Shown here piece after piece: positions 1 through 64,000 of a stretch of DNA of 64,000 nucleotides. The stretch is taken from assembly GCF_012273515.2 (NCBI RefSeq), contig NZ_CP050975.2, positions 3,224,001 through 3,288,000 on the forward strand, read 5' to 3'. The position numbers were made by a program, and so were the translations under genes. The notes beneath the pieces are model-generated. The model had not been told where the DNA came from. It saw nothing but the letters and a program-made list of their open reading frames with translations, and made no database searches. Within the stretch, counting starts at the first letter, position 1; each line of letters opens with the position of its first letter. This DNA is from Streptomyces sp. RPA4-2. Lineage in GTDB: Bacteria > Actinomycetota > Actinomycetes > Streptomycetales > Streptomycetaceae.

Positions 1-1505
1 GGCCGCTCGAGCCGATGGGCGGTGAACAGCTCGCGGGCCTCGCCGAGGCCATCAACCTGAAGGGCCGCGGCGGCGCGGGCTTCCCCTTCGCCAAGAAACT
101 GCGCTCGGTCGCCGAGTCGGCCATCAGCAAGGGCATCAGGCCCGTGGTGGTCGTCAACGGAAGCGAGGACGAACCCGCCTGCCGCAAGGACACGGTGCTC
201 ATCAACCGTGCCCCGCACCTCATCCTGGACGGAGCCCTGCTGGCGGCGGAGGCCATGGGCGCGCGCACCCTGGTCATCGGCGTGACGCGTGAGTCCACCC
301 AGAGGTCCATGGAGGCCGCGCTGGCCGAGCGCGGCCTGAGCGACCGGCGCGGATCGCCGCTTCGCGCGCGCGTGCAGCGCAATCCGGTACGCATGGTGAC
401 CGGGGCCGCGGCCTCGCTCATCCGCTCCATCGACGGCGGCCCGGCCATCCCGCCCGGCCGCAAGATCAGCGCGTCGCAGACCGGCGTCGGCGGCGCGCCC
501 ACGCTGCTGTCGAACGCCGAGACGTTCGCGCAGCTGGCCATCGCCGCCCGCATCGGCCCCGACCGCTACCGCAACACCGGCCTGTACGACGAGCCCGGCA
601 CCGTCATGCTCACCGTCTCCGGCGCGGTCGCGCGCCCCATGGTGATCGAGGTTCCGACCGGCGTACCGCTGCGGTACGTGCTCCAGCTCGCCGGTGCCCC
701 GCCCATGCCGCAGGGCGTGCTGACCGGCGGCTACCACGGCAAGTGGCTGGACGCGGCGACTGTCAACGAGGCGATCGTCTCGCGCAACAACCTGGACGCC
801 GTGGGCGGCGCGCTCGGCGCCGGCGCGATCCTCCCGATCACCCAGGAGACGTGCCCGCTGGGCGAGTCGCTCCGAGTGGCGCAGTGGCTGGCCGAGGAGA
901 GCGCGGGACAGTGCGGTCCCTGCTACCTCGGCCTGCCCGCCGCGGCGCGCGGTCTGGAGGACATCCTCAACGGCGGTGGTCCGGCCGCCCTGGAGGCCGT
1001 GAAGCAGGTCGCCAAGGCCGTGAAGCGACGCGGCGCGTGCTCCCACCCGGACGGCTCGGCGATGTTCATCGAGTCGACGATCAAGGCGTTCACCGACGAC
1101 CTCGCCGCGCACGTCCTCGGAAACGGGTGCGGAAGGCCCGTGGAGGGCGTTCTGCCGCTCTTCGAGGGCGGCCAGACCCCGACGGGCATCCCGGGCGGCC
1201 AGGCGCTGGAGGAGGCGGGCCCCAGCCGCCAGAAGATCTACGTCGACTGGACGCTGTGCCGCGGGCACGGCCTGTGCGCGGACATCCTTCCCGAGGTCTT
1301 CGAGCTCGGCGCGGACGGGTTCCCCACCGTCGCGCAGGCGCAGGTCCCCCGGTACGCGGAGGCGAAGGCGCTGCGGGCCGTACGCCGCTGCCCGGCGCTC
1401 GCCCTGCGCATCGAGGAGGACACCAGATCCTCCGCCCCGGCACGCAACAACCTGCCGGTGCTGTCCCAGCGCCGTGGCCGCCGGGCGCTCGGCAGCGGCC
1501 GCTGA
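1..1505 (+). CDS. NuoF-like FMN/Fe-S flavoprotein with C-terminal ferredoxin domain (5' truncated by window)
   Basis: The frame is open to the window edge and continues upstream of the first in-frame ATG (base 15), reading PLEP before MGGEQL, so the start lies outside. The NADH/FMN-binding loop GRGGAGFPFAKK is near the N-terminus, followed by a SLBB-type region. NuoF normally has a four-Cys cluster starting ESCGKCxPC. Here it reads ESAGQCGPC, so the first Cys is replaced, and the distal Cys sits in ACSHPDG. About 65 residues at the C-terminus form a small ferredoxin, with C-x5-C (CRGHGLC) and a later CP, like the 3Fe-4S ferredoxins that serve P450s. No other complex I subunits lie nearby, so it probably passes electrons between a pyridine nucleotide and an unknown partner. 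The family is clear; the substrate is not. Confidence 0.85.
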   Translation, partial: PLEPMGGEQLAGLAEAINLKGRGGAGFPFAKKLRSVAESAISKGIRPVVVVNGSEDEPACRKDTVLINRAPHLILDGALLAAEAMGARTLVIGVTRESTQRSMEAALAERGLSDRRGSPLRARVQRNPVRMVTGAAASLIRSIDGGPAIPPGRKISASQTGVGGAPTLLSNAETFAQLAIAARIGPDRYRNTGLYDEPGTVMLTVSGAVARPMVIEVPTGVPLRYVLQLAGAPPMPQGVLTGGYHGKWLDAATVNEAIVSRNNLDAVGGALGAGAILPITQETCPLGESLRVAQWLAEESAGQCGPCYLGLPAAARGLEDILNGGGPAALEAVKQVAKAVKRRGACSHPDGSAMFIESTIKAFTDDLAAHVLGNGCGRPVEGVLPLFEGGQTPTGIPGGQALEEAGPSRQKIYVDWTLCRGHGLCADILPEVFELGADGFPTVAQAQVPRYAEAKALRAVRRCPALALRIEEDTRSSAPARNNLPVLSQRRGRRALGSGR

Positions 1506-1512
1506 ACACCAC

Positions 1513-1547
1513 GAAGGCGGGCCACCCGGATCGGGTGGCCCGCCTTC
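1513..1547. terminator. Perfect 15-bp hairpin, bidirectional terminator
   Basis: Bases 1513-1527 (GAAGGCGGGCCACCC) pair perfectly with 1533-1547 across a 5-base loop. The hairpin lies 8 bp after the flavoprotein stop and 9 bp from the 3' end of the convergent tRNA-Ala, so it can serve both. Confidence 0.8.
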
Positions 1548-1555
1548 AGATCCTG

Positions 1556-1628
1556 TGGAGCTAAGGAGAATTGAACTCCTGACCTCCTGCATGCCATGCA
1601 GGCGCTCTACCAACTGAGCTATAGCCCC
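1556..1628 (-). tRNA. tRNA-Ala (GGC), copy 1
   Basis: On the minus strand GGGGCTA opens the acceptor stem and pairs with TAGCTCC. The D arm has AGCTCAGTTGGTAGAGC. The anticodon stem CCTGC/GCAGG encloses loop ATGGCAT with anticodon GGC, and the T arm contains TTCAATT. The gene is 73 nt including discriminator A; CCA is not encoded. An identical copy lies 2 kb away at 3625-3697. Confidence 0.97.
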
Positions 1629-1738
1629 TTGTTCTGCTCCGCCCGGTCTCCCCGGCGGCGAAGCAAACATTACACGGTCCTCCCCGTGCACCACCAAATC
1701 GATTCCGCACCGCTCGGACAATACGGACATGCGGGATA

Positions 1739-2935
1739 GTGTCGGACTCCGTGACCGTGATCGCCCTCCCCCGTGTCCGCCGCCACGCGTCCGTCGCCCT
1801 GGGGGTATGCCTGTTGTCGTTCGCCGCCTTCTGGTGCGCGCAACGGGCCGCGCACGTGTCGATGATCGACCTGACGGTGTACCGGGCGGAGGGCGCGACC
1901 GTCCGCGCGGGCGGCGACCTCTACGCGCTGCGCACGACCGAGGCCCATCTGCCCACCACCTACCCGCCGTTCGCCGCCCTGCTGTTCACACCGCTGACCC
2001 TGCTGGACACGGCGGACCTGCAAACGCTCGCGACGGCCGGGAACCTGGCCCTTCTCGTGGTGTTCGTGTCGCTCTCGCTGCGGCTCGTCGGCCACGCGCG
2101 CGTGGAGAGCGTGTGGTGGACGTCGGCGGCGGCCGTGTGGTGCGAGCCGGTGTGGACGACGCTGCGCTACGGGCAGGTCAACCTGCTGCTCGGTGCGCTG
2201 GTGCTGTGGGACCTGACCGGACGTCCCGTACGGCGCTGGGCCGGGGCGGGCATCGGGATCGCCGCGGCCGTCAAACTGACCCCGGCGCTCTTCGCGGTGT
2301 TCCTGCTGGCCGCCGGCCTCGTGGAACACGCGCGCCGGGGCCGCGGAGGCCCCTGGCTGCGCCATGCGCGCGGGGCGGCCGTCGCGTTCACCGGGGCGAC
2401 GCTGCTCGCGGCCGCCGTCCTGCCGTACGACTCGTGGCGCTTCTGGAGCCGGATGGTGTTCGAGACGGGCCGGGTCGGGCTGGTGGAGGACACCGCGAAC
2501 CAGTCGCTGCGCGGGGTCCTGGCCCGGCTGTCGCACAGCGCGCACCCCGGCCCGTGGTGGATCGCCGCGGCAGCCGTGGTGGGGGCTCTGGGCCTCACGG
2601 CCGCCGTGGCCGCGGAACTGCGTGGGCTGCGGGCCTGGGCGGTGGCCGCCTGCGCGGTGACGGCGCTGCTGGTCAGTCCGGTGTCGTGGTCGCACCACTG
2701 GGTGTGGTGCGTGCCGATGACGCTGCTCCTGGCGACCCGCGGGAGGATGTCCGCCGTCGCCACCGCCGTGGCCTTCTGCTCGTACGCGCTGTGGTGGGTA
2801 CCGCACGGCCCCGGCCGGCTCGAACTCCACCAGAACGGCGTCCAGTCGGCGCTGTCGGCCCTCTACGCCGGAGCCGGCTGCGCCTTCCTGGCCCTTCTCG
2901 GGGTCAGGCTGTCGCGAACGAGTAGAACCGCTTGA
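1739..2935 (+). CDS. GT87-family (DUF2029) polyprenol-phosphate-dependent glycosyltransferase
   Basis: A 398-residue polytopic membrane protein with about ten hydrophobic segments. The first extracytoplasmic loop carries the GT-C/GT87 signature: DLTVYRAEG, then GGDLYALR and the TYPP motif. This family (PimE-like mannosyltransferases) transfers a sugar, usually mannose, from a polyprenyl-phosphate donor to a surface glycan or lipid on the outer face of the membrane. The GTG start at 1739 has only a weak ribosome-binding site. The 3' end overlaps the convergent small gene ending at 2904 by 32 bp. No partner gene identifies its acceptor. Confidence 0.85.
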   Translation: MSDSVTVIALPRVRRHASVALGVCLLSFAAFWCAQRAAHVSMIDLTVYRAEGATVRAGGDLYALRTTEAHLPTTYPPFAALLFTPLTLLDTADLQTLATAGNLALLVVFVSLSLRLVGHARVESVWWTSAAAVWCEPVWTTLRYGQVNLLLGALVLWDLTGRPVRRWAGAGIGIAAAVKLTPALFAVFLLAAGLVEHARRGRGGPWLRHARGAAVAFTGATLLAAAVLPYDSWRFWSRMVFETGRVGLVEDTANQSLRGVLARLSHSAHPGPWWIAAAAVVGALGLTAAVAAELRGLRAWAVAACAVTALLVSPVSWSHHWVWCVPMTLLLATRGRMSAVATAVAFCSYALWWVPHGPGRLELHQNGVQSALSALYAGAGCAFLALLGVRLSRTSRTA

Positions 2936-3137
2936 GCGTGCAGTGCTCGTCCAGGAGCCGCCCGTAGATCGGCTCGCCCTCCAGCTCGCGGTACGTCTCG
3001 ATCGGGTCGCCTTTTATGATCAGCGCCCGCGCGCACTCCTCGCACCAGTACTGGTAGTCGTGGTTGACCGGTTCCATGTCGCGGACGATGGGCGTACCAC
3101 TGCCGCACCAATCGCACTTTCGCCTGTGTGCACCCAT
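2904..3137 (-). CDS. 77-residue putative zinc-ribbon protein
   Basis: A small soluble protein with two CxxC knuckles, CDWC near residue 9 and CEEC near residue 32, and a basic N-terminus (MGAHRRK), suggesting a treble-clef or zinc-ribbon fold. It starts 3 bp after the stop of the 57-residue gene at 3141-3314, so the two probably form one transcript. Its last codons overlap the end of the convergent GT87 gene. No function is recognised. It looks like the small conserved hypotheticals typical of Streptomyces. Confidence 0.7.
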   Translation of the reverse strand: MGAHRRKCDWCGSGTPIVRDMEPVNHDYQYWCEECARALIIKGDPIETYRELEGEPIYGRLLDEHCTLKRFYSFATA

Positions 3138-3140
3138 CGA

Positions 3141-3314
3141 TCAGCTCCAGCTGTGGCCGCAGGCCGTGCACACGTAGGAGATCCCGCCGCTGTCGCCGAG
3201 GACCTGGGCGATGTGGACGGATCCGCGGGAAGGACAGTCGAGGCGAGTGGCTCTTCCACGTTTCGGTGCCACTTCGAGAAGGTCGTGGACCTCCTCGAGG
3301 ATGCTCGCAGGCAT
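3141..3314 (-). CDS. 57-residue hypothetical protein with C-terminal CxxC
   Basis: Found by reading the minus strand upstream of the 77-residue gene: ATG at 3314, stop at 3141. The product starts MPASILEEVHDLLEVAPKRG, has a single Cys at residue 27 and ends YVCTACGHSWS. That gives three Cys and a terminal CxxCGHxW knuckle of the kind seen in rubredoxin-like or zinc-ribbon ends. The 3-bp gap to the next gene and the shared cysteine knuckles suggest that the two small proteins act together. Function unknown. Confidence 0.6.
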   Translation of the reverse strand: MPASILEEVHDLLEVAPKRGRATRLDCPSRGSVHIAQVLGDSGGISYVCTACGHSWS

Positions 3315-3559
3315 CGCTTCTCCCTCCCGTCGGGCCGCGCCCCCTTCCGGCCGTTTGATTCTGCCACGGCCGGAGCAATACGGTCAGCGACGCCTTCGTA
3401 CCAGTCCGGACACGGCACCCGACGTAGCCGTCGCGGCCAGCGCATACGTGCACATGAGGAGCGCGTCCGCAGAGGTATACGCCCCCGGGGGCCCAAGTGA
3501 CTCAAGCCGGTTCAAGAAGAGTGTGCCGAAGGTCGCGCGGCGGCCGGGGCACACAAAAA

Positions 3560-3584
3560 ATCCCGCCCCCTCAGGGGACGGGAT
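3560..3584 (-). terminator. Rho-independent terminator of tRNA-Ala copy 2
   Basis: On the minus strand the stem ATCCCG-TCCCC / GGGGG-CGGGAT with a short loop is followed at once by TTTTTT (complement of 3555-3560). This is a textbook intrinsic terminator, unusual for its U-tract in this GC-rich DNA. It lies 40 bp downstream of the tRNA at 3625-3697. Confidence 0.85.
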
Positions 3585-3624
3585 CTTCTTCACCGATCTT
3601 CGACGACTCAGAAGAGTCAATCTG

Positions 3625-3697
3625 TGGAGCTAAGGAGAATTGAACTCCTGACCTCCTGCATGCCATGCAGGCGCTCTACCAACTGAGCTATAGCCCC
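3625..3697 (-). tRNA. tRNA-Ala (GGC), copy 2
   Basis: Identical over all 73 nt to the tRNA at 1556-1628, including acceptor GGGGCTA/TAGCTCC, anticodon GGC in loop ATGGCAT and no encoded CCA. A few flanking bases are also conserved (CAAGGGG on the 5' side), while more distant flanks differ. This points to an old local duplication. Confidence 0.97.
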
Positions 3698-3813
3698 TTG
3701 CGTTCTTCCCGCCCTGCGGGGCGAACAAGAAGAACTTTAGCCTGCGACCTGCCGGAAAGTGAAATCCGGTCCCGACGGGTCCACGGGACCGGACAGAGGG
3801 CCGCCCGATCCGC

Positions 3814-4476
3814 TCAGTCGTCGTCTCCGAGCACCGGCTCCGGCAGCGTGCCGGCGTTGTGCTCCAGCAGTCGCCAGCCCCGCGCGCCCCGTCCGAGGAC
3901 GGACCAGCAGCAGTTGGAGAGGCCGCCGAGACTCTCCCAGTGCTGCGACTCGAGGCCGAGCAGACGCCCGATGGTCGTACGGATCGTGCCGCCGTGACTG
4001 ACGACCACGAGGGTGCCGTCCTCGGGGAGTTTGTCGGCGTGCCGCAGCACCACGGGAGCGGCGCGGTCGGCGACCTCGGACTCCAGTTCGCCCCCGCCGC
4101 GGCGCACGGGCTCGCCGCGCTTCCAGGCGGCGTACTCGTCGCCGTACCGGCCGAGGATCTCCTCGTGCGTCAGGCCCTGCCAGACGCCCGCGTAGGTCTC
4201 CCGCAGGGCCTCGTCGTGGGTGACGTCCAGGCCGGTGAGCCCGGCCAGCTCGGCGGCCGTGGCGGCGGCGCGCCGGAGGTCCGAGGCGACGATCGCGTCG
4301 GGCTCCAGCGAGGCGAGCAGCCGGGCGGCGCGCCGGGCCTGGCCGATGCCGGTCTCGGTGAGCTCGACGTCCGTGGAGCCCTGGAAGCGGCTCTCCACGT
4401 TCCAGGAGGTCTGGCCGTGCCGCCACAGGATGACGCGGCGGCCCCGGCCCGGCTTCCTGCCGGCCTCGGCGGTCAC
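3814..4476 (-). CDS. Histidine phosphatase family protein (phosphoglycerate-mutase-like)
   Basis: A 220-residue protein of the branch-1 histidine phosphatases. The phosphohistidine motif is WRHGQTSWN (His about residue 20), followed by the catalytic-acid region LRETYAGVW and the second histidine in VVSHGGTIRT. The GTG start forms a GTGA overlap with the rsfS stop and has a strong GGAGG 7 bp upstream, so the two genes are translationally coupled. The frame stays open further upstream, but that part is rsfS read in another frame. Family members act on small phosphate esters. The real substrate is unknown, and glycolytic mutase activity should not be assumed. Confidence 0.9.
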   Translation of the reverse strand: MTAEAGRKPGRGRRVILWRHGQTSWNVESRFQGSTDVELTETGIGQARRAARLLASLEPDAIVASDLRRAAATAAELAGLTGLDVTHDEALRETYAGVWQGLTHEEILGRYGDEYAAWKRGEPVRRGGGELESEVADRAAPVVLRHADKLPEDGTLVVVSHGGTIRTTIGRLLGLESQHWESLGGLSNCCWSVLGRGARGWRLLEHNAGTLPEPVLGDDD

Positions 4477-4916
4477 CGCAGCTCCTCCAGTTCGGCGGAG
4501 TCCTCCTCGGCGCGCAGCTTGGAGTGCTCGGCGGTCTTGCCGCGGGTGGCCTTGGCGTCGGCCGGCAGATCCAGCTCGGGGCAGTCCTTCCAGAGCCGCT
4601 CCAGCGCGTAGAAGACGCGCTCCTCGCTGTGCTGGACGTGTACGACGATGTCGACGTAGTCGAGCAGCACCCAGCGGGCCTCGCGGTCGCCCTCGCGGCG
4701 CACCGGCTTGACGCCGAGCTCCTTGCTCAGGCGCTCCTCGATCTCGTCGACGATCGACTTGACCTGGCGGTCGTTGGGTGCGGACGCCAGCAGGAAGGCG
4801 TCGGTGATCGAGAGCACATCGCTGACGTCGTAGGCGATGATGTCGTGCGCGAGCTTGTCGGCGGCCGCCTGTGCGGCGGTGTTGATGAGCTCGATGGAGC
4901 GGTCCGTGGCGGTCAC
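4473..4916 (-). CDS. rsfS: Ribosome silencing factor RsfS (Iojap/DUF143)
   Basis: A 147-residue Iojap-family protein. The characteristic core runs from VSDVLSITDAFLLASAPNDRQ through VKPVRREGDREARWVLLDY to VVHVQHSEERVFYALERLW. The family binds ribosomal protein uL14 and blocks joining of the subunits during starvation. The acidic, lysine-rich tail after about residue 115 is typical of actinobacterial members. It sits between the LCP-like gene (upstream) and the coupled phosphatase (downstream), close to nadD, which is the usual bacterial context. Confidence 0.95.
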   Translation of the reverse strand: MTATDRSIELINTAAQAAADKLAHDIIAYDVSDVLSITDAFLLASAPNDRQVKSIVDEIEERLSKELGVKPVRREGDREARWVLLDYVDIVVHVQHSEERVFYALERLWKDCPELDLPADAKATRGKTAEHSKLRAEEDSAELEELR

Positions 4917-5067
4917 TACGCGGCTTTCCGTCGGCGGTCAGTAATGACTCAAGGGTCTCACGGACAGCCGAGGGCACCCCACGCGTTTCCGCGGCCGTGC
5001 CCCAAAAGCCCCGGAGCACGGCCGCGGACACCTCGTGATCGCGGCCGTCACCGCCGATCACGCGGAG

Positions 5068-6981
5068 TCACCCGGTCGAGGTACTCACCTTGTAGTCCTG
5101 GCCCAGGACCACGGAGACGTCCGCGTTGGACGTCGCCTTGCCCTTCTTCACGGCACTGGCCGGCAGGCCCAGGGTCTTCGCCACCTCGACGGCGTCGTTC
5201 TTCTTGGCGGCGTCGGCGTAGGTGATCTGGGACACGCTCTGTGCCGCGGCGGCGGTGCCGGAGTCCAGGAAGGTGTAGCCGCCGTTGACCAGGACGACGC
5301 GGGCCTTCTCCGTGGCGGACTTCACTCCGGTGGCGTTCCTGATGCCGACACGGACGGCGGCGCCGGCGTCGGGGCTCTTCGCGGTACCGCCGAGCACGTC
5401 CTTGACCACGGTGTCGGTGGCGCTCTCGCTCAGGGTGCCGTCCTGCTGCACGGGCAGCAGCGCCGTCTTGTAGTCGCCGCCCTTGGCGAGGTCGGCGAGC
5501 TTGGCGAGGAAGACGCCGAGGTCCTGGTCGGTCAGCGGCGGGTCGAGGATCTGCGCGAGGGTCTGCACGGTGGTCGTCGCGGCCTGCTTGTCGGACGACA
5601 GCTTGCGCAACACGCCCTGCATGACCTGCCCGAACCGCTCCAGCTGGGCGTTCTGGGCCTCGCCGGGGGCGCGGTAGGTCGCGTAGGCGACGGCCGCCTT
5701 GCCGCTGAGGGTCTGGTCCTCGCCCTTCTTCACGAGGGGCGGCTCGCCCTTCTTCTTGGCGTCCGGGTCGGGCACGGCGGTGTCGGTGGTGATGTCGATG
5801 TTGCCGACGAGTTCGACGAGGTTGCTGAGATAGGGGGTGTCGAGACGCCAGGTGCCCTGGATGTCGGTCCCCAGCACCGTGTCGATCGCGTCCTGCGTCC
5901 CGGAGGAACCGTCGTCGTCGACGGACTTGGCGAGCGTGGTCGTCGAACCGTCGTCGCCCGTCAGGGCAAGGGAGTTGGGCAGCAGGACGGTGGTGCCCCG
6001 CTTGGTCGTCGTGTTGTCGACGAGCAGCGCGGTGGAGGTGCCGCCGCCCTTCGTGTCGTGCAGGTGGACGACGAGGACGTCGCGGTTCTGGGCGCTCGAC
6101 GCCGTCGTCGCGGCGGGCTTGTCGTGCGAGGAGGTGCCGGGCAGCTTGCCCGCGTACCAGAGGTAGCCGACACCGCCGACCACGACGAGGGCGAACACCA
6201 CGACCAGGGCGACGATCCGGCCGCGGGCACGGCGGCGGGCCTCCTCGCGGCGTTCGGTGCGGTTCTCGGTGAACTTCAGCCAGTCGATGACGTCCTCGGA
6301 CTCGGCTTCCTGCTCCTCGACGAACGCGAACTGCTCGGTGCGGTAGTCCCGGTCGGCCCGCGGCCCGCCGTCCTCCGTGGGGCCCGCCTGCTGCGGGATG
6401 TACGCGGTCTGCTCGGCGACCCGCGGCTGCTGCCCGGTGCTCGCGGCACCGGCCGTGCCCGGGGTCTGCCCGTCGTATCCGCCGTACCCGGCGTGCCCGT
6501 CCTGGGCCGCCCGGCCGGTCTGCACCGGCCGGCCCGGCTGAGCCGTCCGACCCGCCCGGCCCATCCGTCCGTTCTGCCCGCCGCGCTCGGTCTGCGTCGT
6601 GTGCGCCGACTGGGCCGTGTGGGGAGGCTGGGGCGTCCGGGCCGACTGCCCGTAGGGGTCGTACGCCGTATCCGCCCCGTCGGGAGCGGACGCGCCGGCT
6701 CCGTACGGGTCGTAGGGGTCGTACGCGGGGACGGACGCCTGCTGACCGGTGTCGTAGGAGGACGCCGGCTGCCGGCCGGTGTCGTAGCCCGTCCCGCCGT
6801 TCGCGTACGGGTCGTAGCCGTAGCCCTGGGACTGCTGGGGCTGTTGGGGCTGCGCGTACGGGTCGTAGTTCTGCTGGGACGGCTGGGGCGGCACCTGCCG
6901 GTACACAGGCTGCCCGAACTCGTCGTAGCCGACGAGCTCGTACTGGTCGCCGCCCGCGTATCCGTCGTATCGGTCGTTCAC
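5068..6981 (-). CDS. LCP (LytR-CpsA-Psr)-like membrane protein with LytR_C domain
   Basis: 637 residues from a GTG start 16 bp after nadD; the frame stays open a little upstream into nadD. Residues 1-200 are low-complexity and cytoplasmic, rich in Gln, Tyr and Gly, with repeated YDPY units. One membrane helix follows (RIVALVVVFALVVVGGVGYL, about residue 260), then an LCP-like domain and a C-terminal LytR_C domain (from AAVRVGIRNATG). The LCP family attaches glycopolymers to peptidoglycan. The usual R-x-D-T and I-P-R-D signatures are missing here, where the sequence reads GTSTALLVDN and LPNSL. By position this is the counterpart of S. coelicolor SCO2578 (described as PdtA), recalled from memory. 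Catalytic competence is doubtful. Confidence 0.8.
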   Translation of the reverse strand: MNDRYDGYAGGDQYELVGYDEFGQPVYRQVPPQPSQQNYDPYAQPQQPQQSQGYGYDPYANGGTGYDTGRQPASSYDTGQQASVPAYDPYDPYGAGASAPDGADTAYDPYGQSARTPQPPHTAQSAHTTQTERGGQNGRMGRAGRTAQPGRPVQTGRAAQDGHAGYGGYDGQTPGTAGAASTGQQPRVAEQTAYIPQQAGPTEDGGPRADRDYRTEQFAFVEEQEAESEDVIDWLKFTENRTERREEARRRARGRIVALVVVFALVVVGGVGYLWYAGKLPGTSSHDKPAATTASSAQNRDVLVVHLHDTKGGGTSTALLVDNTTTKRGTTVLLPNSLALTGDDGSTTTLAKSVDDDGSSGTQDAIDTVLGTDIQGTWRLDTPYLSNLVELVGNIDITTDTAVPDPDAKKKGEPPLVKKGEDQTLSGKAAVAYATYRAPGEAQNAQLERFGQVMQGVLRKLSSDKQAATTTVQTLAQILDPPLTDQDLGVFLAKLADLAKGGDYKTALLPVQQDGTLSESATDTVVKDVLGGTAKSPDAGAAVRVGIRNATGVKSATEKARVVLVNGGYTFLDSGTAAAAQSVSQITYADAAKKNDAVEVAKTLGLPASAVKKGKATSNADVSVVLGQDYKVSTSTG

Positions 6982-6997
6982 CGGTGCCCCTCTCGGC

Positions 6998-7720
6998 TCA
7001 CTCGCCGCGGTACAGCTCACGCTTGTCGATGTAGCGCACTACACCGTCCGGCACCAGATACCAGACGGGATCTCCCCTGCCGACCCTCGCACGACAGTCT
7101 GTCGACGAGATGGCGAGCGCGGGAACCTCGACGAGCGAGACCCCGCCCTCGGGCAGCCCGGGGTCGGTCAGGGTGTGGCCTGGCCGGGTGACTCCGATGA
7201 AGTGCGCGAGGGAGAACAGTTCTTCCGCGTACCGCCAGGTGAGGATCTGGCCGAGCGCGTCGGCGCCGGTGATGAAGAACAGGTCGGCGTCGGGGTTGAG
7301 AGCGCGCAGGTCGCGCAGGGTGTCCGTGGTGTAGGTCGGTCCGCCGCGGTCGATGTCGATGCGGCTCACCGAGAACTGCGGGTTCTCGGCGGTCGCGATG
7401 ACCGTCATCAGATACCGGTCCTCGGCCAGGGAGACCTTCCGGTCGGTCTTCTGCCACGGCTGCCCGGTCGGTACGAAGATCACCTCGTCGAGGTGGAACT
7501 GCGCGGCGACCTCGCTGGCCGCCACCAGGTGCCCGTGGTGGATCGGGTCGAACGTCCCGCCCATCACGCCGAGACGGCGCTTGCCGGGAGTCGAGGGGCC
7601 GTTGCGGCGGCCGGTCGTCAGCCGGCTCACGCCGCCACGCACCGCGCCACCCGCGGCGTCACCGACGGAGCCGCTCTCCGAGTCACTCGCCGGACCGGTA
7701 GGCATGTCCTGCTCTCCCAT
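6998..7720 (-). CDS. nadD: Nicotinate-nucleotide adenylyltransferase
   Basis: The nucleotidyltransferase signature [12 protein letters not shown] is followed by [19 protein letters not shown] and the late ISSTDCRAR motif, all diagnostic of NadD. NadD makes deamido-NAD from nicotinate mononucleotide and ATP. The N-terminal 50 residues before the core are an extension common in Streptomyces. ATG at 7720 is used here, but ATG at 7705 (MPTGPAS) has a good GGGAG site ahead of it and is equally likely. The gene lies upstream of the LCP-like gene and rsfS in one transcript direction. Confidence 0.95.
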
Positions 7721-7799
7721 GCGTGCAGACCCTACCGGCCCGGTCGACGGGCTCCGCCCGACAGGGGTCCCGGAGACGGCCGCGGATGACTGAAAGGGC

Positions 7800-7964
7800 T
7801 CAGCGGTCGCGGTTGAAGCGCGTCGTGATCCACAGCAGCAGGAGCAGGACGAAGAGGGCGCCGCCGCCGGTCAGGAACGGGCTGAGGCTCTCGTGGTTAC
7901 CACCGTGCTCCTCGCCCTCGGCGGCAAGAGTGACCAACTGTGCGGCAGTGCTGTGGAAGCTCAT
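7800..7964 (-). CDS. 54-residue small membrane protein
   Basis: Starts [20 protein letters not shown] and has one hydrophobic helix ([13 protein letters not shown]) just before the end FNRDR. The frame is open further upstream, but that stretch runs through a dispersed repeat (7982-8024) and is not likely to be coding. One membrane span, His- and Glu-rich N-terminal side outside and basic tail inside by the positive-inside rule. Function unknown. It precedes nadD on the same strand. Confidence 0.6.
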
Positions 7965-7981
7965 CTCGGCAGGACCTATCC

Positions 7982-8024
7982 GATGGGGGTCCCCCCGCTC
8001 GAGCGGAGTCGAGAGTGGGGGAGG
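7982..8024. repeat. 43-bp dispersed intergenic repeat, copy 1
   Basis: The segment GATGGGGGTCCCCCCGCTCG and its continuation through 8024 matches 13431-13473 with 4 differences in 43 bp. It contains short inverted parts (CTCGAGCG, CGAGAGTGGGGGAG). Elements like this recur between genes in Streptomyces chromosomes. Confidence 0.75.
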
Positions 8025-8182
8025 GCGGGATAACGACGTCGGCCCATCGTAAGCGGGTGCCCCGGCCGCGATCACGCCGACTCCGCCGTTGGGGAAGCCG
8101 GTTGCCGCGCGCGACGGTCACCGGCACCCCGTACGACGGTCACGGCGCTGGTTCTCCCGGCGCCGGGCGCCCCGCGCTGAGC

Positions 8183-8344
8183 TCAGTCGTCCTCGCGCTT
8201 GTACCCGCGCAGCAGGAACCAGGCGGTCAGGGCCAGTCCGACGATCATCACGATCAGCACGACGCGGAGCAGATCGCCCGGGCCCTGCTTGTCTGCCGCG
8301 CTCGCGGCCTCGGTGAGCCAGGCGGCTGCGGGGATGTGCTCCAT
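8183..8344 (-). CDS. 53-residue small membrane protein
   Basis: ATG at 8344 has GAAGGAG 8-10 bp upstream. The product begins MEHIPAAAWLTEAASAADKQ and has one membrane helix (VVLIVMIVGLALTAWFLL) followed by the basic-then-acidic tail RGYKREDD. Single-span topology with a short cytoplasmic tail is likely. It resembles in size and form the neighbouring 54-residue membrane protein at 7800-7964. Function unknown. Confidence 0.65.
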   Translation of the reverse strand: MEHIPAAAWLTEAASAADKQGPGDLLRVVLIVMIVGLALTAWFLLRGYKREDD

Positions 8345-8447
8345 GGCGTACGACTCCTTCTCTGTACTGCCCGTCCACGGTATCTCCGCCTAGGCTGGGC
8401 CGTGCCTTGGGGGCACATAAGGCACTCCGACGCACATGGGGGAACAC

Positions 8448-9623
8448 ATGTCCGACGACAGTCATCAGGGGAACGGGCACGAGAAGGTGCCGAGCAGGCA
8501 GCGCAGGCGCTTCGAGGGGATCTCCTCGCGGGCGTACGAACACCCGGCGGACCGCTCGGCCCTGGTGGCCCTGCGCAAGCTCACCGGCTTCGACACGGTC
8601 TTCAAGGCCCTGAGCGGCCTGCTGCCCGAGCGCAGCCTGCGGCTGCTGTTCCTGTCCGACTCGGTGCGCGTCTCGGACGCCCAGTTCGCGCACCTCAACG
8701 CCATGCTGCGGGACGCCTGTCACATCCTGGACCTGGAGAAGGTCCCGCCGATGTACGTCACCCAGGACCCGCAGCCCAACGCGATGTGCATCGGCCTGGA
8801 CGAGCCGATCATCGTCGTCACGACCGGACTCGTGGAGCTGTTGGACGAGGAGGAGATGCGGGCCGTCGTCGGGCACGAGGTCGGCCACGCGCTGTCCGGT
8901 CACTCCGTCTACCGCACGATCCTGCTCTTCCTGACCAGCCTCGCCCTCCGGGTGGCCTGGATCCCGCTGGGCAACCTCGCGATCATGACCATCGTGACCG
9001 CGCTGCGGGAGTGGTTCCGCAAGTCGGAGCTGTCGGCCGACCGGGCGGGGCTGCTCGTCGGGCAGGACCCGCGGGCCTCGATGCGCGGACTGATGAAGAT
9101 CGCGGGCGGCAACCACCTGCACGAGATGAACGTGGACGCGTTCCTCGCGCAGGCCGAGGAGTACGAGGCCGGGGGCGACCTGCGCGACTCCGTGCTCAAG
9201 ATCCTCAACGTCCTCAACCGTACGCACCCCTTCACCACGGTGCGCGCCGCCGAGCTGAAGAAGTGGGCCGAGTCCCGCGACTACCAGCGGATCATGGACG
9301 GTCACTATCCGCGGCGCAGCGAGGACAAGGACACCTCGGTGTCGGACTCGTTCCGGCAGTCGGCGTCGAGCTACGCGACGGATGTGAAGAACTCCAAGGA
9401 CCCGCTGATGAAGCTGGTCAGCGACATCGCGGGCGGGGCGGGCGACCTCGGGGGCCGGGTGCGGCGCGGCTTCGGCGGCTTCGCGGGCGGCTCCCCCAAG
9501 GACGCTCCGACGCGGGACGGGCGGGACGGCGAGGAGCGCCCCGGTGACACCGGCCCGGACGACGGCCGCCCCGGCGGCGACGGGGGTTCCAAGGGCGACG
9601 CGGGACCCGAGGGCGACGGCTGA
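8448..9623 (+). CDS. M48-family (HtpX/Ste24-like) membrane metallopeptidase
   Basis: The zinc motif HEVGHALSGH is at about residue 143, the third ligand lies in SELSADRAG near residue 194, and hydrophobic segments (TILLFLTSLALRVAW and IPLGNLAIMTIVTA) lie between them, as in M48 proteases. An N-terminal 100-residue region precedes the core. A Gly/Asp-rich tail of about 60 residues ends the protein. ATG at 8448 is favoured because GGGGGAA lies 5-10 bp ahead; ATG at 8436 is the upstream alternative. The protein probably cleaves membrane or secreted substrates at the cell surface. Confidence 0.9.
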   Translation: MSDDSHQGNGHEKVPSRQRRRFEGISSRAYEHPADRSALVALRKLTGFDTVFKALSGLLPERSLRLLFLSDSVRVSDAQFAHLNAMLRDACHILDLEKVPPMYVTQDPQPNAMCIGLDEPIIVVTTGLVELLDEEEMRAVVGHEVGHALSGHSVYRTILLFLTSLALRVAWIPLGNLAIMTIVTALREWFRKSELSADRAGLLVGQDPRASMRGLMKIAGGNHLHEMNVDAFLAQAEEYEAGGDLRDSVLKILNVLNRTHPFTTVRAAELKKWAESRDYQRIMDGHYPRRSEDKDTSVSDSFRQSASSYATDVKNSKDPLMKLVSDIAGGAGDLGGRVRRGFGGFAGGSPKDAPTRDGRDGEERPGDTGPDDGRPGGDGGSKGDAGPEGDG

Positions 9624-9716
9624 CCGGACTCCGCGCCGGTCCGCCGGTCGCCGATCACCGGGCGCCACGCCGTGGCGCCGCCCCGAGACCGCCGGGCGGC
9701 GGCGCGCGTGGTCGGG

Positions 9717-10784
9717 TCAGGTCCTCGGCTGCGCGCTCGTCGCCAGCGACCCGCACAGCGCCGTCGCGCTGCCGGTCGCGTACGGGTCGGTGCCGGCCGG
9801 GCCGCCCGCCTTCGCCGTCTGCCCGGCGAGCAGGGGACGCAGCCGGTCCACCGAGTCGTCGGCGCAGGCGAGCGGTCCGGCCTGGAGAGAGGAGACGACC
9901 AGCTCGGCCTGGTGCATGCGCAGGTCGTCGCGGTCGAAGCGGAAGTGCAGCTCGCGCCGGACGGTGAACAGGGAGGCCTTCGCACGGCTGTCCGCGCCTG
10001 TCGGCTTCAGGGCGTAGACGAAGGTGTGGTCCGCGACGACCTCAAGGGTGTCCGGGTCGGATTCGGCGGCCTGGAGGGTGCCCTGGACCCGGATCCTGAG
10101 GTCGGCCAGCTCGGTGCGGGCGGTGTCGAAGCGGACCAGCCAGCCGGTGGGCGCGTGCCGCCCGTCGGCGGCCGGGTGGGTGAAGCTCTGGTCGAACTGG
10201 TCGAGCTGCTGGGGGTCGAGCAGGATCCGTACCGGCCGGTCGGTGCCGCCCGTGAGCACCTCCGGGTCGAGCGAGGACTTCACGAGGTAGTCCTTGGCGG
10301 TCGTCAGGGCGGCGACGACCTGGCTGTCCGAGAAGTGCGCGGTGCGGCGGGAGGCGGGCAGCGCGATGCCCTCGGCGCCGACGCCGAACTGCGCCGCGGG
10401 ACTGTGCGCGTACAGGTCGTCGACGTTCGTGGCCCCCGGCACGGGGGTCTGGGGCGCGAGGGGTATGACCGTCATGCGCAGCGGCTCCGGCGGCTGGGCG
10501 ACGGGGTTCTGGTAGGGGTGTCGTACGCCCATGTAGATCGCGGTGCCGAAGGCGACGGCTATCAGCAGAACCAGGATCAGCGCCTGCCGGGACAGGCCGC
10601 GCTGGAGTGCGGGACGGCGGCGTACGGCCGGGGCGTGGTCGGCCATCCGCTCCCGCGCGGAGAACTCCTGGAGGCGGGCAGCACGGACGAACGACTCGTC
10701 GAAGACGACGGATCGGTACTCGTCCTCTCCACCTGCGGGAGCGCCCTCGGGTGTCCCCTCAGGAGGGTCTCCAGGCCCGCCCAT
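9717..10784 (-). CDS. SCO2583-family single-pass membrane protein (spore-wall context)
   Basis: 355 residues: an acidic cytoplasmic N-terminus with the motif YRSVVFDESFVRAARLQE, one helix (ALILVLLIAVAFGTAIYMGV, about residue 90), then an extracytoplasmic domain of some 240 residues with no recognised enzyme motif. The neighbouring protein at 10908-11522 carries the same N-terminal motif, so the two are probably paralogous at that end. Families named after S. coelicolor SCO2583/SCO2584 fit by motif and position; SCO2584 has been linked to the spore-wall complex with Mre proteins (from memory). A TACTCT box ends 6 bp before the ATG, suggesting a leaderless message. Confidence 0.8.
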   Translation of the reverse strand: MGGPGDPPEGTPEGAPAGGEDEYRSVVFDESFVRAARLQEFSARERMADHAPAVRRRPALQRGLSRQALILVLLIAVAFGTAIYMGVRHPYQNPVAQPPEPLRMTVIPLAPQTPVPGATNVDDLYAHSPAAQFGVGAEGIALPASRRTAHFSDSQVVAALTTAKDYLVKSSLDPEVLTGGTDRPVRILLDPQQLDQFDQSFTHPAADGRHAPTGWLVRFDTARTELADLRIRVQGTLQAAESDPDTLEVVADHTFVYALKPTGADSRAKASLFTVRRELHFRFDRDDLRMHQAELVVSSLQAGPLACADDSVDRLRPLLAGQTAKAGGPAGTDPYATGSATALCGSLATSAQPRT

Positions 10785-10790
10785 ACCTTC

Positions 10791-10796
10791 AGAGTA
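10791..10796 (-). promoter_or_regulatory. TACTCT -10 element, probable leaderless start
   Basis: On the minus strand TACTCT (TANNNT type) ends exactly 6 bp before the ATG at 10784, so transcription would begin at or next to the start codon. The same box at the same distance precedes the neighbour at 11522. Confidence 0.5.
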
Positions 10797-10907
10797 GGTC
10801 TCCGGAGCCCCTGGTAAACGCGGTGGTGCACGACAAGTTCTGACAGGATCCCACCAAGACCACCCGGGATCATCAGGGCGTTCGAAGGGTCGACAACGCC
10901 GCTGGTG

Positions 10908-11522
10908 TCACGGGGTTCGGGGCACCGCCGGCACGGCCGGGTGGGAGTACTGGGCCGAAGCCGAGGGCCCGGTGCCGGTGAGCTTGTCCCGGCCTTGTTC
11001 GAGGCCTGTGGAGGCCGGTGACGGGACCTGGTCCTGGCGGCCCGAGGATGCCCCCCGGTAGACCGCCGTGAAGGCCAGGGCGACCATGCCTATGCCCATC
11101 ACCAGGGCCAGTACCCAGGCCACCGGACGGTGCCAGCGGACCTGCTTCCCGTAGGCCCTGCCGTACGCTCCCGGCGCGCCGTAGCGGCCTTGAAGGACCT
11201 CGGCGTCGTCCAGGTCGTCCCCGTCCGGGTCACGTCCGTGTCCGCGGTGGCCGTCGGGGCCGAAACCGTCCTCGTAGCGCTCGTCGTCGCCGCGGGTGCC
11301 CCGGGCGTGCGCCCGGCGCGCTTCCGCCTCGGAGGCCTCCGCGCGGGCCTGAGCGGCTGCCAGCAGGCGTTCCACGGCGGTCGGCTCATGGATCACCGCC
11401 GCCCGTACGAAGTCCTCGTCGAAGACCACGGAGGCGAACTCTTCGTCCGCACCCCCGCGGTCGCGGTCGTCGTCGGGCTCCCAGCCGTCAGGGAACGGCG
11501 TGCCCCCCACGTCCTCCGGCAC
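10908..11522 (-). CDS. SCO2584-family single-pass membrane protein (spore wall biosynthesis type)
   Basis: 204 residues: acidic N-terminus, motif EFASVVFDEDFVRAAVIHE, an Ala/Glu/Arg helical stretch, a charged linker, one membrane helix (VAWVLALVMGIGMVALAF) and a short Pro/Ser-rich outside tail. GTG at 11522 is chosen because the upstream bases align with those of the paralogous neighbour (CTACTCTG then 6 bp then start). ATG at 11549 is possible but lacks any ribosome-binding site. The S. coelicolor relative was reported as a partner of the sporulation wall-synthesis complex (recalled, not checked). The extracellular part is too short for an enzyme, so an adaptor role is likely. Confidence 0.75.
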   Translation of the reverse strand: MPEDVGGTPFPDGWEPDDDRDRGGADEEFASVVFDEDFVRAAVIHEPTAVERLLAAAQARAEASEAEARRAHARGTRGDDERYEDGFGPDGHRGHGRDPDGDDLDDAEVLQGRYGAPGAYGRAYGKQVRWHRPVAWVLALVMGIGMVALAFTAVYRGASSGRQDQVPSPASTGLEQGRDKLTGTGPSASAQYSHPAVPAVPRTP

Positions 11523-11528
11523 GGATCC

Positions 11529-11534
11529 AGAGTA
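11529..11534 (-). promoter_or_regulatory. TACTCT -10 element, probable leaderless start
   Basis: Identical hexamer and identical 6-bp spacing to the start codon as at 10791-10796. A transcript from it would start on the GTG at 11522. No ribosome-binding site is visible, which agrees with leaderless translation. Confidence 0.5.
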
Positions 11535-11664
11535 GACCTGGGGGGTCATTTTGGGCAGACGGTATGGAAATTCATCCGCCTGGCGAGACGCCTCCGGCGC
11601 GGGCCTCACCGGCGCGCGCCGTATGACCTGCGCCGCGCGCCCCGCGACCCCGCGCCCCGGTGTC

Positions 11665-12951
11665 TCAGCGCCGGATGTGCCCGTCCCCCGTGACGATGTA
11701 CTTGGTGCTCGTCAGCTCCGGCAGCCCCATGGGCCCCCTGGCGTGCAGCTTCTGCGTGGAGATGCCGATCTCCGCGCCGAAGCCGAACTGTCCGCCGTCG
11801 GTGAACCGCGTCGAGGCGTTCACGGCGACCGTGGTGGAGTCCACCAACTGGGTGAAACGGCGGGCCGCCTGCTGCGAGGTGGTGACGATGGCCTCGGTGT
11901 GGCCGGAGGTCCACAGCCGGATGTGTTCGACGGCCCGGTCGAGGGAGTCGACGACCGCGGCGGCGATGTCGTAGGAGAGGTACTCCGTCTCCCAGTCCTC
12001 GGGCGTGGCCTCGACGACGGTGGCCTTGGAGTCCTTGGCGTAGGCGAGGACACGCTCGTCGGCGTGCACGGTGACCCCGGCGTCCGCGAGGGCGTCCAGG
12101 GCGCGCGGCAGGAACTCGGGCGCGATGTCCTGGTGCACGAGGAGGGTCTCGGCGGAGTTGCAGACACTGGGCCGCTGGGCCTTGGAGTTGATCAGGATGT
12201 CGATCGCCATGTCGAGGTCGGCGTTCGCGTCGACGTACACGTGGCAGTTGCCGGTCCCGGTCTCGATGACGGGGACGATGGACTCCTGGACGACCGTACG
12301 GATCAGCGAGGCGCCGCCGCGCGGGATGAGGACGTCGACCAGACCGCGGGCCCGCATCAGCTCACGCACCGACTCGCGGCCCTCGCCGGGCACCAGCTGG
12401 ACGGCGTCGGCGGGCAGTCCGGCGCCGCCCACCGCGTCGCGCAGCACGCGGACGAGGGCGGTGTTCGACTCGAAGGCCGAGGAGGAGCCGCGCAGCAGGA
12501 CCGCGTTGCCGGACTTCAGACAGAGGGCGGCGGCGTCGACCGTCACGTTCGGGCGGGCCTCGTAGATGATGCCTACGACACCGAGCGGGACGCGGACCTG
12601 GCGCAGGTCGATGCCGTTCGGGAGGGTGGAGCCGCGCACGACCTCGCCGACCGGGTCGGGCAGCGCGACGACGTCCCGTACGTCCGAGGCGATGGCGCGC
12701 ACGCGCTCGGGCGTCAGCGTGAGCCGGTCGATGACGGTCTCGCTGGTCCCGGCCTCCCGGGCCCGCGCGATGTCCTTCGCGTTGGCCGCGACGATCTCGC
12801 TCGTACGGACCTCCAGCGCGTCCGCGATGGCGAGCAGCGCGTCGTCCTTCTCGGCCCGCGGCAGCGGTGCGAGGTCGGCGGCGGCGGCCTTGGCGCGGTA
12901 GGCGGCCCGGGTGACCGGAGACATCGAGTCGTACGGCGAGAGCGTGGTCAT
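11665..12951 (-). CDS. proA: Glutamate-5-semialdehyde dehydrogenase
   Basis: A 428-residue ALDH-fold reductase that makes glutamate-5-semialdehyde from gamma-glutamyl phosphate in proline synthesis. The catalytic Cys is in [10 protein letters not shown] near residue 264, and the nucleotide-binding and oligomerisation parts ([32 protein letters not shown]) are intact. The N-terminal [17 protein letters not shown] is typical of the family. It is followed upstream by a small conserved gene and then proB, so both proline genes share an orientation and probably a transcript. Confidence 0.97.
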
Positions 12952-13012
12952 ATCGGAAGGGTAGTGCGCCGGACGTGTCCGGCCGGCCGTTGTCCCACAC
13001 CCCGAGACACCC

Positions 13013-13516
13013 TCAAAAGGGGTGAACTCCCACCGGAGTGGCCGGAAGCGGCCCGTACCCCTCCGCGATGCGCTGGTGGTAGGTCTCGCGGTCGATGACC
13101 TCCAGGCCGACGATCTCCCAGGGCGGGAGCTTGGCGGTCTGCCGGTGCTCGCCCCACAGGCGCAGTGCGACGGCCGCGGCGTCGTGCAGGTCGCGGGCCT
13201 CCTCCCAGTAGCGGATCTCCGCGTGGTCGTTGGCGTACCGGCTGGTCAGCAGGAAGGGGTGGTCGTGGGCCAGCTGTTCCAGTCCGCGCCGCACCTCCTT
13301 CAGCGGGGCCTCGCCGCCCGAGACGCTCAGCGTGACGTGCCACAGCCGCGGCTGGTCGGCCGGCTCCTCGCCCTCGAAGGTGTCTCCGGCCGCGACGCTC
13401 GTCAGGGCCCGTTCCTCACCCGCCGCACGGGATGGGGCTCCCCCCGCTCGAACGGAGCCGAGTGTGGGGGAGGCACCACCGCGCGACGCCGCCGCCCCAG
13501 GGCGCACTCGTCTCAC
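13013..13516 (-). CDS. Conserved hypothetical protein between proA and proB
   Basis: 167 residues. The GTG at 13516 is chosen because AAAGGAGG sits 5 bp ahead of it, an almost ideal site. The N-terminal 40 residues ([23 protein letters not shown]) are translated from a copy of the dispersed repeat at 13431-13473. The conserved body follows: [54 protein letters not shown] and [12 protein letters not shown]. No catalytic motif is recognised. Its place between proB and proA suggests only co-transcription. Confidence 0.75.
13431..13473. repeat. 43-bp dispersed repeat, copy 2, inside a coding region
   Basis: Matches 7982-8024 with 4 differences. On the minus strand it lies in frame within the first third of the gene at 13013-13516 and contributes [13 protein letters not shown] to the product. 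Confidence 0.75.
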
Positions 13517-13733
13517 GACGGCCTCCTTTACGCAATGGTCGTCACACAACCTCGGGCTCTCCCTGCAACAAAGTTGAGCAGGTGGGGAGCGTCCGCGTGG
13601 CGCTTTTACGGAGTTTCACCGCGCCGCGACGGGCGTCCGCGAAACGTTCACACCAGTTTTCGGCCGGGGTGCGGGGATTGGCCCCCGGGTCGTACACCGG
13701 CGCGACGGCGCACAGGTGCCGCGGACAGACGTC

Positions 13734-14894
13734 CTACGGAAACAGGAGCACCAGGTCGTCGCGGTGGACGACCTCGCGTTCGTAGGCGGGGCCCAGTTCG
13801 CGCGCCAGCTCGCGGGTGGAGCGGCCGATGAGCTGGGGGATCTCCTTGGCGTCGAAGTTCACCAGACCCCGCGCGACCGCGCGGCCGCCGCTGTCGCGCA
13901 GTTCGACGGGGTCACCCGCGGTGAAGTCGCCCTCGACGGCCGCGATGCCGGCCGGCAGCAGCGACGTGCGGCGGTCGACGACGGCGCGCACGGCCCCGTC
14001 GTCCAGGATGAGCGCGCCCTGCGGGGTCGAGGCGTGCTGGAGCCACAGCAGCCGGTCGGCGGAGCGCTTGCCGGTGGGGTGGAAGTAGGTGCCGGTGTCC
14101 CCGCCCGCCAGGGCCTCGGCGGCGTGCACGGCGGAGGTGAGGACGACGGGGATGCCCGCGGCCGCCGCGATCCGGGCGGCCTCGACCTTGGTGACCATGC
14201 CGCCGGTGCCGACGCCCGCCTTGCCGGCGCTGCCGATGTCGATGTGCGCGAGGTCCTGCGGTGCGCGCACTTCCGCTATCCGCGAGGTTCCGGGCCGGCC
14301 GGGATCGCCGTCGTAGACACCGTCCACGTCGGAGAGCAGGACCAAAAGATCGGCGCGGACGAGGTGGGCGACGAGGGCGGCGAGCCGGTCGTTGTCGCCG
14401 AAGCGGATCTCGTCCGTGGCGACCGTGTCGTTCTCGTTGACGACCGGCAGGGCGCCCATCGCGAGGAGCTTGTCGAGGGTGCGGGCGGCGTTGCGGTGGT
14501 GGGCGCGGCGGCTGGTGTCGTCGGAGGTGAGGAGCACCTGTCCGACACGGATGCCGTGGCGGGCGCAGGACGCGGTGTAGCGGGCGACCAGGAGGCCCTG
14601 GCCGACGCTGGCGGCGGCCTGCTGCCGGGCGAGGTCCTTGGGGCGGCGGCGCAGGCCGAGCGGGGCCAGTCCGGCGGCGATGGCGCCGGAGGAGACGAGG
14701 ACGATCTCCTTCTCACCGCCGCTGCGGTGCTTGGCGAGCACGTCGACGAGGGCGTCGACACGGTCCGCGTCGAGGCCGCCGGCAGCCGTCGTCAGCGAGG
14801 AGGAACCCACCTTGACGACCATCCGGTGGGCCCGCGTCACAGCCTGCCGTACCGCCGTCGCCCGCACCGCGTTCCCTTCCGCCTGCCCTGCCAC
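13734..14894 (-). CDS. proB: Glutamate 5-kinase with PUA domain
   Basis: 386 residues from a GTG start. The amino-acid-kinase core begins with VVKVGSSSLTTAAGG, then LVSSGAIAAGL, NENDTVATDEIRFGDND and LSDVDGVYDGDP, with GVGTGGMVTKVEAA near residue 225. The C-terminal 100 residues (GALILDDGAVRAV, DFTAGDPVELRD) form the PUA domain. It phosphorylates glutamate as the first, usually proline-inhibited step of proline synthesis. In many actinobacteria proB lies next to obg. Here about 9.5 kb of glycan genes separate them. Confidence 0.97.
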   Translation of the reverse strand: MAGQAEGNAVRATAVRQAVTRAHRMVVKVGSSSLTTAAGGLDADRVDALVDVLAKHRSGGEKEIVLVSSGAIAAGLAPLGLRRRPKDLARQQAAASVGQGLLVARYTASCARHGIRVGQVLLTSDDTSRRAHHRNAARTLDKLLAMGALPVVNENDTVATDEIRFGDNDRLAALVAHLVRADLLVLLSDVDGVYDGDPGRPGTSRIAEVRAPQDLAHIDIGSAGKAGVGTGGMVTKVEAARIAAAAGIPVVLTSAVHAAEALAGGDTGTYFHPTGKRSADRLLWLQHASTPQGALILDDGAVRAVVDRRTSLLPAGIAAVEGDFTAGDPVELRDSGGRAVARGLVNFDAKEIPQLIGRSTRELARELGPAYEREVVHRDDLVLLFP

Positions 14895-15073
14895 CTGCGG
14901 TGTGCCCCCTCGTCCGTCCGGTCGTCCCGCCCGGCAATCTACGCGAAGGGGCCGGGCCGACGCCTCCCGGTCCAGCTGGCGGACGCCTCCGTGTAGTCAC
15001 CCGATCACGGTTCGCGCATGCAGAAAAGGTTGTACAGGTTCCTCATGGAACTTAAAGAGGGTGCAAAGATAAG

Positions 15074-16504
15074 TTGAACGTTGTGGCACCTAATGTTCAT
15101 CCAGTGAAGCGCATACTCCTGAGATCAGGGAAAAGCCCGTACGACGCCGTTCCCGTGGAGCAGGCCCTCCACCAGGACGTCTTCGCCACCAACTCGGGCA
15201 ACCTGATCTTCAGCGACGCCGCGCACAAGATCCTTGAGACCCCGGACACGGAGGTCGTGTCCAACGGCATCCGTACCAACGTCGCGGCCGCGGGCCGGAT
15301 CAACGAGGAATACGACGCGTTCGTCGTACCGCTGGCCAACGCCTTCCGGCCCTCGTTCGAGCCACAGCTCAGGCGTCTGACGCAGCTCATCAGCAAGTTG
15401 CGGATCCCCGTGGTCGTGCCGGGGATCGGCGCGCAGACCGGCCTGGACTACGACCCGGCCCGGCTGAAGCCCATGGAGCCGGCCGTACGGGAGTTCGTCG
15501 CCGCGGTGCTCGACCGCAGCGCGTCCATCGGGGTGCGCGGCGAGTTCACCGAGCGCTATCTGAAGGACATGGGCTTCGGCGACGTCGAGGTCATCGGCTG
15601 TCCGTCCATGTTCATGTACGGCAAGGACCTCGACGTCCGCAAGAGTGCTCCCGCGCTGGGTCCCGAGTCCCGGATCGCGGTCAACGGTTCGCACAGCGCG
15701 GTGAAGTCCCAGGGCCTCGACCAGGTGATCCGCAGGACGCACACGCGCTATCCGCACCTGCGTTTCATCGGACAGAACCTGAGTGACGCGCGCCAGCTGC
15801 ACTGGCGCGACCTGTCGGACCCGAACGGCTCCGTCACCGCGATACCCACCCACCCGGACCACCCGATGTACCGCGAGGACAAGGTCCGCGTCTACATCGA
15901 CCCCGTCACCTGGATCGACGACCTGCGGGACTTCGACTTCTCGTTCGGCTCCCGCATCCACGGCAACATCGCGGCGCTCCTCGCGGGCACGCCCGCGACG
16001 GTGCTGTGCGGCGACTCGCGCACCCTGGAGCTGTGCCGCTACTTCGACATCCCGCACCGCAGGATCAACGCGCTGCCGCGAGATCTCGACCCGGCCGAGC
16101 TGTACGCGGAGGCGGACTTCGGCGCGCTGACGGGCGGCCACCAGGAGCGCTTCGAGCGCTTCACGGGCTTCCTGGACCGCAACGGCCTGCGGAACACCTT
16201 CACGCACGGGGACGGAGGCGCCGCCTACGACAGGCGCATGGCCTCGCTCACCTTCCCGGCCGGCATCCGGCCCTGGAACGACGCCGACGTCACCTCGCTC
16301 ACCACCCGGTTCGGCTGGCTGCAGACCCGTATCACCGAGCTGTCGGCGGACAACGCCAAGCTGAAGCGTGACCTCGACCGGGCCCGGAAGGGGGCCCCGA
16401 AGGCCCTGGCGCAGCCCGCCGTCCCGCAGCGCTCCGTCTACCGCATGGCGCGCCGTGCGGTCGGGCGCCCGCTGCGCAAGGCGCTGCAGTCGGGCCGCCG
16501 CTGA
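15074..16504 (+). CDS. Polysaccharide pyruvyl transferase family protein
   Basis: About 470 residues. It begins with KRILLRSGKSPYDAVPVEQA and NSGNLIFSDA, has VVVPGIGAQ and ASIGVRGEFTERYL in the middle and FSFGSRIHGNIAALLAGTP late, which are marks of the pyruvyltransferase (CsaB/WcaK) fold. Such enzymes add a pyruvate ketal from PEP to a surface sugar. The C-terminus has a short coiled coil (ITELSADNAKLKRDLDRARK) and a basic tail, perhaps for membrane contact. The start is unsure: TTG 15074, GTG 15083 or GTG 15101 (MKRILL). It is transcribed divergently from proB and convergently with the GT2 gene. Confidence 0.85.
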   Translation: MNVVAPNVHPVKRILLRSGKSPYDAVPVEQALHQDVFATNSGNLIFSDAAHKILETPDTEVVSNGIRTNVAAAGRINEEYDAFVVPLANAFRPSFEPQLRRLTQLISKLRIPVVVPGIGAQTGLDYDPARLKPMEPAVREFVAAVLDRSASIGVRGEFTERYLKDMGFGDVEVIGCPSMFMYGKDLDVRKSAPALGPESRIAVNGSHSAVKSQGLDQVIRRTHTRYPHLRFIGQNLSDARQLHWRDLSDPNGSVTAIPTHPDHPMYREDKVRVYIDPVTWIDDLRDFDFSFGSRIHGNIAALLAGTPATVLCGDSRTLELCRYFDIPHRRINALPRDLDPAELYAEADFGALTGGHQERFERFTGFLDRNGLRNTFTHGDGGAAYDRRMASLTFPAGIRPWNDADVTSLTTRFGWLQTRITELSADNAKLKRDLDRARKGAPKALAQPAVPQRSVYRMARRAVGRPLRKALQSGRR

Positions 16505-16601
16505 CCTCCGCCCACCCTCGCGGGGTGCGTACTCCCCCGGTACGCGCCCCGTCGACGCCCGTTCCGTACGCCCGCAGGGGCGCCGGAACGGGCGTTTCGC
16601 G

Positions 16602-17810
16602 TCATTCCTCCGTGTGGCGGGGTCCCAGCACCCTGCGGGCCACCCGGCGGGCGGTGCGCATACCCGGGAAGTGGGCGGCCGGCGCGAACTTGAAGCTGTC
16701 GATGGTGACCGTCTCGCGGCTGGTCGGGACGAACCACCCGTCCGGGATGGGCGCTTCCTTGTCACGGAAGTGCGGGTAGCCGAGATAGGCCTTGCGGCTG
16801 CGCGGGTCCACGTGGAGCGCGGGCGCCTTCTTCTTCCTGAGGAACTCCAGGAGGTCGACCAGGAGGTCGGCCCGGCCCAGGCCGGCCAGGTTCACCCGCA
16901 GTCGCTCGTTGACCTTGAGACGGTCGGCGACGCCCTCGGTCCAGTACGCGTCGATCAGTGGCTTGGCGAGCGCGAGCTTGTCGCGTCTGACCTCCTCGTC
17001 GTCCCTGAGGAAGACGGGACCGAACTGCGGGAGCAGGGTGACGAGGAAGGGCCGGACCATCAGGCCGTCGCGGCGCTTGCCCGCGGGCACGTGCTCGGCG
17101 ATCAGCCCCATCAGGGCGCGGGCGGAGTCGAAGCGCAGCCGGTAACTGCCGCTCTTGGTCACGTGCTTGCCGTCCTCGCGGCCGACCAGGTAGTAGCAGT
17201 CGTAGTCGGCGACCACGGAGACGCCGTCGGCACGGAGGTAGGCCTCCATGGTGAACAGGGCGTCCTCGCCGGTCTTCAGCGACTCGTCGAAGTGCATGCC
17301 GTGCCGGGTGAGCAGCTCGCGCCTGAAGAGCTTCTGCGCGCTGAGCGTGAACTTGATCTGCGAGGAGAACACGTCCGTGCGGGGCAGGGTCTTGCCCCAC
17401 ATCGACTTCGGGGCGGAGCGGTTGACCCCGATGACCTTGCCGAGCACGACGTCCGTACCCTGCGCGTCGGCCATGGCGACCATGCGCTCCAGGGCCTCCG
17501 GGCCCAGGTGGTCGTCGGCGTCGAGGAAGAAGACGTAGCGTCCGCGGGCCTTGTCGAGGCCGACGTTGCGCGGACCGCTGGGGCCGCCCGAGTTGGCCTG
17601 CCGGATCACGGTGACCGCCAGGGCCGCGCGCTCCGCGAACTCCTCCAGGTGCTCCCCGGTGCCGTCCATCGACCCGTCGTCGACGGCGATGACCTCGATC
17701 CGGTCGGGACCGAGGGTCTGGTCCTCCACCGACTGCAGACACTTCACCAGGTAAGGCATGGCCTCGTACGCCCCGATGATCACGCTCACATCAGGCTGCG
17801 TCACTGTCAC
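16602..17810 (-). CDS. Family 2 glycosyltransferase (glycopolymer cluster 1)
   Basis: 402 residues. A GT-A domain opens with VSVIIGAYEAMPYL, IAVDDGSMDGTG and NSGGPSGPRN, with the DxD-type motif in FFLDADDHLG. About 200 further residues follow that are shared with the GT2 at 30564-32243, including FRRELL, GEDALFTMEAYLRA and VVADYDCYYLVGREDG. It is expected to add sugars to an undecaprenyl-linked precursor in the cytoplasm. GTG at 17810 has GGGGAAAC ahead. It lies downstream of the CDP-glycerol-type polymerase on the same strand, separated by a strong terminator. Confidence 0.9.
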   Translation of the reverse strand: MTVTQPDVSVIIGAYEAMPYLVKCLQSVEDQTLGPDRIEVIAVDDGSMDGTGEHLEEFAERAALAVTVIRQANSGGPSGPRNVGLDKARGRYVFFLDADDHLGPEALERMVAMADAQGTDVVLGKVIGVNRSAPKSMWGKTLPRTDVFSSQIKFTLSAQKLFRRELLTRHGMHFDESLKTGEDALFTMEAYLRADGVSVVADYDCYYLVGREDGKHVTKSGSYRLRFDSARALMGLIAEHVPAGKRRDGLMVRPFLVTLLPQFGPVFLRDDEEVRRDKLALAKPLIDAYWTEGVADRLKVNERLRVNLAGLGRADLLVDLLEFLRKKKAPALHVDPRSRKAYLGYPHFRDKEAPIPDGWFVPTSRETVTIDSFKFAPAAHFPGMRTARRVARRVLGPRHTEE

Positions 17811-17930
17811 GTTTCCCCATCGTCATCAGAATATTTCCCCCGTATCACCGGAAGGACTACTTAGAAGACGGACGAAAACGCCGATCGGTTGCCTGACAAG
17901 CCCTCATGTGTGACGCGCTTCACAGAAAGA

Positions 17931-17963
17931 AGCCCGGCTCCGAGGTGTACTCGGAGCCGGGCT
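17931..17963. terminator. 14-bp perfect hairpin terminator
   Basis: AGCCCGGCTCCGAG (17931-17944) pairs with 17950-17963 around a 5-base loop. It lies 56 bp after the stop of the polymerase gene and should end that transcript before the GT2 gene. Confidence 0.8.
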
Positions 17964-18018
17964 CTGTCACACGCGCGCGGACGACCTGGGGCCGGCCGGC
18001 AGCGAGGGGACGATCAGA

Positions 18019-20148
18019 TCACCCCTTGACGGCCGCACCGCCCGTCTCGCCCGCGGTGGCGGCCCGCTGACCGGGCACCGCGCCCGCCGGCTCCGCGGCG
18101 GCGGCGGCCGCCGCTCCGGCCGCTTGGCCCTGGTTGCGCACCCGGGACTTCTCCGCCAGGTCACGCACCGCACCGTTGAACTGGTCGATCGACGTCGGCT
18201 CGTCGGGGCCCAGCAGATACCGCTTCAGCTCCCGGCGGTCGGTGGCCAGCGCGTCCGCCGACGGGTCGACGACCCCGGCGAGCAACTCGTCCAGTTCGGC
18301 GGCCGAGTTGGAGAGGATCACGGCGGCGCGCACCGCGGTGTTCTGCCGCTTGAACTCCTCGACGCCCAGCTCCGCGGAGTCCGTGACCGCGTACGGCTTG
18401 CCGCTCGCGATGAAGTCGGAGACCACGCTGGATATGTCCGAGACCATGGCGTCGGAGACGTTGAAGCAGTCGTACAGGCGGGGCTCGGCGCCGGTGATGA
18501 CCCGGTGCTCGGCGCTGCCGAACGAGCGCCAGTAGGCGTCGTTCCACTCGGCGCGCAGCCGGGCGACCTCGGCGTGCGCCGCGAAATCGACCACGCCGTC
18601 ACGGGTGGCCTCGGCGTCGTCGCCGCTCTCGGTGCCACCGGTCAGCTGCTCGATACGGGCCGCGATCCGGGCCAGCTCGGCCACGGCGGCGCTCTGGGCC
18701 GCCGCGTCGCCGGTGAAGCGGGGGTCGGCGGCGCGTTCGGCGGCCGCCTTCTCGACCAGCGCGACGATCCTCTCGTGCGTGGCCTTGGCCTTCGAGCTGC
18801 GGGTGCCGGTGAACGGGTGCGGCTTGTAGAGGACACGGACGGGCGGATCGGCCCGCACCAGACGACGGACGATGTTCTCGCCCGCCAGCAGGATCGAGGT
18901 GTTGCCCGGGTTGTCGTCCCAGCCCTCCCAGGTGGGGGCGTACAGGATCGTCGGGCAGCGTCCGTCGGCGGCGTCGCCGGGAAGTCCGTCCGACGCGCCC
19001 TGCCAGGTCCGGATCGGCGCGAGCTGCGGGCGGCCGACCTCGGCGATGTCGTCGTCACGGACGCCGACATCGGCGATGGCGTAACGGTCACGGCCCGCGC
19101 GGCCGGCGGTCCACACCTCGTCGTACACCTTGCTGAACGGGTTGACGCTGGCGAGCTTGTCGCTGTCGCCGTGTCCGATGAAGACGTGCTTCATGGTGGG
19201 CACGCGCAGCATGTGGATGTTCTTGCCGACGTTCGCCGCGTAGAGCGCGACCCGCACGGTCGACAGGTCCATGTTCATCAGGTGCACCCCTCCGGGCACG
19301 CAGATGATCGGCACCGTGGTGGGTGCCATGCGTTCCAGGACCGACCGCTCACGGAGGATGATCAGCGGCCGGGTGTCCAGCTGCTCCATCGTCTCCAGCC
19401 ACATGTTGACCTGGTACGCGGAGTCCTTGGAGCCCGAGAAGTAGAGCACCGTCTCCGGGCGGTACGCGCGCAGCCAGTCGTCGAGGGCCGCCAGAACCTT
19501 AACGGCGTCCGGCGGGATCCTCCGGCCGCGCACGAACGGGACGAGGGCCACGACGTAACCGAAGGCCAGCAGCAGGGTCACCGCGATGCCCGCGTAGCCA
19601 TAGACGTTGTCGTCGGTCGCCGCGGAGACGAGGAGGCCGGCGACGGCCACCAGGTCGAGGTGGAGCATCTTCTCGGCGGCCCGGGAGACCAGGCGGCGCG
19701 GCGGCGCGTCCGGGATACGGACACGCGGGTCCAGATCGACGTTGCGGGCGGCGATGGGCAGCTTGCGGCGCAGCGCGATCAGCGTGACGAGCGCGCCGTG
19801 CGGTGCCTGGAAGCCGTAGAAGGCCAGGAAGCACGCGATGGCCGCGTTGAAGAGCATGCTGGTGGACAGGTCGAGCCGCGCCAGGAGCAGGACGAGCAGC
19901 AGCTCCCGGATCAGGAACCTGATGGACACACCGGCCCGCACCTTGCTGAGGCGGTTGACCAGATAGCTGCCGCGCCGGTGCAGATAGTGGTCCGCCAGGT
20001 ACGTCACGGCGGCCGCGGCCGCGAAGGCGCCGACGCTCGGCAGGAGCGCGGCGAGCATCAGGCAGGGGAAGCCCAGCATCATGAGGGCCGCCGCCGCCAG
20101 CTCGGCCGCGCTGCCCACCCGGGCAACGCGAATAGCGGTGGAAATCAC
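18019..20148 (-). CDS. CDP-glycerol glycerophosphotransferase family polymerase with N-terminal membrane domain
   Basis: 709 residues. The first ~230 form a membrane domain of about five or six helices, such as LMMLGFPCLMLAALLP and LLLVLLLARLDLS. A GT-B-like domain of the TagF/Tar family follows: YFSGSKDSAYQVNMWLE, HVFIGHGDSDK, LYAPTWEGW, VLYKPHP and the late NVSDAMVSDISSVVSDFIAS. This family links glycerol- or ribitol-phosphate units from CDP-alditol donors onto a wall-polymer primer. The fused membrane part is unusual, since TagF enzymes are normally peripheral. The Ala/Gly-rich tail after about residue 660 is probably disordered. The fused CDP-alditol synthase lies directly upstream. Confidence 0.88.
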   Translation of the reverse strand: MISTAIRVARVGSAAELAAAALMMLGFPCLMLAALLPSVGAFAAAAAVTYLADHYLHRRGSYLVNRLSKVRAGVSIRFLIRELLLVLLLARLDLSTSMLFNAAIACFLAFYGFQAPHGALVTLIALRRKLPIAARNVDLDPRVRIPDAPPRRLVSRAAEKMLHLDLVAVAGLLVSAATDDNVYGYAGIAVTLLLAFGYVVALVPFVRGRRIPPDAVKVLAALDDWLRAYRPETVLYFSGSKDSAYQVNMWLETMEQLDTRPLIILRERSVLERMAPTTVPIICVPGGVHLMNMDLSTVRVALYAANVGKNIHMLRVPTMKHVFIGHGDSDKLASVNPFSKVYDEVWTAGRAGRDRYAIADVGVRDDDIAEVGRPQLAPIRTWQGASDGLPGDAADGRCPTILYAPTWEGWDDNPGNTSILLAGENIVRRLVRADPPVRVLYKPHPFTGTRSSKAKATHERIVALVEKAAAERAADPRFTGDAAAQSAAVAELARIAARIEQLTGGTESGDDAEATRDGVVDFAAHAEVARLRAEWNDAYWRSFGSAEHRVITGAEPRLYDCFNVSDAMVSDISSVVSDFIASGKPYAVTDSAELGVEEFKRQNTAVRAAVILSNSAAELDELLAGVVDPSADALATDRRELKRYLLGPDEPTSIDQFNGAVRDLAEKSRVRNQGQAAGAAAAAAAEPAGAVPGQRAATAGETGGAAVKG

Positions 20149-20315
20149 GGAGAAACCTGCTCTTGAGGGGTGAGTGCCGGTTTGATACCAAAAGTTTTTT
20201 TGATACCGAGATGAACCAAAAACGAAAAAGCGAACCCTACGGACTCAGGCCCTTGTGAATTCGCGGCGAACACGCGGACACAAAGGCCTGAATTCCAAAA
20301 GACTAATCTTTTTGA

Positions 20316-21815
20316 TTATGCCACGCCGTCCTGGCGGTCCAGGACGCTGGCCAGAGCCGCCTCGAAACCGGAGGCGCGGCCCGCGCCCGCCGTCGGGTCC
20401 TGCTGCCGTACGTCGATGACGTGACCGGTGAGTTCGGAGAGCAGCACGTCCAGTGACGTGTGCGCGACGGCCTCGGAGGACAGCAGCGAGCCCGCGGGCT
20501 CCTGACCGAACGCCTTGGTGCGCATGGGGGTCGCGGTGCGCTCGGGGTTGATGCAGTTGACGCGGATGCCGTCGCCGGCCCACTCGTCGGACAGCGCCTG
20601 GGTGAGGTTCACCATGGCGGCCTTGGTGGAGGAGTAGAGGCTGTACTCGGCGCGGCCGCGGGTGTAGCTGCTGGAGGTGTACAGCAGCAGCTGGCCCTTG
20701 GTCTCGGCCAGGTACTTGTACGAGGAGCGGGCGATCTGCACCGGCGCGAGGTAGTTGACCTTCAGCGCTTCCTCGATGGTCGCGTTGTCCGTCTCGGCGA
20801 GCTTGCCGATGCGCAGCACGCCGGCGGTGTTGATCACGTAGTCGATGCGCCCGGTCTCCGCGTACGCCGTGGACAGCGCGTCGTCGACCTCTTCGGGGTT
20901 CTCGACGTGCGTGCCGGTGGTCGAGCGGCCGAGCGCGTAGGTCTTGGCCCCGTAGCCCTCGGCGAGCTCGGCTATGTCCTTGCCGATGCCGTACGAACCG
21001 CCGAAGACCACCACGGTCTTGCCGGTGAGCAGCTCGCGGTAGGCGGCCTCGTCGGCCTGCTCGGGCGCGGCGGTGGAGGCGAGCTGGAAGAGCTTGTCGG
21101 CGATGAAGACGTCGACGGGCTGGGTGACCTTCATGTTGTACTCGTCACCCGCGACGACGTGGATCGGCACGTCCGGCAGGTACCTGAGCACGACCGAGCA
21201 GTCGTCGGTGGCCTGGAAGTTGGGGTCACCGGCCGCGACCTCGTACGCGCGGCGGATCGTGGACAGCTTGAACGCCTGAGGCGTCTGGCCGCGGCGCAGC
21301 CGGGAGCGGTCCGGGATCTCGGTGATGAACTCGCCGTCCTCGCCGTGGGTGCGGGTCACGATGATCGTGTCCGCGGACGGGATGGCGACGTCCACGGCCT
21401 GGAAGCGCTCCAGCGCGGTCACGCAGTCGTCGATCACGCGCTCCGACAGCAGCGGGCGTACGGCGTCGTGGAACAGGACGTTCGCGTCCTCGCCCTCGGC
21501 CAGGCCCTCGCCGAGGGCGGCGATGGCGCGCTCGGTCGTCTCGTTCCGCGTCGAGCCGCCCTCGATCACCTTGGTGACCTTCTTCAGCCCCGCCTTCGCG
21601 ACGATCTTCTCGACGTCCGGGACGTAGCCCGGGGCCATCAGCACGATGATGTCGTCGATCGAGTCGGCCTGCTCGAAGGTGGTCAGCGTGTGCTCGATGA
21701 CCGCCTTGCCGGCGATCTTCAGCAGCTGCTTCGGAATCGACAGACCCACGCGCTGGCCGGTGCCGCCGGCCAGGATCACTGCGGTGGTACGGGGCTTGGC
21801 AAAGTGCTCAGACAC
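20316..21815 (-). CDS. Bifunctional cytidylyltransferase / SDR reductase (CDP-ribitol synthase type)
   Basis: 499 residues from a GTG preceded by AAGGTAGG. Residues 1-230 form an IspD/TarI cytidylyltransferase: VILAGGTGQRVGLSIPKQLL, FHDAVRPLLS and PDRSRLRRGQTPQAFK. Residues 250-499 form a short-chain dehydrogenase: VVVFGGSYGIGKDI, NTAGVL, the catalytic pair in YSLYSSTKAAMVNL, and NCINPERTATPM. The same fusion occurs in Haemophilus Bcs1/Acs1, which reduces ribulose-5-phosphate and makes CDP-ribitol. The adjoining polymerase supports that role. The polyol has not been proven. Confidence 0.88.
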   Translation of the reverse strand: MSEHFAKPRTTAVILAGGTGQRVGLSIPKQLLKIAGKAVIEHTLTTFEQADSIDDIIVLMAPGYVPDVEKIVAKAGLKKVTKVIEGGSTRNETTERAIAALGEGLAEGEDANVLFHDAVRPLLSERVIDDCVTALERFQAVDVAIPSADTIIVTRTHGEDGEFITEIPDRSRLRRGQTPQAFKLSTIRRAYEVAAGDPNFQATDDCSVVLRYLPDVPIHVVAGDEYNMKVTQPVDVFIADKLFQLASTAAPEQADEAAYRELLTGKTVVVFGGSYGIGKDIAELAEGYGAKTYALGRSTTGTHVENPEEVDDALSTAYAETGRIDYVINTAGVLRIGKLAETDNATIEEALKVNYLAPVQIARSSYKYLAETKGQLLLYTSSSYTRGRAEYSLYSSTKAAMVNLTQALSDEWAGDGIRVNCINPERTATPMRTKAFGQEPAGSLLSSEAVAHTSLDVLLSELTGHVIDVRQQDPTAGAGRASGFEAALASVLDRQDGVA

Positions 21816-21860
21816 AGGCGACCTACCTTGGGACGACAGGGAACCCAGGAATGGTCCCAC

Positions 21861-22604
21861 TTACGGTTACCGCCATGCAAGGCGAGCGCCGCCTACTGCA
21901 TATGTGCGCGCAACCATTTATTCACCTTGCACGCAGGCCACTTCGAGAGTGCCGGATGAATTGTCCGGATTTGCTGTGAGTAACTGCACACGTCCCGCCC
22001 GCGATTCTCACCTTCGCTTCATGCGCTTGCGCATCAGGTGACCCAGGACACGGACGAGTTCCCCCGACGGCGTCCGATGAACCGGCCGGATCGCGGGAGC
22101 GCGCGAGGACTCCGCGGCGCCCACGGCGAGCGCTCCGTACAGCGCCTGGGCGGCCCCGTTGGGGCGATCCGCGGTGCGCCCCGCGCGGTGCCGGCCGCGG
22201 CGGTGGTGGTGTTACGACTGACAGCGGTGCCGGGACGCCCGGAACCCGTACGCCCAGGGCGCGGATTCGTCCGGCCCTCTCCGCGCCGACGGCCACGACA
22301 GCCGTCAGGGCCCGCACCGGAGTACTGATCCGGACGTCCTCCGATGGCTGACGGCAGGCATTTCCTCATCCGCGGGACCGCGCCGTTGCACACGAGTTTC
22401 GAATAGGTCTCGTCCGGAAGTCCATTTCCGCGGAATTCTCTGTCGCGTATACGCAGCATTTCGGTCCCGGCCGGCGCACGGGAACGATTGGCCGTGGCCG
22501 GGACCTCCACCAGAAGAACGCGGGGCAGCCCGAGCGGGGATTCGAAGGTGCGCGTCAGGCCCTGTGGACGGACGCGGCCGCCCGTCCACACGGCCGCGAC
22601 CGGA
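21861..22604. other. Intergenic region without a convincing gene
   Basis: About 740 bp between the CDP-alditol synthase and the PhoD gene. Open frames on both strands give Arg/Pro-rich products with no recognisable motif. The part around 22380-22470 is richer in A and T than its surroundings and may hold promoters. I see no RNA gene here. Confidence 0.5.
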
Positions 22605-24155
22605 TCACACGAGCCGTACGCCCGGATCCCCCGCCTCGACCCGCAGACGGGCCAGGGTGCTGGAGGTGGCATCCGGCTTCAGCACCGTGGCCGGGACGCG
22701 CACCTGGGCGTCGATGCCGTCCCGCCGGATGTCGAAGAGGTGGTAGCCGCGGTGGGCGTCGATGAACTTCCAGTGCGGGTTGTCCGGCATCCGCGCTTTC
22801 CACTCCCGGTGGAAGACCGCCAGGTCCTGGTCGCCGCCGGTGGAGATGGAGGTCCCGACGAACTCGGCGCCGACCACGTCGGAGTGCGGGTCGGCGAAGT
22901 CCTTCTTGAGGTCGCTGATCATCGTGTAGTGCCGGTCGCCGCTCAGGACGACGGGGTTGCTGACCGCCGCGAACTCCCTCATGAGGGCGTTGCGTTCGGC
23001 CTGGTAGCCGTCCCAGGCGTCGTAGTACCAGAGCTTGCCCTTGCCCACCTGGAGGTCGGTCTCGGCCATCATGATCTGGGAGGCGACGATGTTCCAGCGG
23101 GCCGGCGATCGGCGCACTCCGCCGAGCAGCCATTTCTTCTGCGCCGCGCCGAGCATGGTGAGCGAGGGATGCTTGGCGCCCGCCTGGCTGGTCACCTGGT
23201 TGCTGCGGAACTGCCGGGTGTCGAGGACGTTCAGCCGGGCGAGGCGTCCGAAGTCGAGCCGCCGGTACATGGGGATGTGCGGCCCGTCCGGAATCGCGGT
23301 GGCCCGGACCGGCATGTGCTCGTAGTACGCCTGGTAGGCGGCGGTCAGCCGGGCCACGAACGCAGGGTGGGTCTGCTTGTCCGGGTCCTGCGGGACCTCC
23401 CCGGCGAAGTCGTTGTCGACCTCGTGGTCGTCGAAGGTGACCACCCAGGGGGCGTGCGCGTGCATCGCCGCGAGGTGCGGGTCGGTGCGGTACTGGGCGT
23501 ACCGGTTGCGGTACTGGACGAGGGTGTGCGGCTCCCCGCTGCCCTCGTGCCGGCGCACGGCCGTCGCCGACGGCGCGGACTCGTAGATGTAGTCGCCGAC
23601 GAACAGGACGACGTCGGGGTCCTCGCGCAGCATGTCGGCGTACGGGGTGAAGTAGCCGTGCTGCCAGTTCTGGCAGGAGGCGAGCGCGAGGCGCAGCGAG
23701 CCGCCCGCGGTGAAGGAATGCGGCGCCGTTCGGGTGCGGCCGGTCGGCGAGAGCCGGCCGCCGGCTCGGAAGCGGTACCAGTACACGCGGTCCGGGCGCA
23801 GCCCGCGGACGTCGACGTGAACGCTGTGGCCGTACTCCGGACGTGCCTGGGCGGTGCCGCGGCGCACCTGCTTGCGGAAGCGGGCGTCCTCGGCGATCTC
23901 CCAGCCGACCTCCACCGCACGGTCGGGCATGCCGCCGCCGTTCAGCGGGTCGGGGGCGAGCCGGGTCCACAGCACGACGGCGTCCGCCAGCGGGTCGCCG
24001 GAAGCGACGCCGAGGCTGAACACGCCGTCGGGCAGAGGGGGTACGGCTGAGCGTGCGGTGCCGGGCACCCAGAGCTGGGCGGAGGCGGCGGCGCCGAACA
24101 CGGCGGCCGAGGCGGTGAGAAAGTGGCGTCGATCGCGTGAGACGGCTCCGGACAT
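22605..24155 (-). CDS. PhoD-family alkaline phosphatase/phosphodiesterase, Tat-exported
   Basis: 516 residues. The start at ATG 24155 has GGGGAG ahead, giving a twin-arginine signal (SRDRRHFLTASAAVFGAAAS). The mature protein shows PhoD features: FSLGVASGDPLADAVVLWTR, an Fe/Ca site in LFVGDYIYES, WVVTFDDHEVDNDFAGE and VVLSGDRHYTMISDL. PhoD enzymes are secreted, Ca- and Fe-dependent phosphodiesterases and are known to degrade wall teichoic acids. Its place beside a teichoic-acid-type synthesis cluster suggests polymer turnover or phosphate recovery. Confidence 0.92.
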   Translation of the reverse strand: MSGAVSRDRRHFLTASAAVFGAAASAQLWVPGTARSAVPPLPDGVFSLGVASGDPLADAVVLWTRLAPDPLNGGGMPDRAVEVGWEIAEDARFRKQVRRGTAQARPEYGHSVHVDVRGLRPDRVYWYRFRAGGRLSPTGRTRTAPHSFTAGGSLRLALASCQNWQHGYFTPYADMLREDPDVVLFVGDYIYESAPSATAVRRHEGSGEPHTLVQYRNRYAQYRTDPHLAAMHAHAPWVVTFDDHEVDNDFAGEVPQDPDKQTHPAFVARLTAAYQAYYEHMPVRATAIPDGPHIPMYRRLDFGRLARLNVLDTRQFRSNQVTSQAGAKHPSLTMLGAAQKKWLLGGVRRSPARWNIVASQIMMAETDLQVGKGKLWYYDAWDGYQAERNALMREFAAVSNPVVLSGDRHYTMISDLKKDFADPHSDVVGAEFVGTSISTGGDQDLAVFHREWKARMPDNPHWKFIDAHRGYHLFDIRRDGIDAQVRVPATVLKPDATSSTLARLRVEAGDPGVRLV

Positions 24156-24366
24156 CGGCGAACTCCCCTGCGTCGGTTGCCTCTTGGACACCGACAAGCC
24201 CACAGGGGACAGCGGCCCACCTCTTGAACAGGGCGCATCACAGACATGACAAGTGCGCGAGCAGCGAGCGCGTCACCGCGCCGGGCGACTCCGCCGTTCC
24301 CTGCGCGGACCTCAGGGGAACTCGCGAGCGCTTCGGGGTGCTCGAGAGCCCGTCAGCGAACCACCA

Positions 24367-24399
24367 CGGGCACGGAGAGGAAGATCCTCTCCGTGCCCG
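24367..24399. terminator. 15-bp perfect hairpin terminator after obg
   Basis: CGGGCACGGAGAGGA (24367-24381) pairs with 24385-24399 around a 3-base loop, 32 bp past the obg stop on the minus strand. Confidence 0.8.
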
Positions 24400-24430
24400 C
24401 GGTGCGTATTCCGGCCGGTCGGCCGGTCGC

Positions 24431-25867
24431 CTAGAACGGCTCGAAGTCGTCGTACTCCTTCTCCGACTCGTCCCGCTCCGCCTGCTTGTCGCGGCGGCGC
24501 TGGGCGGCGGGGCGAGGCTCGTCGAGGCGGTGGTCCTCGCCACGGCGGCCGAGCATCTCCGCACCGGCCATGACCGTCGGCTCCCAGTCGAAGACGACCG
24601 CGTTCTCCTCGGGGCCGATGGCGACGCCGTCGCCCGAGCGGGCGCCCGCCTTCATCAGCTGCGCCTCGACACCGAGACGGTTGAGGCGGTCGGCGAGGTA
24701 GCCGACGGCCTCGTCGTTGTTGAAGTCGGTCTGGCGGACCCAGCGCTCCGGCTTCTCGCCGCGCACGCGGAAGAGGCCGTCCTCCTCCTGCGCCACGGTG
24801 AAGCCGGCGTCGTCGACCGCCTTCGGGCGGATGACGATCCGGGTCGCCTCCTCCTTGGGCTTCGCGGCGCGCGCGGCGGCGACCATCTCGGCGAGCGCGA
24901 AGGACAGCTCCCTCAGACCCATGTGGGCGACCGCCGACACCTCGAAGACGCGGTAACCACGGCGCTCCAGGTCGGGGCGGACCATCTCCGCGAGGTCCTT
25001 GCCGTCCGGCACGTCGATCTTGTTCAGGACGACCATGCGCGGACGGTTGTCCAGGCCGCCGTACTGCTTCAGCTCCTCCTCGATGATGTCGAGGTCGGAG
25101 ATCGGGTCGCGCTCGGATTCGAGGGTGGCCGTGTCCAGGACGTGCACGAGCACACTGCACCGCTCCACATGGCGCAGGAACTCCAGCCCGAGGCCCTTGC
25201 CCTGGCTCGCGCCGGGGATGAGACCGGGCACGTCCGCGATGGTGTAGACGGTCTCGCCCGCGGTCACCACGCCCAGGTTCGGGACGAGGGTCGTGAACGG
25301 GTAGTCCGCGATCTTCGGCTTGGCGGCGGACAGGACCGAGATGAGCGAGGACTTGCCGGCGCTCGGGTAACCCACCAGGGCGACGTCGGCGACGGTCTTC
25401 AGCTCCAGGACGATGTCCTGGAGGCCGCCGGGCACACCGAGCAGCGCGAAGCCGGGCGCCTTGCGGCGGGCCGAGGACAGCGCCGCGTTGCCGAGGCCGC
25501 CGCGGCCGCCCTCGGCGGCGACGTAGGAGGTGCCCTGTCCGACGAGGTCCGCGAGGACATTGCCGGCCTTGTCGAGCACGACCGTGCCGTCCGGCACGGG
25601 CAGGATCAGGTCCTGGCCGTCCTTGCCGGAGCGGTTGCCGCCCTCGCCGGGCTTGCCGCTGGTGGCCTTGCGATGGGGTGAGTGGTGATAGTCGAGCAGC
25701 GTGGTGACGGACTGGTCGACGACCAGCATCACGTCACCGCCACGGCCGCCGTTGCCGCCGTCCGGGCCGCCGAGCGGCTTGAACTTCTCCCGGTGTACGG
25801 AGGCACAGCCGTGACCTCCGCTACCCGCGGCGACATGCAGCTCGACGCGGTCCACGAAGGTGGTCAT
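24431..25867 (-). CDS. obg: GTPase Obg/CgtA
   Basis: 478 residues from an ATG with GGAGG 8-9 bp upstream; the open frame before it is not coding. The N-terminal glycine-rich Obg fold ([16 protein letters not shown]) is followed by the G domain with P-loop [11 protein letters not shown], switch [10 protein letters not shown] and NKIDV. A C-terminal OCT domain and an acidic tail ([12 protein letters not shown]) close the protein. Obg acts in 50S assembly and, in Streptomyces, in the onset of aerial growth. It follows rpmA on the same strand after an internal hairpin. Confidence 0.98.
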
Positions 25868-25932
25868 GTGGGGTGCCTCCAGCACTTCGGTTACTTCTGT
25901 ACGTACGGAATGTCTCTTACGTAACACGCGAA

Positions 25933-25971
25933 AGGCGGACCCGCTTCCCGTGGGGGAAGTGAGGTCCGCCT
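25933..25971. terminator. Hairpin between rpmA and obg
   Basis: AGGCGGACC (25933-25941) pairs with GGTCCGCCT (25963-25971), and an inner stem CTTCCC/GGGAAG extends it. It lies 87 bp after the rpmA stop and may end or attenuate the ribosomal-protein message before obg. Confidence 0.6.
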
Positions 25972-26057
25972 CGCGAAGAACTCTGTTCTACGGAGCCTGG
26001 GCCCCGAGGCACCGCATCCGGTCCGCGTGGAACCGGATCAGCCTCGACGGGACTGGA

Positions 26058-26312
26058 TCAGGCGACCGGAACGATGTTCACGACCTTGCGGCCACGGTGC
26101 GTGCCGAACTCGACCGCACCGGCGGCCAGCGCGAACAGCGTGTCGTCCTTGCCACGGCCGACACTGACGCCGGGGTGGAAGTGGGTGCCACGCTGGCGGA
26201 CCAGGATCTCACCGGCGTTGACGGTCTGACCGCCGAAGCGCTTCACACCGAGCCGCTGAGCGTTGGAGTCGCGACCGTTCCGAGTGGACGATGCGCCCTT
26301 CTTGTGTGCCAT
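26058..26312 (-). CDS. rpmA: 50S ribosomal protein bL27
   Basis: 84 residues beginning [20 protein letters not shown], with [17 protein letters not shown] and [18 protein letters not shown]: a complete bL27. The N-terminal tail reaches the peptidyl-transferase centre. There is no Firmicutes-type cleaved leader. The gene starts 16 bp after the rplU stop. Confidence 0.99.
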
Positions 26313-26328
26313 GTCTCAGTCCCTACCC

Positions 26329-26649
26329 TTACTTCGCAGCCGCGGGGATCTCAGTGACCTTGATCGCCGTGTACTGCTGGCGGTGGCCCTGACGACGGCG
26401 GTAGCCGGTCTTGTTCTTGTAGCGAAGGATGTCGATCTTCACACCCTTGTGGTGGTCCACGATCTCGGCCTGGACCTTGATGCCCGCGAGGACCCAGGGG
26501 TCGCTCGTCACGGCTTCGCCGTCGACAACGAGCAGGGTCGAGAGCTCGACCGTGTCGCCAACCTTGGCGGTGGGAATCTTGTCAACCTCAACGATGTCGC
26601 CGACAGCAACCTTGTGCTGGCGACCACCGCTGCGCACGATGGCGTACAC
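26329..26649 (-). CDS. rplU: 50S ribosomal protein bL21
   Basis: 106 residues from a GTG start ([18 protein letters not shown]) with GAGAGA ahead; earlier in-frame codons are leader. The conserved [25 protein letters not shown] C-terminus is intact. It heads the rplU-rpmA-obg transcript. The next gene upstream in many Streptomyces is rne; here a 9.6-kb glycan cluster intervenes. Confidence 0.98.
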
Positions 26650-26986
26650 GCGGATCTCTCTTTCGCTCGGAACGGACCCCGCAGTCCAGCCGCCGACTCG
26701 CGCGAGCGGCCTCTCCCGGGGCGTGGAGCACGAAGCTCGCGGCACCAGGAGGAAGAGGTTTACGGGGGTGTGACGCGTCAGGGGACACGCCGACGGTCAA
26801 GGTTACGGGGCCTGGCTTGAGGGGTCAAACCGGGCCCCGGGGGGGCGCTGCGGGCGGTCGGCCCACCGTCGCCGCGCACCCCGATGTGCCCGTAGGACGC
26901 GGTGCGCCTCCGGGAGCGCACCTCACAGGCGGGTACGCCTCCCCCGTATGCTCCCCAACCGAACCCGGACACCGAAAGGCAGACAA
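26650..26986. promoter_or_regulatory. Divergent promoter region of rplU and the acetyltransferase gene
   Basis: A 337-bp region between two divergent genes. It must hold the promoter and leader for the ribosomal-protein transcript on one side and the glycan gene on the other. The AT-richer stretch near 26740-26765 is the likeliest rplU promoter area, but I cannot assign hexamers with confidence. Confidence 0.4.
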
Positions 26987-27589
26987 GTGAACTACAGGGT
27001 CCAGCCCAGCGCCCAGGTCGACGAGACCGCCGAGATCGGCGCGGGAAGCAGCGTCTGGGACCTCGCGCAGATCCGTGACGGCGCCCGCCTCGGCGAGGGC
27101 TGTGTGATCGGTCGTGGCGCGTACGTCGGCTCGGGCGTCCGCATGGGCGACAACTGCAAGCTGCAGAACTACGCGCTCGTCTATGAGCCCGCCGAACTCG
27201 GTGACGGTGTCTTCATCGGTCCGGCCGTGGTCCTCACCAACGACCACAACCCCCGCTCCGTGGACCCCGAGGGCAAGCAGAAGCGTGGCGGCGACTGGGA
27301 AGCCGTCGGCGTGAAGATCGCCGACGGCGCCTCGATCGGTGCCCGCGCGGTCTGCGTCGCGCCGATCAGCATCGGCCGCTGGGCCATGGTCGCCGCCGGT
27401 GCCGTCGTCACCAAGGACGTGCCGGACTTCGCCCTCGTCGTCGGCGTTCCCGCGCGACGGGTCGGCTGGGTCGGCAGGGCCGGCGTCAAGCTGGTCGAGC
27501 ACCCGAGCGAGGCCGACGTCTGGGAGTGCCCGCAGACCGGCGGCCTTTACGAGGAGAAGGACGGCACCCTCGTCGAACGGAATGCCTGA
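26987..27589 (+). CDS. WbpD/WlbB-like UDP-amino-sugar-uronate N-acetyltransferase
   Basis: 200 residues from a GTG with AAAGGCAGACAA ahead. A left-handed beta-helix acetyltransferase with hexapeptide repeats (IGAGSSVWDL, IGRGAYVGSGVRMGD, IGPAVVL). The signature LTNDHNPRSVDPEG matches WbpD/WlbB enzymes, which acetylate the 3-amino group of UDP-GlcNAc3NA uronate. It stands alone on the plus strand, while the other three pathway enzymes are on the minus strand of the same cluster. The late WVGRAGVKL segment and CPQTGGLYEEKDG end are typical of this subfamily. Confidence 0.88.
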   Translation: MNYRVQPSAQVDETAEIGAGSSVWDLAQIRDGARLGEGCVIGRGAYVGSGVRMGDNCKLQNYALVYEPAELGDGVFIGPAVVLTNDHNPRSVDPEGKQKRGGDWEAVGVKIADGASIGARAVCVAPISIGRWAMVAAGAVVTKDVPDFALVVGVPARRVGWVGRAGVKLVEHPSEADVWECPQTGGLYEEKDGTLVERNA

Positions 27590-27745
27590 GGCCGGGCGAA
27601 CCGGCTGAACGTCGTCCCGTTCGTCGGGGAAGCGGGCCTTTCCCCTCCCTCCCGGCTCACGGTCGGACGTTCCGGTGGCCGCCGAGCAGCAGCCGGTCGA
27701 CATCCGCGTAGGCAATCGCCGCGTACGACGGTCGAGACCTCCCGC

Positions 27746-29146
27746 TCAGCGGTCCCGACCAGCAGGCCGGTCTTCGGTCCGCGTTCCGGGACGCGGTGGG
27801 CCGGCACGCCGAAGCTCCGTCTCTGTCATCGGAACCGAGGACCAATGACGGTCGACGAGGAGGGGCAGGCCCAGAACAATGGGCGTCCACATCAGGACAC
27901 CGAGACGGTCGGCCTCTTGGACGAGCGGATGGGCCACGACCGCGGACGCTCCCGTGAACGCGGTGGCGAGAGCGAGCAGGCCCAGTCCCTTGCCGTGACG
28001 AGCCAGCGCCCAGGCAGCGAGGGCCATGAGGACCAGAAAATACGGCAGCCCGGCCTGCTGGGCGATCCAGTCCCGCGCGAACCGGACGGCGAGACCCAGC
28101 AGCGCGCTCCAGGGATCGGCGATCTCCGGAGCGTCGAAGTGATGGGTGAAGGTGTCCTGAAGGGTGGCCTGTGAGGAGGCCAGGCCGAGAATCCGTATAG
28201 CCGCGACGACCCCACCGGCTGCCACCGCGGAAGCCGCCGCGAGGACGACCGTACCCCGGTGACGTGAGGGGCGGTTGCGGCACAGTGCCCAGGTCGCGGC
28301 CGCGCCAATGGCCGCCGCCAGCACCAGGGCCGACGAGTAGCGGGTGACCCCGCCGGCCACGTACCCGAGGGCCACCAGGACCGTTCCTTTCACCATGGAC
28401 CGGTGCCTGAGCAACAGCAGACCGCCCCAGAGCACGCACAGAACGCACACCGTGAACAGCCCCTCGCCCAGAGCCTGGGCGCTCCACCAACCGAGCGGTG
28501 TGACAAGGAACGCCACTTGGCCGACTGTCGCGGCCCGCCGGTTCAGCCCCGCACAGCCGAGCAGCCCGAACACGAGCAGCGAGCCCCCCGCAGCCAGGAA
28601 CACTCCCAACAGCCGCATCCCCTTGAGCACCCCGAAGGCCCCGACGAACGGCGCCGCGAGCAGGGGGTAGCCCGGTCGACCGGAGAAAATGGCCTGGTAG
28701 CGCGGGTCACCGGTAGTGATGTCGGGAGCGTCGATCCACCGATTGAGGCAGGACCGTTCGGCACCGGTCCTGAGGGCATGCCGACTCTCGTGGACCATCG
28801 GCTTGAGCTGCTCGTCATGCGCCGCGCGGTCGGCGCGGCTGGCGCAGAAGGCGACGAGCGCCGTGCGATGTGCTTCCTCGCGCGAGGCGCCGAGATACTG
28901 CTCCGCCGCCCGCGCGTACCGGTAGGAATCCGGGAAAAGTGTCCACTGCGGCCCCGCGACGAGCTGGAACACCGCGTACAGCACACAGATCGCCAGCGGC
29001 AGAGCGGACCGACTGCCGCGTACCCGGGCAACGATCCGCGCCGTGGAGGACGCGGTGACGCCGGTGACGGCGGTGAGGACAGCGGGCACGTGAGGATCCT
29101 GAGCAGTGAGCGGCCAACCCCGGCAGCGTGGCCAGGGCCGGATCAT
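27746..29146 (-). CDS. Polytopic membrane protein, GT-C-like glycosyltransferase candidate
   Basis: About 466 residues with some ten hydrophobic helices. The first extracytoplasmic loop carries PDSYRYARAAEQYL, which resembles the acidic loop motif of GT-C mannosyltransferases and arabinosyltransferases. A long loop between residues 75 and 155 contains several cysteines (FCASRAD, CLNRWIDAPD). ATG at 29146 has GGAAG 7 bp ahead, and GTG at 29089 is an alternative. It ends the minus-strand glycan operon after the nucleotide-sugar dehydrogenase. It could be the polymerase or a side-chain transferase. The exact family is not recognised. Confidence 0.65.
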   Translation of the reverse strand: MIRPWPRCRGWPLTAQDPHVPAVLTAVTGVTASSTARIVARVRGSRSALPLAICVLYAVFQLVAGPQWTLFPDSYRYARAAEQYLGASREEAHRTALVAFCASRADRAAHDEQLKPMVHESRHALRTGAERSCLNRWIDAPDITTGDPRYQAIFSGRPGYPLLAAPFVGAFGVLKGMRLLGVFLAAGGSLLVFGLLGCAGLNRRAATVGQVAFLVTPLGWWSAQALGEGLFTVCVLCVLWGGLLLLRHRSMVKGTVLVALGYVAGGVTRYSSALVLAAAIGAAATWALCRNRPSRHRGTVVLAAASAVAAGGVVAAIRILGLASSQATLQDTFTHHFDAPEIADPWSALLGLAVRFARDWIAQQAGLPYFLVLMALAAWALARHGKGLGLLALATAFTGASAVVAHPLVQEADRLGVLMWTPIVLGLPLLVDRHWSSVPMTETELRRAGPPRPGTRTEDRPAGRDR

Positions 29147-29270
29147 ATGACGACTTCCAGGCGGCCCGAGCCGCCGGCCCCAGGAACCTGTTCCGGCGGC
29201 TCTCCCCCTCCGCTTCACTGCATGGGCCCGCCCCGTACGCCCGGACGGGCCCCTGCAGTGCAGGTGTGTG

Positions 29271-30554
29271 TCAGCCGCCGATGACAACCCGGCGGACGCC
29301 CTTCCAGGCCTCCGGGTCGGTCGTACGGCGTCCGTCGACCAGGACCGTGACGTCCGGCAGGTCCGCCGGGACCAGCGTCCGGTACTCGGCGTGGTCGGCC
29401 TGCAGGATCGCCGCGGTGACCTTCTCACCGGCGTGCGGCGGCAGACCGTGCGCCGACAGTTCCTCGGCCGTGTACATCGGGTCCGAGACGAACGGGACGG
29501 CGCCACGGGCCCTGAGCGCCTCGACGGTCGGGAAGACGCCGGAGAAGGCCGTCTCCTTCACGCCGCCGCGGTAGGCCGCGCCCAGCACGAGGACGTTCGC
29601 CCCGGTCAGGTCGCCGTAGGCGGCCGCCAGCAGGTCCACGGCGTACTCCGGCATGGCCGCGTTCGCCTCACGGGCGGAACGGACGACGGTCGCGGACGGG
29701 TCGTTCCACAGGTACATCCGCGGGTAGATCGGGATGCAGTGGCCGCCGACGGCGATGCCCGGCTGGTGGATGTGGCTGTACGGCTGCGAGTTGCAGGCCT
29801 CGATGACCTTCTTCACGTCGATGCCGTTGCTGTCGGCGAAGCGCGCGAACTGGTTGGCCAGGCCGATGTTGACGTCGCGGTACGTGGTCTCGGCGAGCTT
29901 GGCGAGCTCGGAGGCCTCGGCGGTGCCCAGGTCCCAGACGCCGTTCGGCCGCGGCAGGTCGGCGCGCTCGTCGAAGTCGAGCACCCGCTCGTAGAACTCC
30001 ACGCCCCGGGCGGTCGACGCCTCGTCGATGCCGCCGACCAGCTTGGGGTAGCGGCGCAGGTCGGAGAAGACGCGGCCGGTGAGGACCCGCTCCGGCGAGA
30101 AGACCAGGTGGAAGTCCTCCCCCGGGGTCAGGCCCGAGGCCTCGGCCAGCATCGGCGCCCACCGGGTGCGGGTGGTGCCGACCGGCAGGGTGGTCTCGTA
30201 GGAGACGAGCGTGCCCGGCTTGAGGCCCTGGGCGATGGCCTTCGTCGCGGAGTCCATCCAGCCGAAGTCCGGCGTGCCCTCGACGTCGACGAACAGCGGG
30301 ACCACCACGACCACGGCCTCGGACTGGGCGACCGCTTCCGCGGTGTCCGTCGTCGCGCTCAGCAGCCCGGCCTCGACGGCCTGCTTGAGCTTGACGTCCA
30401 GGTCGTGCTCACCGGGGAACGGCTCGATGCCGGCGTTGACCAGCTCGACGACCTTCTCGTTGACGTCCGCCCCGATGACTCGGTGCCCCTTGGACGCGAA
30501 CTGCACGGCCAGCGGGAGCCCGATCTTGCCGAGGGCTACTACACAGATGTTCAT
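29271..30554 (-). CDS. Nucleotide-sugar 6-dehydrogenase (WbpA/WecC type)
   Basis: 427 residues. The NAD-binding N-terminus is MNICVVALGKIGLPLAVQFA. The UDP-glucose/UDP-HexNAc dehydrogenase signatures SYETTLPVGTTRT, FSPERVLTG, ETTYRDVNIGLANQFA and the catalytic Cys in AVGGHCIPIYP are all present. It oxidises the C6 hydroxyl of a UDP-sugar to the uronate. The neighbouring WbpB-, WbpE- and WbpD-like genes point to UDP-GlcNAc rather than UDP-glucose. It starts 9 bp after the GT2 gene in the same operon. Confidence 0.9.
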   Translation of the reverse strand: MNICVVALGKIGLPLAVQFASKGHRVIGADVNEKVVELVNAGIEPFPGEHDLDVKLKQAVEAGLLSATTDTAEAVAQSEAVVVVVPLFVDVEGTPDFGWMDSATKAIAQGLKPGTLVSYETTLPVGTTRTRWAPMLAEASGLTPGEDFHLVFSPERVLTGRVFSDLRRYPKLVGGIDEASTARGVEFYERVLDFDERADLPRPNGVWDLGTAEASELAKLAETTYRDVNIGLANQFARFADSNGIDVKKVIEACNSQPYSHIHQPGIAVGGHCIPIYPRMYLWNDPSATVVRSAREANAAMPEYAVDLLAAAYGDLTGANVLVLGAAYRGGVKETAFSGVFPTVEALRARGAVPFVSDPMYTAEELSAHGLPPHAGEKVTAAILQADHAEYRTLVPADLPDVTVLVDGRRTTDPEAWKGVRRVVIGG

Positions 30555-30563
30555 GGACGGTCG

Positions 30564-32243
30564 CTACTTCCTTTTCGAACGGCTCGTGGGGGAACCGGTC
30601 AGCTTCGGGCCGGCGGATCCGGATTTCAGTCGCCGGGCGAGGGCCGACTTCGCCCGGGAGGCCAATGACGGCTTCGAGGGGTACAGGGGACCCGTGGTGA
30701 TCACCACGCGGCCCTTGGGGTTCACCATCGCCCGCGCGTAGTACGGGGCCTCGTAGGCGCCCCAGCGGCGCGCCAGCGGCATGGGCTTGCCCTTGCCGCG
30801 CACGGGGATCTCGTAGGTCGAACCGGCGACGTCGAGGTAGACCCGTGCGCCCAGTTTGACCGGCCGCCGCTCCAGCGGGATGCGCGCGCGCAGCACCGTG
30901 GCAGCGCCGTCGTCGGTGAGTTCGGTCGTGAACGCGCCCACAGGAGCGGGGAGTTCGTGGCCCTTCGGGAGCTTTCTGGCTTTGGGCTTGTCCGCGGACG
31001 CGGGCATGGCGCCCTGGGCGAGACGCAGGACGGCTCCGTCGACGTCGCCGAGGACCGGCAGCCGGAGGGTGGCCGTGTAGGTGATCCCGTCGCCCTCCTG
31101 CTCCCAGGTGGAGGCGAGCAGTTCGGTGCCCTGCGCGAGACGGCCGGGGACGGCCTCCCCTACGAGCTCGTAGCAACGGTCGGACAGGCCGATGCGGGGA
31201 TCGCGGAAGCCCGGGTAGCGGGCGTAGGCGCGCTCGCCCTCGACGACGAACGGCGGTGCCCCGTTCGCCTTCTCCGCGGTGATCGCCTCGGACAGCTCGT
31301 CGACCGCGCCGGCCTGGGCCAGGCAGATGCGCACCCGGCGCTTGACGTCCATGGCGTCACGAATGCCGTCGGTCAAGTAGGCGTCGGCGAGCCGTGCGAC
31401 GCCCGCGCAGAGCTCACGCTGGAGCTCACGGTCGAGCACGGGGAAGTCGTCCTGGACGAGCTTGGCCACTTCCCAGGTGAAGTGCCGGCGCAGTACGGCG
31501 TCGCGCTCGGGGCCCGCCTCGAGGAGACCGGCCGTGAAATCCATGATCTCCACGGCGCACCGCAGCCGCGCCAGGTGGTCGGCGCGGTAGGTGATGTTGC
31601 TGGCGTCGCCCCGCTTCACCGCGTAGTAGCAGGTGTAGTCGGCCACCACGGAGATCTTCCGCGCACGCACGCAGGCCTCGATGGTGAACGGCTGGTCACT
31701 GCCCACGGGCAGGTGCTCGGGGAAGCGCAGCTTGTGCTGTTCGACCATGTCGCGCCGGAACAGTTTGGTGTTGGCGAGAGTCCACGGCAGGGCGGAGTCC
31801 GTGAGGCCTACGTCCGGGTTGTTCTCCTTGTAGAGAGCCTGGTGGACGTACCGGCCGTTCGTGCCGACCATCTTGCCGACGACGACGTCGGAGCCGTGCT
31901 CGTCGGCGCAGGCCACCATGCGCTCCAGCGCTTCCTCGCCGAGGTAGTCGTCGGAGCCGATGAAGTAGACGTAGCGGCCCGTGGCGATGTCCAGCGCGCG
32001 GTTGCTGGGGGTGGCCGGACCACCGGAGTTGGCCTGGTGAAGCACCTTGACGGTGCCCGGGTACCGCTCCGCGAAGCGGTCGAGTTCGGCACCGCTGTCG
32101 TCGGTGGAGCCGTCGTCGACCGCGACGATCTCCAGCCTCTCCCGGCCGATGCTCTGCCCGATCAGGGAGTTCAGGCACTCCGTCAGATAGGGCATGGTGT
32201 TGTAGACCGCGACGACGACGCTGACGTCGGGTGTGCCACTCAT
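30564..32243 (-). CDS. Family 2 glycosyltransferase with C-terminal extension (glycan cluster 2)
   Basis: 559 residues. ATG forms an ATGA overlap with the GT4 stop and has GGAGG 7 bp ahead. The N-terminal GT-A domain reads VSVVVAVYNTMPYLTECLNS, VAVDDGSTDDSG, NSGGPATPSN and FIGSDDYLGEEALER. It is plainly paralogous to the GT2 at 16602-17810 through LFRRDM, DQPFTIEACVRA and VVADYTCYYAVKRGDA. Unlike that protein it has about 150 extra residues at the C-terminus with beta-rich sequence and a basic end (SGSAGPKLTGSPTSRSKRK). It probably adds a repeat-unit sugar at the inner membrane face. Confidence 0.9.
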   Translation of the reverse strand: MSGTPDVSVVVAVYNTMPYLTECLNSLIGQSIGRERLEIVAVDDGSTDDSGAELDRFAERYPGTVKVLHQANSGGPATPSNRALDIATGRYVYFIGSDDYLGEEALERMVACADEHGSDVVVGKMVGTNGRYVHQALYKENNPDVGLTDSALPWTLANTKLFRRDMVEQHKLRFPEHLPVGSDQPFTIEACVRARKISVVADYTCYYAVKRGDASNITYRADHLARLRCAVEIMDFTAGLLEAGPERDAVLRRHFTWEVAKLVQDDFPVLDRELQRELCAGVARLADAYLTDGIRDAMDVKRRVRICLAQAGAVDELSEAITAEKANGAPPFVVEGERAYARYPGFRDPRIGLSDRCYELVGEAVPGRLAQGTELLASTWEQEGDGITYTATLRLPVLGDVDGAVLRLAQGAMPASADKPKARKLPKGHELPAPVGAFTTELTDDGAATVLRARIPLERRPVKLGARVYLDVAGSTYEIPVRGKGKPMPLARRWGAYEAPYYARAMVNPKGRVVITTGPLYPSKPSLASRAKSALARRLKSGSAGPKLTGSPTSRSKRK

Positions 32244-33823
32244 GTCCGTGCCTCCACCGGTCTCTGTTCGGCCGTCTGCCGGGCCCCGCTTCCGGGCAGC
32301 AGCCCGCTGTAGACCTCGTCCAGCACGTCGGCCTGAGCCTCCCAGGTCCACTGGTCGAGGAGTCCCGGCTTGTCGTAGACGCTCCGGTAGCGCTCGGCGT
32401 CGCCCAGAACGGACTTCACCGCGCGGACGTAGTCCTCCACGTCCTCGGCCCGGAACACCTCGCCCTGGCCGGTCTGCTCGACCATGGAACCCATCGTCTT
32501 CACATCGCTGACCACCAGCGGCAGCCGGGCGTGGGAGTACTCGAAGAACTTGGTGATGAGCGCGATCTCGTGGTTCGGCCAGTGGTGGATCGGGATGACC
32601 CCGAGATCCGCTGCCGCGAGGAAACGCACCACCTGGTAGTGCGGCACGTACGGCACGATGTGCAGCCGGTCGTCCACCCCCAGCTCCTCCGCCCGCGCCC
32701 GAAGGGCCCGCATGTACTCGGAGTCCGTGTTGAGCACGACGAACGCGGTGTGCACGTCGGGCAGTTGCGGCAGCGACTCGACCATGGTGTCGAGGCCGCG
32801 CTGATGGGCGGCGGCACCGCTGTAGACGGTGAGGGGCACGTCGTGCCCGATGCCGCACAGCTCCCGCAGATCCGGAACGGGCTCGGCCGCCTGCTCCGGC
32901 GAGACCTCGGCGTCAGGAGCATTGAGGACGACGGTGGGGCGGGCCTTGAGGCCGTGCCGCTCCTGGAGCATCCCGGCAAGAGTGTCCGAGACCGTCGTCA
33001 CGGCGTCGGCGTGCCGCGAGTACTCCAGTTCGTGCGCGCACTGGGCGACGTGCCAGCGCGGGTGCGGGCTCCACGGCTTGATTCCGGGCAGGAACTCGTG
33101 GGCGTCCCAAACGAGCTTGACCTTCTGCCCCTTGGCGCGGGCGCGCAGCGTGGCGCGGGCTCCGACACCCAGCATGCGGAAGTCGTTGGCGTGGACGAGG
33201 TCGGGCTTGAGCTCGTCGATGACCTTGCCGTACGCGAGCTCGAAGTCCCAGAGATGGGGATCGAGCCTGCGCCAGGCACGGGTTCCCATGGTCTTCCGCC
33301 AGAAGGCGGTGGTGAACCTGTCCAGCGCGGAGTCCATGTCCTTGCGCCGCTTCTCCAGCGCCATGGTGCTGCGGTGGCGCAGTTTCACCCAGGAGTACAG
33401 GAAACGGGCCAGGAAGCGGGGCGCCACGAGCCTCAGCCGACCGAGGGCCGAACCCTCCTGCTTGGCAAGGATCAGCCGTACGTTGAGGTCGGCACGCCGG
33501 GCCTTGAGCTTCTGGCGCCGGTACGCGGCCAGCGGACCGGGCCGGTAGGCCAGCGGGGAACGCAGTACGGCACGCCGGTACTCGTGGCGCCGACGGGACA
33601 TCGGGCCAGGTACCGGCAGGAGACGGATCTGGGCGTCACCGATCTGCCAGGTCTGCTCCTTCTTCCCCTTGGCCTTGCCGAGCAGTACGACGTCCCAGCC
33701 CGCCTCGGCGGCCGACCTGGCCTCCTTCTGGACACGCGAGTCGCCGTTCACCCCGTTGTCGACGAGCATCACGATCCGCCCGCGCACGGGCCGGTCCGCC
33801 GACGTGTTGTTCTCAACTGCCAT
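32240..33823 (-). CDS. Family 4 glycosyltransferase
   Basis: 527 residues. A GT-B enzyme: the N-terminal domain has RIVMLVDNGVNGDSRVQKEA and DLVHANDFRMLGVGA. The C-terminal donor domain has LTVYSGAAAHQRGLDTMVES, VPYVPHYQVVRFLAAADLGV and ALITKFFEYSHARLPLVVSD. The last corresponds to the E-x7-E region of GT4, here with Lys-Phe-Phe-Glu. The ATG at 33823 overlaps the end of the oxidoreductase gene by 11 bp and has GGAGG 12 bp upstream. The middle of the protein carries a Lys/Arg-rich insertion (AYRRQKLKARRADLNVR). The acceptor is probably the lipid-linked repeat unit. Confidence 0.88.
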   Translation of the reverse strand: MAVENNTSADRPVRGRIVMLVDNGVNGDSRVQKEARSAAEAGWDVVLLGKAKGKKEQTWQIGDAQIRLLPVPGPMSRRRHEYRRAVLRSPLAYRPGPLAAYRRQKLKARRADLNVRLILAKQEGSALGRLRLVAPRFLARFLYSWVKLRHRSTMALEKRRKDMDSALDRFTTAFWRKTMGTRAWRRLDPHLWDFELAYGKVIDELKPDLVHANDFRMLGVGARATLRARAKGQKVKLVWDAHEFLPGIKPWSPHPRWHVAQCAHELEYSRHADAVTTVSDTLAGMLQERHGLKARPTVVLNAPDAEVSPEQAAEPVPDLRELCGIGHDVPLTVYSGAAAHQRGLDTMVESLPQLPDVHTAFVVLNTDSEYMRALRARAEELGVDDRLHIVPYVPHYQVVRFLAAADLGVIPIHHWPNHEIALITKFFEYSHARLPLVVSDVKTMGSMVEQTGQGEVFRAEDVEDYVRAVKSVLGDAERYRSVYDKPGLLDQWTWEAQADVLDEVYSGLLPGSGARQTAEQRPVEART

Positions 33824-34838
33824 GGATGGCCAGGTCCTCCGAAAGAAGCGAAACACTGCGGTTGTCCAGCGCCGACTCGAGCACAGCAGCCGCCACCTCC
33901 ACCGTCCGCGTGCCCTGACGCAGGGTGCAGATGTCGGCGGGCTTGCCGAGCACGGCGTCGCGGAACAGCTCGTGTTCGACGAGGAGCGGCTCGCGCTTCG
34001 GGATGGCGTAACGGATCATGTCGCCCTCGGAGACGCCACGGAAGGCCTGAAGGGCCTCCCATTCCGTCGCCATGGCGGAGTTGGAGTGGAACGTCAGGTC
34101 GGCGGTGAGGGTGTCGGCGATGAAGCAGCCGCGCTCGCCGGTGACCGAGGTGAAGCGCTCCTTGAGCGGGCTCAGCCAGTTGACCAGGTGGTTGACCATC
34201 GTGCCGTCGTCGAGGCGGCCGACGGCGGAGACCATGTCCTCGTGCTCGCGGCCGCTCTTGGAGACGGTGTGCGCGGCGATGGAGACGTACTCGCGCCCGG
34301 TCACCCAGCCGGTGAGGTCGATGTCGTGGGTGGCGAGGTCCTTGACCACGCCGACGTCCGCGATGCGGTGCGGGAAGGGACCCTGGCGGCGGGTGACGAC
34401 CTGGTAGACGTCACCGAGCTCGCCGGCCTCCAGCCGGGCGCGCAGCGAGCGCAGCGCCGGGTTGCACCGCTCGATGTGGCCGACACCGGCGACCAGGCCG
34501 CGCGACTCGAACGCCTCGACGAGACGGTGCGCGCCCTCCACGGTGTCGGCGACGGGCTTCTCGATCAGCGCGCAGACACCGGCCTCGGCGAGCTGCATGC
34601 CGACCGGCTCGTGCAGTGCCGTGGGGCAGGCCACGACGGCGTAGTCGATGCCGAGGCCGATGAGCTGCTCGACGGTGTCGAGGATCGGCACGCCCTGGGC
34701 GGCGCCGAACTTGTCGCCCATCGGGTCGACGACGGCGACGAAGTCGACGCCCTCCAGCCCGGACAGGACGCGGGCGTGGTGACGCCCCATGGAACCAAGG
34801 CCGACGAGTCCGGCCCGCAGGTTGTTGCCACTGCTCAC
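33813..34838 (-). CDS. Gfo/Idh/MocA oxidoreductase (WbpB/WlbA-like)
   Basis: 341 residues. Rossmann fingerprint AGLVGLGSMGRHHARVL, the family EKP motif in ALIEKPVADTVEGAHRL, GVGHIERCNPALRSL and the catalytic-region ATHDIDLTGWVTG. WbpB/WlbA enzymes oxidise C3 of UDP-GlcNAc uronate and feed the aminotransferase. GTG start with a GTGA overlap to the DegT-type gene directly upstream, exactly the pairing expected for the coupled oxidase/aminotransferase step. Confidence 0.88.
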   Translation of the reverse strand: MSSGNNLRAGLVGLGSMGRHHARVLSGLEGVDFVAVVDPMGDKFGAAQGVPILDTVEQLIGLGIDYAVVACPTALHEPVGMQLAEAGVCALIEKPVADTVEGAHRLVEAFESRGLVAGVGHIERCNPALRSLRARLEAGELGDVYQVVTRRQGPFPHRIADVGVVKDLATHDIDLTGWVTGREYVSIAAHTVSKSGREHEDMVSAVGRLDDGTMVNHLVNWLSPLKERFTSVTGERGCFIADTLTADLTFHSNSAMATEWEALQAFRGVSEGDMIRYAIPKREPLLVEHELFRDAVLGKPADICTLRQGTRTVEVAAAVLESALDNRSVSLLSEDLAIHGS

Positions 34839-35950
34839 AGCTGGGCCCCCAATGCGTCCACGGCGGACACGATGCGCTCCAGGTCCCCGGCGGACAGACC
34901 CGGGTGGACGGGGAGCGAGACGACCTCGGCGGCGGCACGCTCCGTCTCCGGCAGGTCCCAGATGCGACCGGCCTTCTGGTCCGGCTCCCAGTACGGCTTC
35001 AGCCGGTGGATCGGCGTCGGGTAGTACACGGCGTTGCCGATGCCTGCCTCGGTCAGCACCGCCATGGCGGCGTCGCGGTCGCCCCGGACACGCACGGTGT
35101 ACTGGTGGAAGACGTGGCGCGCGCCCTCGGCGACGCTCGGCGTGACCACGGACGGCGCGCTGATGTGCTCCGTCAGGTACGCGGCGTTGGCGATGCGCTG
35201 CTCGGTCCAGCCGTTCAGCTTGGCGAGCTGCACCCGGCCAATGGCGGCGGAGACGTCCGTCATACGGACGTTGGCGCCGACGATCTCGTTGGCGTAGCGC
35301 TGCTCCATGCCCTGGTTGCGCAGCAGGCGCAGGGTGCGGGCGATCTCCGCGTCGGCGGTGGTGACCATGCCGCCCTCGAGGCTGTGCATGTTCTTGGTCG
35401 GATAGAAGCTGAACGTTCCCGCGTTGCCGAAGGCGCCGACCGGCGTTCCGTGCAGGGCGGCCGCGTGCGCCTGGCAGGCGTCCTCGACCACGGCGAGTCC
35501 GTGCCGCTCGGCGATCGCCATGATCCGGTCCATGGCGGCGGGGTGGCCGTAGAGGTGGACCGGCATGATCGCGGCGGTGCGCGGCGTGATGGCCGCCTCG
35601 ACCGCCGCCGGGTCCAGACAGAAGCTGTCCGCCTCGATGTCGGCGAAGACCACGTCGGCGCCGACGAGGCGTACCGCGTTGGCGGAGGCCGCGAAGGAGA
35701 ACGACGGCACGATGACCTCGTCGCCCGAGCCGACGCCCAGCGCGAGCAGCGTCAGGTGCAGTGCGGATGTACCGGAGTTGACGGCGACGCAGTGCCGTCC
35801 GTCCACCACGTCCGCGAACTCGGCCTCGAAGGCGGCGACCTCGGGGCCCTGGACGACCCGGCCGCTGCGCAGCACGCGCACCGCGGCGTCGATCTCCTCC
35901 TCGCCGATCACGGGTCTTGCGGCGGATATCAGCTCATGGGCGTCGGTCAT
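34835..35950 (-). CDS. DegT/DnrJ/EryC1/StrS aminotransferase (WbpE-like)
   Basis: 371 residues. PLP fold type I: VNSGTSALHLTLLALGVGSG, VIVPSFSFAASANAV, VHLYGHPAAMDRI, VEDACQAHAA and the PLP-lysine in FSFYPTKNMHSLEGGM. In the context of a WbpB-like oxidoreductase it would aminate C3 of the UDP-uronic acid with glutamate as donor. ATG at 35950 is used because GAGGAGGGG lies at the right distance; ATG at 35956 is too close. It is the first gene of the minus-strand glycan operon. Confidence 0.9.
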   Translation of the reverse strand: MTDAHELISAARPVIGEEEIDAAVRVLRSGRVVQGPEVAAFEAEFADVVDGRHCVAVNSGTSALHLTLLALGVGSGDEVIVPSFSFAASANAVRLVGADVVFADIEADSFCLDPAAVEAAITPRTAAIMPVHLYGHPAAMDRIMAIAERHGLAVVEDACQAHAAALHGTPVGAFGNAGTFSFYPTKNMHSLEGGMVTTADAEIARTLRLLRNQGMEQRYANEIVGANVRMTDVSAAIGRVQLAKLNGWTEQRIANAAYLTEHISAPSVVTPSVAEGARHVFHQYTVRVRGDRDAAMAVLTEAGIGNAVYYPTPIHRLKPYWEPDQKAGRIWDLPETERAAAEVVSLPVHPGLSAGDLERIVSAVDALGAQL

Positions 35951-36300
35951 CGACATCCCCTCCTCATCGGCGACCTCTCGGGCGCACCACTTTGTGCACG
36001 GGTCGGGAAGGAACGGTGTCGAGCGTGGCACGTCCGCATCCCTGGAAGTCCGCCGACGACTTGCGACGGCGATCGTTTCCCGCAAGACCCCGCCCCCTGG
36101 GGTACCTCGCGCGGTCTACGGCCCGCATGTCACCAGCAGCCGAGTCCGCGGTCAGATTACCAGCAGAAGTGCAAAGCTTTTCCTCAGGGTTACGACAAGG
36201 AAACCTCGGGTTGACGTGCGGTCCATCACAGGATTCGCGACAAGTGACCGTATCCGCGGCCCAGCTGCGACGAATCCGCCGGCGACGCGAAGGAACGAGG
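35951..36300. promoter_or_regulatory. Promoter region of glycan cluster 2
   Basis: About 350 bp between the first operon gene and the rne terminator. Reading frames here have no recognisable motifs. The AT-richer part at 36160-36215 is the likeliest promoter area for the leftward operon; no hexamers are assigned with confidence. Confidence 0.4.
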
Positions 36301-36337
36301 AAGCGCGGGGCACCGGTTCGACCGGTGCCCCGCGCTT
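36301..36337. terminator. 17-bp perfect hairpin terminator of rne
   Basis: AAGCGCGGGGCACCGGT (36301-36317) pairs perfectly with 36321-36337 around loop TCG, 18 bp past the rne stop on the minus strand. Confidence 0.85.
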
Positions 36338-36355
36338 CGGTATGCGATCCGGAAC

Positions 36356-39300
36356 TCAGTCCTCCGTCGTCGCCGAGACGGACGGCGCCGTCTGCTCGGC
36401 GGCCGCCGTGGACTTCTTGACGGCGGTCTTCTTCGCCGTCGCCTTCGTGGCCGTGGCCTTCTTCGTCGCGGTCTTCTTGGCGACGGTCTTCTTGGCCGCC
36501 ACGGCCTTCTTGGCGACGGTCTTCTTCGCCGTCGTCTTCTTGGCGGCCGTCTTGCGCGCGGCCGTCTTCTTGGCCGGGGCCGCAGCCTCGGCGTCCACGC
36601 CGGCGTCGGCCGCCGTGTCGGCCGCCTGGTCGCGCCCGCTCTCGCCGGCCGGCTCAGCCGCCACCGTCGGGACGACCATGACGGCCGCCTCCTCTGACGC
36701 GGTGGGCGCGGTGGCCTTGCGGACGGCGCGCCGACGCGGGCGGGCCGGAGCCGCGCTCTCGGCGGGCACCTCGGCGGGCGCTTCGGCGGCCTGCTCGGCC
36801 GGGGTCTCCGGCGCGGGCGCCGCGACCGGCTCCGTGACCGTGACCGCGGCCTCCTCCGCCGCCTTCGGTGAACCGGCCGGAGCCGACACCTTCCGCGTCG
36901 CACGGCGCCGCGTACGGCCCTTGGGTGCGGCCTCGTCCTCGACGACGGGGGCCGGCGCGGCCTCCGTCACCTCGACGGTCTCGGCCACCGGCGCCTCGAC
37001 CGCGGGGGCCTCGACGACCGGGTCCTCGACCGCGACCGGCTCGGCCTCGGCGGCCTCGCGGGAAGCCCGCTCGGCCCGCTCCTCGCGCCGGCTCCGGGGA
37101 GCGCGCTCCTCGGCCTTCGGCGCACCCGCGGGGGCCGAGGCACGCCGGGTCGCACGGCGCCGCGAACGGCCACGGGACGCGGCGGCCTCCGCCTCGGCGG
37201 CGCTGCTGTAGAACTCCTCGTCGGCCCGGAACTCGGACACGGGCTGCGCCGGCGCGGCGGCCTCGACGGCCACCTCGGCCTCGGACTCGGCCGTCTCCGG
37301 CTCCTCCGCCGCCTCGTACGTCTGCTCGTGGTCGTGGTCGTGCTCGTGCACCTGCTCGGCGCCGCCACGGCCGCGCTTCTTGCGCTTGCCGCCGCCGCCG
37401 ACGGAGGTGGGCTGCTCCATGTGGACGATCACGCCGCGGCCGTTGCAGTGGACGCAGGTCTCGGAGAAGGACTCCAGCAGACCCTGGCCGACCCTCTTGC
37501 GGGTCATCTGGACGAGGCCCAGCGAGGTCACCTCGGCCACCTGGTGCTTCGTACGGTCGCGTCCCAGGCACTCCAGGAGGCGCCGCAGCACCAGGTCCCG
37601 GTTGGACTCCAGGACCATGTCGATGAAGTCGATGACGACGATGCCGCCCAGGTCGCGCAGCCGCAGCTGGCGCACGATCTCCTCGGCCGCCTCCAGGTTG
37701 TTCCTGGTGACGGTCTCCTCGAGGTTGCCGCCCTGGCCGGTGAACTTGCCGGTGTTGACGTCGACCACGACCATCGCCTCGGTCTTGTCGATCACCAGCG
37801 AACCGCCGCTGGGCAGCCAGACCTTGCGGTCCAGCGCCTTCATCAGCTGCTCGTCGATGCGGTACGTCGCGAAGACGTCGACCTCGGAGGTCCACTTCGA
37901 GAGCCGGTCGGTCAGGTCGGGCGCCACGTGCGCCACGTAGCCGTGGATGGTCTCCCACGCCTCGTCGCCACTGACGATGACCTTGGAGAAGTCCTCGTTG
38001 AAGATGTCGCGGACGACGCGGACGGTCATGTCCGGCTCGCCGTAGAGCAGCGTCGGGGCGTTGCCGCTCTTCGCCTTCTTCTGGATGTCCTCCCACTGCG
38101 CCTGCAGACGCTCGACGTCACGGCTCAGCTCGTCCTCGCTCGCGCCCTCGGCGGCGGTGCGCACGATGACGCCCGCGTCCTCGGGGACGATCTTCTTGAG
38201 GATGGTCTTCAGACGCGCGCGCTCGGTGTCGGGCAGCTTGCGGCTGATGCCGGTCATCGAGCCCTCGGGCACGTAGACCAGGTAGCGGCCGGGCAGGGAC
38301 ACCTGGCTGGTGAGGCGGGCGCCCTTGTGGCCGATCGGGTCCTTGGTGACCTGCACGAGGACCGACTGGCCGGACTTCAGGGCGGCCTCGATGCGGCGCG
38401 GCCCGTTGGCCATGCCGAGCGCCTCGAAGTTGACCTCACCGGCGTAGAGGACCGCGTTGCGGCCCTTGCCGATGTCGATGAAGGCGGCCTCCATCGACGG
38501 CAGCACGTTCTGGACCTTGCCCAGGTAGACGTTGCCGACGTACGAGGTCGACTGCTCCTTGTTGACGTAGTGCTCGACGAGCACGTTGTCCTCGAGGACG
38601 CCGATCTGGGTGCGCTCGCCGCTCTGGCGGACGACCATCACGCGCTCGACGGCCTCACGACGGGCCAGGAACTCGGCCTCGGTGATGATCGGAACACGGC
38701 GGCGGCCCTGCTCGCGCCCTTCACGGCGGCGCTGCTTCTTCGCCTCCAGGCGGGTGGAGCCCTTGATGGACTGCACCTCGTCGCTCGGGTGGTCGTCCTT
38801 CTTGCCGCGGGGCTCGCGGACCTTGACGACGGTGCGCTCGGGGTCGTTGTCGGTGGACTCGGCGTCCGTGCCGGAGTCACCGGCGCGACGACGGCGGCGG
38901 CGACGGCGACGGCTGCTGCTGGAGCCGCCCTGCTCCTCGCGCTCGTCCGCGTCCTCGGCGTCCTCGGCGTCCTCGGCCGTCTGCTCGGCGGTGTCCTCGG
39001 AGTCCTGCGCGGCCTGCTCGGCGGCGTACTCGTCGTCACCGGCCTCGCCGTCCGCGTCCGCGGACTCGCCACGGCGACGGCGACGGCCACCACGACGGCG
39101 ACGACGACGCGAACCGGCCGACTCCTCCTCGTCGGACTCGTCACCCTCGACGGCGTCCTCGGCGGACTCGTCGCTCTCCTCCGCCTCGTCGACGTCCTCG
39201 ACGGGTGCGGCCTGTACGGGGGCGGCCACGGGCTCGTCCTCGACGGCCCGGCGGCGACGGCGGCGGCGTCCGCCGGTCGTCTCCTCGGCCGCGGCGACGG

Positions 39301-40399
39301 GCTCGGGGACCTCGGCGACCTCGGCGACCTGGGTCACCTCGTCGGCCTCGGGAACCTCCGCGGCCTCCTCCGCCGCTTCGGCGGCAGCCGCGGCCGCGGC
39401 CCGCTCCGGCGTCTGGAACATCGGCTCGGTGAACACGGGCGCCTGGAAGACGGCGACGGCCGGACGCGCGGGGCGACGGCCGGACTCGGTCTCCTTCGGC
39501 GCGGGGGCGGAGAAACCGACGGCGGCCTTGCGGGTCGCGCGGCGGCGGCCACGGCGCGGGGCACCGTCCTCGGCGGGCTCCGTGGTCTCGACGGCCTCGG
39601 CGGCGGTGCTCCCGCCGGAGGGCCGGGTCTCGCTGGGCTGGGTCTCGCTGGACACGGGCGCCTCCACACGCTCGTCGGCGGTGTCGCCCTCGGGCGCACC
39701 GGCGGGTGCGGAGACGCGCCGGGTGGCGCGACGTCGGGTGGTACGACGGGGTGCGTCGTCCTCGGCGGCGGGCGCCTCGGCCTCGGCGGGCACCGGCTCT
39801 GCCACGGCTTCGGCGGGCACGACGGCCTCGGCGCCGGTGGCGGCCTGGGGCGCGCCGGTCGGCGCGGAGGCGCGCCGGGTGGCACGGCGGCGCGGGCGGG
39901 CGGCGGGCGCGGCCTCGTCGGCGGCGGCCTGCTCGGTACGGTCCTCCACGGCGGGGGGCTGCGCTTCAGGGGCGGGAACCACGGTCTCGGCCGGCTCCGC
40001 CGCCTCGGCGGCCTCCGCCGTCACAGGGGCGCCGGCGGGCGCGGACGCCCGGCGGGTGGCACGACGGCGGCTACGGCGCGGAGCGGTGTCCTCGGCGCCG
40101 GTGTCCTCGGCGGTGGCGCCGTCGACCGGGGTCTGATCGGCGACGGCCTCGGCCGCCGCTGCGTCCACCGTCTCTTCGGCCTCTTCGGCCTCGGCGGCCG
40201 CTACGGCCTCGGCGGATGCCACCGGCGGTATGGCCGGCGCGGTGGTCTCGGCCACGGCCGCGGATTCGGCCGCGCCCGTGGGCGGACCGGCGGGACGCGA
40301 CGCCGCACGGCGGCGGCGCCGCGGCGGCAGGGTGTCGCTGGGGGTGTTGTTGGTGTCGGAGCCCGTGGAGGGCTCAGTGGGTTCGGTCGGCTCGAGCAT
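36356..40399 (-). CDS. rne: Ribonuclease E/G family endoribonuclease
   Basis: 1347 residues. The catalytic core is about residues 590-1040: S1 domain in SYVGNVYLGKVQNVLPSMEA, RNase E regions GPRRIEAALKSGQ and VIVRTAAEGA, metal-binding aspartates in VVVDVNTGKFTG and IVVIDFIDM, and the zinc-link CVHCNGRG. About 580 residues ahead and 300 behind are low-complexity, acidic/Ala-rich, studded with RRRATRRASAPAGAP-type basic repeats (four before the core, three after). The C-terminus is a histone-H1-like Ala/Lys stretch. This N- and C-armed layout is typical of Streptomyces RNase ES, which binds PNPase through its arms. ATG at 40399 has GGGAG 10 bp ahead. Confidence 0.95.
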   Translation of the reverse strand: MLEPTEPTEPSTGSDTNNTPSDTLPPRRRRRAASRPAGPPTGAAESAAVAETTAPAIPPVASAEAVAAAEAEEAEETVDAAAAEAVADQTPVDGATAEDTGAEDTAPRRSRRRATRRASAPAGAPVTAEAAEAAEPAETVVPAPEAQPPAVEDRTEQAAADEAAPAARPRRRATRRASAPTGAPQAATGAEAVVPAEAVAEPVPAEAEAPAAEDDAPRRTTRRRATRRVSAPAGAPEGDTADERVEAPVSSETQPSETRPSGGSTAAEAVETTEPAEDGAPRRGRRRATRKAAVGFSAPAPKETESGRRPARPAVAVFQAPVFTEPMFQTPERAAAAAAAEAAEEAAEVPEADEVTQVAEVAEVPEPVAAAEETTGGRRRRRRRAVEDEPVAAPVQAAPVEDVDEAEESDESAEDAVEGDESDEEESAGSRRRRRRGGRRRRRGESADADGEAGDDEYAAEQAAQDSEDTAEQTAEDAEDAEDADEREEQGGSSSSRRRRRRRRRAGDSGTDAESTDNDPERTVVKVREPRGKKDDHPSDEVQSIKGSTRLEAKKQRRREGREQGRRRVPIITEAEFLARREAVERVMVVRQSGERTQIGVLEDNVLVEHYVNKEQSTSYVGNVYLGKVQNVLPSMEAAFIDIGKGRNAVLYAGEVNFEALGMANGPRRIEAALKSGQSVLVQVTKDPIGHKGARLTSQVSLPGRYLVYVPEGSMTGISRKLPDTERARLKTILKKIVPEDAGVIVRTAAEGASEDELSRDVERLQAQWEDIQKKAKSGNAPTLLYGEPDMTVRVVRDIFNEDFSKVIVSGDEAWETIHGYVAHVAPDLTDRLSKWTSEVDVFATYRIDEQLMKALDRKVWLPSGGSLVIDKTEAMVVVDVNTGKFTGQGGNLEETVTRNNLEAAEEIVRQLRLRDLGGIVVIDFIDMVLESNRDLVLRRLLECLGRDRTKHQVAEVTSLGLVQMTRKRVGQGLLESFSETCVHCNGRGVIVHMEQPTSVGGGGKRKKRGRGGAEQVHEHDHDHEQTYEAAEEPETAESEAEVAVEAAAPAQPVSEFRADEEFYSSAAEAEAAASRGRSRRRATRRASAPAGAPKAEERAPRSRREERAERASREAAEAEPVAVEDPVVEAPAVEAPVAETVEVTEAAPAPVVEDEAAPKGRTRRRATRKVSAPAGSPKAAEEAAVTVTEPVAAPAPETPAEQAAEAPAEVPAESAAPARPRRRAVRKATAPTASEEAAVMVVPTVAAEPAGESGRDQAADTAADAGVDAEAAAPAKKTAARKTAAKKTTAKKTVAKKAVAAKKTVAKKTATKKATATKATAKKTAVKKSTAAAEQTAPSVSATTED

Positions 40400-40660
40400 G
40401 CGGGTGGATCTCCCGTCAGGCTCCCGGGCGCCGCGCCTGGTCCGGCAGTGCCGGTGACGTCCGCGGCTCGCGCGATGCGCGGTGCCGCCGTCCGGGGCGC
40501 GGGCGCCGCACGGGAGCTCTCTGTGTCCTGTCTCGCCGGTTCCGTACGCCATGTGTGCGTACGGCCTGGCGAAAGTCTTCTGGTGGGTGCGCTGCCCGAC
40601 CCAGGTGGCTCCCGGATACGAGGGCGGCGCTACGACATCCGTCCCTACGCGGGACCTTCC

Positions 40661-41437
40661 TTACGCCGACGCCTTCGCGGCGGCAGCTGTGGCGGCCCCT
40701 GTGCGATCGGCTGGAGCGGCCGTGACTGCCTCGCGGTCGGGCGCGAGCGGGTCGGTCACCGTGCCGGTCTCTTCATCGAACAGCCCCTGCGCCAGCCTGG
40801 TCACCGCTGCGGCGACCGGCGGCGCCAGGTCGGCCACGGCGCGAAGACCGGACAGGACGTCGTCGGGTCGAACGGCAGGCGTCACGTGCCGAACAACCAG
40901 CCGCAGTATCGCACAGGGCTGGTCCGTCGGCCTATCAGCCTGTGCGGTGTGCGCCTCGAGGCTCGCCACCGCGCTGCGGGCGTCGAAGGTGCGCATCCCG
41001 TTCTTGGTCCTGCGCTGGACCTCCACGGCGTCGGCCGCGGTGAAGGCGGCGACCGCGCGCTCCGCGTCCTCGGGCGCCACGCCGTCGAGGCGCAGCTCCC
41101 ACACGGACGCGGTGAGCCGCTCGGCGAGACCCGAGGTGCGGGCCTCGACCGCCTCGATGATGTCGAGCCCCACGGGCATCGACTCGTCGAGGAGCTCACG
41201 CAGCTTCTCCGGGTCACGCGCCGCCGTGAGCGCGATCTCCAGATACTCCGCCTCACTGCCCGTGCCGGTGGGTGCGGCATTGGCGTACGACACCTTCGGG
41301 TGCGGCGTGAACCCCGCCGAGTAGGCCATCGGCACCTCGGCACGGCGCAACGCACGCTCGAAGGCGCGCTGGAAGTCACGGTGGCTGGTGAACCGGAGGC
41401 GGCCGCGCTTGGTGTAGCGCAGTCGGATGCGCTGCAC
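40661..41437 (-). CDS. TIGR03936 (DUF2344) radical-SAM-associated protein
   Basis: 258 residues. RIRLRYTKRGRLRFTSHRDF, FERALRRAEVPMAYSAGFTPHPK and SEAEYLEIAL are family hallmarks. These proteins normally neighbour, or are fused to, TIGR03960 radical SAM proteins. Here that partner lies 17 kb away at 58677. The GTG at 41437 is used. The frame continues upstream (LGKRQPEGPPPAPA) without an orthodox start codon, so the protein may be longer by a rare CTG start. The C-terminal Ala-rich tail is probably disordered. Confidence 0.9.
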   Translation of the reverse strand: MQRIRLRYTKRGRLRFTSHRDFQRAFERALRRAEVPMAYSAGFTPHPKVSYANAAPTGTGSEAEYLEIALTAARDPEKLRELLDESMPVGLDIIEAVEARTSGLAERLTASVWELRLDGVAPEDAERAVAAFTAADAVEVQRRTKNGMRTFDARSAVASLEAHTAQADRPTDQPCAILRLVVRHVTPAVRPDDVLSGLRAVADLAPPVAAAVTRLAQGLFDEETGTVTDPLAPDREAVTAAPADRTGAATAAAAKASA

Positions 41438-41485
41438 CGCGGGTGCGGGCGGCGGGCCTTCGGGCTGTCGCTTGCCCAGTGTCGT

Positions 41486-42718
41486 TCAGTCCTTCGTGAG
41501 AGCGGTCGTACTGCTACCTAGAGTACGTGCAGCGGCGGCTCCCGGTTCCCCGCGGTGGTCCGCCGGCCGGAGCGGCTCGGGCTCGCGGGGCGTGCCGAAC
41601 AGGATCCTGCGGACGTCGGCACGGGTCTGCCGCGCGGACTCGCGGGCGGCGGCCAGGGTCTGCCGCACGGACTCGCGGGCGGCGGCCAGGGTCTGCCGGG
41701 TGATCCGGCCCACACTGCGGGCGGCCTCGGCGGCGGGCCGCAGGACCGTGTCCCGGACGGCATGCCCGACGGGTGTCAGGACGGTCCGGTACACCCAGCG
41801 CACGGGCTCCACGAAGGCCAGCCGGAACAGCCGGGCGAGGAAGCGTCCGGCGGCGAGCGAGAGATGCCCGGCCACCCGCCAGGCGTGTCCGAGGGCCTCC
41901 ACGATCTCCCGGCCGACGACGGCGAGGACACGTCCCACGGGCACCAGTACCCAGCGCCACACGGCGAGCGCGGGCAGGACGAGCAGGACACGCAGCGTCC
42001 AGTAGAGACCGGTGCCGATCCCGCTGAAGATCATCCGTACGAGTCGCCCGAGTCCGCGGGCCGTCCATGCGATGGCCCGTCCGACGGGCGCGAGGAGCCA
42101 CTCGTAGAACCACCGTGCCGGTACGACGATCAGATACCGCGTCAGCCAGGCCACGGCCTCGTACACCCCGAGTCCGGCGGCCGCGAGCCCGATCCCGACA
42201 CCTTTGAGCAGCCGGGCGAGCGCGCGGCCCGCGGGCGCCAGCAACCACGCGTACACCCGGCCGAGCCCGGTGCCGATGCCGCGCAGCAGCCGGCCGAGCC
42301 CGCCGAGAACGCCCCGCGACAGCCAGGCCAGTGCGGCGCAGGCGCCCCGCGCCGTCCAGGCGATCGCGTGCCCTAGGGGGGTGAGCACCCGGCCGTACAG
42401 CCAGGCGGCGGGGACCACGAGCAGCACGTACCCGAGCCGGCCCAGTGTCCTGGCGACCGGGACCACGGCGTACCGCCACAGCGTCACCCAGGGCCACACG
42501 AACACCGCCCACGCCACCCACAGCAGCGCCCGGCCCGCCGGCCGCAGCACGGTGTCGCGCAGCGACCGCCCGACGACGACCAGCGCGTCCCACGTCATGC
42601 GCACCGGCACCACGAGCACGAGCACGACGATCCGCACCGGCAGTCGGACAGCGACGGTGAGGCATCCCTCGGCCCGGGGCACGGGTCGCTCATCAGCGGG
42701 CGGCTTCTCCAGATCCAT
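41486..42718 (-). CDS. Repeat-built hydrophobic/amphipathic protein of unknown function
   Basis: 410 residues from ATG 42718 (a TTG two codons upstream is possible). Almost the whole protein is a chain of hydrophobic and amphipathic helices punctuated by a recurring L-x-P-x-G-R/H unit: LRPAGRALLW, LTPLGHAIAWTARG, LLAPAGRALARLLKG, LLAPVGRAIAWTARG, LVPVGRVLAVVG, LTPVGHAVRDTV. The units are 30-45 residues apart. The last 80 residues are charged and include a near-exact 11-residue duplication (TLAAARESVRQ). Segments such as ALLWVAWAVFVWPWVTLW could span the membrane. No family is recognised. Confidence 0.7.
   Translation of the reverse strand: MDLEKPPADERPVPRAEGCLTVAVRLPVRIVVLVLVVPVRMTWDALVVVGRSLRDTVLRPAGRALLWVAWAVFVWPWVTLWRYAVVPVARTLGRLGYVLLVVPAAWLYGRVLTPLGHAIAWTARGACAALAWLSRGVLGGLGRLLRGIGTGLGRVYAWLLAPAGRALARLLKGVGIGLAAAGLGVYEAVAWLTRYLIVVPARWFYEWLLAPVGRAIAWTARGLGRLVRMIFSGIGTGLYWTLRVLLVLPALAVWRWVLVPVGRVLAVVGREIVEALGHAWRVAGHLSLAAGRFLARLFRLAFVEPVRWVYRTVLTPVGHAVRDTVLRPAAEAARSVGRITRQTLAAARESVRQTLAAARESARQTRADVRRILFGTPREPEPLRPADHRGEPGAAAARTLGSSTTALTKD
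41637..41702. repeat. 33-bp tandem duplication inside a coding region
   Basis: Two near-identical 33-bp units (each containing GACTCGCGGGCGGCGGCCAG) lie head to tail. They encode the doubled TLAAARESxRQ segment of the repeat protein at 41486-42718. Only one or two bases differ, so the duplication is recent. Confidence 0.7.
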
Positions 42719-42989
42719 ACCCAAGTAGACGCGTCACCCGGGCCTACGGATGCGCGCGACCGCCTCCCGCCTCCCGTCTCCGCGCGACCGCACTCACCGT
42801 CGCCCGAGGTCGAGTTCAGTGACGCAACGGTTCCGCCGCACGGAGCACCGACCTCGAGCGGGCGGACAGGTCGAGCACGGGTCGCAGCGGGACAACAGAA
42901 GGATCCGGGTGGGCTGAAAGGACCGGACCGGGGCACTCGGCTCACTGAGGCACCGATGGGTGCCACTCCCTCGAAGGAAAGAGAAATCC

Positions 42990-43064
42990 ATGTACATAGG
43001 ACTGGGTACCGTCGTCCTCATCATCGTCATCGTCGCCGTCGTCATGATGCTGCGCCGCGGCTGA
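42990..43064 (+). CDS. 24-residue hydrophobic membrane peptide
   Basis: ATG at 42990 is preceded by AAGGAAAGAG. The product is MYIGLGTVVLIIVIVAVVMM followed by LRRG: one membrane helix with a basic end inside. Peptides of this pattern occur widely in Streptomyces as single-helix 'hydrophobic proteins'. It stands alone, 270 bp upstream of a decayed gene region and divergent from the repeat protein. Function unknown; a clear ribosome-binding site is the main support. Confidence 0.55.
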   Translation: MYIGLGTVVLIIVIVAVVMMLRRG

Positions 43065-43452
43065 TCCGTGCCTCGCGTGCCGCACCGTGGGCCAACCGAC
43101 GCCCGCGTGCCGCACGATCAGTCATGACCCATGGCCCGCCCCGAATTCCGTTCTCCGGGCGGGCATGGTCACGTCCGGCGAGATCCGGTGGCCGTGCTGT
43201 CGGAGCCGGACGGTCCGCCCACCGTGCCGAGCCCGCCCGGCACCCTTGCCGCGCCGCGGGCGCCCTCTCCTTCACCGGATACCACGAGGACCCGATTTAT
43301 GTGACCGTATTAATCGGGACGGCGATCCGCCCAATCCACATCGACGACAATTCATGGAATGCCGATGATATTCAACAGATCACAGTCATCCACGGAATAC
43401 TGTGTCGGGCGCCTGCGCCACTGTCACCCTTGTCAACCTGCGGCTCCGGAAA
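43065..43452. other. Low-information region with remnants upstream of a pseudogene
   Basis: About 390 bp without an intact gene. Bases 43300-43400 are much richer in A and T than the surroundings. The region may contain worn-down sequence of the oxidoreductase N-terminus, but no FAD-binding glycine motif can be read in any frame. Confidence 0.4.
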
Positions 43453-44391
43453 CACCCGCTACCTCGGAATGGCCTGCGACAGCCTCATCGGGGCCGAGGT
43501 CGTCGTCGCCTCGGACGGCGACTGCGCCAAGGTCGTCAAGGCGGACCTGAAGAACAACTCGGACCTGCTGTGGGCTCTCCGCGGGGCCGGCAACGGCAAC
43601 TTCGGAATTGTCACATCGCTCACGTACAAAGTGGCCCCGCTCAAGAGCGTCACTTATGTGCAGGCGGCGTGGGACGGCCTCGGAGACCTGCAGAGGGTCT
43701 TCGACACGTGGCAGCATACGGCGCCGGTCGCCGACAACCGTCTCGGCACCCAGCTCGAAATTCACAGGAACAAGATCCTGCTGTTCGCGGTTCTCGCGGA
43801 GGGGACGCCCGCGGAGGCGAAGAGACTGCTGGCCCCGATCCTTTCGATCGGCCGCCCCGAAGTCTCGGTGCAGGTCGGTAACTGGGGCGACGTATACGCG
43901 GGATTCCAGATTCCGACCGCGGACGAGCCGGCGAACTGGAAGTTCTTCTCGCAGTTCACCAACAAGCCGTTCCCGAAGAAGGCGATCGGCGTGATCGCCT
44001 CGTTCATGCGGGACGCACCGACGGACGACAGCAACTTCTTCACCCAGGCCTTCGGCGGAGCGGTCAGGAAGAGCCCGCGCGGTCGGCACGGCGTTCCCGC
44101 ATCGCGACGCGCTCTTCTACTCCGAGCCGGGTGCCGGCTGGGGAGACCGCAGCGTGCCGGGCAGCGGCGACGAGCTGACCCCGCGCGCCCAGGCCTGGAT
44201 CGCCGAGTTCAGCCAGGCGCTGCGGCCCTACGTGCACGGTGCCTACGTCAACGTGCCGAACGTCGGCATGCAGGACTGGGAAACCCGCCTACTGGGACGG
44301 CAACTTCGACCGGCTGCGCAAGATCAAGGCGAAGTACGACCCCCGCAACGTCTTCCAGTACGAGCAGAGCGTCCCGCCCGCGTTCTGCTGA
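43453..44391 (+). pseudogene. FAD-linked oxidoreductase (BBE-type) remnant, N-truncated with two frameshifts
   Basis: The first frame reads YLGMACDSLIGAEVVVASDG, LLWALRGAGNGNFGIVTSLT and FTNKPFPKKAIGVIASFM, the second half of a FAD_binding_4 domain. Near 44080 the sense jumps one frame, reading FPHRDALFYSEPGAGWGDRS and AWIAEFSQALRPYVHGAYVN. Near 44288 it jumps again, giving YWDGNFDRLRKIKAKYDPRN and the BBE end VFQYEQSVPPAFC with a stop at 44391. Each jump fits a single inserted base. The first ~150 residues, including the flavin attachment region, are missing. The order of motifs leaves little doubt that it is a dead berberine-bridge-type oxidase. Confidence 0.85.
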
Positions 44392-44404
44392 TCGACCAGC
44401 CGGG

Positions 44405-44436
44405 CCAGGCCCCCTCCCGACCGGGAGGGGGCCTGG
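44405..44436. terminator. 14-bp perfect hairpin terminator
   Basis: CCAGGCCCCCTCCC (44405-44418) pairs with 44423-44436, 13 bp after the pseudogene stop. It survives although the gene has decayed. Confidence 0.75.
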
Positions 44437-44503
44437 GGTGTGTTGCGAAAGTCCCGTCGTCCGCCTGGAGGGCGGGCCTCGCGGCGTCTGGTGCGCGCTC
44501 TGG

Positions 44504-44549
44504 GGGTCCCCCCGGCCGGAGGCTGGGGGAATGCCGGCCGGGGGGACCC
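44504..44549. repeat. 16-bp perfect inverted repeat in a non-coding spacer
   Basis: GGGTCCCCCCGGCCGG (44504-44519) and its exact complement at 44534-44549 flank 14 bp. The surrounding 44440-44660 has no gene and resembles the GC-rich dispersed spacers of Streptomyces. It lies past the end of the ArsI-like gene and could end its transcript. Confidence 0.55.
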
Positions 44550-44668
44550 GTACTGGACGTACTTGGGCTTTCGGCCGGTGCGGCGAGTGGGGGGCACCTC
44601 CCACGCCCTTGAGGCTGTGGGGGAGCGTGCCGGGCGTCACGACGGGGCGAACGTTGCCTGCCGCGGCA

Positions 44669-45133
44669 CTAGTCATGGCCCCTTCCCGCCGCCGTGTCTT
44701 CCGTGGCCTGGCCGGTGCAGCAGCCGTCCCCCGCCGCGTCGGGGTCGGCGCTCTCGCCGAGGGTGTCGGCGTCGGCCTTGACGACGTAGACCTCCCAGGG
44801 CTCCCGCCCCGGACCGTGGACCCACACCTTGTCCTGGAGGGCGTAGCAGCAGGACGTGTCGTTCTCCTCGAAGGTGGCCAGCCCGGCGCCCTTGAGGCGA
44901 CTGGTCGCGGCCGTGACCTGGTCGGTGGACTCGACCTCGACGCCGAGGTGATCGAGCCGCGTGTCCTGTCCGGCCTCGCCTTCGATCAGGACGAGCTTGA
45001 GCGGGGGCTCGGCGATGGCGAAGTTGGCGTAGCCCTCGCGCCGCTTGGCCGGTTCGGTGCCGAACAGCTTCGAGTAGAACGTGATCGACGCTTCCAGGTC
45101 GCTGACGCGCAGGGCGAGCTGAGCACGAGACAT
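44669..45133 (-). CDS. arsI: ArsI/CadI-family glyoxalase-fold metalloenzyme
   Basis: 154 residues from ATG 45133 (MSRAQLALRVSDLEASITFY) with a GGGGGCC site. Vicinal-oxygen-chelate fold: FYSKLFGTEPAKRREGYANF, LDHLGVEVES and EVYVVKADAD. The vicinal cysteine pair in DTSCCYALQDKVWVHGP is the mark of ArsI, an Fe(II) dioxygenase that breaks the carbon-arsenic bond of methylarsenite; related CadI proteins are cadmium-induced. A second pair (GDGCCTG) is near the C-terminus. Divergent from arsR, with an inverted repeat between them, so ArsR probably represses both sides. Confidence 0.88.
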   Translation of the reverse strand: MSRAQLALRVSDLEASITFYSKLFGTEPAKRREGYANFAIAEPPLKLVLIEGEAGQDTRLDHLGVEVESTDQVTAATSRLKGAGLATFEENDTSCCYALQDKVWVHGPGREPWEVYVVKADADTLGESADPDAAGDGCCTGQATEDTAAGRGHD

Positions 45134-45150
45134 GACATGGCCCCCATCTG

Positions 45151-45176
45151 CTTGCATTGACGTATGTCGATGCAAG
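45151..45176. promoter_or_regulatory. Inverted repeat, probable ArsR operator
   Basis: CTTGCAT (45151-45157) and ATGCAAG (45170-45176) are exact 7-bp arms separated by 12 bp in the 79-bp divergent arsI/arsR intergenic region. Size and position fit an ArsR dimer site controlling both directions. Confidence 0.6.
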
Positions 45177-45212
45177 CTTGCGCGTTGAATCGAAAAACGT
45201 CAACATAGAAGC

Positions 45213-45611
45213 ATGTCGAAGCAAGAACTCCTGGTGCTCGGGCAAGAGGACCGGTCCGCCGCCTGCTGCCCAGGCCTCGTGACCGCGCCGCTGGACGAGG
45301 ACCAGGCTGCCGAGCTGGGGAAGATCTTCAAGGCTCTCGGCGACCCGGTCCGCCTGCGGCTGCTGTCGATGATCGCCTCGCGGGCGGGCGGTGAGGTCTG
45401 CGTATGCGACCTGACCCCCGCCTTCGATCTGTCCCAGCCGACCATCTCGCACCACCTCAAGCTGCTTCGGCAGGCGGGCCTGATCGACTGCGAACGCCGG
45501 GGTACGTGGGTCTACTACTGGGTGCTTCCCGGCACCCTGGACCGGCTCTCCGCGTTCCTCAAAACGGCACAGGCGCCACAGGCGGCACAGACGGCAGAGG
45601 CGACCGCGTGA
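45213..45611 (+). CDS. arsR: ArsR-family metalloregulator
   Basis: 132 residues. Winged-helix ArsR core: IFKALGDPVRLRLLSMIAS, the metal-site helix with the vicinal-type EVCVCDLTPAF, recognition part LSQPTISHHLKLLRQAGLI and wing RRGTWVYYWV. The CVC pair in alpha3 is the classical As(III)/Sb(III) sensor site. An additional CC pair lies near the N-terminus (AACCPG). The stop overlaps the aquaporin start as GTGA. It should leave DNA on binding arsenite and derepress the cluster. Confidence 0.93.
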   Translation: MSKQELLVLGQEDRSAACCPGLVTAPLDEDQAAELGKIFKALGDPVRLRLLSMIASRAGGEVCVCDLTPAFDLSQPTISHHLKLLRQAGLIDCERRGTWVYYWVLPGTLDRLSAFLKTAQAPQAAQTAEATA

Positions 45612-46354
45612 ACGCTTCGCTGAGACAGCGGGCCCTTGCCGAAGCTGTCGGCTCGGCCGCGCTGGTCGCGGTGGTGGTCGGCTCGGGAATCCAGGCCACC
45701 GAGCTGACCCGAGACGTCGGAGTGCAACTGCTGGCCAATTCGCTGGCCACCGTCTTCGGGCTGGGCGTGTTGATCGCGCTCCTCGGGCCGGTCTCGGGCG
45801 CGCACTTCAACCCCGTCGTCACCCTCGCGGCCTGGTACACCGACCGTCGTCGTTCCGGCGGCGGCCTGAGCGGTCGGGACGTAGCCGCGTACCTTCCCGC
45901 CCAGACCGCCGGAGCGATCGGCGGCGCGATCCTGGCCGACGCCATGTTCGCCGAGCCCCTGGTGCGTTGGTCCACGCACGACCGTTCCTCCGGTCATCTG
46001 TGGCTGGGCGAACTGGTCGCGACCGCGGGACTCGTCCTGCTGATCTTCGGGCTCGGCCGGACCGCTCGCGCTCACTTCGCCCCTGTGGCCGTCGCGTCGT
46101 ACATCGGAGCGGCGTACTGGTTCACGTCCTCCACGTCGTTCGCCAACCCGGCCGTCACCGTCGGGCGCGCCCTCACCGACACGTTCGCCGGCATCGCACC
46201 CGCCTCGGTCGGCCCGTTCATCGCGGCCCAGCTGATCGGCGCCGCACTGGGTCTCGCGCTGGTGACGGCGGTGTTCGGACGCGCGGCACCCGCGCGAACC
46301 GGCCCCGTCCCCGTTCAAGGCGATCCCGAAGCCGCCTTCCCCACGATCCCCTGA
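45608..46354 (+). CDS. MIP/aquaporin-family channel, probable arsenite exit route
   Basis: 248 residues from GTG 45608 (GTGA overlap with arsR). Six membrane helices with both pore motifs: GAHFNPVVT in the first half and FANPAVTVGR in the second. Placed between arsR and arsC it matches the Sinorhizobium AqpS type of arrangement, in which arsenite made by ArsC leaves down its gradient through an aquaglyceroporin instead of an ArsB pump. There is no ArsB, Acr3 or ArsA gene in the window. Substrate choice is inferred from context. Confidence 0.9.
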   Translation: MNASLRQRALAEAVGSAALVAVVVGSGIQATELTRDVGVQLLANSLATVFGLGVLIALLGPVSGAHFNPVVTLAAWYTDRRRSGGGLSGRDVAAYLPAQTAGAIGGAILADAMFAEPLVRWSTHDRSSGHLWLGELVATAGLVLLIFGLGRTARAHFAPVAVASYIGAAYWFTSSTSFANPAVTVGRALTDTFAGIAPASVGPFIAAQLIGAALGLALVTAVFGRAAPARTGPVPVQGDPEAAFPTIP

Positions 46355-46404
46355 CCAGCTTCCGCCACTCCCCTGACCAGTTTCCGCCCAGAAGGACAAC
46401 CGCG

Positions 46405-46830
46405 ATGAAGACCCCCGCAGAGCGCCGCCCGTCCGTGCTGTTCGTCTGCGTCCACAACGCCGGGCGCTCCCAGATGGCCGCGGCGTTCCTCACCCATCTC
46501 GCGGAGGACCGGGTACAGGTACGCTCCGCCGGGTCCGCGCCCGCCGGTACGGTCAACCCGGCCGTCGTGGAAGCGATGTCGGAGGCAGGCATCGACATCT
46601 CCGCCGAGGTCCCCAAGGTGCTCACCGTGGAGGCCGTCCAGTCGTCGGACGTGGTGATCACGATGGGCTGCGGCGACACGTGCCCGATCTTCCCGGGCAA
46701 GCGCTACCTCGACTGGGAGCTCCCCGACCCCGCGGGCCAGGGAGTCGCCGCCGTCCGCCCCATCCGCGACGAGATCGAGAAGCGCATCCGCGGCCTGCTC
46801 GACGAGATCGCCCCGGCGAGTGAAGTCTGA
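46405..46830 (+). CDS. arsC: Arsenate reductase, low-molecular-weight phosphatase family
   Basis: 141 residues from ATG 46405 with AGAAGGA ahead. The P-loop CVHNAGRSQM carries the nucleophile Cys15 and Arg21. Two more cysteines in MGCGDTCPIFPGKRY (about 89 and 93) are suited to the disulfide relay of thioredoxin-type arsenate reductases. The late WELPDPAGQG contains the catalytic Asp. It reduces arsenate to arsenite for export by the channel upstream. It is the last gene of the arsR-aquaporin-arsC unit, 50 bp after the channel gene. Confidence 0.93.
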   Translation: MKTPAERRPSVLFVCVHNAGRSQMAAAFLTHLAEDRVQVRSAGSAPAGTVNPAVVEAMSEAGIDISAEVPKVLTVEAVQSSDVVITMGCGDTCPIFPGKRYLDWELPDPAGQGVAAVRPIRDEIEKRIRGLLDEIAPASEV

Positions 46831-46917
46831 GCGCGGCAACCGCAGTTCGCGTCGTGGCCATGAGCCCCGGGCACGGCGACCGGATCTCCCGCGCCCCCCT
46901 GGCCAGGTTCGCCGCGC

Positions 46918-46968
46918 AGGGCTGTCACGAACTCAGGGTTGTCACCAGCGCAGGGTTGTCACAAACGA
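46918..46968. promoter_or_regulatory. Three 17-bp direct repeats upstream of the cupin gene
   Basis: AGGGCTGTCACGAACTC, AGGGTTGTCACCAGCGC and AGGGTTGTCACAAACGA follow each other without gaps. The first 11 bases (AGGGYTGTCAC) are almost constant. The array ends 48 bp before the cupin start, the right place for an activator or repressor site. Confidence 0.55.
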
Positions 46969-47016
46969 GGAGGCCGTCTTGTCCTCTCTGCGGACAGTCC
47001 CTGTTTGGAGGAACGC

Positions 47017-47427
47017 ATGAGCGCTGAACACCCACACCTGCCCCCAGGCGTCGAGGTGATCTCGACCCTGCCGGAAGCGGCGGCCCGGATCCCGGCCGGC
47101 TCCGAGGCGAGGACCATCCGGGTAACCCTGTCGCCCGGTGACCCGGGCGCGCCGCCGCACCGTCACCCCGGGCCGCTCTTCGGCTACGTGACCCAGGGCG
47201 AGATCCTCTTCGAGCTGGAGGGGCAACCGCCCCGGGTGCTCAAGGCCGGGGACGCCCTGTTCGAGCCCGGCGGCGACGTGATCCACTACCAGGGAGGCAA
47301 CAACCTCCCGGACGCGCAGTCGCAACTGGTGGTGACCATGTTCGCGCAGCCGGGCACGCCCGTTCTGACCGTGGTCGGCGCGGAGGAACTCGCCGAACGA
47401 CGACACTTGCGATTCCCCCAGCCCTGA
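47017..47427 (+). CDS. Small cupin-domain protein
   Basis: 136 residues from an ATG preceded by GGAGGAACGC. A single cupin barrel: motif 1 in PPHRHPGPLFGYVTQGEILF and motif 2 in DALFEPGGDVIHYQGGN. The metal ligands His-x-His and a later His are present. It may be a small dioxygenase, isomerase or ligand-binding protein. It follows arsC after 186 bp and has its own upstream repeat array, so it need not belong to the arsenic unit. Confidence 0.85.
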   Translation: MSAEHPHLPPGVEVISTLPEAAARIPAGSEARTIRVTLSPGDPGAPPHRHPGPLFGYVTQGEILFELEGQPPRVLKAGDALFEPGGDVIHYQGGNNLPDAQSQLVVTMFAQPGTPVLTVVGAEELAERRHLRFPQP

Positions 47428-47767
47428 CGGCCTCTGCCCCCGGGTGGGCACCGCTCCAGGAGTCCGATCGGCACGGCCGCCCTGCCTGCCTGGAGCCGGG
47501 CCGCTCTCGCCGGTCTCGCCGGTCCGACGTCCTCGGCCGCTCAAGGCGGCCTGCGTACGGCGTCGTTGATGTCGGCTGATCGATCCCGGCTGATTGATCC
47601 CGGCCGGCTGGTGTCGGCTGGTTGATGTCAGCCGGCTTGTGTCGGGTTGCCGATACGAGGCGATATGAGGCCGCGTTGGGCGAGCGCGTCGCGGTACTGC
47701 GCCGCAGTACAGCCATTTCGGCATCGTCATGGCCACGCGCCGGGCAGGCCGGCGAGCGCGACCGACC
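47428..47767. other. Intergenic region containing a 14-bp tandem repeat array
   Basis: A 340-bp spacer with no plausible gene. Its notable content is the repeat array at 47574-47643. Confidence 0.6.
47574..47643. repeat. Five imperfect 14-bp tandem repeats
   Basis: Units GGCTGATCGATCCC, GGCTGATTGATCCC, GGCCGGCTGGTGTC, GGCTGGTTGATGTC and AGCCGGCTTGTGTC run without spacers. Units are short and spacerless, so this is not a CRISPR array. It sits past the ends of two convergent genes. Confidence 0.65.
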
Positions 47768-48445
47768 TCACCACCCGCAGTCGATGTCGGCCGAACCCCC
47801 GTACAGGACCGGATCGGTGCTCGTGCCGCTGATCCGCAGAAGACCGCGGTCCCGCCCCCAGTCCAACTCGTACGTGCCTGCGCCGACGGGCCGGTAACCA
47901 TCGTCGACCGTCCAGGATCCCGAGGCGCCCAGAGCCAGGCCGCTACGCCCCACCGCGTACGCCTCGCCGTTGCCGATCACGAGAAAGGACGTCTCCCGCA
48001 CCACGACCGTGCAGCCCTCCGGCCCCGCAGGGCTCAGCACGTAGTACTCCGCGTCCGAGATCAGGTCGTCCACCGCTCCCCATACAGTGCCGAGCACCGC
48101 CGTGACGATCAGCAGACTCTTCCCCAGCCGAGCCCACATGGCCCGCTTCCGCGGGAGCCCCGCAGCAGCCACCGGGCGGCCCACCCGGGTGAGGACCCAC
48201 CGGAGAACGAGCGACAGGACAAGCAGAGCCGCGCTCATCCCCCAGCCGGGCACCACCCGCCCCCGCACGACCAGCAGAAGGCTGCTCCAACTCGCCACGG
48301 CCGCGAGGACCAGACTCCCGACGCCTGCTGCCGAGGAGGCGGCCGGCGACAACCTCACGCTGCGTTCTGTACGTGCTTCGATCACGACGGGTACGACACC
48401 CCGGACGCGCTGCCAGTTGTACTGAGAGGCCGAATCACCTGGCAC
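47768..48445 (-). CDS. Hypothetical membrane protein
   Basis: About 225 residues: three hydrophobic helices (VGSLVLAAVASWSSLLLVV, MSAALLVLSLVLRWVLT, LLIVTAVLGTVWGAV) and then a soluble outer domain of about 110 residues (YYVLSPAGPEGCTVVVRETS, DDGYRPVGAGTYELDWG, ending SADIDCGW) with two cysteines that could form a disulfide. GTG at 48445 is the first start; internal GTG codons near residue 20 are possible. No family recognised. It lies just downstream of the lipoprotein gene on the same strand. Confidence 0.65.
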   Translation of the reverse strand: MPGDSASQYNWQRVRGVVPVVIEARTERSVRLSPAASSAAGVGSLVLAAVASWSSLLLVVRGRVVPGWGMSAALLVLSLVLRWVLTRVGRPVAAAGLPRKRAMWARLGKSLLIVTAVLGTVWGAVDDLISDAEYYVLSPAGPEGCTVVVRETSFLVIGNGEAYAVGRSGLALGASGSWTVDDGYRPVGAGTYELDWGRDRGLLRISGTSTDPVLYGGSADIDCGW

Positions 48446-48547
48446 GTCGTGGTGTTGGCCCTCGGCCGCGACGCCGACGCCTCCACCCGAGCCGGCGTGA
48501 AGCTCAGGGGATTCTGGAGCCCGTGGAGCCCATGCGCGGCCTCCGCC

Positions 48548-49051
48548 TCATCGGTAGTCCTCCGGGTGACCCTGCATCCAGGTATTGATCTTGTCTCGCG
48601 TTCCGGTGAGCAGATCCTGGTGTTTCTTGAGGTTCTCGAAGGAGCTGTCGTCGCCCAACTCGGCCCGCAGTTCCACAATCCAGGCGAGGGGTTCCTTGAA
48701 GTGCCCAGGGCCCTGGGGGTCCGTCTTCATCGCCTTGTCGAGACTGTTGAGCTCATCGAGCACCCGCCCCAGGAAGTACTCGCAGTTCCCCGGGGTCGTG
48801 CACCCGTCGTTATAGGTGGCCTGAAGGCCGGCGAACGCATCGCGGACCTTCTCGGCTTCCGGTGCGGGTTCCGCCGTGCTCGGGGCGGCCGGCTCCTCGG
48901 TCGCGGGGGCCGATACCGCCTTACGGACGGGAGACTCCTCATCGGTGCTCGAAGTCGTGCCCGGGCCACCGCTGCAGGAGAGCAACAATGACGACAGGAC
49001 CACGACGAGCGTGGAGACGCTGAGAGCGTGCCGTGCGCGCAAGCTGATCAT
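48548..49051 (-). CDS. Putative lipoprotein
   Basis: 167 residues from ATG 49051. Signal peptide MISLRARHALSVSTLVVVLS runs to a lipobox (LLLSC), so the Cys would be lipidated and the protein held outside. A Ser/Thr/Pro/Glu linker precedes a helical domain (VRDAFAGLQATYNDGCTTPG, NCEYFLGRVLDELNSLDKAM) with two cysteines. No known fold is recognised. The open frame before the ATG encodes nothing plausible. Confidence 0.7.
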   Translation of the reverse strand: MISLRARHALSVSTLVVVLSSLLLSCSGGPGTTSSTDEESPVRKAVSAPATEEPAAPSTAEPAPEAEKVRDAFAGLQATYNDGCTTPGNCEYFLGRVLDELNSLDKAMKTDPQGPGHFKEPLAWIVELRAELGDDSSFENLKKHQDLLTGTRDKINTWMQGHPEDYR

Positions 49052-49236
49052 GCGGGGTACGACTCTCCAGGGCGCTCGCAGGTTGTGCCGGGTGCGGAAC
49101 TCCGCCGCGTCCGGCGTGCGTACCTCGCTGGGCGCGCCTACCAGGGACGGCGGAGTCTCAGGTCGTCCGCCAACTACCGCTGTTCCCCGCTGTTTCCCGA
49201 CCGAATGGGCGCCGGGGGCACGTCGACCGGCCGTCT

Positions 49237-49398
49237 CTAGACGGCGAGCAGCCCGACGAGCGTCAACGCCGCCACCGCACCGAGGACCCGCGGCTTCCTC
49301 CAGCCCCGCCCCGAAGCCTGGCGGTTCAGCTCCCACACGAACACCAGACCGCCGCCAAGGCCCAGCGCGCTCCGCAGCAGGAAGACGACGGTGTGCAC
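49237..49398 (-). CDS. 53-residue small membrane protein
   Basis: GTG at 49398 has GGAGG 6 bp ahead. The product reads MHTVVFLLRSALGLGGGLVF, then a basic loop (ASGRGWRKPR) and a second helix (VLGAVAALTLVGLLAV) to the stop at 49237. Two membrane helices with a basic cytoplasmic loop. Function unknown. It precedes the lipoprotein gene on the same strand by 185 bp. Confidence 0.6.
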   Translation of the reverse strand: MHTVVFLLRSALGLGGGLVFVWELNRQASGRGWRKPRVLGAVAALTLVGLLAV

Positions 49399-49779
49399 TG
49401 GGAGCCTCCAGGGGCCTTCGAACGGAAGGGAAGGTCAGCCAACCGGGCGCGAGCGCCGACGCCGTACCGAGCGGTCACCTTAGTACTGGGGCACTGGCAC
49501 GAGTTGTCCGGCCAGAGGGTCCGGGCGGCTCGTCAGTCGAGAAAGCCCTGCCGCCGTGCGGCATCGGTGAGCGCGCGAATCAAGCGGTGTCGCCCGTAGA
49601 ACAATCTGCCGAGGACCTCGAACGTGACGAGCGTTCCCACCCATCAGGGGCGTGGAGTGCGGCGTCGGCAAGCCGGTGGAAAAGGGCCACGGAGACACGG
49701 GGCGGCCGAGTGGACCTGGAGCCGGTTCGCTCGGCCACCCCGTCGTGCCGGCGCCTGTTCAGGCGTCAGGCGCGGTCGG
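49399..49779. other. Intergenic region without a supported gene
   Basis: 380 bp between a small membrane protein and the end of the epoxide hydrolase gene. Frames are short or Arg/Pro-rich. Nothing else is visible. Confidence 0.5.
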
Positions 49780-50976
49780 CTAGCGCATCGAGCGGAAGCC
49801 CGTGCGGAGCTCGTTCACGAGGAGCTCCGGCTGCTCCCAGGCTGCGAAGTGGCCGCCCTTGGGAAGCCGGTTGTAGTGGACGAGGTTCGGGTAGGCCTGC
49901 CCGGTCCAGCTCTTGGGGGCCTCGTAGAGCTCGTCGGGGAAGACGCTGACGGCGACCGGGAGCTTGACCCCGTTGACCGCGAAGAACGGAGTCGTGTTCT
50001 CCGCGTAGAGACGGGCCGCGGAGACCGCGGTGTTCGTCAGCCAGAACAGCGTGACGTTGTCCAGGACGTCATCACGGGACAGACCCTCGCTCACCCCGTC
50101 GAAAGCACGGGTGATCATGGCCAGGCTCTTCGCGTCGTGGTCGAGCAGGAAGGACGCCAGACCCACCGGGGAGTCCGCCAGCCCGGTCAGCGACTGCGGC
50201 CGCGAGCCCATCATGTACGCGTAGTAGACGTGCCGGTACACGAAGTCCAGTTGGTCCACCGCGGTCTGTTCCTCGGCGGACAGCGTCAGGCCCTCGGGCA
50301 GCGGGTTGCCCTTGGCGAGCGCGGCGTCGATGTCGGTCGGAATCACCTTCGGCATGTTGGTGTGGATGCCGACCAGGCCCTCGGGCTCCTGCGAACCCAT
50401 CAGGTCGGTGACGATCGCACCCCAGTCGCCGCCCTGCGCGACGTATTCGGTGTAGCCCAGGCGCTTCATCAGCTCGCCCCATGCGGCAGCGATGCGCTCC
50501 GGGCTCCAGCCCTTCTCCGAGGGCTTGCCGGAGAACCCGTAGCCGGGCATCGACGGAATCACCACGTGGAAAGCGTCCGAGGCGTCCCCGCCATGAGCCG
50601 TCGGGTTGGTGAGCGGCTCGATGATCTTCAGCTGCTCGACGACCGAACCCGGCCACCCGTGCGTCACGATCACCGGCAGGGCGTTTTCGTGCTTGGAGCG
50701 GACGTGCAGGAAGTGGATGTCCAGCCCGTCGATCTCGGTGATGAACTGAGGGTAGGAGTTCAGCTTCGCCTCGACCTTGCGCCAGTCGTACTCCTTGGCC
50801 CAGTACCGCGCCAGTTCCCGAACAGTGGAAAGCTGCGTGCCCTGGGACTGGTCGGCGACGGTCTCCTTCTCGGGGAAACGCGTCGCCTCGATGCGCGCGC
50901 GCAGGTCCTGGAGCTCCGCCTCGGGGAATTCGAAGGTGAAGGGGCGGATGGCCGTCGATGCGGCGGTGTCAGACAT
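49780..50976 (-). CDS. Epoxide hydrolase family alpha/beta hydrolase
   Basis: 398 residues with AAGGAG ahead of the ATG. N-terminal EHN domain (RPFTFEFPEAELQDLRARIE, YDWRKVEAKLNSYPQFITEI), oxyanion region VIVTHGWPGSVVEQ, nucleophile Asp in AQGGDWGAIVTDLMG, MPGYGFSGKP, and the catalytic His in PKGGHFAAWEQPELL. This matches EphB/EphX-type microsomal-like epoxide hydrolases, which add water to epoxides. It is divergent from the large LuxR-type regulator, with a 239-bp intergenic region, so that protein may control it. Confidence 0.92.
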   Translation of the reverse strand: MSDTAASTAIRPFTFEFPEAELQDLRARIEATRFPEKETVADQSQGTQLSTVRELARYWAKEYDWRKVEAKLNSYPQFITEIDGLDIHFLHVRSKHENALPVIVTHGWPGSVVEQLKIIEPLTNPTAHGGDASDAFHVVIPSMPGYGFSGKPSEKGWSPERIAAAWGELMKRLGYTEYVAQGGDWGAIVTDLMGSQEPEGLVGIHTNMPKVIPTDIDAALAKGNPLPEGLTLSAEEQTAVDQLDFVYRHVYYAYMMGSRPQSLTGLADSPVGLASFLLDHDAKSLAMITRAFDGVSEGLSRDDVLDNVTLFWLTNTAVSAARLYAENTTPFFAVNGVKLPVAVSVFPDELYEAPKSWTGQAYPNLVHYNRLPKGGHFAAWEQPELLVNELRTGFRSMR

Positions 50977-51215
50977 GTGGGGGGGGTTCTCCTTGCGGTG
51001 GTCAGCGGCTCCGCGCCGCGGGACTCGTCCACAGTGGATGCGGCCGGCGCGCGTCGCCCCAGGGGAACCCCCGGGGGTCGTCCCGTGGCCGGGACCCGGG
51101 GTTCATCCCCTGGCCGGGACCCGAGGGCCGGTCCGAGCCCTGCACGCCGTACCAAAATCAACAGAAGGGGAATAAGGTCACATAAGGGGGTAATCGGCGT
51201 ATCAGGGAGCGACCC
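50977..51215. promoter_or_regulatory. Divergent promoter region of epoxide hydrolase and LuxR-type gene
   Basis: 239 bp. It contains an imperfect direct repeat of TGGCCGGGACCCGRGG (about 51086-51101 and 51112-51127) in an otherwise very GC-rich spacer, then an AT-richer stretch at 51155-51190 where the rightward promoter probably lies. Confidence 0.45.
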
Positions 51216-54032
51216 ATGGGAGTGCCCGCCGTCGATTCACCGGTCACACTCCGTGGCCGGGGCCAGGAAAAGGCCGCATTGGAGCAGGCGCTGGACATGG
51301 CACGCGCGGGGAGCAGCGCTGTGCTGGTGCTTCGCGGTGAGGCGGGGATCGGGAAGACCGCCTTGTTGGGCTATGCGGCCAGCCGGGCCGATGGGTTCCG
51401 CACCGCCGTCGTCGCGGGCGTCGAGTCGGAGATGGAGCTCCCGTTCGCGAGCCTTCAGCAGTTGTGCGCTCCCCGTCTGGGCCGGCTCGAAGGGCTGCCC
51501 GGACCGCAGCGGGACGCGTTGTCCGTCGCGTTCGGGCTGCGGGAGGGAGAGGCGCCCAACCAGTTCCTGGTGGGCCTGGCCGTGCTCAGTCTGCTGGCCG
51601 GCGCCGCCGAGGACCGGCCACTGGCCTGTCTCGTCGATGACGCGCAGTGGCTCGACGACGGTTCCCGGCAAGTGCTCGCATTCGTCGCCAGGCGATTGCT
51701 GGCCGAACGAGTGGCTTTGATCTTCGCCCTGCGGGATTCCGCCCATGCTCGTGAGCTGGCGGGTCTGCCGGAGATGCTCGTCGTGGGCATGATGGAGCCC
51801 GAGGCGCGAGCCCTGCTGGCATCGGCCGTGCGCGTGCCGTTCGATCCCCTGGTACGGGAGCGGATCGTGGCTGAAGCACGCGGAAACCCGATGGCTCTGC
51901 TGCAGCTGCCGCGCGCGCTCGATCCCGCCGAGCAGGCGGGCGGCTTCGGATTCCCCGGCAAAGGCCCCGTGGTCGGCAGCATCGAGACCGCCCTCCGCCA
52001 GCGCTTCCATACGCTGCCCGATGAGAGTCGACGGCTGTTGACGACTGGCGCGGCCGAGCCGACCGGGGATGCGGACCTCCTGTGGCGCGCGGCCGGCCTG
52101 CAGGGGATACCCGGGGACGCCGCCGCGGCGGCCGAGGCCACCGGTCTGGTCAAATTCGGCGCCGGGGTCCGCTTCCAGCACCCCTTGGTGCGCTCGGCCG
52201 TGTACCGGACGACGTCCGCGCCGGAGCGCAGGGCGGCCCACAAGGCACTGGCGGAAGCCACCGACCCGCACCACGATCCCGATCGCAGGGCCTGGCATCG
52301 CGCTCACGCCGCGGCCCGGCCGGACGAGGACGTCGCCTGTGATCTGGAACGCTCCGCCTGCCGGGCGGAGGGCAGAGGTGGCGCCGCCGCGGCAGCGGCC
52401 TTCCTGCGGCGGGCGGCCGAGCTCACGCCCGACCCCTCGCGCCGCGTCACCCGCGCGCTGGCTGCCGCCCAGGCCGCGATCGACGCCGGCGGGGGCGACC
52501 AGGCCCACAACATGCTGGCGGTGGCCGAGACCGGCCCCCTCGATGACCTTCAGAGCGCCCGCTCGGAGCGGCTGCGGGCCCGGCTGGTGTTCTCCGAAGT
52601 GCGCGGCGGCGACGCGCCCCGGCTCCTGCTCGCCGCCGCGCATCGGCTGGAGCCCCTGGATGCGGCTCTCGCCCGCGACACCCTGCTGGAGGCGGCCGGC
52701 GCGGCAATCTTCGCGGGCCAGTTGAACGAGGGACCGGGATTGCGCGAAGTGGCGGAGGCGGCCCGCGCGGGACCGCCGCCCTCGACGCCGCCGCGGATGG
52801 TCGATGTCCTTCTGGACAGCTTTGCCAGCTGGATCATCGACGGTTACGCGACTGGCGTCGAGGCTCTGAGGCGCGCGCTGGACGTCGTTCTGCAGCAACA
52901 GAGATCCAGCGCGGCGGATGCCGACGGGCGATGGCTGTGGTTGGCGTTCCGGGTGACGCCCGAGGCCCTCGCACCGGAGCTGTGGGACGACGAGGCGTGG
53001 GACGAGTTGGCGGCCGGCGCCGTCGCCGCCGCGCGCGGGACGGGAGCGCTCGCCGTCCTCCCGATGGCACTGAGCTACCAGGCATGCCTCAACGTGCACA
53101 CCGGCCGGTTCGACACCGCGGCGGCCCTGATCGACGAAGGGACGGCCATCTCGGAGGCGATCGGCGGGGCGCCCATGATGTACTCGGAACTCGTGCTCGG
53201 CGCCTGGCGAGGCCGGGAATCCGAGGCGCTGGACGTCATCGAGAAGACCATCGAAGAAGTGCGCGCCCGAGGTGAGGGTCGCGTTCTCAGCCTGGCCGAG
53301 TACGCGACCGCCGTGCTCTACAACGGCCTCGGCCGTTACGAGGACGCGCTCGCGGCGGCGACACGTGCCTGCCGGTTCGAAGACCTGGGATTCTTCGGCT
53401 GGGCACTGGCCGAACTCATCGAGGCAGGCGCCCGCAGCGGGCAGCCGGAGGTCGCCTTTTCCGCGCTGGCCAGGCTCGGCGAACGCACTCGTGCCTGTGG
53501 CACCGAATGGGCCTTGGGCACGGAGGCCTGCTCGCGCGCGCTGCTGAGTGACGACCGGGCCGCCGAGGCGCTCTACCAGGAGGCGATCGAGCGCCTCGAA
53601 CGTTGCCGGGTCACCGTCCACCTGGCCCGCGCCCGGCTGCTGTACGGCGAGTGGCTGCGCCGCCGGAACCGCCGCCATGACAGCCGCACGCAGCTCCGTT
53701 CCGCCTACGAGACGTTCAGCCGGGTCGGCGCCGAAGGATTCGCCGAGCGCGCCCGCAGGGAACTCCTCGCCACCGGGGAGACCGCCCGCAAACGGACCTT
53801 CGGCACCGACTCCGAACTCACCGGCCAGGAAGCCCAGATCGCCGGGCTCGCCAGGGAAGGGCTCACCAACGCCGAGATAGCCGCCGAGCTCTTCATCAGC
53901 TCACGCACGGTGGAATGGCACCTCGGCAACGTCTTCGCCAAGCTCGGGCTCAGCTCCCGCAGGCAACTGCGCTCCGCGCTGCCTCCGCCGAACCAGCGCC
54001 ACGGATGGCAGAACCAGCAGGTGCCGACCTGA
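51216..54032 (+). CDS. Large ATP-binding LuxR-family regulator (LAL)
   Basis: 938 residues. An AAA-type ATPase domain at the N-terminus has Walker A GEAGIGKTALLG (residues 41-52) and Walker B LACLVDDAQWLDDGS (about 135-149). A long helical TPR-like middle follows, and the C-terminal LuxR helix-turn-helix is in ELTGQEAQIAGLAREGLTNAE and SSRTVEWHLGNVFAKLGLSS. Such regulators respond to a small ligand and usually switch on neighbouring operons. The divergent epoxide hydrolase is the obvious target. ATG at 51216 follows GGGAGCGACC. Confidence 0.93.
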   Translation: MGVPAVDSPVTLRGRGQEKAALEQALDMARAGSSAVLVLRGEAGIGKTALLGYAASRADGFRTAVVAGVESEMELPFASLQQLCAPRLGRLEGLPGPQRDALSVAFGLREGEAPNQFLVGLAVLSLLAGAAEDRPLACLVDDAQWLDDGSRQVLAFVARRLLAERVALIFALRDSAHARELAGLPEMLVVGMMEPEARALLASAVRVPFDPLVRERIVAEARGNPMALLQLPRALDPAEQAGGFGFPGKGPVVGSIETALRQRFHTLPDESRRLLTTGAAEPTGDADLLWRAAGLQGIPGDAAAAAEATGLVKFGAGVRFQHPLVRSAVYRTTSAPERRAAHKALAEATDPHHDPDRRAWHRAHAAARPDEDVACDLERSACRAEGRGGAAAAAAFLRRAAELTPDPSRRVTRALAAAQAAIDAGGGDQAHNMLAVAETGPLDDLQSARSERLRARLVFSEVRGGDAPRLLLAAAHRLEPLDAALARDTLLEAAGAAIFAGQLNEGPGLREVAEAARAGPPPSTPPRMVDVLLDSFASWIIDGYATGVEALRRALDVVLQQQRSSAADADGRWLWLAFRVTPEALAPELWDDEAWDELAAGAVAAARGTGALAVLPMALSYQACLNVHTGRFDTAAALIDEGTAISEAIGGAPMMYSELVLGAWRGRESEALDVIEKTIEEVRARGEGRVLSLAEYATAVLYNGLGRYEDALAAATRACRFEDLGFFGWALAELIEAGARSGQPEVAFSALARLGERTRACGTEWALGTEACSRALLSDDRAAEALYQEAIERLERCRVTVHLARARLLYGEWLRRRNRRHDSRTQLRSAYETFSRVGAEGFAERARRELLATGETARKRTFGTDSELTGQEAQIAGLAREGLTNAEIAAELFISSRTVEWHLGNVFAKLGLSSRRQLRSALPPPNQRHGWQNQQVPT

Positions 54033-54065
54033 CGGCAGGGAGCGCGTGCGACCACTCGAAGCGGG

Positions 54066-54168
54066 CGCCGGCGCCACGTTCTCGACCGCCCGAGGCAGCA
54101 GCTTTTCGACCGTCCGAAGCAGCAGCTTCACGCCCGTCGGGCCGATCTGGCTATCTGGATGGGGGGTG
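54066..54168. repeat. Degenerate copy of the 3' end of the radical SAM gene (direct repeat C)
   Basis: GCCGGCGCCACGTTCTCGACC at its start and AGCAGCAGCTTCACGCCCGT then CGGGCCGATCTGG later match 58705-58786 and 57964-58046 in the same orientation. It is enlarged by a tandem 24-bp duplication (CGACCGCCCGAGGCAGCAGC, then CGACCGTCCGAAGCAGCAGC). It lies just after the LuxR-type gene and fits an old attachment or recombination scar. Confidence 0.65.
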
Positions 54169-54336
54169 AACTCCGAGGCTGTTGGCCGACGTTGATGCCG
54201 GCGATGGATGTCAACAGGCCGCGATGTAGCAGGGCCACAGCACAGACGCTCGGAAGGCAGGGGCGGAGGAGTGGGACGGCCTGGCCGCGCAGGTCACTCC
54301 TGCTTCGGGAGGTCGGTCGAATGTTGCCCTTGGGCA

Positions 54337-54663
54337 TCACGTTGCCCAGCTTCCCGCGATCGCCGCGCGGAGGTCTCGGCGATGCCGCCACCATTCGATC
54401 ACCGAGCCTGTCTCGCTGCGCCGGTGAGGCGGTACCGAGAACTTCGGCCAGCTGAACCACGCGATCGTGACGTGCAGCATCAGCAACGGGAACGAGCCCA
54501 GGGTGAAGCAGGCGCCGGCCGACGGGTCCGCCGAGTACCGGTGGGTCGCCGCGTCGGGCGCCCGATCCGAGTCGGTCCAGTGAAGCCAGGCAGCCCGCAC
54601 GGAGAACAGACTCACCGCGACCATGACGCGGAGGACGAAGATCCCGAACCTGATGTCTGCCAC
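54337..54663 (-). CDS. Small hypothetical membrane protein
   Basis: 108 residues from GTG 54663 with GGGGAGGGG ahead. Two hydrophobic helices (FGIFVLRVMVAVSLFSVRAA and FTLGSFPLLMLHVTIAWFSW) flank a soluble loop (HWTDSDRAPDAATHRYSADP), and a basic C-terminus follows. Function unknown. It heads no clear operon, with a 105-bp gap to the next upstream small membrane gene. Confidence 0.6.
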   Translation of the reverse strand: MADIRFGIFVLRVMVAVSLFSVRAAWLHWTDSDRAPDAATHRYSADPSAGACFTLGSFPLLMLHVTIAWFSWPKFSVPPHRRSETGSVIEWWRHRRDLRAAIAGSWAT

Positions 54664-54768
54664 AGCCCCTCCCCGGCGTCAGCACTGACGAGAGGCCCCA
54701 GTCGGTGTCAGCGGCTGGTGTCAGTCGCCGCACGTTGCCTCGACAATCCTCCAGGGCAGGGCCGGAGA

Positions 54769-55137
54769 TCAGTGGTCGAGCGGCGCAGGCTGCGACTGCC
54801 GACGGTGGCTCCTCATCTTGAGGAGCGTCGTGAGGGCTCCGACGAACCCAACACCTAGCGCCAGCCCGGCAACGATCGTTGCCGCACCGTCGTCGACCGA
54901 GCCCACCATCACCGTGAGCGCCCACGTACCGAAAGCGCCCAGGCACCATGCTCGGGCAGCGAGATTGCCCCGCCGGCGCCACTGGTGGAAGAGAAAGCCG
55001 ACGCAGCCCGCGCCGACGTAGAAACCAGCCACGTACCCCCGCTCCTGCCAGCTGTTCAGGCGCAGGGCGAGGGAACCGATCAACAGGATCCCGCCGATCA
55101 CGTAGGAGACGACCTCGAACGTCCGCCTACGACTCAT
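54769..55137 (-). CDS. Small hypothetical membrane protein
   Basis: 122 residues from ATG 55137 (MSRRRTFEVVSYVIGGILLI) with GAGGACG ahead. Four hydrophobic helices are predicted by eye: VVSYVIGGILLIGSLAL, YVAGFYVGAGCVGFLF, CLGAFGTWALTVMVG and AATIVAGLALGVGFVGALTT. The basic tail RSHRRQSQPAPLDH is cytoplasmic. No family recognised. Confidence 0.65.
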   Translation of the reverse strand: MSRRRTFEVVSYVIGGILLIGSLALRLNSWQERGYVAGFYVGAGCVGFLFHQWRRRGNLAARAWCLGAFGTWALTVMVGSVDDGAATIVAGLALGVGFVGALTTLLKMRSHRRQSQPAPLDH

Positions 55138-55446
55138 CGTCACGTCCTCACCCCGGACCACCGCTTCAGCTCCCGGAGCGTAATGGCCACGTCACCAGCT
55201 TGAAAGATCGCGTATGCGGGTTGCGGCCGAGCTGGGAACTTCCTTACCCGGGGTTGAGCGGGACGGTGCCCGCCGGTACCGGCTGTCCCCTGCTGGTTCC
55301 CCTTGCATCGGGCGCGACCGGAGCAGGGCGTAGGCCCAGCCTCGCGTCACCAGGACCGGCGCCGTCCCGATCCCGATCAGGCCTGCTCCGGTCCCCACCT
55401 TGGCGCTTCCAAAGGCAGGGCGGGCCCTTTCCACCCAGGTGGCCGG
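55138..55446. other. Intergenic region without a supported gene
   Basis: About 310 bp between two small membrane protein genes. Short frames only. No repeat or hairpin was noticed. Confidence 0.5.
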
Positions 55447-55713
55447 CTATGAATCGAAGGTGGAGTGGTTGGACTGCTCTCGCGCTGTGGGCGGCTTGCC
55501 CGGCACGGCCTTGATCCAGCGACGTAGCACCAGGCAAGCCAGTACCGGGCCCACCGCAAGGGAGCAAACCCAGAGAAACATGGTGGCTGGAGAGATCGCG
55601 TAGTACTGCACGCGGGCAGGTAGGAACGCCACCAGCCCCAGGCCCACGACGAGAACGATCCACGTAGCGAGAACGACAAGTACGGCCTTGGATACGATCA
55701 CTGCAGTGCGCAT
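55447..55713 (-). CDS. Small hypothetical membrane protein
   Basis: 88 residues from an ATG with GAGGGGGCGGCT ahead. Two hydrophobic helices (VLVVLATWIVLVVGLGLVAF and MFLWVCSLAVGPVLACLVL) and a polar tail (TAREQSNHSTFDS). Function unknown. It is the third of a loose series of small membrane protein genes between 54.3 and 55.7 kb. Confidence 0.6.
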   Translation of the reverse strand: MRTAVIVSKAVLVVLATWIVLVVGLGLVAFLPARVQYYAISPATMFLWVCSLAVGPVLACLVLRRWIKAVPGKPPTAREQSNHSTFDS

Positions 55714-56010
55714 AGCCGCCCCCTCACAGATGGCGATAGCCGGGTCGTTGCGAACAGTTCGCTTCGCTCATGTGGCCTTCGACGGATGAGAGGACTCCCC
55801 GCGCGTGCCAGTTGGGACGGTCAGTCCCCGGTTCGGAAAACGCCGTATGCGGACAGCGGTCGAGCTGCCCGTTCCCTGCCCTGGGCCGGAACGCGATCGG
55901 CGTCACTGTTCCTCCTGAATCCCCGCAGCATCCCGTCGGGCCAGGTACGCAACGGGCTGGCGGACAGTTGACGCAAGCGGTGACCGCGAGGCAACTGCAT
56001 CCCACCCTTC

Positions 56011-56069
56011 TTGAACGCGTTCAAGATGTTGCCAGGATGGACTCTAGCCACACTTTTGAACACGTTCAA
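56011..56069. promoter_or_regulatory. Twin 14-bp palindromes, probable operators
   Basis: TTGAACGCGTTCAA (56011-56024) is a perfect palindrome, and TTGAACACGTTCAA (56056-56069) differs from it in one central base. Their centres are 45 bp apart, about four and a quarter helix turns. This arrangement is expected for cooperative binding of a dimeric repressor. No clear target gene follows. Confidence 0.55.
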
Positions 56070-56194
56070 CCCAAGAGCACGGCGAAGGTCCACGATCTCG
56101 GCAACGGAGTTGGGCACGACTGGTTGTATTGACCCGCAGGGTTGTTGACGCGGCCGATCGGGGGCTTGCCTCCGGGTGCGGTGTGGCAGCGATG

Positions 56195-56222
56195 TCACCG
56201 TGGTTCAAATCCCATACCCACA
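56195..56222 (+). other. tRNA 3'-end-like segment (possible attachment remnant)
   Basis: GATGTCACCGTGGTTCAAAT followed by CCCATACC resembles a T arm and acceptor end (GGTTCAAATCC). The T stem pairs badly and no D or anticodon arm can be drawn, so it is not a working tRNA. Such fragments are often left by elements that integrate into tRNA genes. Confidence 0.3.
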
Positions 56223-56236
56223 CGCACACCCACCGC

Positions 56237-56277
56237 AGGACGGCCCCTGACCAGGTAAATCGGTCAGGGGCCGTCCT
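56237..56277. terminator. 16-bp perfect hairpin
   Basis: AGGACGGCCCCTGACC (56237-56252) pairs with 56262-56277 around a 9-base loop AGGTAAATC. It sits just after the tRNA-like segment, where a tRNA terminator would be. Confidence 0.75.
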
Positions 56278-56516
56278 CGCGTGCGCTGTCGGTGCGTGCC
56301 CGTGGTTCCCCGCTGGTTACCGGTTCATCGGGCACGGCAGGGGCACGGGCACCTTCTGATCCGTATGGGTGTCCATCTGATGCATGGTCGCCTCGACAAA
56401 ACCGTATCCACGACACCCGCATCGGGAGTTCGATCACTCTGCCACTCTGCGCCATGACTCGACGGACCGGGTTCCGGTGGTATGCCGCCCGGGGCCCGCG
56501 GCGGGATGTGGGCGGG

Positions 56517-57629
56517 TCAGCCGGTGCAACCGGCCACGGGAGACGGGCTGCCAACGCAGTTGGTAGGACGGTTTCCCGTGATGGGCGAGTGTTTGTTCAC
56601 CACGATGTCTCCGGTCCCGTTGAACACGCCTCCAGGGGCATTGCCCGCCTTGTTCTTGGTGACGGAGCTGTGGTTGAGGACGAGGTAGGAGCCAGAGTCG
56701 ACGTTGTAGATACCGCCGGCCACCAGAACGGCGGTGTTCCTCTTGATGGTGCTCCGGTTGAAGGTGGCTCTACCGAGCTGTGCGTTGGTGACGCCCCCTC
56801 CGTGGTCGCTGGCGGCGTTGTCGACGATCGTGCTGTCGTCGACGGTCATCCGGAAGTTGTTCCAAAGGCCGCCGCCGTCGCCCGCCGTAACCCTGTTGCC
56901 GGTGATGGAACTGCGGGAGATGGTGATCCTGTTGTCGTTGAACACCCCTCCGCCAAAAAATCTGCTGGCCGTGTTGCCCTCGATCGAGGTGGAAATGACG
57001 GAGGCGGAGCCCTCGGTGGAAAGCCCCCCACCGGAGGCCGCGGCGTTGTTGTTGGCAACCCTGGATCGAAGAAGCCTCAGGGTTCCCAGGTTCTCGATGC
57101 CGCCACCGTTGTTATGGGCGGTGTTCCCTTTCACGAGGACAGATGTCGCGTGGAGCGACCCTCTGTCTTGGACGAGGACGCCCCCACCGTCGTCGGTCAC
57201 TTCACCATTCTCGATCTTGAGATCGCTGAGCGTCGCACGTCCACCGGCTGCGACATCGAGAAGGCGGAAGAGGTTCGCGGTAGTACCGCGCCGGAGAGTG
57301 GCGCCGTTTCCGTCAATCGTGACAGGCACCGCGATGGGAGGTGTCGCGTCCTCACCCGAGAAGGGTGCTGTGAAGTCGTAGACGCAGCCCTTGGCGAGAC
57401 TGAATTTGCCAAAACCACGGGCGTTGGCCCTGGTGATGGCGGCGACAAGGGAACTCGTCTTGCACCGCACATGCTCAGGACTGTGGGCAACCGCGGGAAC
57501 AGCGGTGACAGCGGTAGCGGACGCGGCAATCGCGACGGCACCGGCAAGGGCTCGGAGTGCAGGCAAGGCGGCATCCCTGCTTTCGGATCGACGGGGTCCA
57601 GGCTTACGGCCTGCATGGGCGCGCAACAC
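56517..57629 (-). CDS. Secreted right-handed beta-helix protein
   Basis: About 370 residues. An export signal (ALAGAVAIAASATAVTAVPA) precedes a solenoid of some nine turns with recurrent units such as GGGIENLGTL, SGGGLSTEGS, FGGGVFNDNR, DGGGLWNNFR, HGGGVTNAQL and AGGIYNVDS. Each is followed by a T-I/S-x-x-N-x-A motif (GNTAHN, NNNAAAS, GNTASR). This is the polymorphic outer-membrane-like/pectate-lyase parallel beta-helix pattern. No catalytic residues are evident, so surface adhesion or glycan binding is possible. The start is uncertain: GTG 57629 or TTG 57566 close to the signal. Confidence 0.75.
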   Translation of the reverse strand: MLRAHAGRKPGPRRSESRDAALPALRALAGAVAIAASATAVTAVPAVAHSPEHVRCKTSSLVAAITRANARGFGKFSLAKGCVYDFTAPFSGEDATPPIAVPVTIDGNGATLRRGTTANLFRLLDVAAGGRATLSDLKIENGEVTDDGGGVLVQDRGSLHATSVLVKGNTAHNNGGGIENLGTLRLLRSRVANNNAAASGGGLSTEGSASVISTSIEGNTASRFFGGGVFNDNRITISRSSITGNRVTAGDGGGLWNNFRMTVDDSTIVDNAASDHGGGVTNAQLGRATFNRSTIKRNTAVLVAGGIYNVDSGSYLVLNHSSVTKNKAGNAPGGVFNGTGDIVVNKHSPITGNRPTNCVGSPSPVAGCTG

Positions 57630-58131
57630 AAATGCGCGACAGCGTTGAGAATGTGCTTTACCGATTTCCGGCACATGGAGCCACGCAGGCTGCTCCCTCG
57701 TTCGGTCGGCGAGGACAACCCGAAGAGACCTGCTACCTGTCGCCGGGTTGCAGCGGCCGACAGGCGAATCCTCAGCTCCACAGCGGCGGTGCTCGACCAA
57801 CCGCACACCCCCATTGCCCATCCCCAACCCCATGACGGACCGTCACAACGACGAACCTGCACACCAGCGACAGGCGCCCTCTCCGAGGGAGCGCCGGGGC
57901 GTGAGGCAGAGCCCCACATCGCTCTGGCATCTACCGGTTCATTGCCCGCTGTCGCTGCGCGGCGCCGGCGCCGCGTTCCTGACCGTCAGCGGCAGCAGCT
58001 TCTTGCCCGTCGGGCCGATCTGGATGTGGGTGTCCGTCTGAGGGCAGATCACGCATCACTCCGCATAGCGATCCACGTGTGACTCGACGAAACGGGTAGA
58101 GAGTCGGGCGGTCACACTGTTAGATGCGGGC
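57630..58131. other. Non-coding region with a copy of the radical SAM gene end
   Basis: 500 bp. The first half is upstream sequence of the beta-helix gene. The second half holds the direct repeat at 57964-58046. No gene is supported. Confidence 0.5.
57964..58046. repeat. Near-perfect copy of the 3' end of the radical SAM gene (direct repeat B)
   Basis: From GCCGGCGCCGCGTTC through ATGTGGGTGTCC it matches 58705-58781 with about 3 differences in 77 bp and in the same orientation. On the minus strand it would encode DTHIQIGPTGKKLLPLTV, the C-terminus of the radical SAM protein. The upstream part of that gene is absent. The two copies are 741 bp apart. Confidence 0.85.
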
Positions 58132-58269
58132 GTGCCGAAGAACGATGATTACAAGCGAACCAGTACTCAATTGACCGTCTGGGGCTGCCTTGCCGGGTTG
58201 GCCGTGGCCCTGGCCATTCCGGTGTACATGCTGGTGACTGTCCTCCTCCTTGGGGTGCCAACCCCGTGA
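58132..58269 (+). CDS. 45-residue small membrane protein
   Basis: GTG at 58132 begins MPKNDDYKRTSTQLTVWGCL and continues with one long hydrophobic helix (AGLAVALAIPVYMLVTVLLL) to the stop at 58269. The ribosome-binding site is weak. It lies within the 0.7 kb between repeat B and the genuine radical SAM gene end, so it may have arrived with that insertion. Confidence 0.4.
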   Translation: MPKNDDYKRTSTQLTVWGCLAGLAVALAIPVYMLVTVLLLGVPTP

Positions 58270-58423
58270 CCCGCCACATCGACCTGTAGTCGACGACGGC
58301 GACGGGTCGACTGGGAGACTCTGGGTTGGAGCTGCCACGAGGCGAGTGATCATGGCCCCTACCAGGTACGTAGGGCACATCCCAGCACCAGGCCCACGGG
58401 CTCACTCGCCGACGAACGCCGAG

Positions 58424-58454
58424 GAGCCCCCTTCACGGTCAGGAAAGGGGGCTC
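58424..58454. terminator. 10-bp hairpin terminator
   Basis: GAGCCCCCTT (58424-58433) pairs with AAGGGGGCTC (58445-58454). It lies downstream of both the small plus-strand gene and the minus-strand gene ending at 58490. Confidence 0.6.
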
Positions 58455-58489
58455 GCGGCTATGCATCCACGCGCAGGCCGATACGGGCC

Positions 58490-58675
58490 TCAGACCCACT
58501 CGGCTTCGGAAACAATGTGCGACAAAGCCTCACGGCCCGGCAACGGCGTCCGAGAAGGTGTCGACGGTGTCGACGGACGAGGGACCGAGGCACCGGCCGC
58601 AGCCAACGCCGCCGCCACCTCGTCCTCGCCCACCCCCGCCAGAGCCTGAATCACCCGATCGAGCGCCCCGCTCAC
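58490..58675 (-). CDS. 61-residue hypothetical protein just after the radical SAM gene
   Basis: GTG at 58675 follows the radical SAM stop by one base, suggesting coupling. MSGALDRVIQALAGVGEDEV then AAALAAAGA looks helical, a Ser/Thr/Pro linker follows, and the end is GREALSHIVSEAEWV. No family recognised. It may be a real short gene or a remnant of an insertion; the close spacing is the main argument in favour. Confidence 0.35.
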   Translation of the reverse strand: MSGALDRVIQALAGVGEDEVAAALAAAGASVPRPSTPSTPSRTPLPGREALSHIVSEAEWV

Positions 58676-58676
58676 C

Positions 58677-60650
58677 TCAGTGCGTGTGACCGCCCGAGAC
58701 GGGTGCCGGTGCCGCGTTCTTGACCGTCAGCGGCAGCAGCTTCTTGCCCGTCGGGCCGATCTGGATGTGGGTGTCCATCTGCGGACAGACCCCACAATCG
58801 AAGCACGGCGTCCAGCGGCAGTCCTCGACCTCGGTCTCGTCGAGGGCGTCCTGCCAGTCCTCCCAGAGCCAGTCCTTGTCGAGGCCGGAGTCGAGGTGGT
58901 CCCACGGGAGGACCTCCTCGTAGGTGCGCTCGCGGGTCGTGTACCAGTCGACGTCCACGCCGAAGGCGGGGAGGGTCTTCTCGGCGCAGGCCATCCACCG
59001 GTCGTACGAGAAGTGCTCGCGCCAGCCGTCGAAGCGGCCGCCGTCCTCGTAGACGGCGCGGATGACCGAGCCGATACGGCGGTCGCCGCGGGAGAGCAGG
59101 CCCTCGACGATGCCGGGCTTGCCGTCGTGGTAGCGGAAGCCGATCGAGCGCCCGTACTTCTTGTCGCCGCGGATCTTGTCGCGGAGCTTCCCGAGGCGGT
59201 CGTCCGTCTGCTCGGCGGAGAGCTGCGGGGCCCACTGGAAGGGGGTGTGCGGCTTGGGGACGAAGCCGCCGATCGAGACCGTGCACCGGATGTCGTTCTG
59301 GCCGGAGACCTTGCGGCCCTCGGCGATCACCTTCATCGCCATGTCGGCGATCTGCAGGACGTCCTCGTCCGTCTCCGTCGGCAGGCCGCACATGAAGTAC
59401 AGCTTCACCTGGCGCCAGCCGTTGCCGTAGGCGGTGGAGACGGTCCGGATCAGGTCCTCCTCCGAGACCATCTTGTTGATGACCTTGCGCATGCGCTCCG
59501 AGCCGCCCTCGGGGGCGAAGGTCAGGCCCGAGCGGCGGCCGTTGCGCGTCAGCTCGTTCGCCAGGTCGACGTTGAAGGCGTCGACACGGGTGGAGGGGAG
59601 GGAGAGGCCCACCTTGTCCTCCTCGTACCGGTCCGCGAGGCCCTTCGCGAGGTCACCGATCTCGCTGTGGTCCGCGGAGGACAGGGACAGCAGGCCCACC
59701 TCCTCGAACCCCGTCGCCTTCAGGCCCTTCTCCACCATGTCGCCGATGCCCGTGATGGAACGCTCACGGACCGGACGGGTGATCATGCCTGCCTGGCAGA
59801 AGCGGCAGCCACGCGTGCAGCCGCGGAAGATCTCCACGGACATGCGCTCGTGGACCGTCTCCGCGAGCGGGACGAGGGGCTGCTTCGGGTAGGGCCACTC
59901 GTCGAGGTCCATGACCGTGTGCTTCGACACGCGCCACGGAACGCCCGACTTGTTGGGCACCACACGGGCGATCCGGCCGTCGGCGAGGTACTCGACGTCG
60001 TAGAACGCCGGGATGTAGACGTTGCCCGTCTTCGCCAGGCGGAAGAGGACCTCCTCGCGGCCGCCCGGACGGCCCTCGGCCTTCCAGGCCCGGATGATCT
60101 CGGTCATGTCGAGCACGGCCTGCTCGCCGTCGCCGATGATCGCCGCGTCGATGAAGTCGGCGACGGGCTCGGGGTTGAAGGCCGCGTGGCCGCCGGCCAG
60201 CACGATCGGGTCGTCGAGCGTGCGGTCCTTGGACTCCAGCGGGATCCCGGCCAGGTCCAGGGCCGTCAGCATGTTCGTGTAGCCCAGCTCCGTGGAGAAG
60301 GACAGTCCGAAGACGTCGAACGCCTTCACCGGGCGGTGGCTGTCCACCGTGAACTGGGGGACCCGGTGCTCGCGCATCAGTGCCTCCAGGTCCGGCCAGA
60401 CGCTGTACGTGCGCTCGGCGAGGACGCCCTCACGCTCGTTGAGGACCTCGTAGAGGATCATGACGCCCTGGTTGGGCAGTCCGACCTCGTAGGCGTCGGG
60501 GTACATCAGCGCCCAGCGGACGTCGCAGGCCTCCCAGGGCTTGACCGTGGAGTTGAGCTCTCCGCCGACGTACTGGATCGGCTTCTGCACATGCGGGAGC
60601 AGAGCTTCGAGCTGTGGAAACACCGATACAGCGGCTTCGGCAGGCATCTC
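58677..60650 (-). CDS. TIGR03960-family B12-binding-type radical SAM protein
   Basis: 657 residues. The N-terminal part (VQKPIQYVGGELNSTVKPWE, DAYEVGLPNQGVMILYEVLN, GGHAAFNPEPVADFID) is the cobalamin-binding-like domain. The radical SAM cluster motif C-x3-C-x2-C is in FRGCTRGCRFCQAGMITRP. A C-terminal CxxC-type region (CRWTPCFDCGVCPQMDTHIQ) may bind a second cluster. ATG 60650 is preferred because GAAGG lies 8 bp ahead; ATG 60692 is the upstream option. Its natural partner is the DUF2344 protein at 40661-41437. The function is not established; tRNA or RNA modification has been suspected. Its 3' end is duplicated at 57964 and 54066. Confidence 0.92.
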   Translation of the reverse strand, partial: EMPAEAAVSVFPQLEALLPHVQKPIQYVGGELNSTVKPWEACDVRWALMYPDAYEVGLPNQGVMILYEVLNEREGVLAERTYSVWPDLEALMREHRVPQFTVDSHRPVKAFDVFGLSFSTELGYTNMLTALDLAGIPLESKDRTLDDPIVLAGGHAAFNPEPVADFIDAAIIGDGEQAVLDMTEIIRAWKAEGRPGGREEVLFRLAKTGNVYIPAFYDVEYLADGRIARVVPNKSGVPWRVSKHTVMDLDEWPYPKQPLVPLAETVHERMSVEIFRGCTRGCRFCQAGMITRPVRERSITGIGDMVEKGLKATGFEEVGLLSLSSADHSEIGDLAKGLADRYEEDKVGLSLPSTRVDAFNVDLANELTRNGRRSGLTFAPEGGSERMRKVINKMVSEEDLIRTVSTAYGNGWRQVKLYFMCGLPTETDEDVLQIADMAMKVIAEGRKVSGQNDIRCTVSIGGFVPKPHTPFQWAPQLSAEQTDDRLGKLRDKIRGDKKYGRSIGFRYHDGKPGIVEGLLSRGDRRIGSVIRAVYEDGGRFDGWREHFSYDRWMACAEKTLPAFGVDVDWYTTRERTYEEVLPWDHLDSGLDKDWLWEDWQDALDETEVEDCRWTPCFDCGVCPQMDTHIQIGPTGKKLLPLTVKNAAPAPVSGGHTH

Positions 60651-60728
60651 GCGAACCTTCGTGAGCTGGAACGTACTGACAGGGGTGACCATCCAGACTA
60701 GCGCGGCCGGGGCCGGCCCCCGTACGCC

Positions 60729-62393
60729 TCAGACGGCACCCTTGTCCTCGATGGGCTCCCACTCCCCCGGCAGCGCCGCCTCCACCGCCGCCGCGCGCTG
60801 CTCCTGGCGGCCGTACAGCACCCCGTACGTGAACGCGTTCTCGCCGGCCTCGTGCGCCTCGGTCGCCAGCTCCCGCAGGGCCCCACGGACCATCACGCTG
60901 TCCTGGTGGTCGCCCAGCAGCGTCTGCAGGGACTTCATCGACTTGACCAGGTCGGCGGCGGGCTTGCCGAGGGCGGGGGTGGCCGCCTCGGCCGCGTAGC
61001 GCGTGCGCTTGGCCTTCTTGCGGGCGTCGTGCATCGTGAGGTCGCGCTCGGAGCCGGGCGGCAGCTCCAGGGCCTCGCCGACCAGGCCGGCGACCTTCTT
61101 GAAATCCTTCCGTACGGCCTTGGAGATCACCTTCTCGGGCTTCTTCGCGGCCGCCTCCAGCAGGGGCGGGCCGGCCACCAGGGTGTCCAGTGCCGTCAGC
61201 AGGTCCAGGTAGCGCTTGCCGTCCAGTACGGCGATCAGGCGTTGCCTGGAGCCGGAGCGGCGGGCTCCCGACCAGGCGCTCACACGGGCCTGTACGGGGC
61301 CCGAGACCAGGTCGGACGGGAGTTCGTCGAGTGTCGCCGTCAGGTGCTCGGTGAGGACCTCCTGGTCGCGGTCCACTCCCAGCTCGGCGGCGAGCCACTT
61401 CAGCTCGACGCCGATCGGGTCGGTGACGGTGCGGTCGAAGATCTTGCCGTACGAACGGAAGGTGCTGCGGAGGCGGCGGGTGGCGACGCGCATACGGTGC
61501 ACGGAGTCGGGCACGTCGCGGCGGACGGCGGGGTCCAGCTCGACGATCGCGTCACGCTGGGTGCGGACGTAGGCGAGGACGTGGTCGCCGGCGGTGTGCG
61601 GGGCCGACTCGGGGGGCCCGGGCTTCGCGGCCGTCGCCGTCGCCTTCGACGCATCAGCGACCTTGTCGGTCGCCCCCGCCTTGCCACCCTTCTCCGCCTT
61701 GCCGGCCTTCTCCGCTCTCTCTGCTCTCTCTGCTTTCTCTGCTTTCTCTGCTTTCTCTGCTTTCTCCGGATGCGCGGACTTCCGGGGGGCCGTGTCGTCG
61801 AGTGCCTTGGCCAGTTTGGACGCGGAGGCGGAGCGTTTGAGGCCCGCCTTGCGGAGCTTCTTCTCGACCTTGTCGAGGAAGGCCGGATCGCCGTCGTCGG
61901 CGAGTTCCACCTCGATCTCGGTCCATTCCGTGCTGCCCGCGCCGCCGCTGAGGCGCTCCGCGCGGACGCGGTCGACGCTGACCTCGGCGAGGAGGGTGCC
62001 GGAGGCGTCGACGAGGTGGCTGATGTCCCGGGCCGACAGGAGACGTACGACGGGGACCAGTTCGGCCTCGCGGATGCGGGAGCGCACGAGTGCGGTCAGT
62101 TCTTCGGGGACGGTGTCGGAGAGCGGAGCGCGGATTTCGTCGCGGACGCCTTCGGAGACGGGGAGTTTGAGGTGCCAGCCCGCGTCGTCGCCGCCGGTGC
62201 GGCGGCGGAGGGTGAGGAAGGCGGTGGCGAGCCGCTGGTCGGCCGTGTCGTAGTAGGTGGCGTCCAGTTCGGCTACGCCCTTGTCGATGACGCGCGAGAC
62301 TCCCGGGACGTCGGTCAGGTCCGGGAGTGGCGCGTCGCCGCCGGCCGGGGGACCCTCGTACTTTCGCTCGATTTCGCGCTTGGTGTCCGCCAT
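60729..62393 (-). CDS. CYTH and CHAD domain protein
   Basis: 554 residues. The CYTH domain (1-200) has the signature EIERKYE and WHLKLPVSEGVRDEIRAPLS. A Lys/Ala/Glu linker of about 60 residues with repeated EKAEKAEKAER units follows, and then a helical CHAD domain with conserved histidines (DSVHRMRVATRRLRSTFRSY, LTMHDARKKAKRTRYAAEAA). CYTH enzymes hydrolyse triphosphates (triphosphatase or thiamine-triphosphatase type), and CHAD binds polyphosphate. A role at polyphosphate granules or in polyphosphate turnover is the best guess. It is followed by the radical SAM gene after 78 bp. Confidence 0.93.
   Translation of the reverse strand: MADTKREIERKYEGPPAGGDAPLPDLTDVPGVSRVIDKGVAELDATYYDTADQRLATAFLTLRRRTGGDDAGWHLKLPVSEGVRDEIRAPLSDTVPEELTALVRSRIREAELVPVVRLLSARDISHLVDASGTLLAEVSVDRVRAERLSGGAGSTEWTEIEVELADDGDPAFLDKVEKKLRKAGLKRSASASKLAKALDDTAPRKSAHPEKAEKAEKAEKAERAERAEKAGKAEKGGKAGATDKVADASKATATAAKPGPPESAPHTAGDHVLAYVRTQRDAIVELDPAVRRDVPDSVHRMRVATRRLRSTFRSYGKIFDRTVTDPIGVELKWLAAELGVDRDQEVLTEHLTATLDELPSDLVSGPVQARVSAWSGARRSGSRQRLIAVLDGKRYLDLLTALDTLVAGPPLLEAAAKKPEKVISKAVRKDFKKVAGLVGEALELPPGSERDLTMHDARKKAKRTRYAAEAATPALGKPAADLVKSMKSLQTLLGDHQDSVMVRGALRELATEAHEAGENAFTYGVLYGRQEQRAAAVEAALPGEWEPIEDKGAV
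61709..61768. repeat. 9-bp tandem repeat in the CYTH-CHAD linker
   Basis: TCTCTGCTT/TCTCTGCTC is repeated about six times in frame, coding (on the minus strand) for the three-residue unit EKA twice over per 18 bp. Most units are identical, so slippage length change is likely among strains without frameshift. Confidence 0.75.
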
Positions 62394-62484
62394 GAACTGA
62401 ATCTAGTGGCTGTCGGGCCGGGATGGCAGTACCAGCCCCCTCCGGGGCCTCCGGGAACGACCGGATCTCGCCCCCGCCGCCCCT

Positions 62485-62650
62485 ACCCGTCCCCAGGGGC
62501 TCCGCCAGGAGGCGCTGCGCCCCCTGGACCCCCGCATCGGCCTGAACGGCCTCGTCATCAAGCACCGGACAGGCTGAAACTGCGGGCCGCTGTGGAGGCT
62601 TTTAGGGGCGCGGGGAACTGCGCGACCAGCCCCCGCCCACCCGCAGACAA
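62485..62650. repeat. Dispersed Streptomyces intergenic repeat
   Basis: The stretches CACCGGACAGGCTGAAAC and AGGGGCGCGGGGAACTGCGC (62604-62623), then GACCAGCCCCCGCC, are phrases I recognise from many Streptomyces intergenic regions. They fill most of the 306-bp gap between rodA and the CYTH-CHAD gene. No gene is present in the gap. Confidence 0.6.
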
Positions 62651-62699
62651 GGAACCTCCAGCCACCAACGCACCCCCCTCCCGCCCAACCGCCGGAGGC

Positions 62700-63896
62700 C
62701 TACGCCGACATGGGCCGTTGGACTCTGATCGACTGCAGCAGGCCCACCGCCACCCATACCGCGAACATCGATGAGCCGCCGTAGGAGACGAACGGGAGGG
62801 GAAGGCCGGCGACCGGCATGATGCCGAGCGTCATGCCGATGTTCTCGAAGGCCTGGAAGGCGAACCAGGCGATGATGCCGGCGGCGACGATCGTGCCGTA
62901 CAGCTCGGTGGTCTCGCGGGCGATGCGGCAGGCCCGCCACAGGACGACGCCGAGCAGGAACAGGATGAGGCCGGCGCCCACGAAGCCCAGTTCCTCGCCC
63001 GCGACCGTGAAGACGAAGTCCGTCTGCTGTTCGGGGACGAACTGGCCGGTCGTCTGGGAGCCGTGCCCCAGGCCGGTGCCGAAGAGGCCGCCGGAGCCGA
63101 TGGCGATCCGCGCCTGGTTGGTGTTGTAGCCGACGCCGGCGGGGTCGAGGTCGGGGTTGGCGAAGGCGGCGAAGCGGTTGATCTGGTACTCGTCGAGGAT
63201 CTTGAGCTGCCAGATCGCCACCGCGCCCAGTGCACCGGCTCCGAGCAGGCCGAACACCCAGCGGTTGGACGCGCCGGAGGCGAGCAGCACACCGAGCACG
63301 ATGATGACCGCGACCATGATCGTGCCGAGGTCGGGCATGAGCATGACGATCATCATCGGGACGGCCGCGAGGCCCAGTGCCTGCAGCACGGTGCGGTGGT
63401 CCGGGTACTGCTTGTCGCCCGCGTCCACCCGGGTGGCCAGCAGCATCGCCATGCCCAGGATGATCGTGATCTTGGTGAACTCGGCGGGCTGGAGCGAGAG
63501 ACCGCCCGCGACGAGCCAGTTGCGCTGGCCGTTGATCGTCGCGCCGAGCGGGGTGAGCACCAGCAGGATCATGAAGACCGAGAGGCCGTACAGGATCGGG
63601 ACCGCGGTGCGCAGGGTGCGGTGGCCGAGCCAGACCGTGCCGATCATCAGAGCGATGCCGATGCCGGTGTTCATGAGGTGGCGGATGAGGAAGTAGTACG
63701 GGTCGCCCTGGTTGATCTCGGTGCGGTTGCGGGTCGCCGAATAGACGAGGGCCGAGCCGATCAGCGACAGCGCGACGGCCGACAGCAGTATCGGCCAGTC
63801 GAGGCGGCGGGCCAGCGAGTCGCGGGCGAGGAGCCGCGACATGCCGCCGCGCTCGGGGCCGTACCCGGAGACGGAGAAGTTGTTCGCTCCGGTCAT
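62700..63896 (-). CDS. rodA: SEDS-family peptidoglycan polymerase RodA
   Basis: 398 residues with about ten membrane helices. SEDS signatures: FTKITIILGMAMLLA, MPDLGTIMVAVIIVLGVLLA, IAIGSGGLFGTGLGHGSQT, FVPEQQTDFVFTVAGEELGF (catalytic-region Asp) and the end MPVAGLPLPFVSYGGSSMFA. RodA polymerises lipid II with a class B PBP during lateral or spore wall growth. Its ATG overlaps the stop of the upstream gene as ATGA, as expected for a PBP2-rodA pair next to mreBCD. Confidence 0.96.
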   Translation of the reverse strand: MTGANNFSVSGYGPERGGMSRLLARDSLARRLDWPILLSAVALSLIGSALVYSATRNRTEINQGDPYYFLIRHLMNTGIGIALMIGTVWLGHRTLRTAVPILYGLSVFMILLVLTPLGATINGQRNWLVAGGLSLQPAEFTKITIILGMAMLLATRVDAGDKQYPDHRTVLQALGLAAVPMMIVMLMPDLGTIMVAVIIVLGVLLASGASNRWVFGLLGAGALGAVAIWQLKILDEYQINRFAAFANPDLDPAGVGYNTNQARIAIGSGGLFGTGLGHGSQTTGQFVPEQQTDFVFTVAGEELGFVGAGLILFLLGVVLWRACRIARETTELYGTIVAAGIIAWFAFQAFENIGMTLGIMPVAGLPLPFVSYGGSSMFAVWVAVGLLQSIRVQRPMSA

Positions 63897-64000
63897 GTCA
63901 GGATCCTCACCCTCCGCCGCTTCCGCGGGCGTTCCGAGCGCCTGCGGGTGTCGCGGTTGCTCGCGTTCGGCGACGGCGTGGTGGCCCCGTCCTGCTGCTG
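63893..64000 (-). CDS. C-terminal end of upstream gene, probably penicillin-binding protein 2 (partial)
   Basis: The last 35 codons before a TGA that overlaps the rodA ATG. The product end is polar, QQQDGATTPSPNASNRDT followed by an Arg/Lys-rich stretch ending VRILT. Such a disordered basic tail is common in Streptomyces PBPs. The assignment rests on overlap with rodA and the usual mreC-mreD-pbp2-rodA order, not on visible motifs. Confidence 0.55.
   Translation of the reverse strand, partial: QQQDGATTPSPNASNRDTRRRSERPRKRRRVRILT

Follow-up and report, generated by a model that had tools for sequence, protein, structure and literature searches.

The utr locus of Streptomyces was described in Cell in 2025 (PMC13274773). 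According to that report, S. griseus and S. antibioticus carry teichuronic-acid-like (TUA) chains that are joined to ribitol wall teichoic acid via GlcNAc3NAcA. The polymer evidence comprises NMR and mass spectrometry for S. griseus and NMR for S. antibioticus, and the pathway itself is predicted. NMR alone was insufficient for the direct link between TUA and teichoic acid, and sizing, diffusion, and dephosphorylation data were also used (PMC13274773). The S. griseus chain alternates alpha-linked GalNAc, which UtrF is predicted to add, with the uronic acid, giving a GalNAc/ManNAc3NAcA repeat. The S. antibioticus polymer is a beta-1,4-GlcNAc3NAcA homopolymer on ribitol teichoic acid, and its locus is described as lacking utrE, utrF, and utrH and as carrying utrI and a gene named utrG (PMC13274773). 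When utrC was deleted in S. griseus, the carbohydrate signals of the wall dropped sharply or could not be detected, and a utrC-deletion result is also reported for S. antibioticus (PMC13274773). TUA is the receptor of an antibacterial umbrella toxin made by a rival (PMC13274773). In the literature searched, we found nothing beyond this paper that connects GlcNAc3NAcA with Streptomyces.

The window, which is the entire 64,000-nucleotide stretch of Streptomyces sp. RPA4-2 DNA analyzed here, probably carries a utr locus that makes GlcNAc3NAcA and attaches it to teichoic acid. Orthologues of utrA, utrB, utrC, utrD, and utrJ are all present (86, 88, 65, 88, and 83% identity to S. griseus NCTC13033, respectively), and the genes reside beside those for ribosomal proteins L21/L27, with TarIJ and TagF genes nearby. 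Because this type of locus has been published for related species (PMC13274773), the window is a further example and its locus is no longer new. A gene set was indeed found between rplU and rne, as the first-pass annotation had claimed. The interval holds seven genes, and six of these have Pfam or NCBIfam domains:

26329..26649: rplU flank, assigned by sequence alone
26987..27589, plus strand (opposite to utrA through utrD): utrJ, hexapeptide-repeat N-acetyltransferase for the predicted 3-N-acetylation, from a profile match to 3mqg
27746..29044, minus strand: membrane protein, predicted GT-C glycosyltransferase; this is the modelled stretch, the open reading frame extends to 29506, and the script places the start at 28984
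29271..30554, minus strand: utrD, nucleotide-sugar 6-dehydrogenase with the N, central, and C domains of UDPG_MGDP_dh
30564..32243, minus strand: utrC, GT2 with Glycos_transf_2 and TarS_linker domains, predicted to place the first GlcNAc3NAcA on ribitol-phosphate
32240..33823, minus strand: GT4w, GT-B glycosyltransferase (Glycos_transf_1) flanked by utrB and utrC and predicted to elongate the chain
33813..34838, minus strand: utrB, Gfo/Idh/MocA oxidoreductase (Pfam GFO_IDH_MocA) for the predicted 3-oxidation step
34835..35950, minus strand: utrA, DegT-family sugar aminotransferase (Pfam DegT_DnrJ_EryC1, 414 bits) for the predicted 3-amination step
36356..40552: rne flank, with an RNase_E_G domain

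The genes were called with a simple script that may miss some. Its coding score (threshold 8) is 9.9 for the membrane-protein frame and ranges from 45.6 to 152 for the other six genes. The finer details of the original description also proved accurate: the domains listed above agree with the claimed GT2 and GT4, the Gfo/Idh and DegT genes overlap by exactly 4 bp (34835-34838), and the catalytic GGHC of the dehydrogenase is present within AVGGHCIP.

In the proposed pathway, UtrD would oxidize C6, UtrB and UtrA would oxidize and then aminate C3 (the order of the oxidation steps is inferred), and UtrJ would acetylate the 3-amino group, for a net conversion of UDP-GlcNAc to UDP-GlcNAc3NAcA. The same four steps had been proposed from the sequence alone, and they agree with what is reported for the orthologues in S. 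griseus and S. antibioticus (PMC13274773). A comparison with the Wbp and Wlb families bore out this parallel for UtrJ, whereas UtrB and UtrA have closer solved relatives elsewhere. In a profile search, the best solved relative of UtrJ is 3mqg (177 bits over positions 4-192 of 198), an entry labeled lipopolysaccharide biosynthesis acetyltransferase that we take to be WlbB. The next match, 4mzu, reaches 105 bits, and UtrJ thus appears to be the WbpD-like acetyltransferase that had been claimed.

For UtrA, the solved structures 7b0d (391 bits) and 2oga (presumably DesV, 340 bits) score above WbpE (3nyu, 299 bits, rank 7), but homology to WbpE is clear across profile positions 17-368 of 370. A YPTKN motif carrying the presumed PLP lysine is invariant in 11 sequences. 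UtrB is closer to 7bvj (98 bits), which we take to be GnnA, than to 3q2k (71 bits), which is listed only as an oxidoreductase and is presumably WlbA; thus WbpB/WlbA is not its closest solved relative. A structure named WbpB, 3o9z, gives 25 bits against the single UtrB sequence. The top NCBIfam match of UtrB is NF040723, an archaeal UDP-GlcNAc 3-dehydrogenase, at 185.6 bits, where the cut-off of 450 is not reached. UtrB may still function like WbpB.

UtrD passes the cut-off of TIGR03026 (286.9 bits versus 189.8) and falls below those of NF040825 (244.8), TviB (104.5), and TuaD (77.9 bits). Among PDB structures, it best matches the UDP-ManNAcA dehydrogenase 4r16 (254 bits), with Cap5O at 217 and CalS8 at 173, and no chain named WbpA is listed. 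The best-scoring chain named UDP-glucose dehydrogenase, the group whose top rank had been named in advance as a result that would count against the reading, is 3vtf (143 bits).

The first-pass annotation expected the gluco form of the sugar because it saw no 2-epimerase nearby, and a genome-wide search strengthens this expectation. No PF02350 (UDP-GlcNAc 2-epimerase) match was found in the 9.86-Mb single-contig genome that contains the window, whereas 11 of 14 control genomes were positive. Likewise, a search with UtrH gave no match in this genome and succeeded in three of three control relatives. Homologue searches with the S. griseus genes recovered no utrE, utrF, utrG, utrH, or utrI in the rplU-rne interval. 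A manno polymer of the S. griseus type (GalNAc/ManNAc3NAcA) was therefore rejected, given that utrH and utrE are missing from the interval and PF02350 was not found in the genome. We also rejected the presence of umbA beside the locus, as S. griseus UmbA finds a single weak place in the genome that is far away (E 6.8e-4, 28% identity).

GnnA/GnnB-like enzymes provide a route to UDP-GlcNAc3NAc, and the matches of UtrB to NF040723 and 7bvj raise the question of whether the product is this neutral sugar. The 6-dehydrogenase would then serve another sugar, such as UDP-ManNAcA or UDP-GlcNAcA, and the best match of UtrD to a UDP-ManNAcA dehydrogenase fits this model. However, UtrJ matches 3mqg far better than the next solved acetyltransferase, the genome search turned up no PF02350 2-epimerase as a source of UDP-ManNAc, and the orthologous loci are reported to yield GlcNAc3NAcA and ManNAc3NAcA (PMC13274773). 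We consequently view a neutral product as improbable.

The synteny survey that had been proposed for this interval covered 87 loci: the window, the six same-genus members of a set of 12 loci (the other six belong to other families), and the 80 top-ranking among 190 UtrB relatives. Two pairs are duplicates (L037 = L082 and L038 = L112), leaving 85 distinct loci. The genes utrA, utrB, utrC, and utrD occur together in all 87, which is far more than a chance grouping would give; of the four, only the presence of utrA, utrC, and utrD is informative because the loci were retrieved with UtrB. In 81 of the 87, rne is among the two genes called before utrA. In four of the exceptions (L063, L071, L081, and L093), the available stretch includes just one gene ahead of utrA, which is either short or unmatched. 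At this place L053 carries a 1067-aa gene without a match, and in L048 rne lies at a greater distance. A search among utr-free relatives found rplU in 23 of 23 genomes.

Attachment of the glycan to ribitol wall teichoic acid is expected to proceed through the TarS-like UtrC, which would transfer one GlcNAc3NAcA onto the ribitol-phosphate. The acceptor would come from the neighboring TarIJ and TagF genes, which are part of the following cluster:

16602..17810, minus strand: second TarS-like GT2, with Glycos_transf_2 and TarS_linker domains
18019..20148, minus strand: TagF-like glycerophosphotransferase for the teichoic acid backbone (Glyphos_transf, 31.8 bits over a short stretch, cut-off 22.1)
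20316..21860, minus strand: TarI-TarJ fusion for the wall teichoic acid precursor, with IspD and short-chain dehydrogenase domains

This teichoic-acid cluster, which the first reading did not mention, is located beyond obg-rplU on the side opposite to the utr genes. TarIJ shares 90% identity with its S. griseus counterpart next to obg, and the TagF-like protein shares 69% with as much of the S. griseus TarIJ neighbor as the available locus (L128) covers. The second TarS-like GT2 is a paralogue of utrC (41% identity over 356 aligned positions, E 5e-89). The gene order in the window is TagF, TarIJ, PhoD, obg, rplU, the utr genes, and rne. In S. griseus the order is rplU, obg, TarIJ, and TagF, and of the two only the window has a PhoD gene between obg and TarIJ.

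The original proposal of a teichuronic-acid-like wall polymer is upheld by what is described for the orthologous loci, but a free teichuronic acid is replaced by a chain that is expected to be borne on teichoic acid (PMC13274773). Enzymes of the DegT and Gfo/Idh types also take part in making antibiotic sugars, and 2oga outscores WbpE for UtrA, which would suit a secreted polysaccharide or a specialized metabolite. Moreover, in loci from other families the pathway genes lie beside different genes, with no UtrC match. In favor of the utr reading, utrD, utrB, utrA, and utrJ are contiguous in four of six such loci (L040, L042, L044, and L045). The other two count against it: in L043, utrD is about 8.6 kb from utrB-utrA-utrJ, and L041 has utrA, utrB, and utrD with no utrJ within the available stretch. 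Against a secreted product or metabolite stand the position between rne and rplU beside TarIJ and TagF, the TarS-type UtrC in all 87 loci, and the utrC-deletion results (PMC13274773), and we regard such a product as very improbable. The genes very probably equip this Streptomyces to synthesize an uncommon acidic diamino sugar and to attach a chain of it to wall teichoic acid.

The chain would be extended by GT4w, most simply as a GlcNAc3NAcA homopolymer because the genome search yielded no 2-epimerase and the locus lacks a utrE-type 4-epimerase, utrF, and utrG. Taken alone, the homopolymer is a model that we hold with moderate confidence. Profile comparisons of GT4w with S. griseus UtrG and UtrF reveal no relation (probability 4.7 and 0.4), although the alignments are shallow and the missing match is thus weak evidence; the role of GT4w is consequently deduced from gene content. 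Among the 87 loci, 51 reach utrJ or rplU, which short clusters are likelier to do. Eight of the 51, all of them loci other than the window, have GT4w-I, defined as a gene with at least 70% identity to that of the window, as their one variable gene called from utrA to utrJ. Six of these eight reach rplU, and L052 and L118 were counted up to utrJ only. The presence of GT4w-I is linked to the absence of utrH (19 of 21 versus 13 of 30 loci; Fisher p 9e-4, ignoring kinship and the bias toward short clusters).

The predicted structure of GT4w (pLDDT 75.6) has sucrose-phosphate synthase, MshA, GlgM, and BshA as its best Foldseek matches and resembles retaining-type enzymes; for several of the matched structures here and below, the retaining or GT-C nature is our assumption. 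A retaining enzyme would form alpha links, whereas beta-1,4 links are reported for the homopolymer of S. antibioticus. This resemblance, together with the alpha-linked GalNAc that alternates with the uronic acid in S. griseus (PMC13274773), is consistent with a heteropolymer in which pathway and wall attachment are unchanged and GT4w adds an alpha-linked second sugar, whose donor is made elsewhere, in alternation with GlcNAc3NAcA. In the complete loci L073 and L084, moreover, GT4w-I is accompanied by another GT4w paralogue as well as by utrH. However, the eight loci with GT4w-I alone include no enzyme for a second donor, which could nevertheless come from elsewhere, and S. antibioticus makes its homopolymer from a locus that is also without utrE, utrF, and utrH (PMC13274773). 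A heteropolymer therefore seems somewhat unlikely.

The membrane protein that had been claimed (open reading frame 27746-29506) has no Pfam or NCBIfam family match. It was accepted as a gene because many residues are kept in homologues from six other loci. Its low-confidence model resembles GT-C glycosyltransferases, and the protein may decorate the polymer with a side sugar outside the membrane, which is less certain than the GlcNAc3NAcA-only chain. We can tentatively imagine a third TUA chemotype, distinct from those chemically described in the one paper found (PMC13274773), wherein an alpha-linked chain of GlcNAc3NAcA only, unlike the beta-1,4 chain of S. antibioticus, is built on teichoic acid by GT4w, decorated at the cell surface by the GT-C-like protein, and thereby altered in its recognition by the lectin toxins of rivals. 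This full combination is unlikely.

The abbreviated cluster, with no 2-epimerase and one candidate elongating transferase, might be handy for learning which enzyme sets the repeat and linkage, as the outcome may be readable from few genes. If the GT-C prediction is true, chains in such loci could also be changed after export. These features matter since TUA structure is reported to decide which Streptomyces strains bind the umbrella toxin (PMC13274773).

Compared with the S. griseus utr locus, the window shares the site between rne and rplU, the five orthologous genes, and the TarIJ and TagF neighbors. In place of utrE (4-epimerase), utrF and utrG (glycosyltransferases), utrH (2-epimerase), utrI (O-acetyltransferase), and umbA, its interval carries GT4w and the GT-C-like membrane protein. 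The S. antibioticus locus likewise lacks utrE, utrF, and utrH but has utrI, absent from the window's interval, and a gene named utrG, which may correspond to GT4w; this comparison is with the published description rather than with sequence. The S. clavifer locus L104, with the order utrA, utrB, GT4w, utrC, utrD, utrJ, and utrI, has the content described for S. antibioticus. The WbpA-WbpB-WbpE-WbpD system of Pseudomonas aeruginosa and the Wlb system of Bordetella have the four chemical steps in common with the window: UtrJ is nearest to 3mqg and UtrA aligns lengthwise with WbpE, whereas UtrB and UtrA are nearer to other solved relatives. No WbpI-type epimerase was found, and teichoic acid, not lipopolysaccharide, is the expected carrier of the product. 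Finally, Staphylococcus aureus TarS shares the GT2 and TarS linker domains of UtrC. TarS adds a single terminal GlcNAc, whereas UtrC is predicted to use UDP-GlcNAc3NAcA as the donor for a residue that primes a chain.

The window covers bases 3,224,001-3,288,000 of a genome that consists of one contig of 9,860,181 bases. Domains and open reading frames of the rplU-rne interval agree with the gene list of the first-pass annotation, which is correct:

Aminotransferase (utrA), minus strand, nearest rne of the set
Oxidoreductase (utrB), minus strand, after the aminotransferase with a 4-bp overlap
GT4 glycosyltransferase (GT4w), minus strand, 11-bp overlap with the oxidoreductase gene
GT2 glycosyltransferase (utrC), minus strand, 4-bp overlap with the GT4 gene
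Dehydrogenase (utrD), minus strand, 9-bp gap after the GT2 gene
Membrane protein, minus strand, last in the row leading away from rne, start codon not fixed
Acetyltransferase (utrJ), plus strand, convergent with the membrane-protein gene and divergent from rplU

The membrane-protein gene has a coding score of only 9.9 against a threshold of 8 in the gene-calling script, and a family search with its product gave no match; homologues occur in six other fetched loci. Identities to the S. griseus reference locus (NCTC13033, L092, continued in L128) are 86% for utrA, 88% for utrB, 65% for utrC, 88% for utrD and 83% for utrJ, and on this basis the five window genes are judged orthologous to their S. 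griseus namesakes.

At the level of the best solved relative, the earlier assignment of the sugar enzymes to the Wbp and Wlb families holds for the acetyltransferase, which is closest to 3mqg (presumably WlbB); for UtrB and UtrA, solved relatives better than WlbA/WbpB and WbpE, respectively, exist. UtrB is closer to 7bvj and to the NCBIfam archaeal UDP-GlcNAc 3-dehydrogenase, a model whose cut-off it does not reach, suggesting that it may act on UDP-GlcNAc ahead of C6 oxidation. UtrD scores higher against UDP-ManNAcA dehydrogenase and Cap5O than against every chain named UDP-glucose dehydrogenase (no WbpA chain is among those listed), and thus the dehydrogenase does not contradict the proposed pathway.

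The genes utrD, utrB, utrA and utrJ (D, B, A and J) are contiguous in four of six loci whose genomes belong to other families, in the order D-B-A-J in L040, L042 and L045 and D-J-A-B in L044, which supports their assignment as one functional set. In L043, D lies ~8.6 kb away from the rest, and J is absent from the stretch examined in L041. No UtrC match was found in any of the six loci. The contiguous sets of L040, L042, L044 and L045 adjoin other genes and probably serve another glycan.

The absence of a WbpI-type 2-epimerase had been claimed from nearby DNA only, and we extended this check to the whole genome. The S. griseus 2-epimerase UtrH, a member of Pfam PF02350, matched nothing in the whole genome at E 0.01, and three of three utrH-bearing relatives were matched at E < 1e-200. 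A whole-genome PF02350 search also gave no match (11 of 14 control genomes were positive). The claim is therefore borne out genome-wide, and these searches provide good evidence that the strain lacks the WbpI-type step.

Obg and rplU stand between the utr set and a wall-teichoic-acid cluster that the first-pass annotation did not mention:

TarI-TarJ fusion
TagF-like protein
TarS-like GT2

The TarS-like GT2 of this cluster (16602-17810, minus strand), a second one alongside UtrC, is a utrC paralogue, 41% identical over 356 aligned positions, and is a candidate for adding another sugar to ribitol-phosphate. It is adjoined on the opposite strand, near TagF, by a polysaccharide pyruvyl transferase gene (15074-16504, plus strand), and the teichoic acid of this strain might be pyruvylated. 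No strong match to this transferase turned up among the fetched loci, of which few if any extend that far. PhoD of Bacillus is a teichoic-acid phosphodiesterase, and thus a role in teichoic acid is conceivable for the PhoD-like phosphatase encoded at 22605-24203 (minus strand); a strong PhoD match is absent from the fetched loci, few of which extend that far.

Elsewhere in the window, a glyoxalase-like protein, an ArsR regulator and an ORF (46405-46830) resembling by eye a low-molecular-weight phosphatase or arsenate reductase occupy 44669-46830, possibly as an arsenic resistance group. Two tRNA-Ala (GGC) genes (1555-1628 and 3624-3697, minus strand) lie ~2 kb apart.

The best 80 of 190 UtrB relatives were kept (83-93% identity; 78 named Streptomyces). 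Every one of 87 loci (85 distinct) has utrA, utrB, utrC and utrD, and variation is confined to the other genes. Comparison with the S. griseus genes found none of utrE, utrF, utrG, utrH or utrI in the window's utr interval. Among the 51 loci reaching utrJ or rplU, with GT4w scored as present at 70% identity or more, GT4w is the sole variable gene in eight, is joined by the membrane protein in three (window included), and by the O-acetyltransferase gene utrI in one (L104, S. clavifer). Relatives of utrD (E 1e-100 or better) occur in 64 of 343 sampled genomes of the genus and those of GT4w (E 1e-60 or better, paralogues counted in) in 40, and therefore the cluster is patchily distributed. In L048, a second utrC-like gene (4966-6558, plus strand; 33%) lies with utrE-like genes between rne and utrA; thus, the locus acquires genes on its rne-facing flank too.

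The locus is a further member of a type recently described from S. griseus (PMC13274773, Cell 2025). There, utr adjoins ribosomal proteins L21 and L27, TarIJ and TagF; utrA-E mutations were most prevalent (72%) in clones resistant to S. coelicolor umbrella toxin, and wall carbohydrate signals were strongly diminished or undetected after utrC deletion. By NMR, the chain consists of GalNAc and ManNAc3NAcA, with a reducing-end GlcNAc3NAcA bound to ribitol phosphate; that the teichoic acid chain proper is the attachment site is supported in addition by sizing, diffusion and dephosphorylation data (PMC13274773). The gene set first noted in the window is real and its interpretation holds, amended by placing the polymer on teichoic acid. 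Locus type, sugar and this attachment, taken jointly, are quite likely correct, and a homopolymer chain is slightly favored. The gene content yields a testable prediction about the polymer.

After utrJ, the S. griseus order is umbA, rplU, obg, TarIJ and TagF. All but umbA have counterparts in the window, which differs by the extra PhoD gene between obg and TarIJ, whereas TarIJ directly follows obg in L128. According to PMC13274773, S. anulatus is missing epimerase and O-acetyltransferase genes that S. griseus has, and L101 (NRRL B-2873), one of the eight GT4w-only loci, agrees with this description; L114 (S. anulatus JCM 4721) carries utrH and lacks GT4w. The gene content of L104 agrees with that described for S. 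antibioticus, whose reported chain, made without utrE, utrF and utrH, is beta-1,4-GlcNAc3NAcA (PMC13274773).
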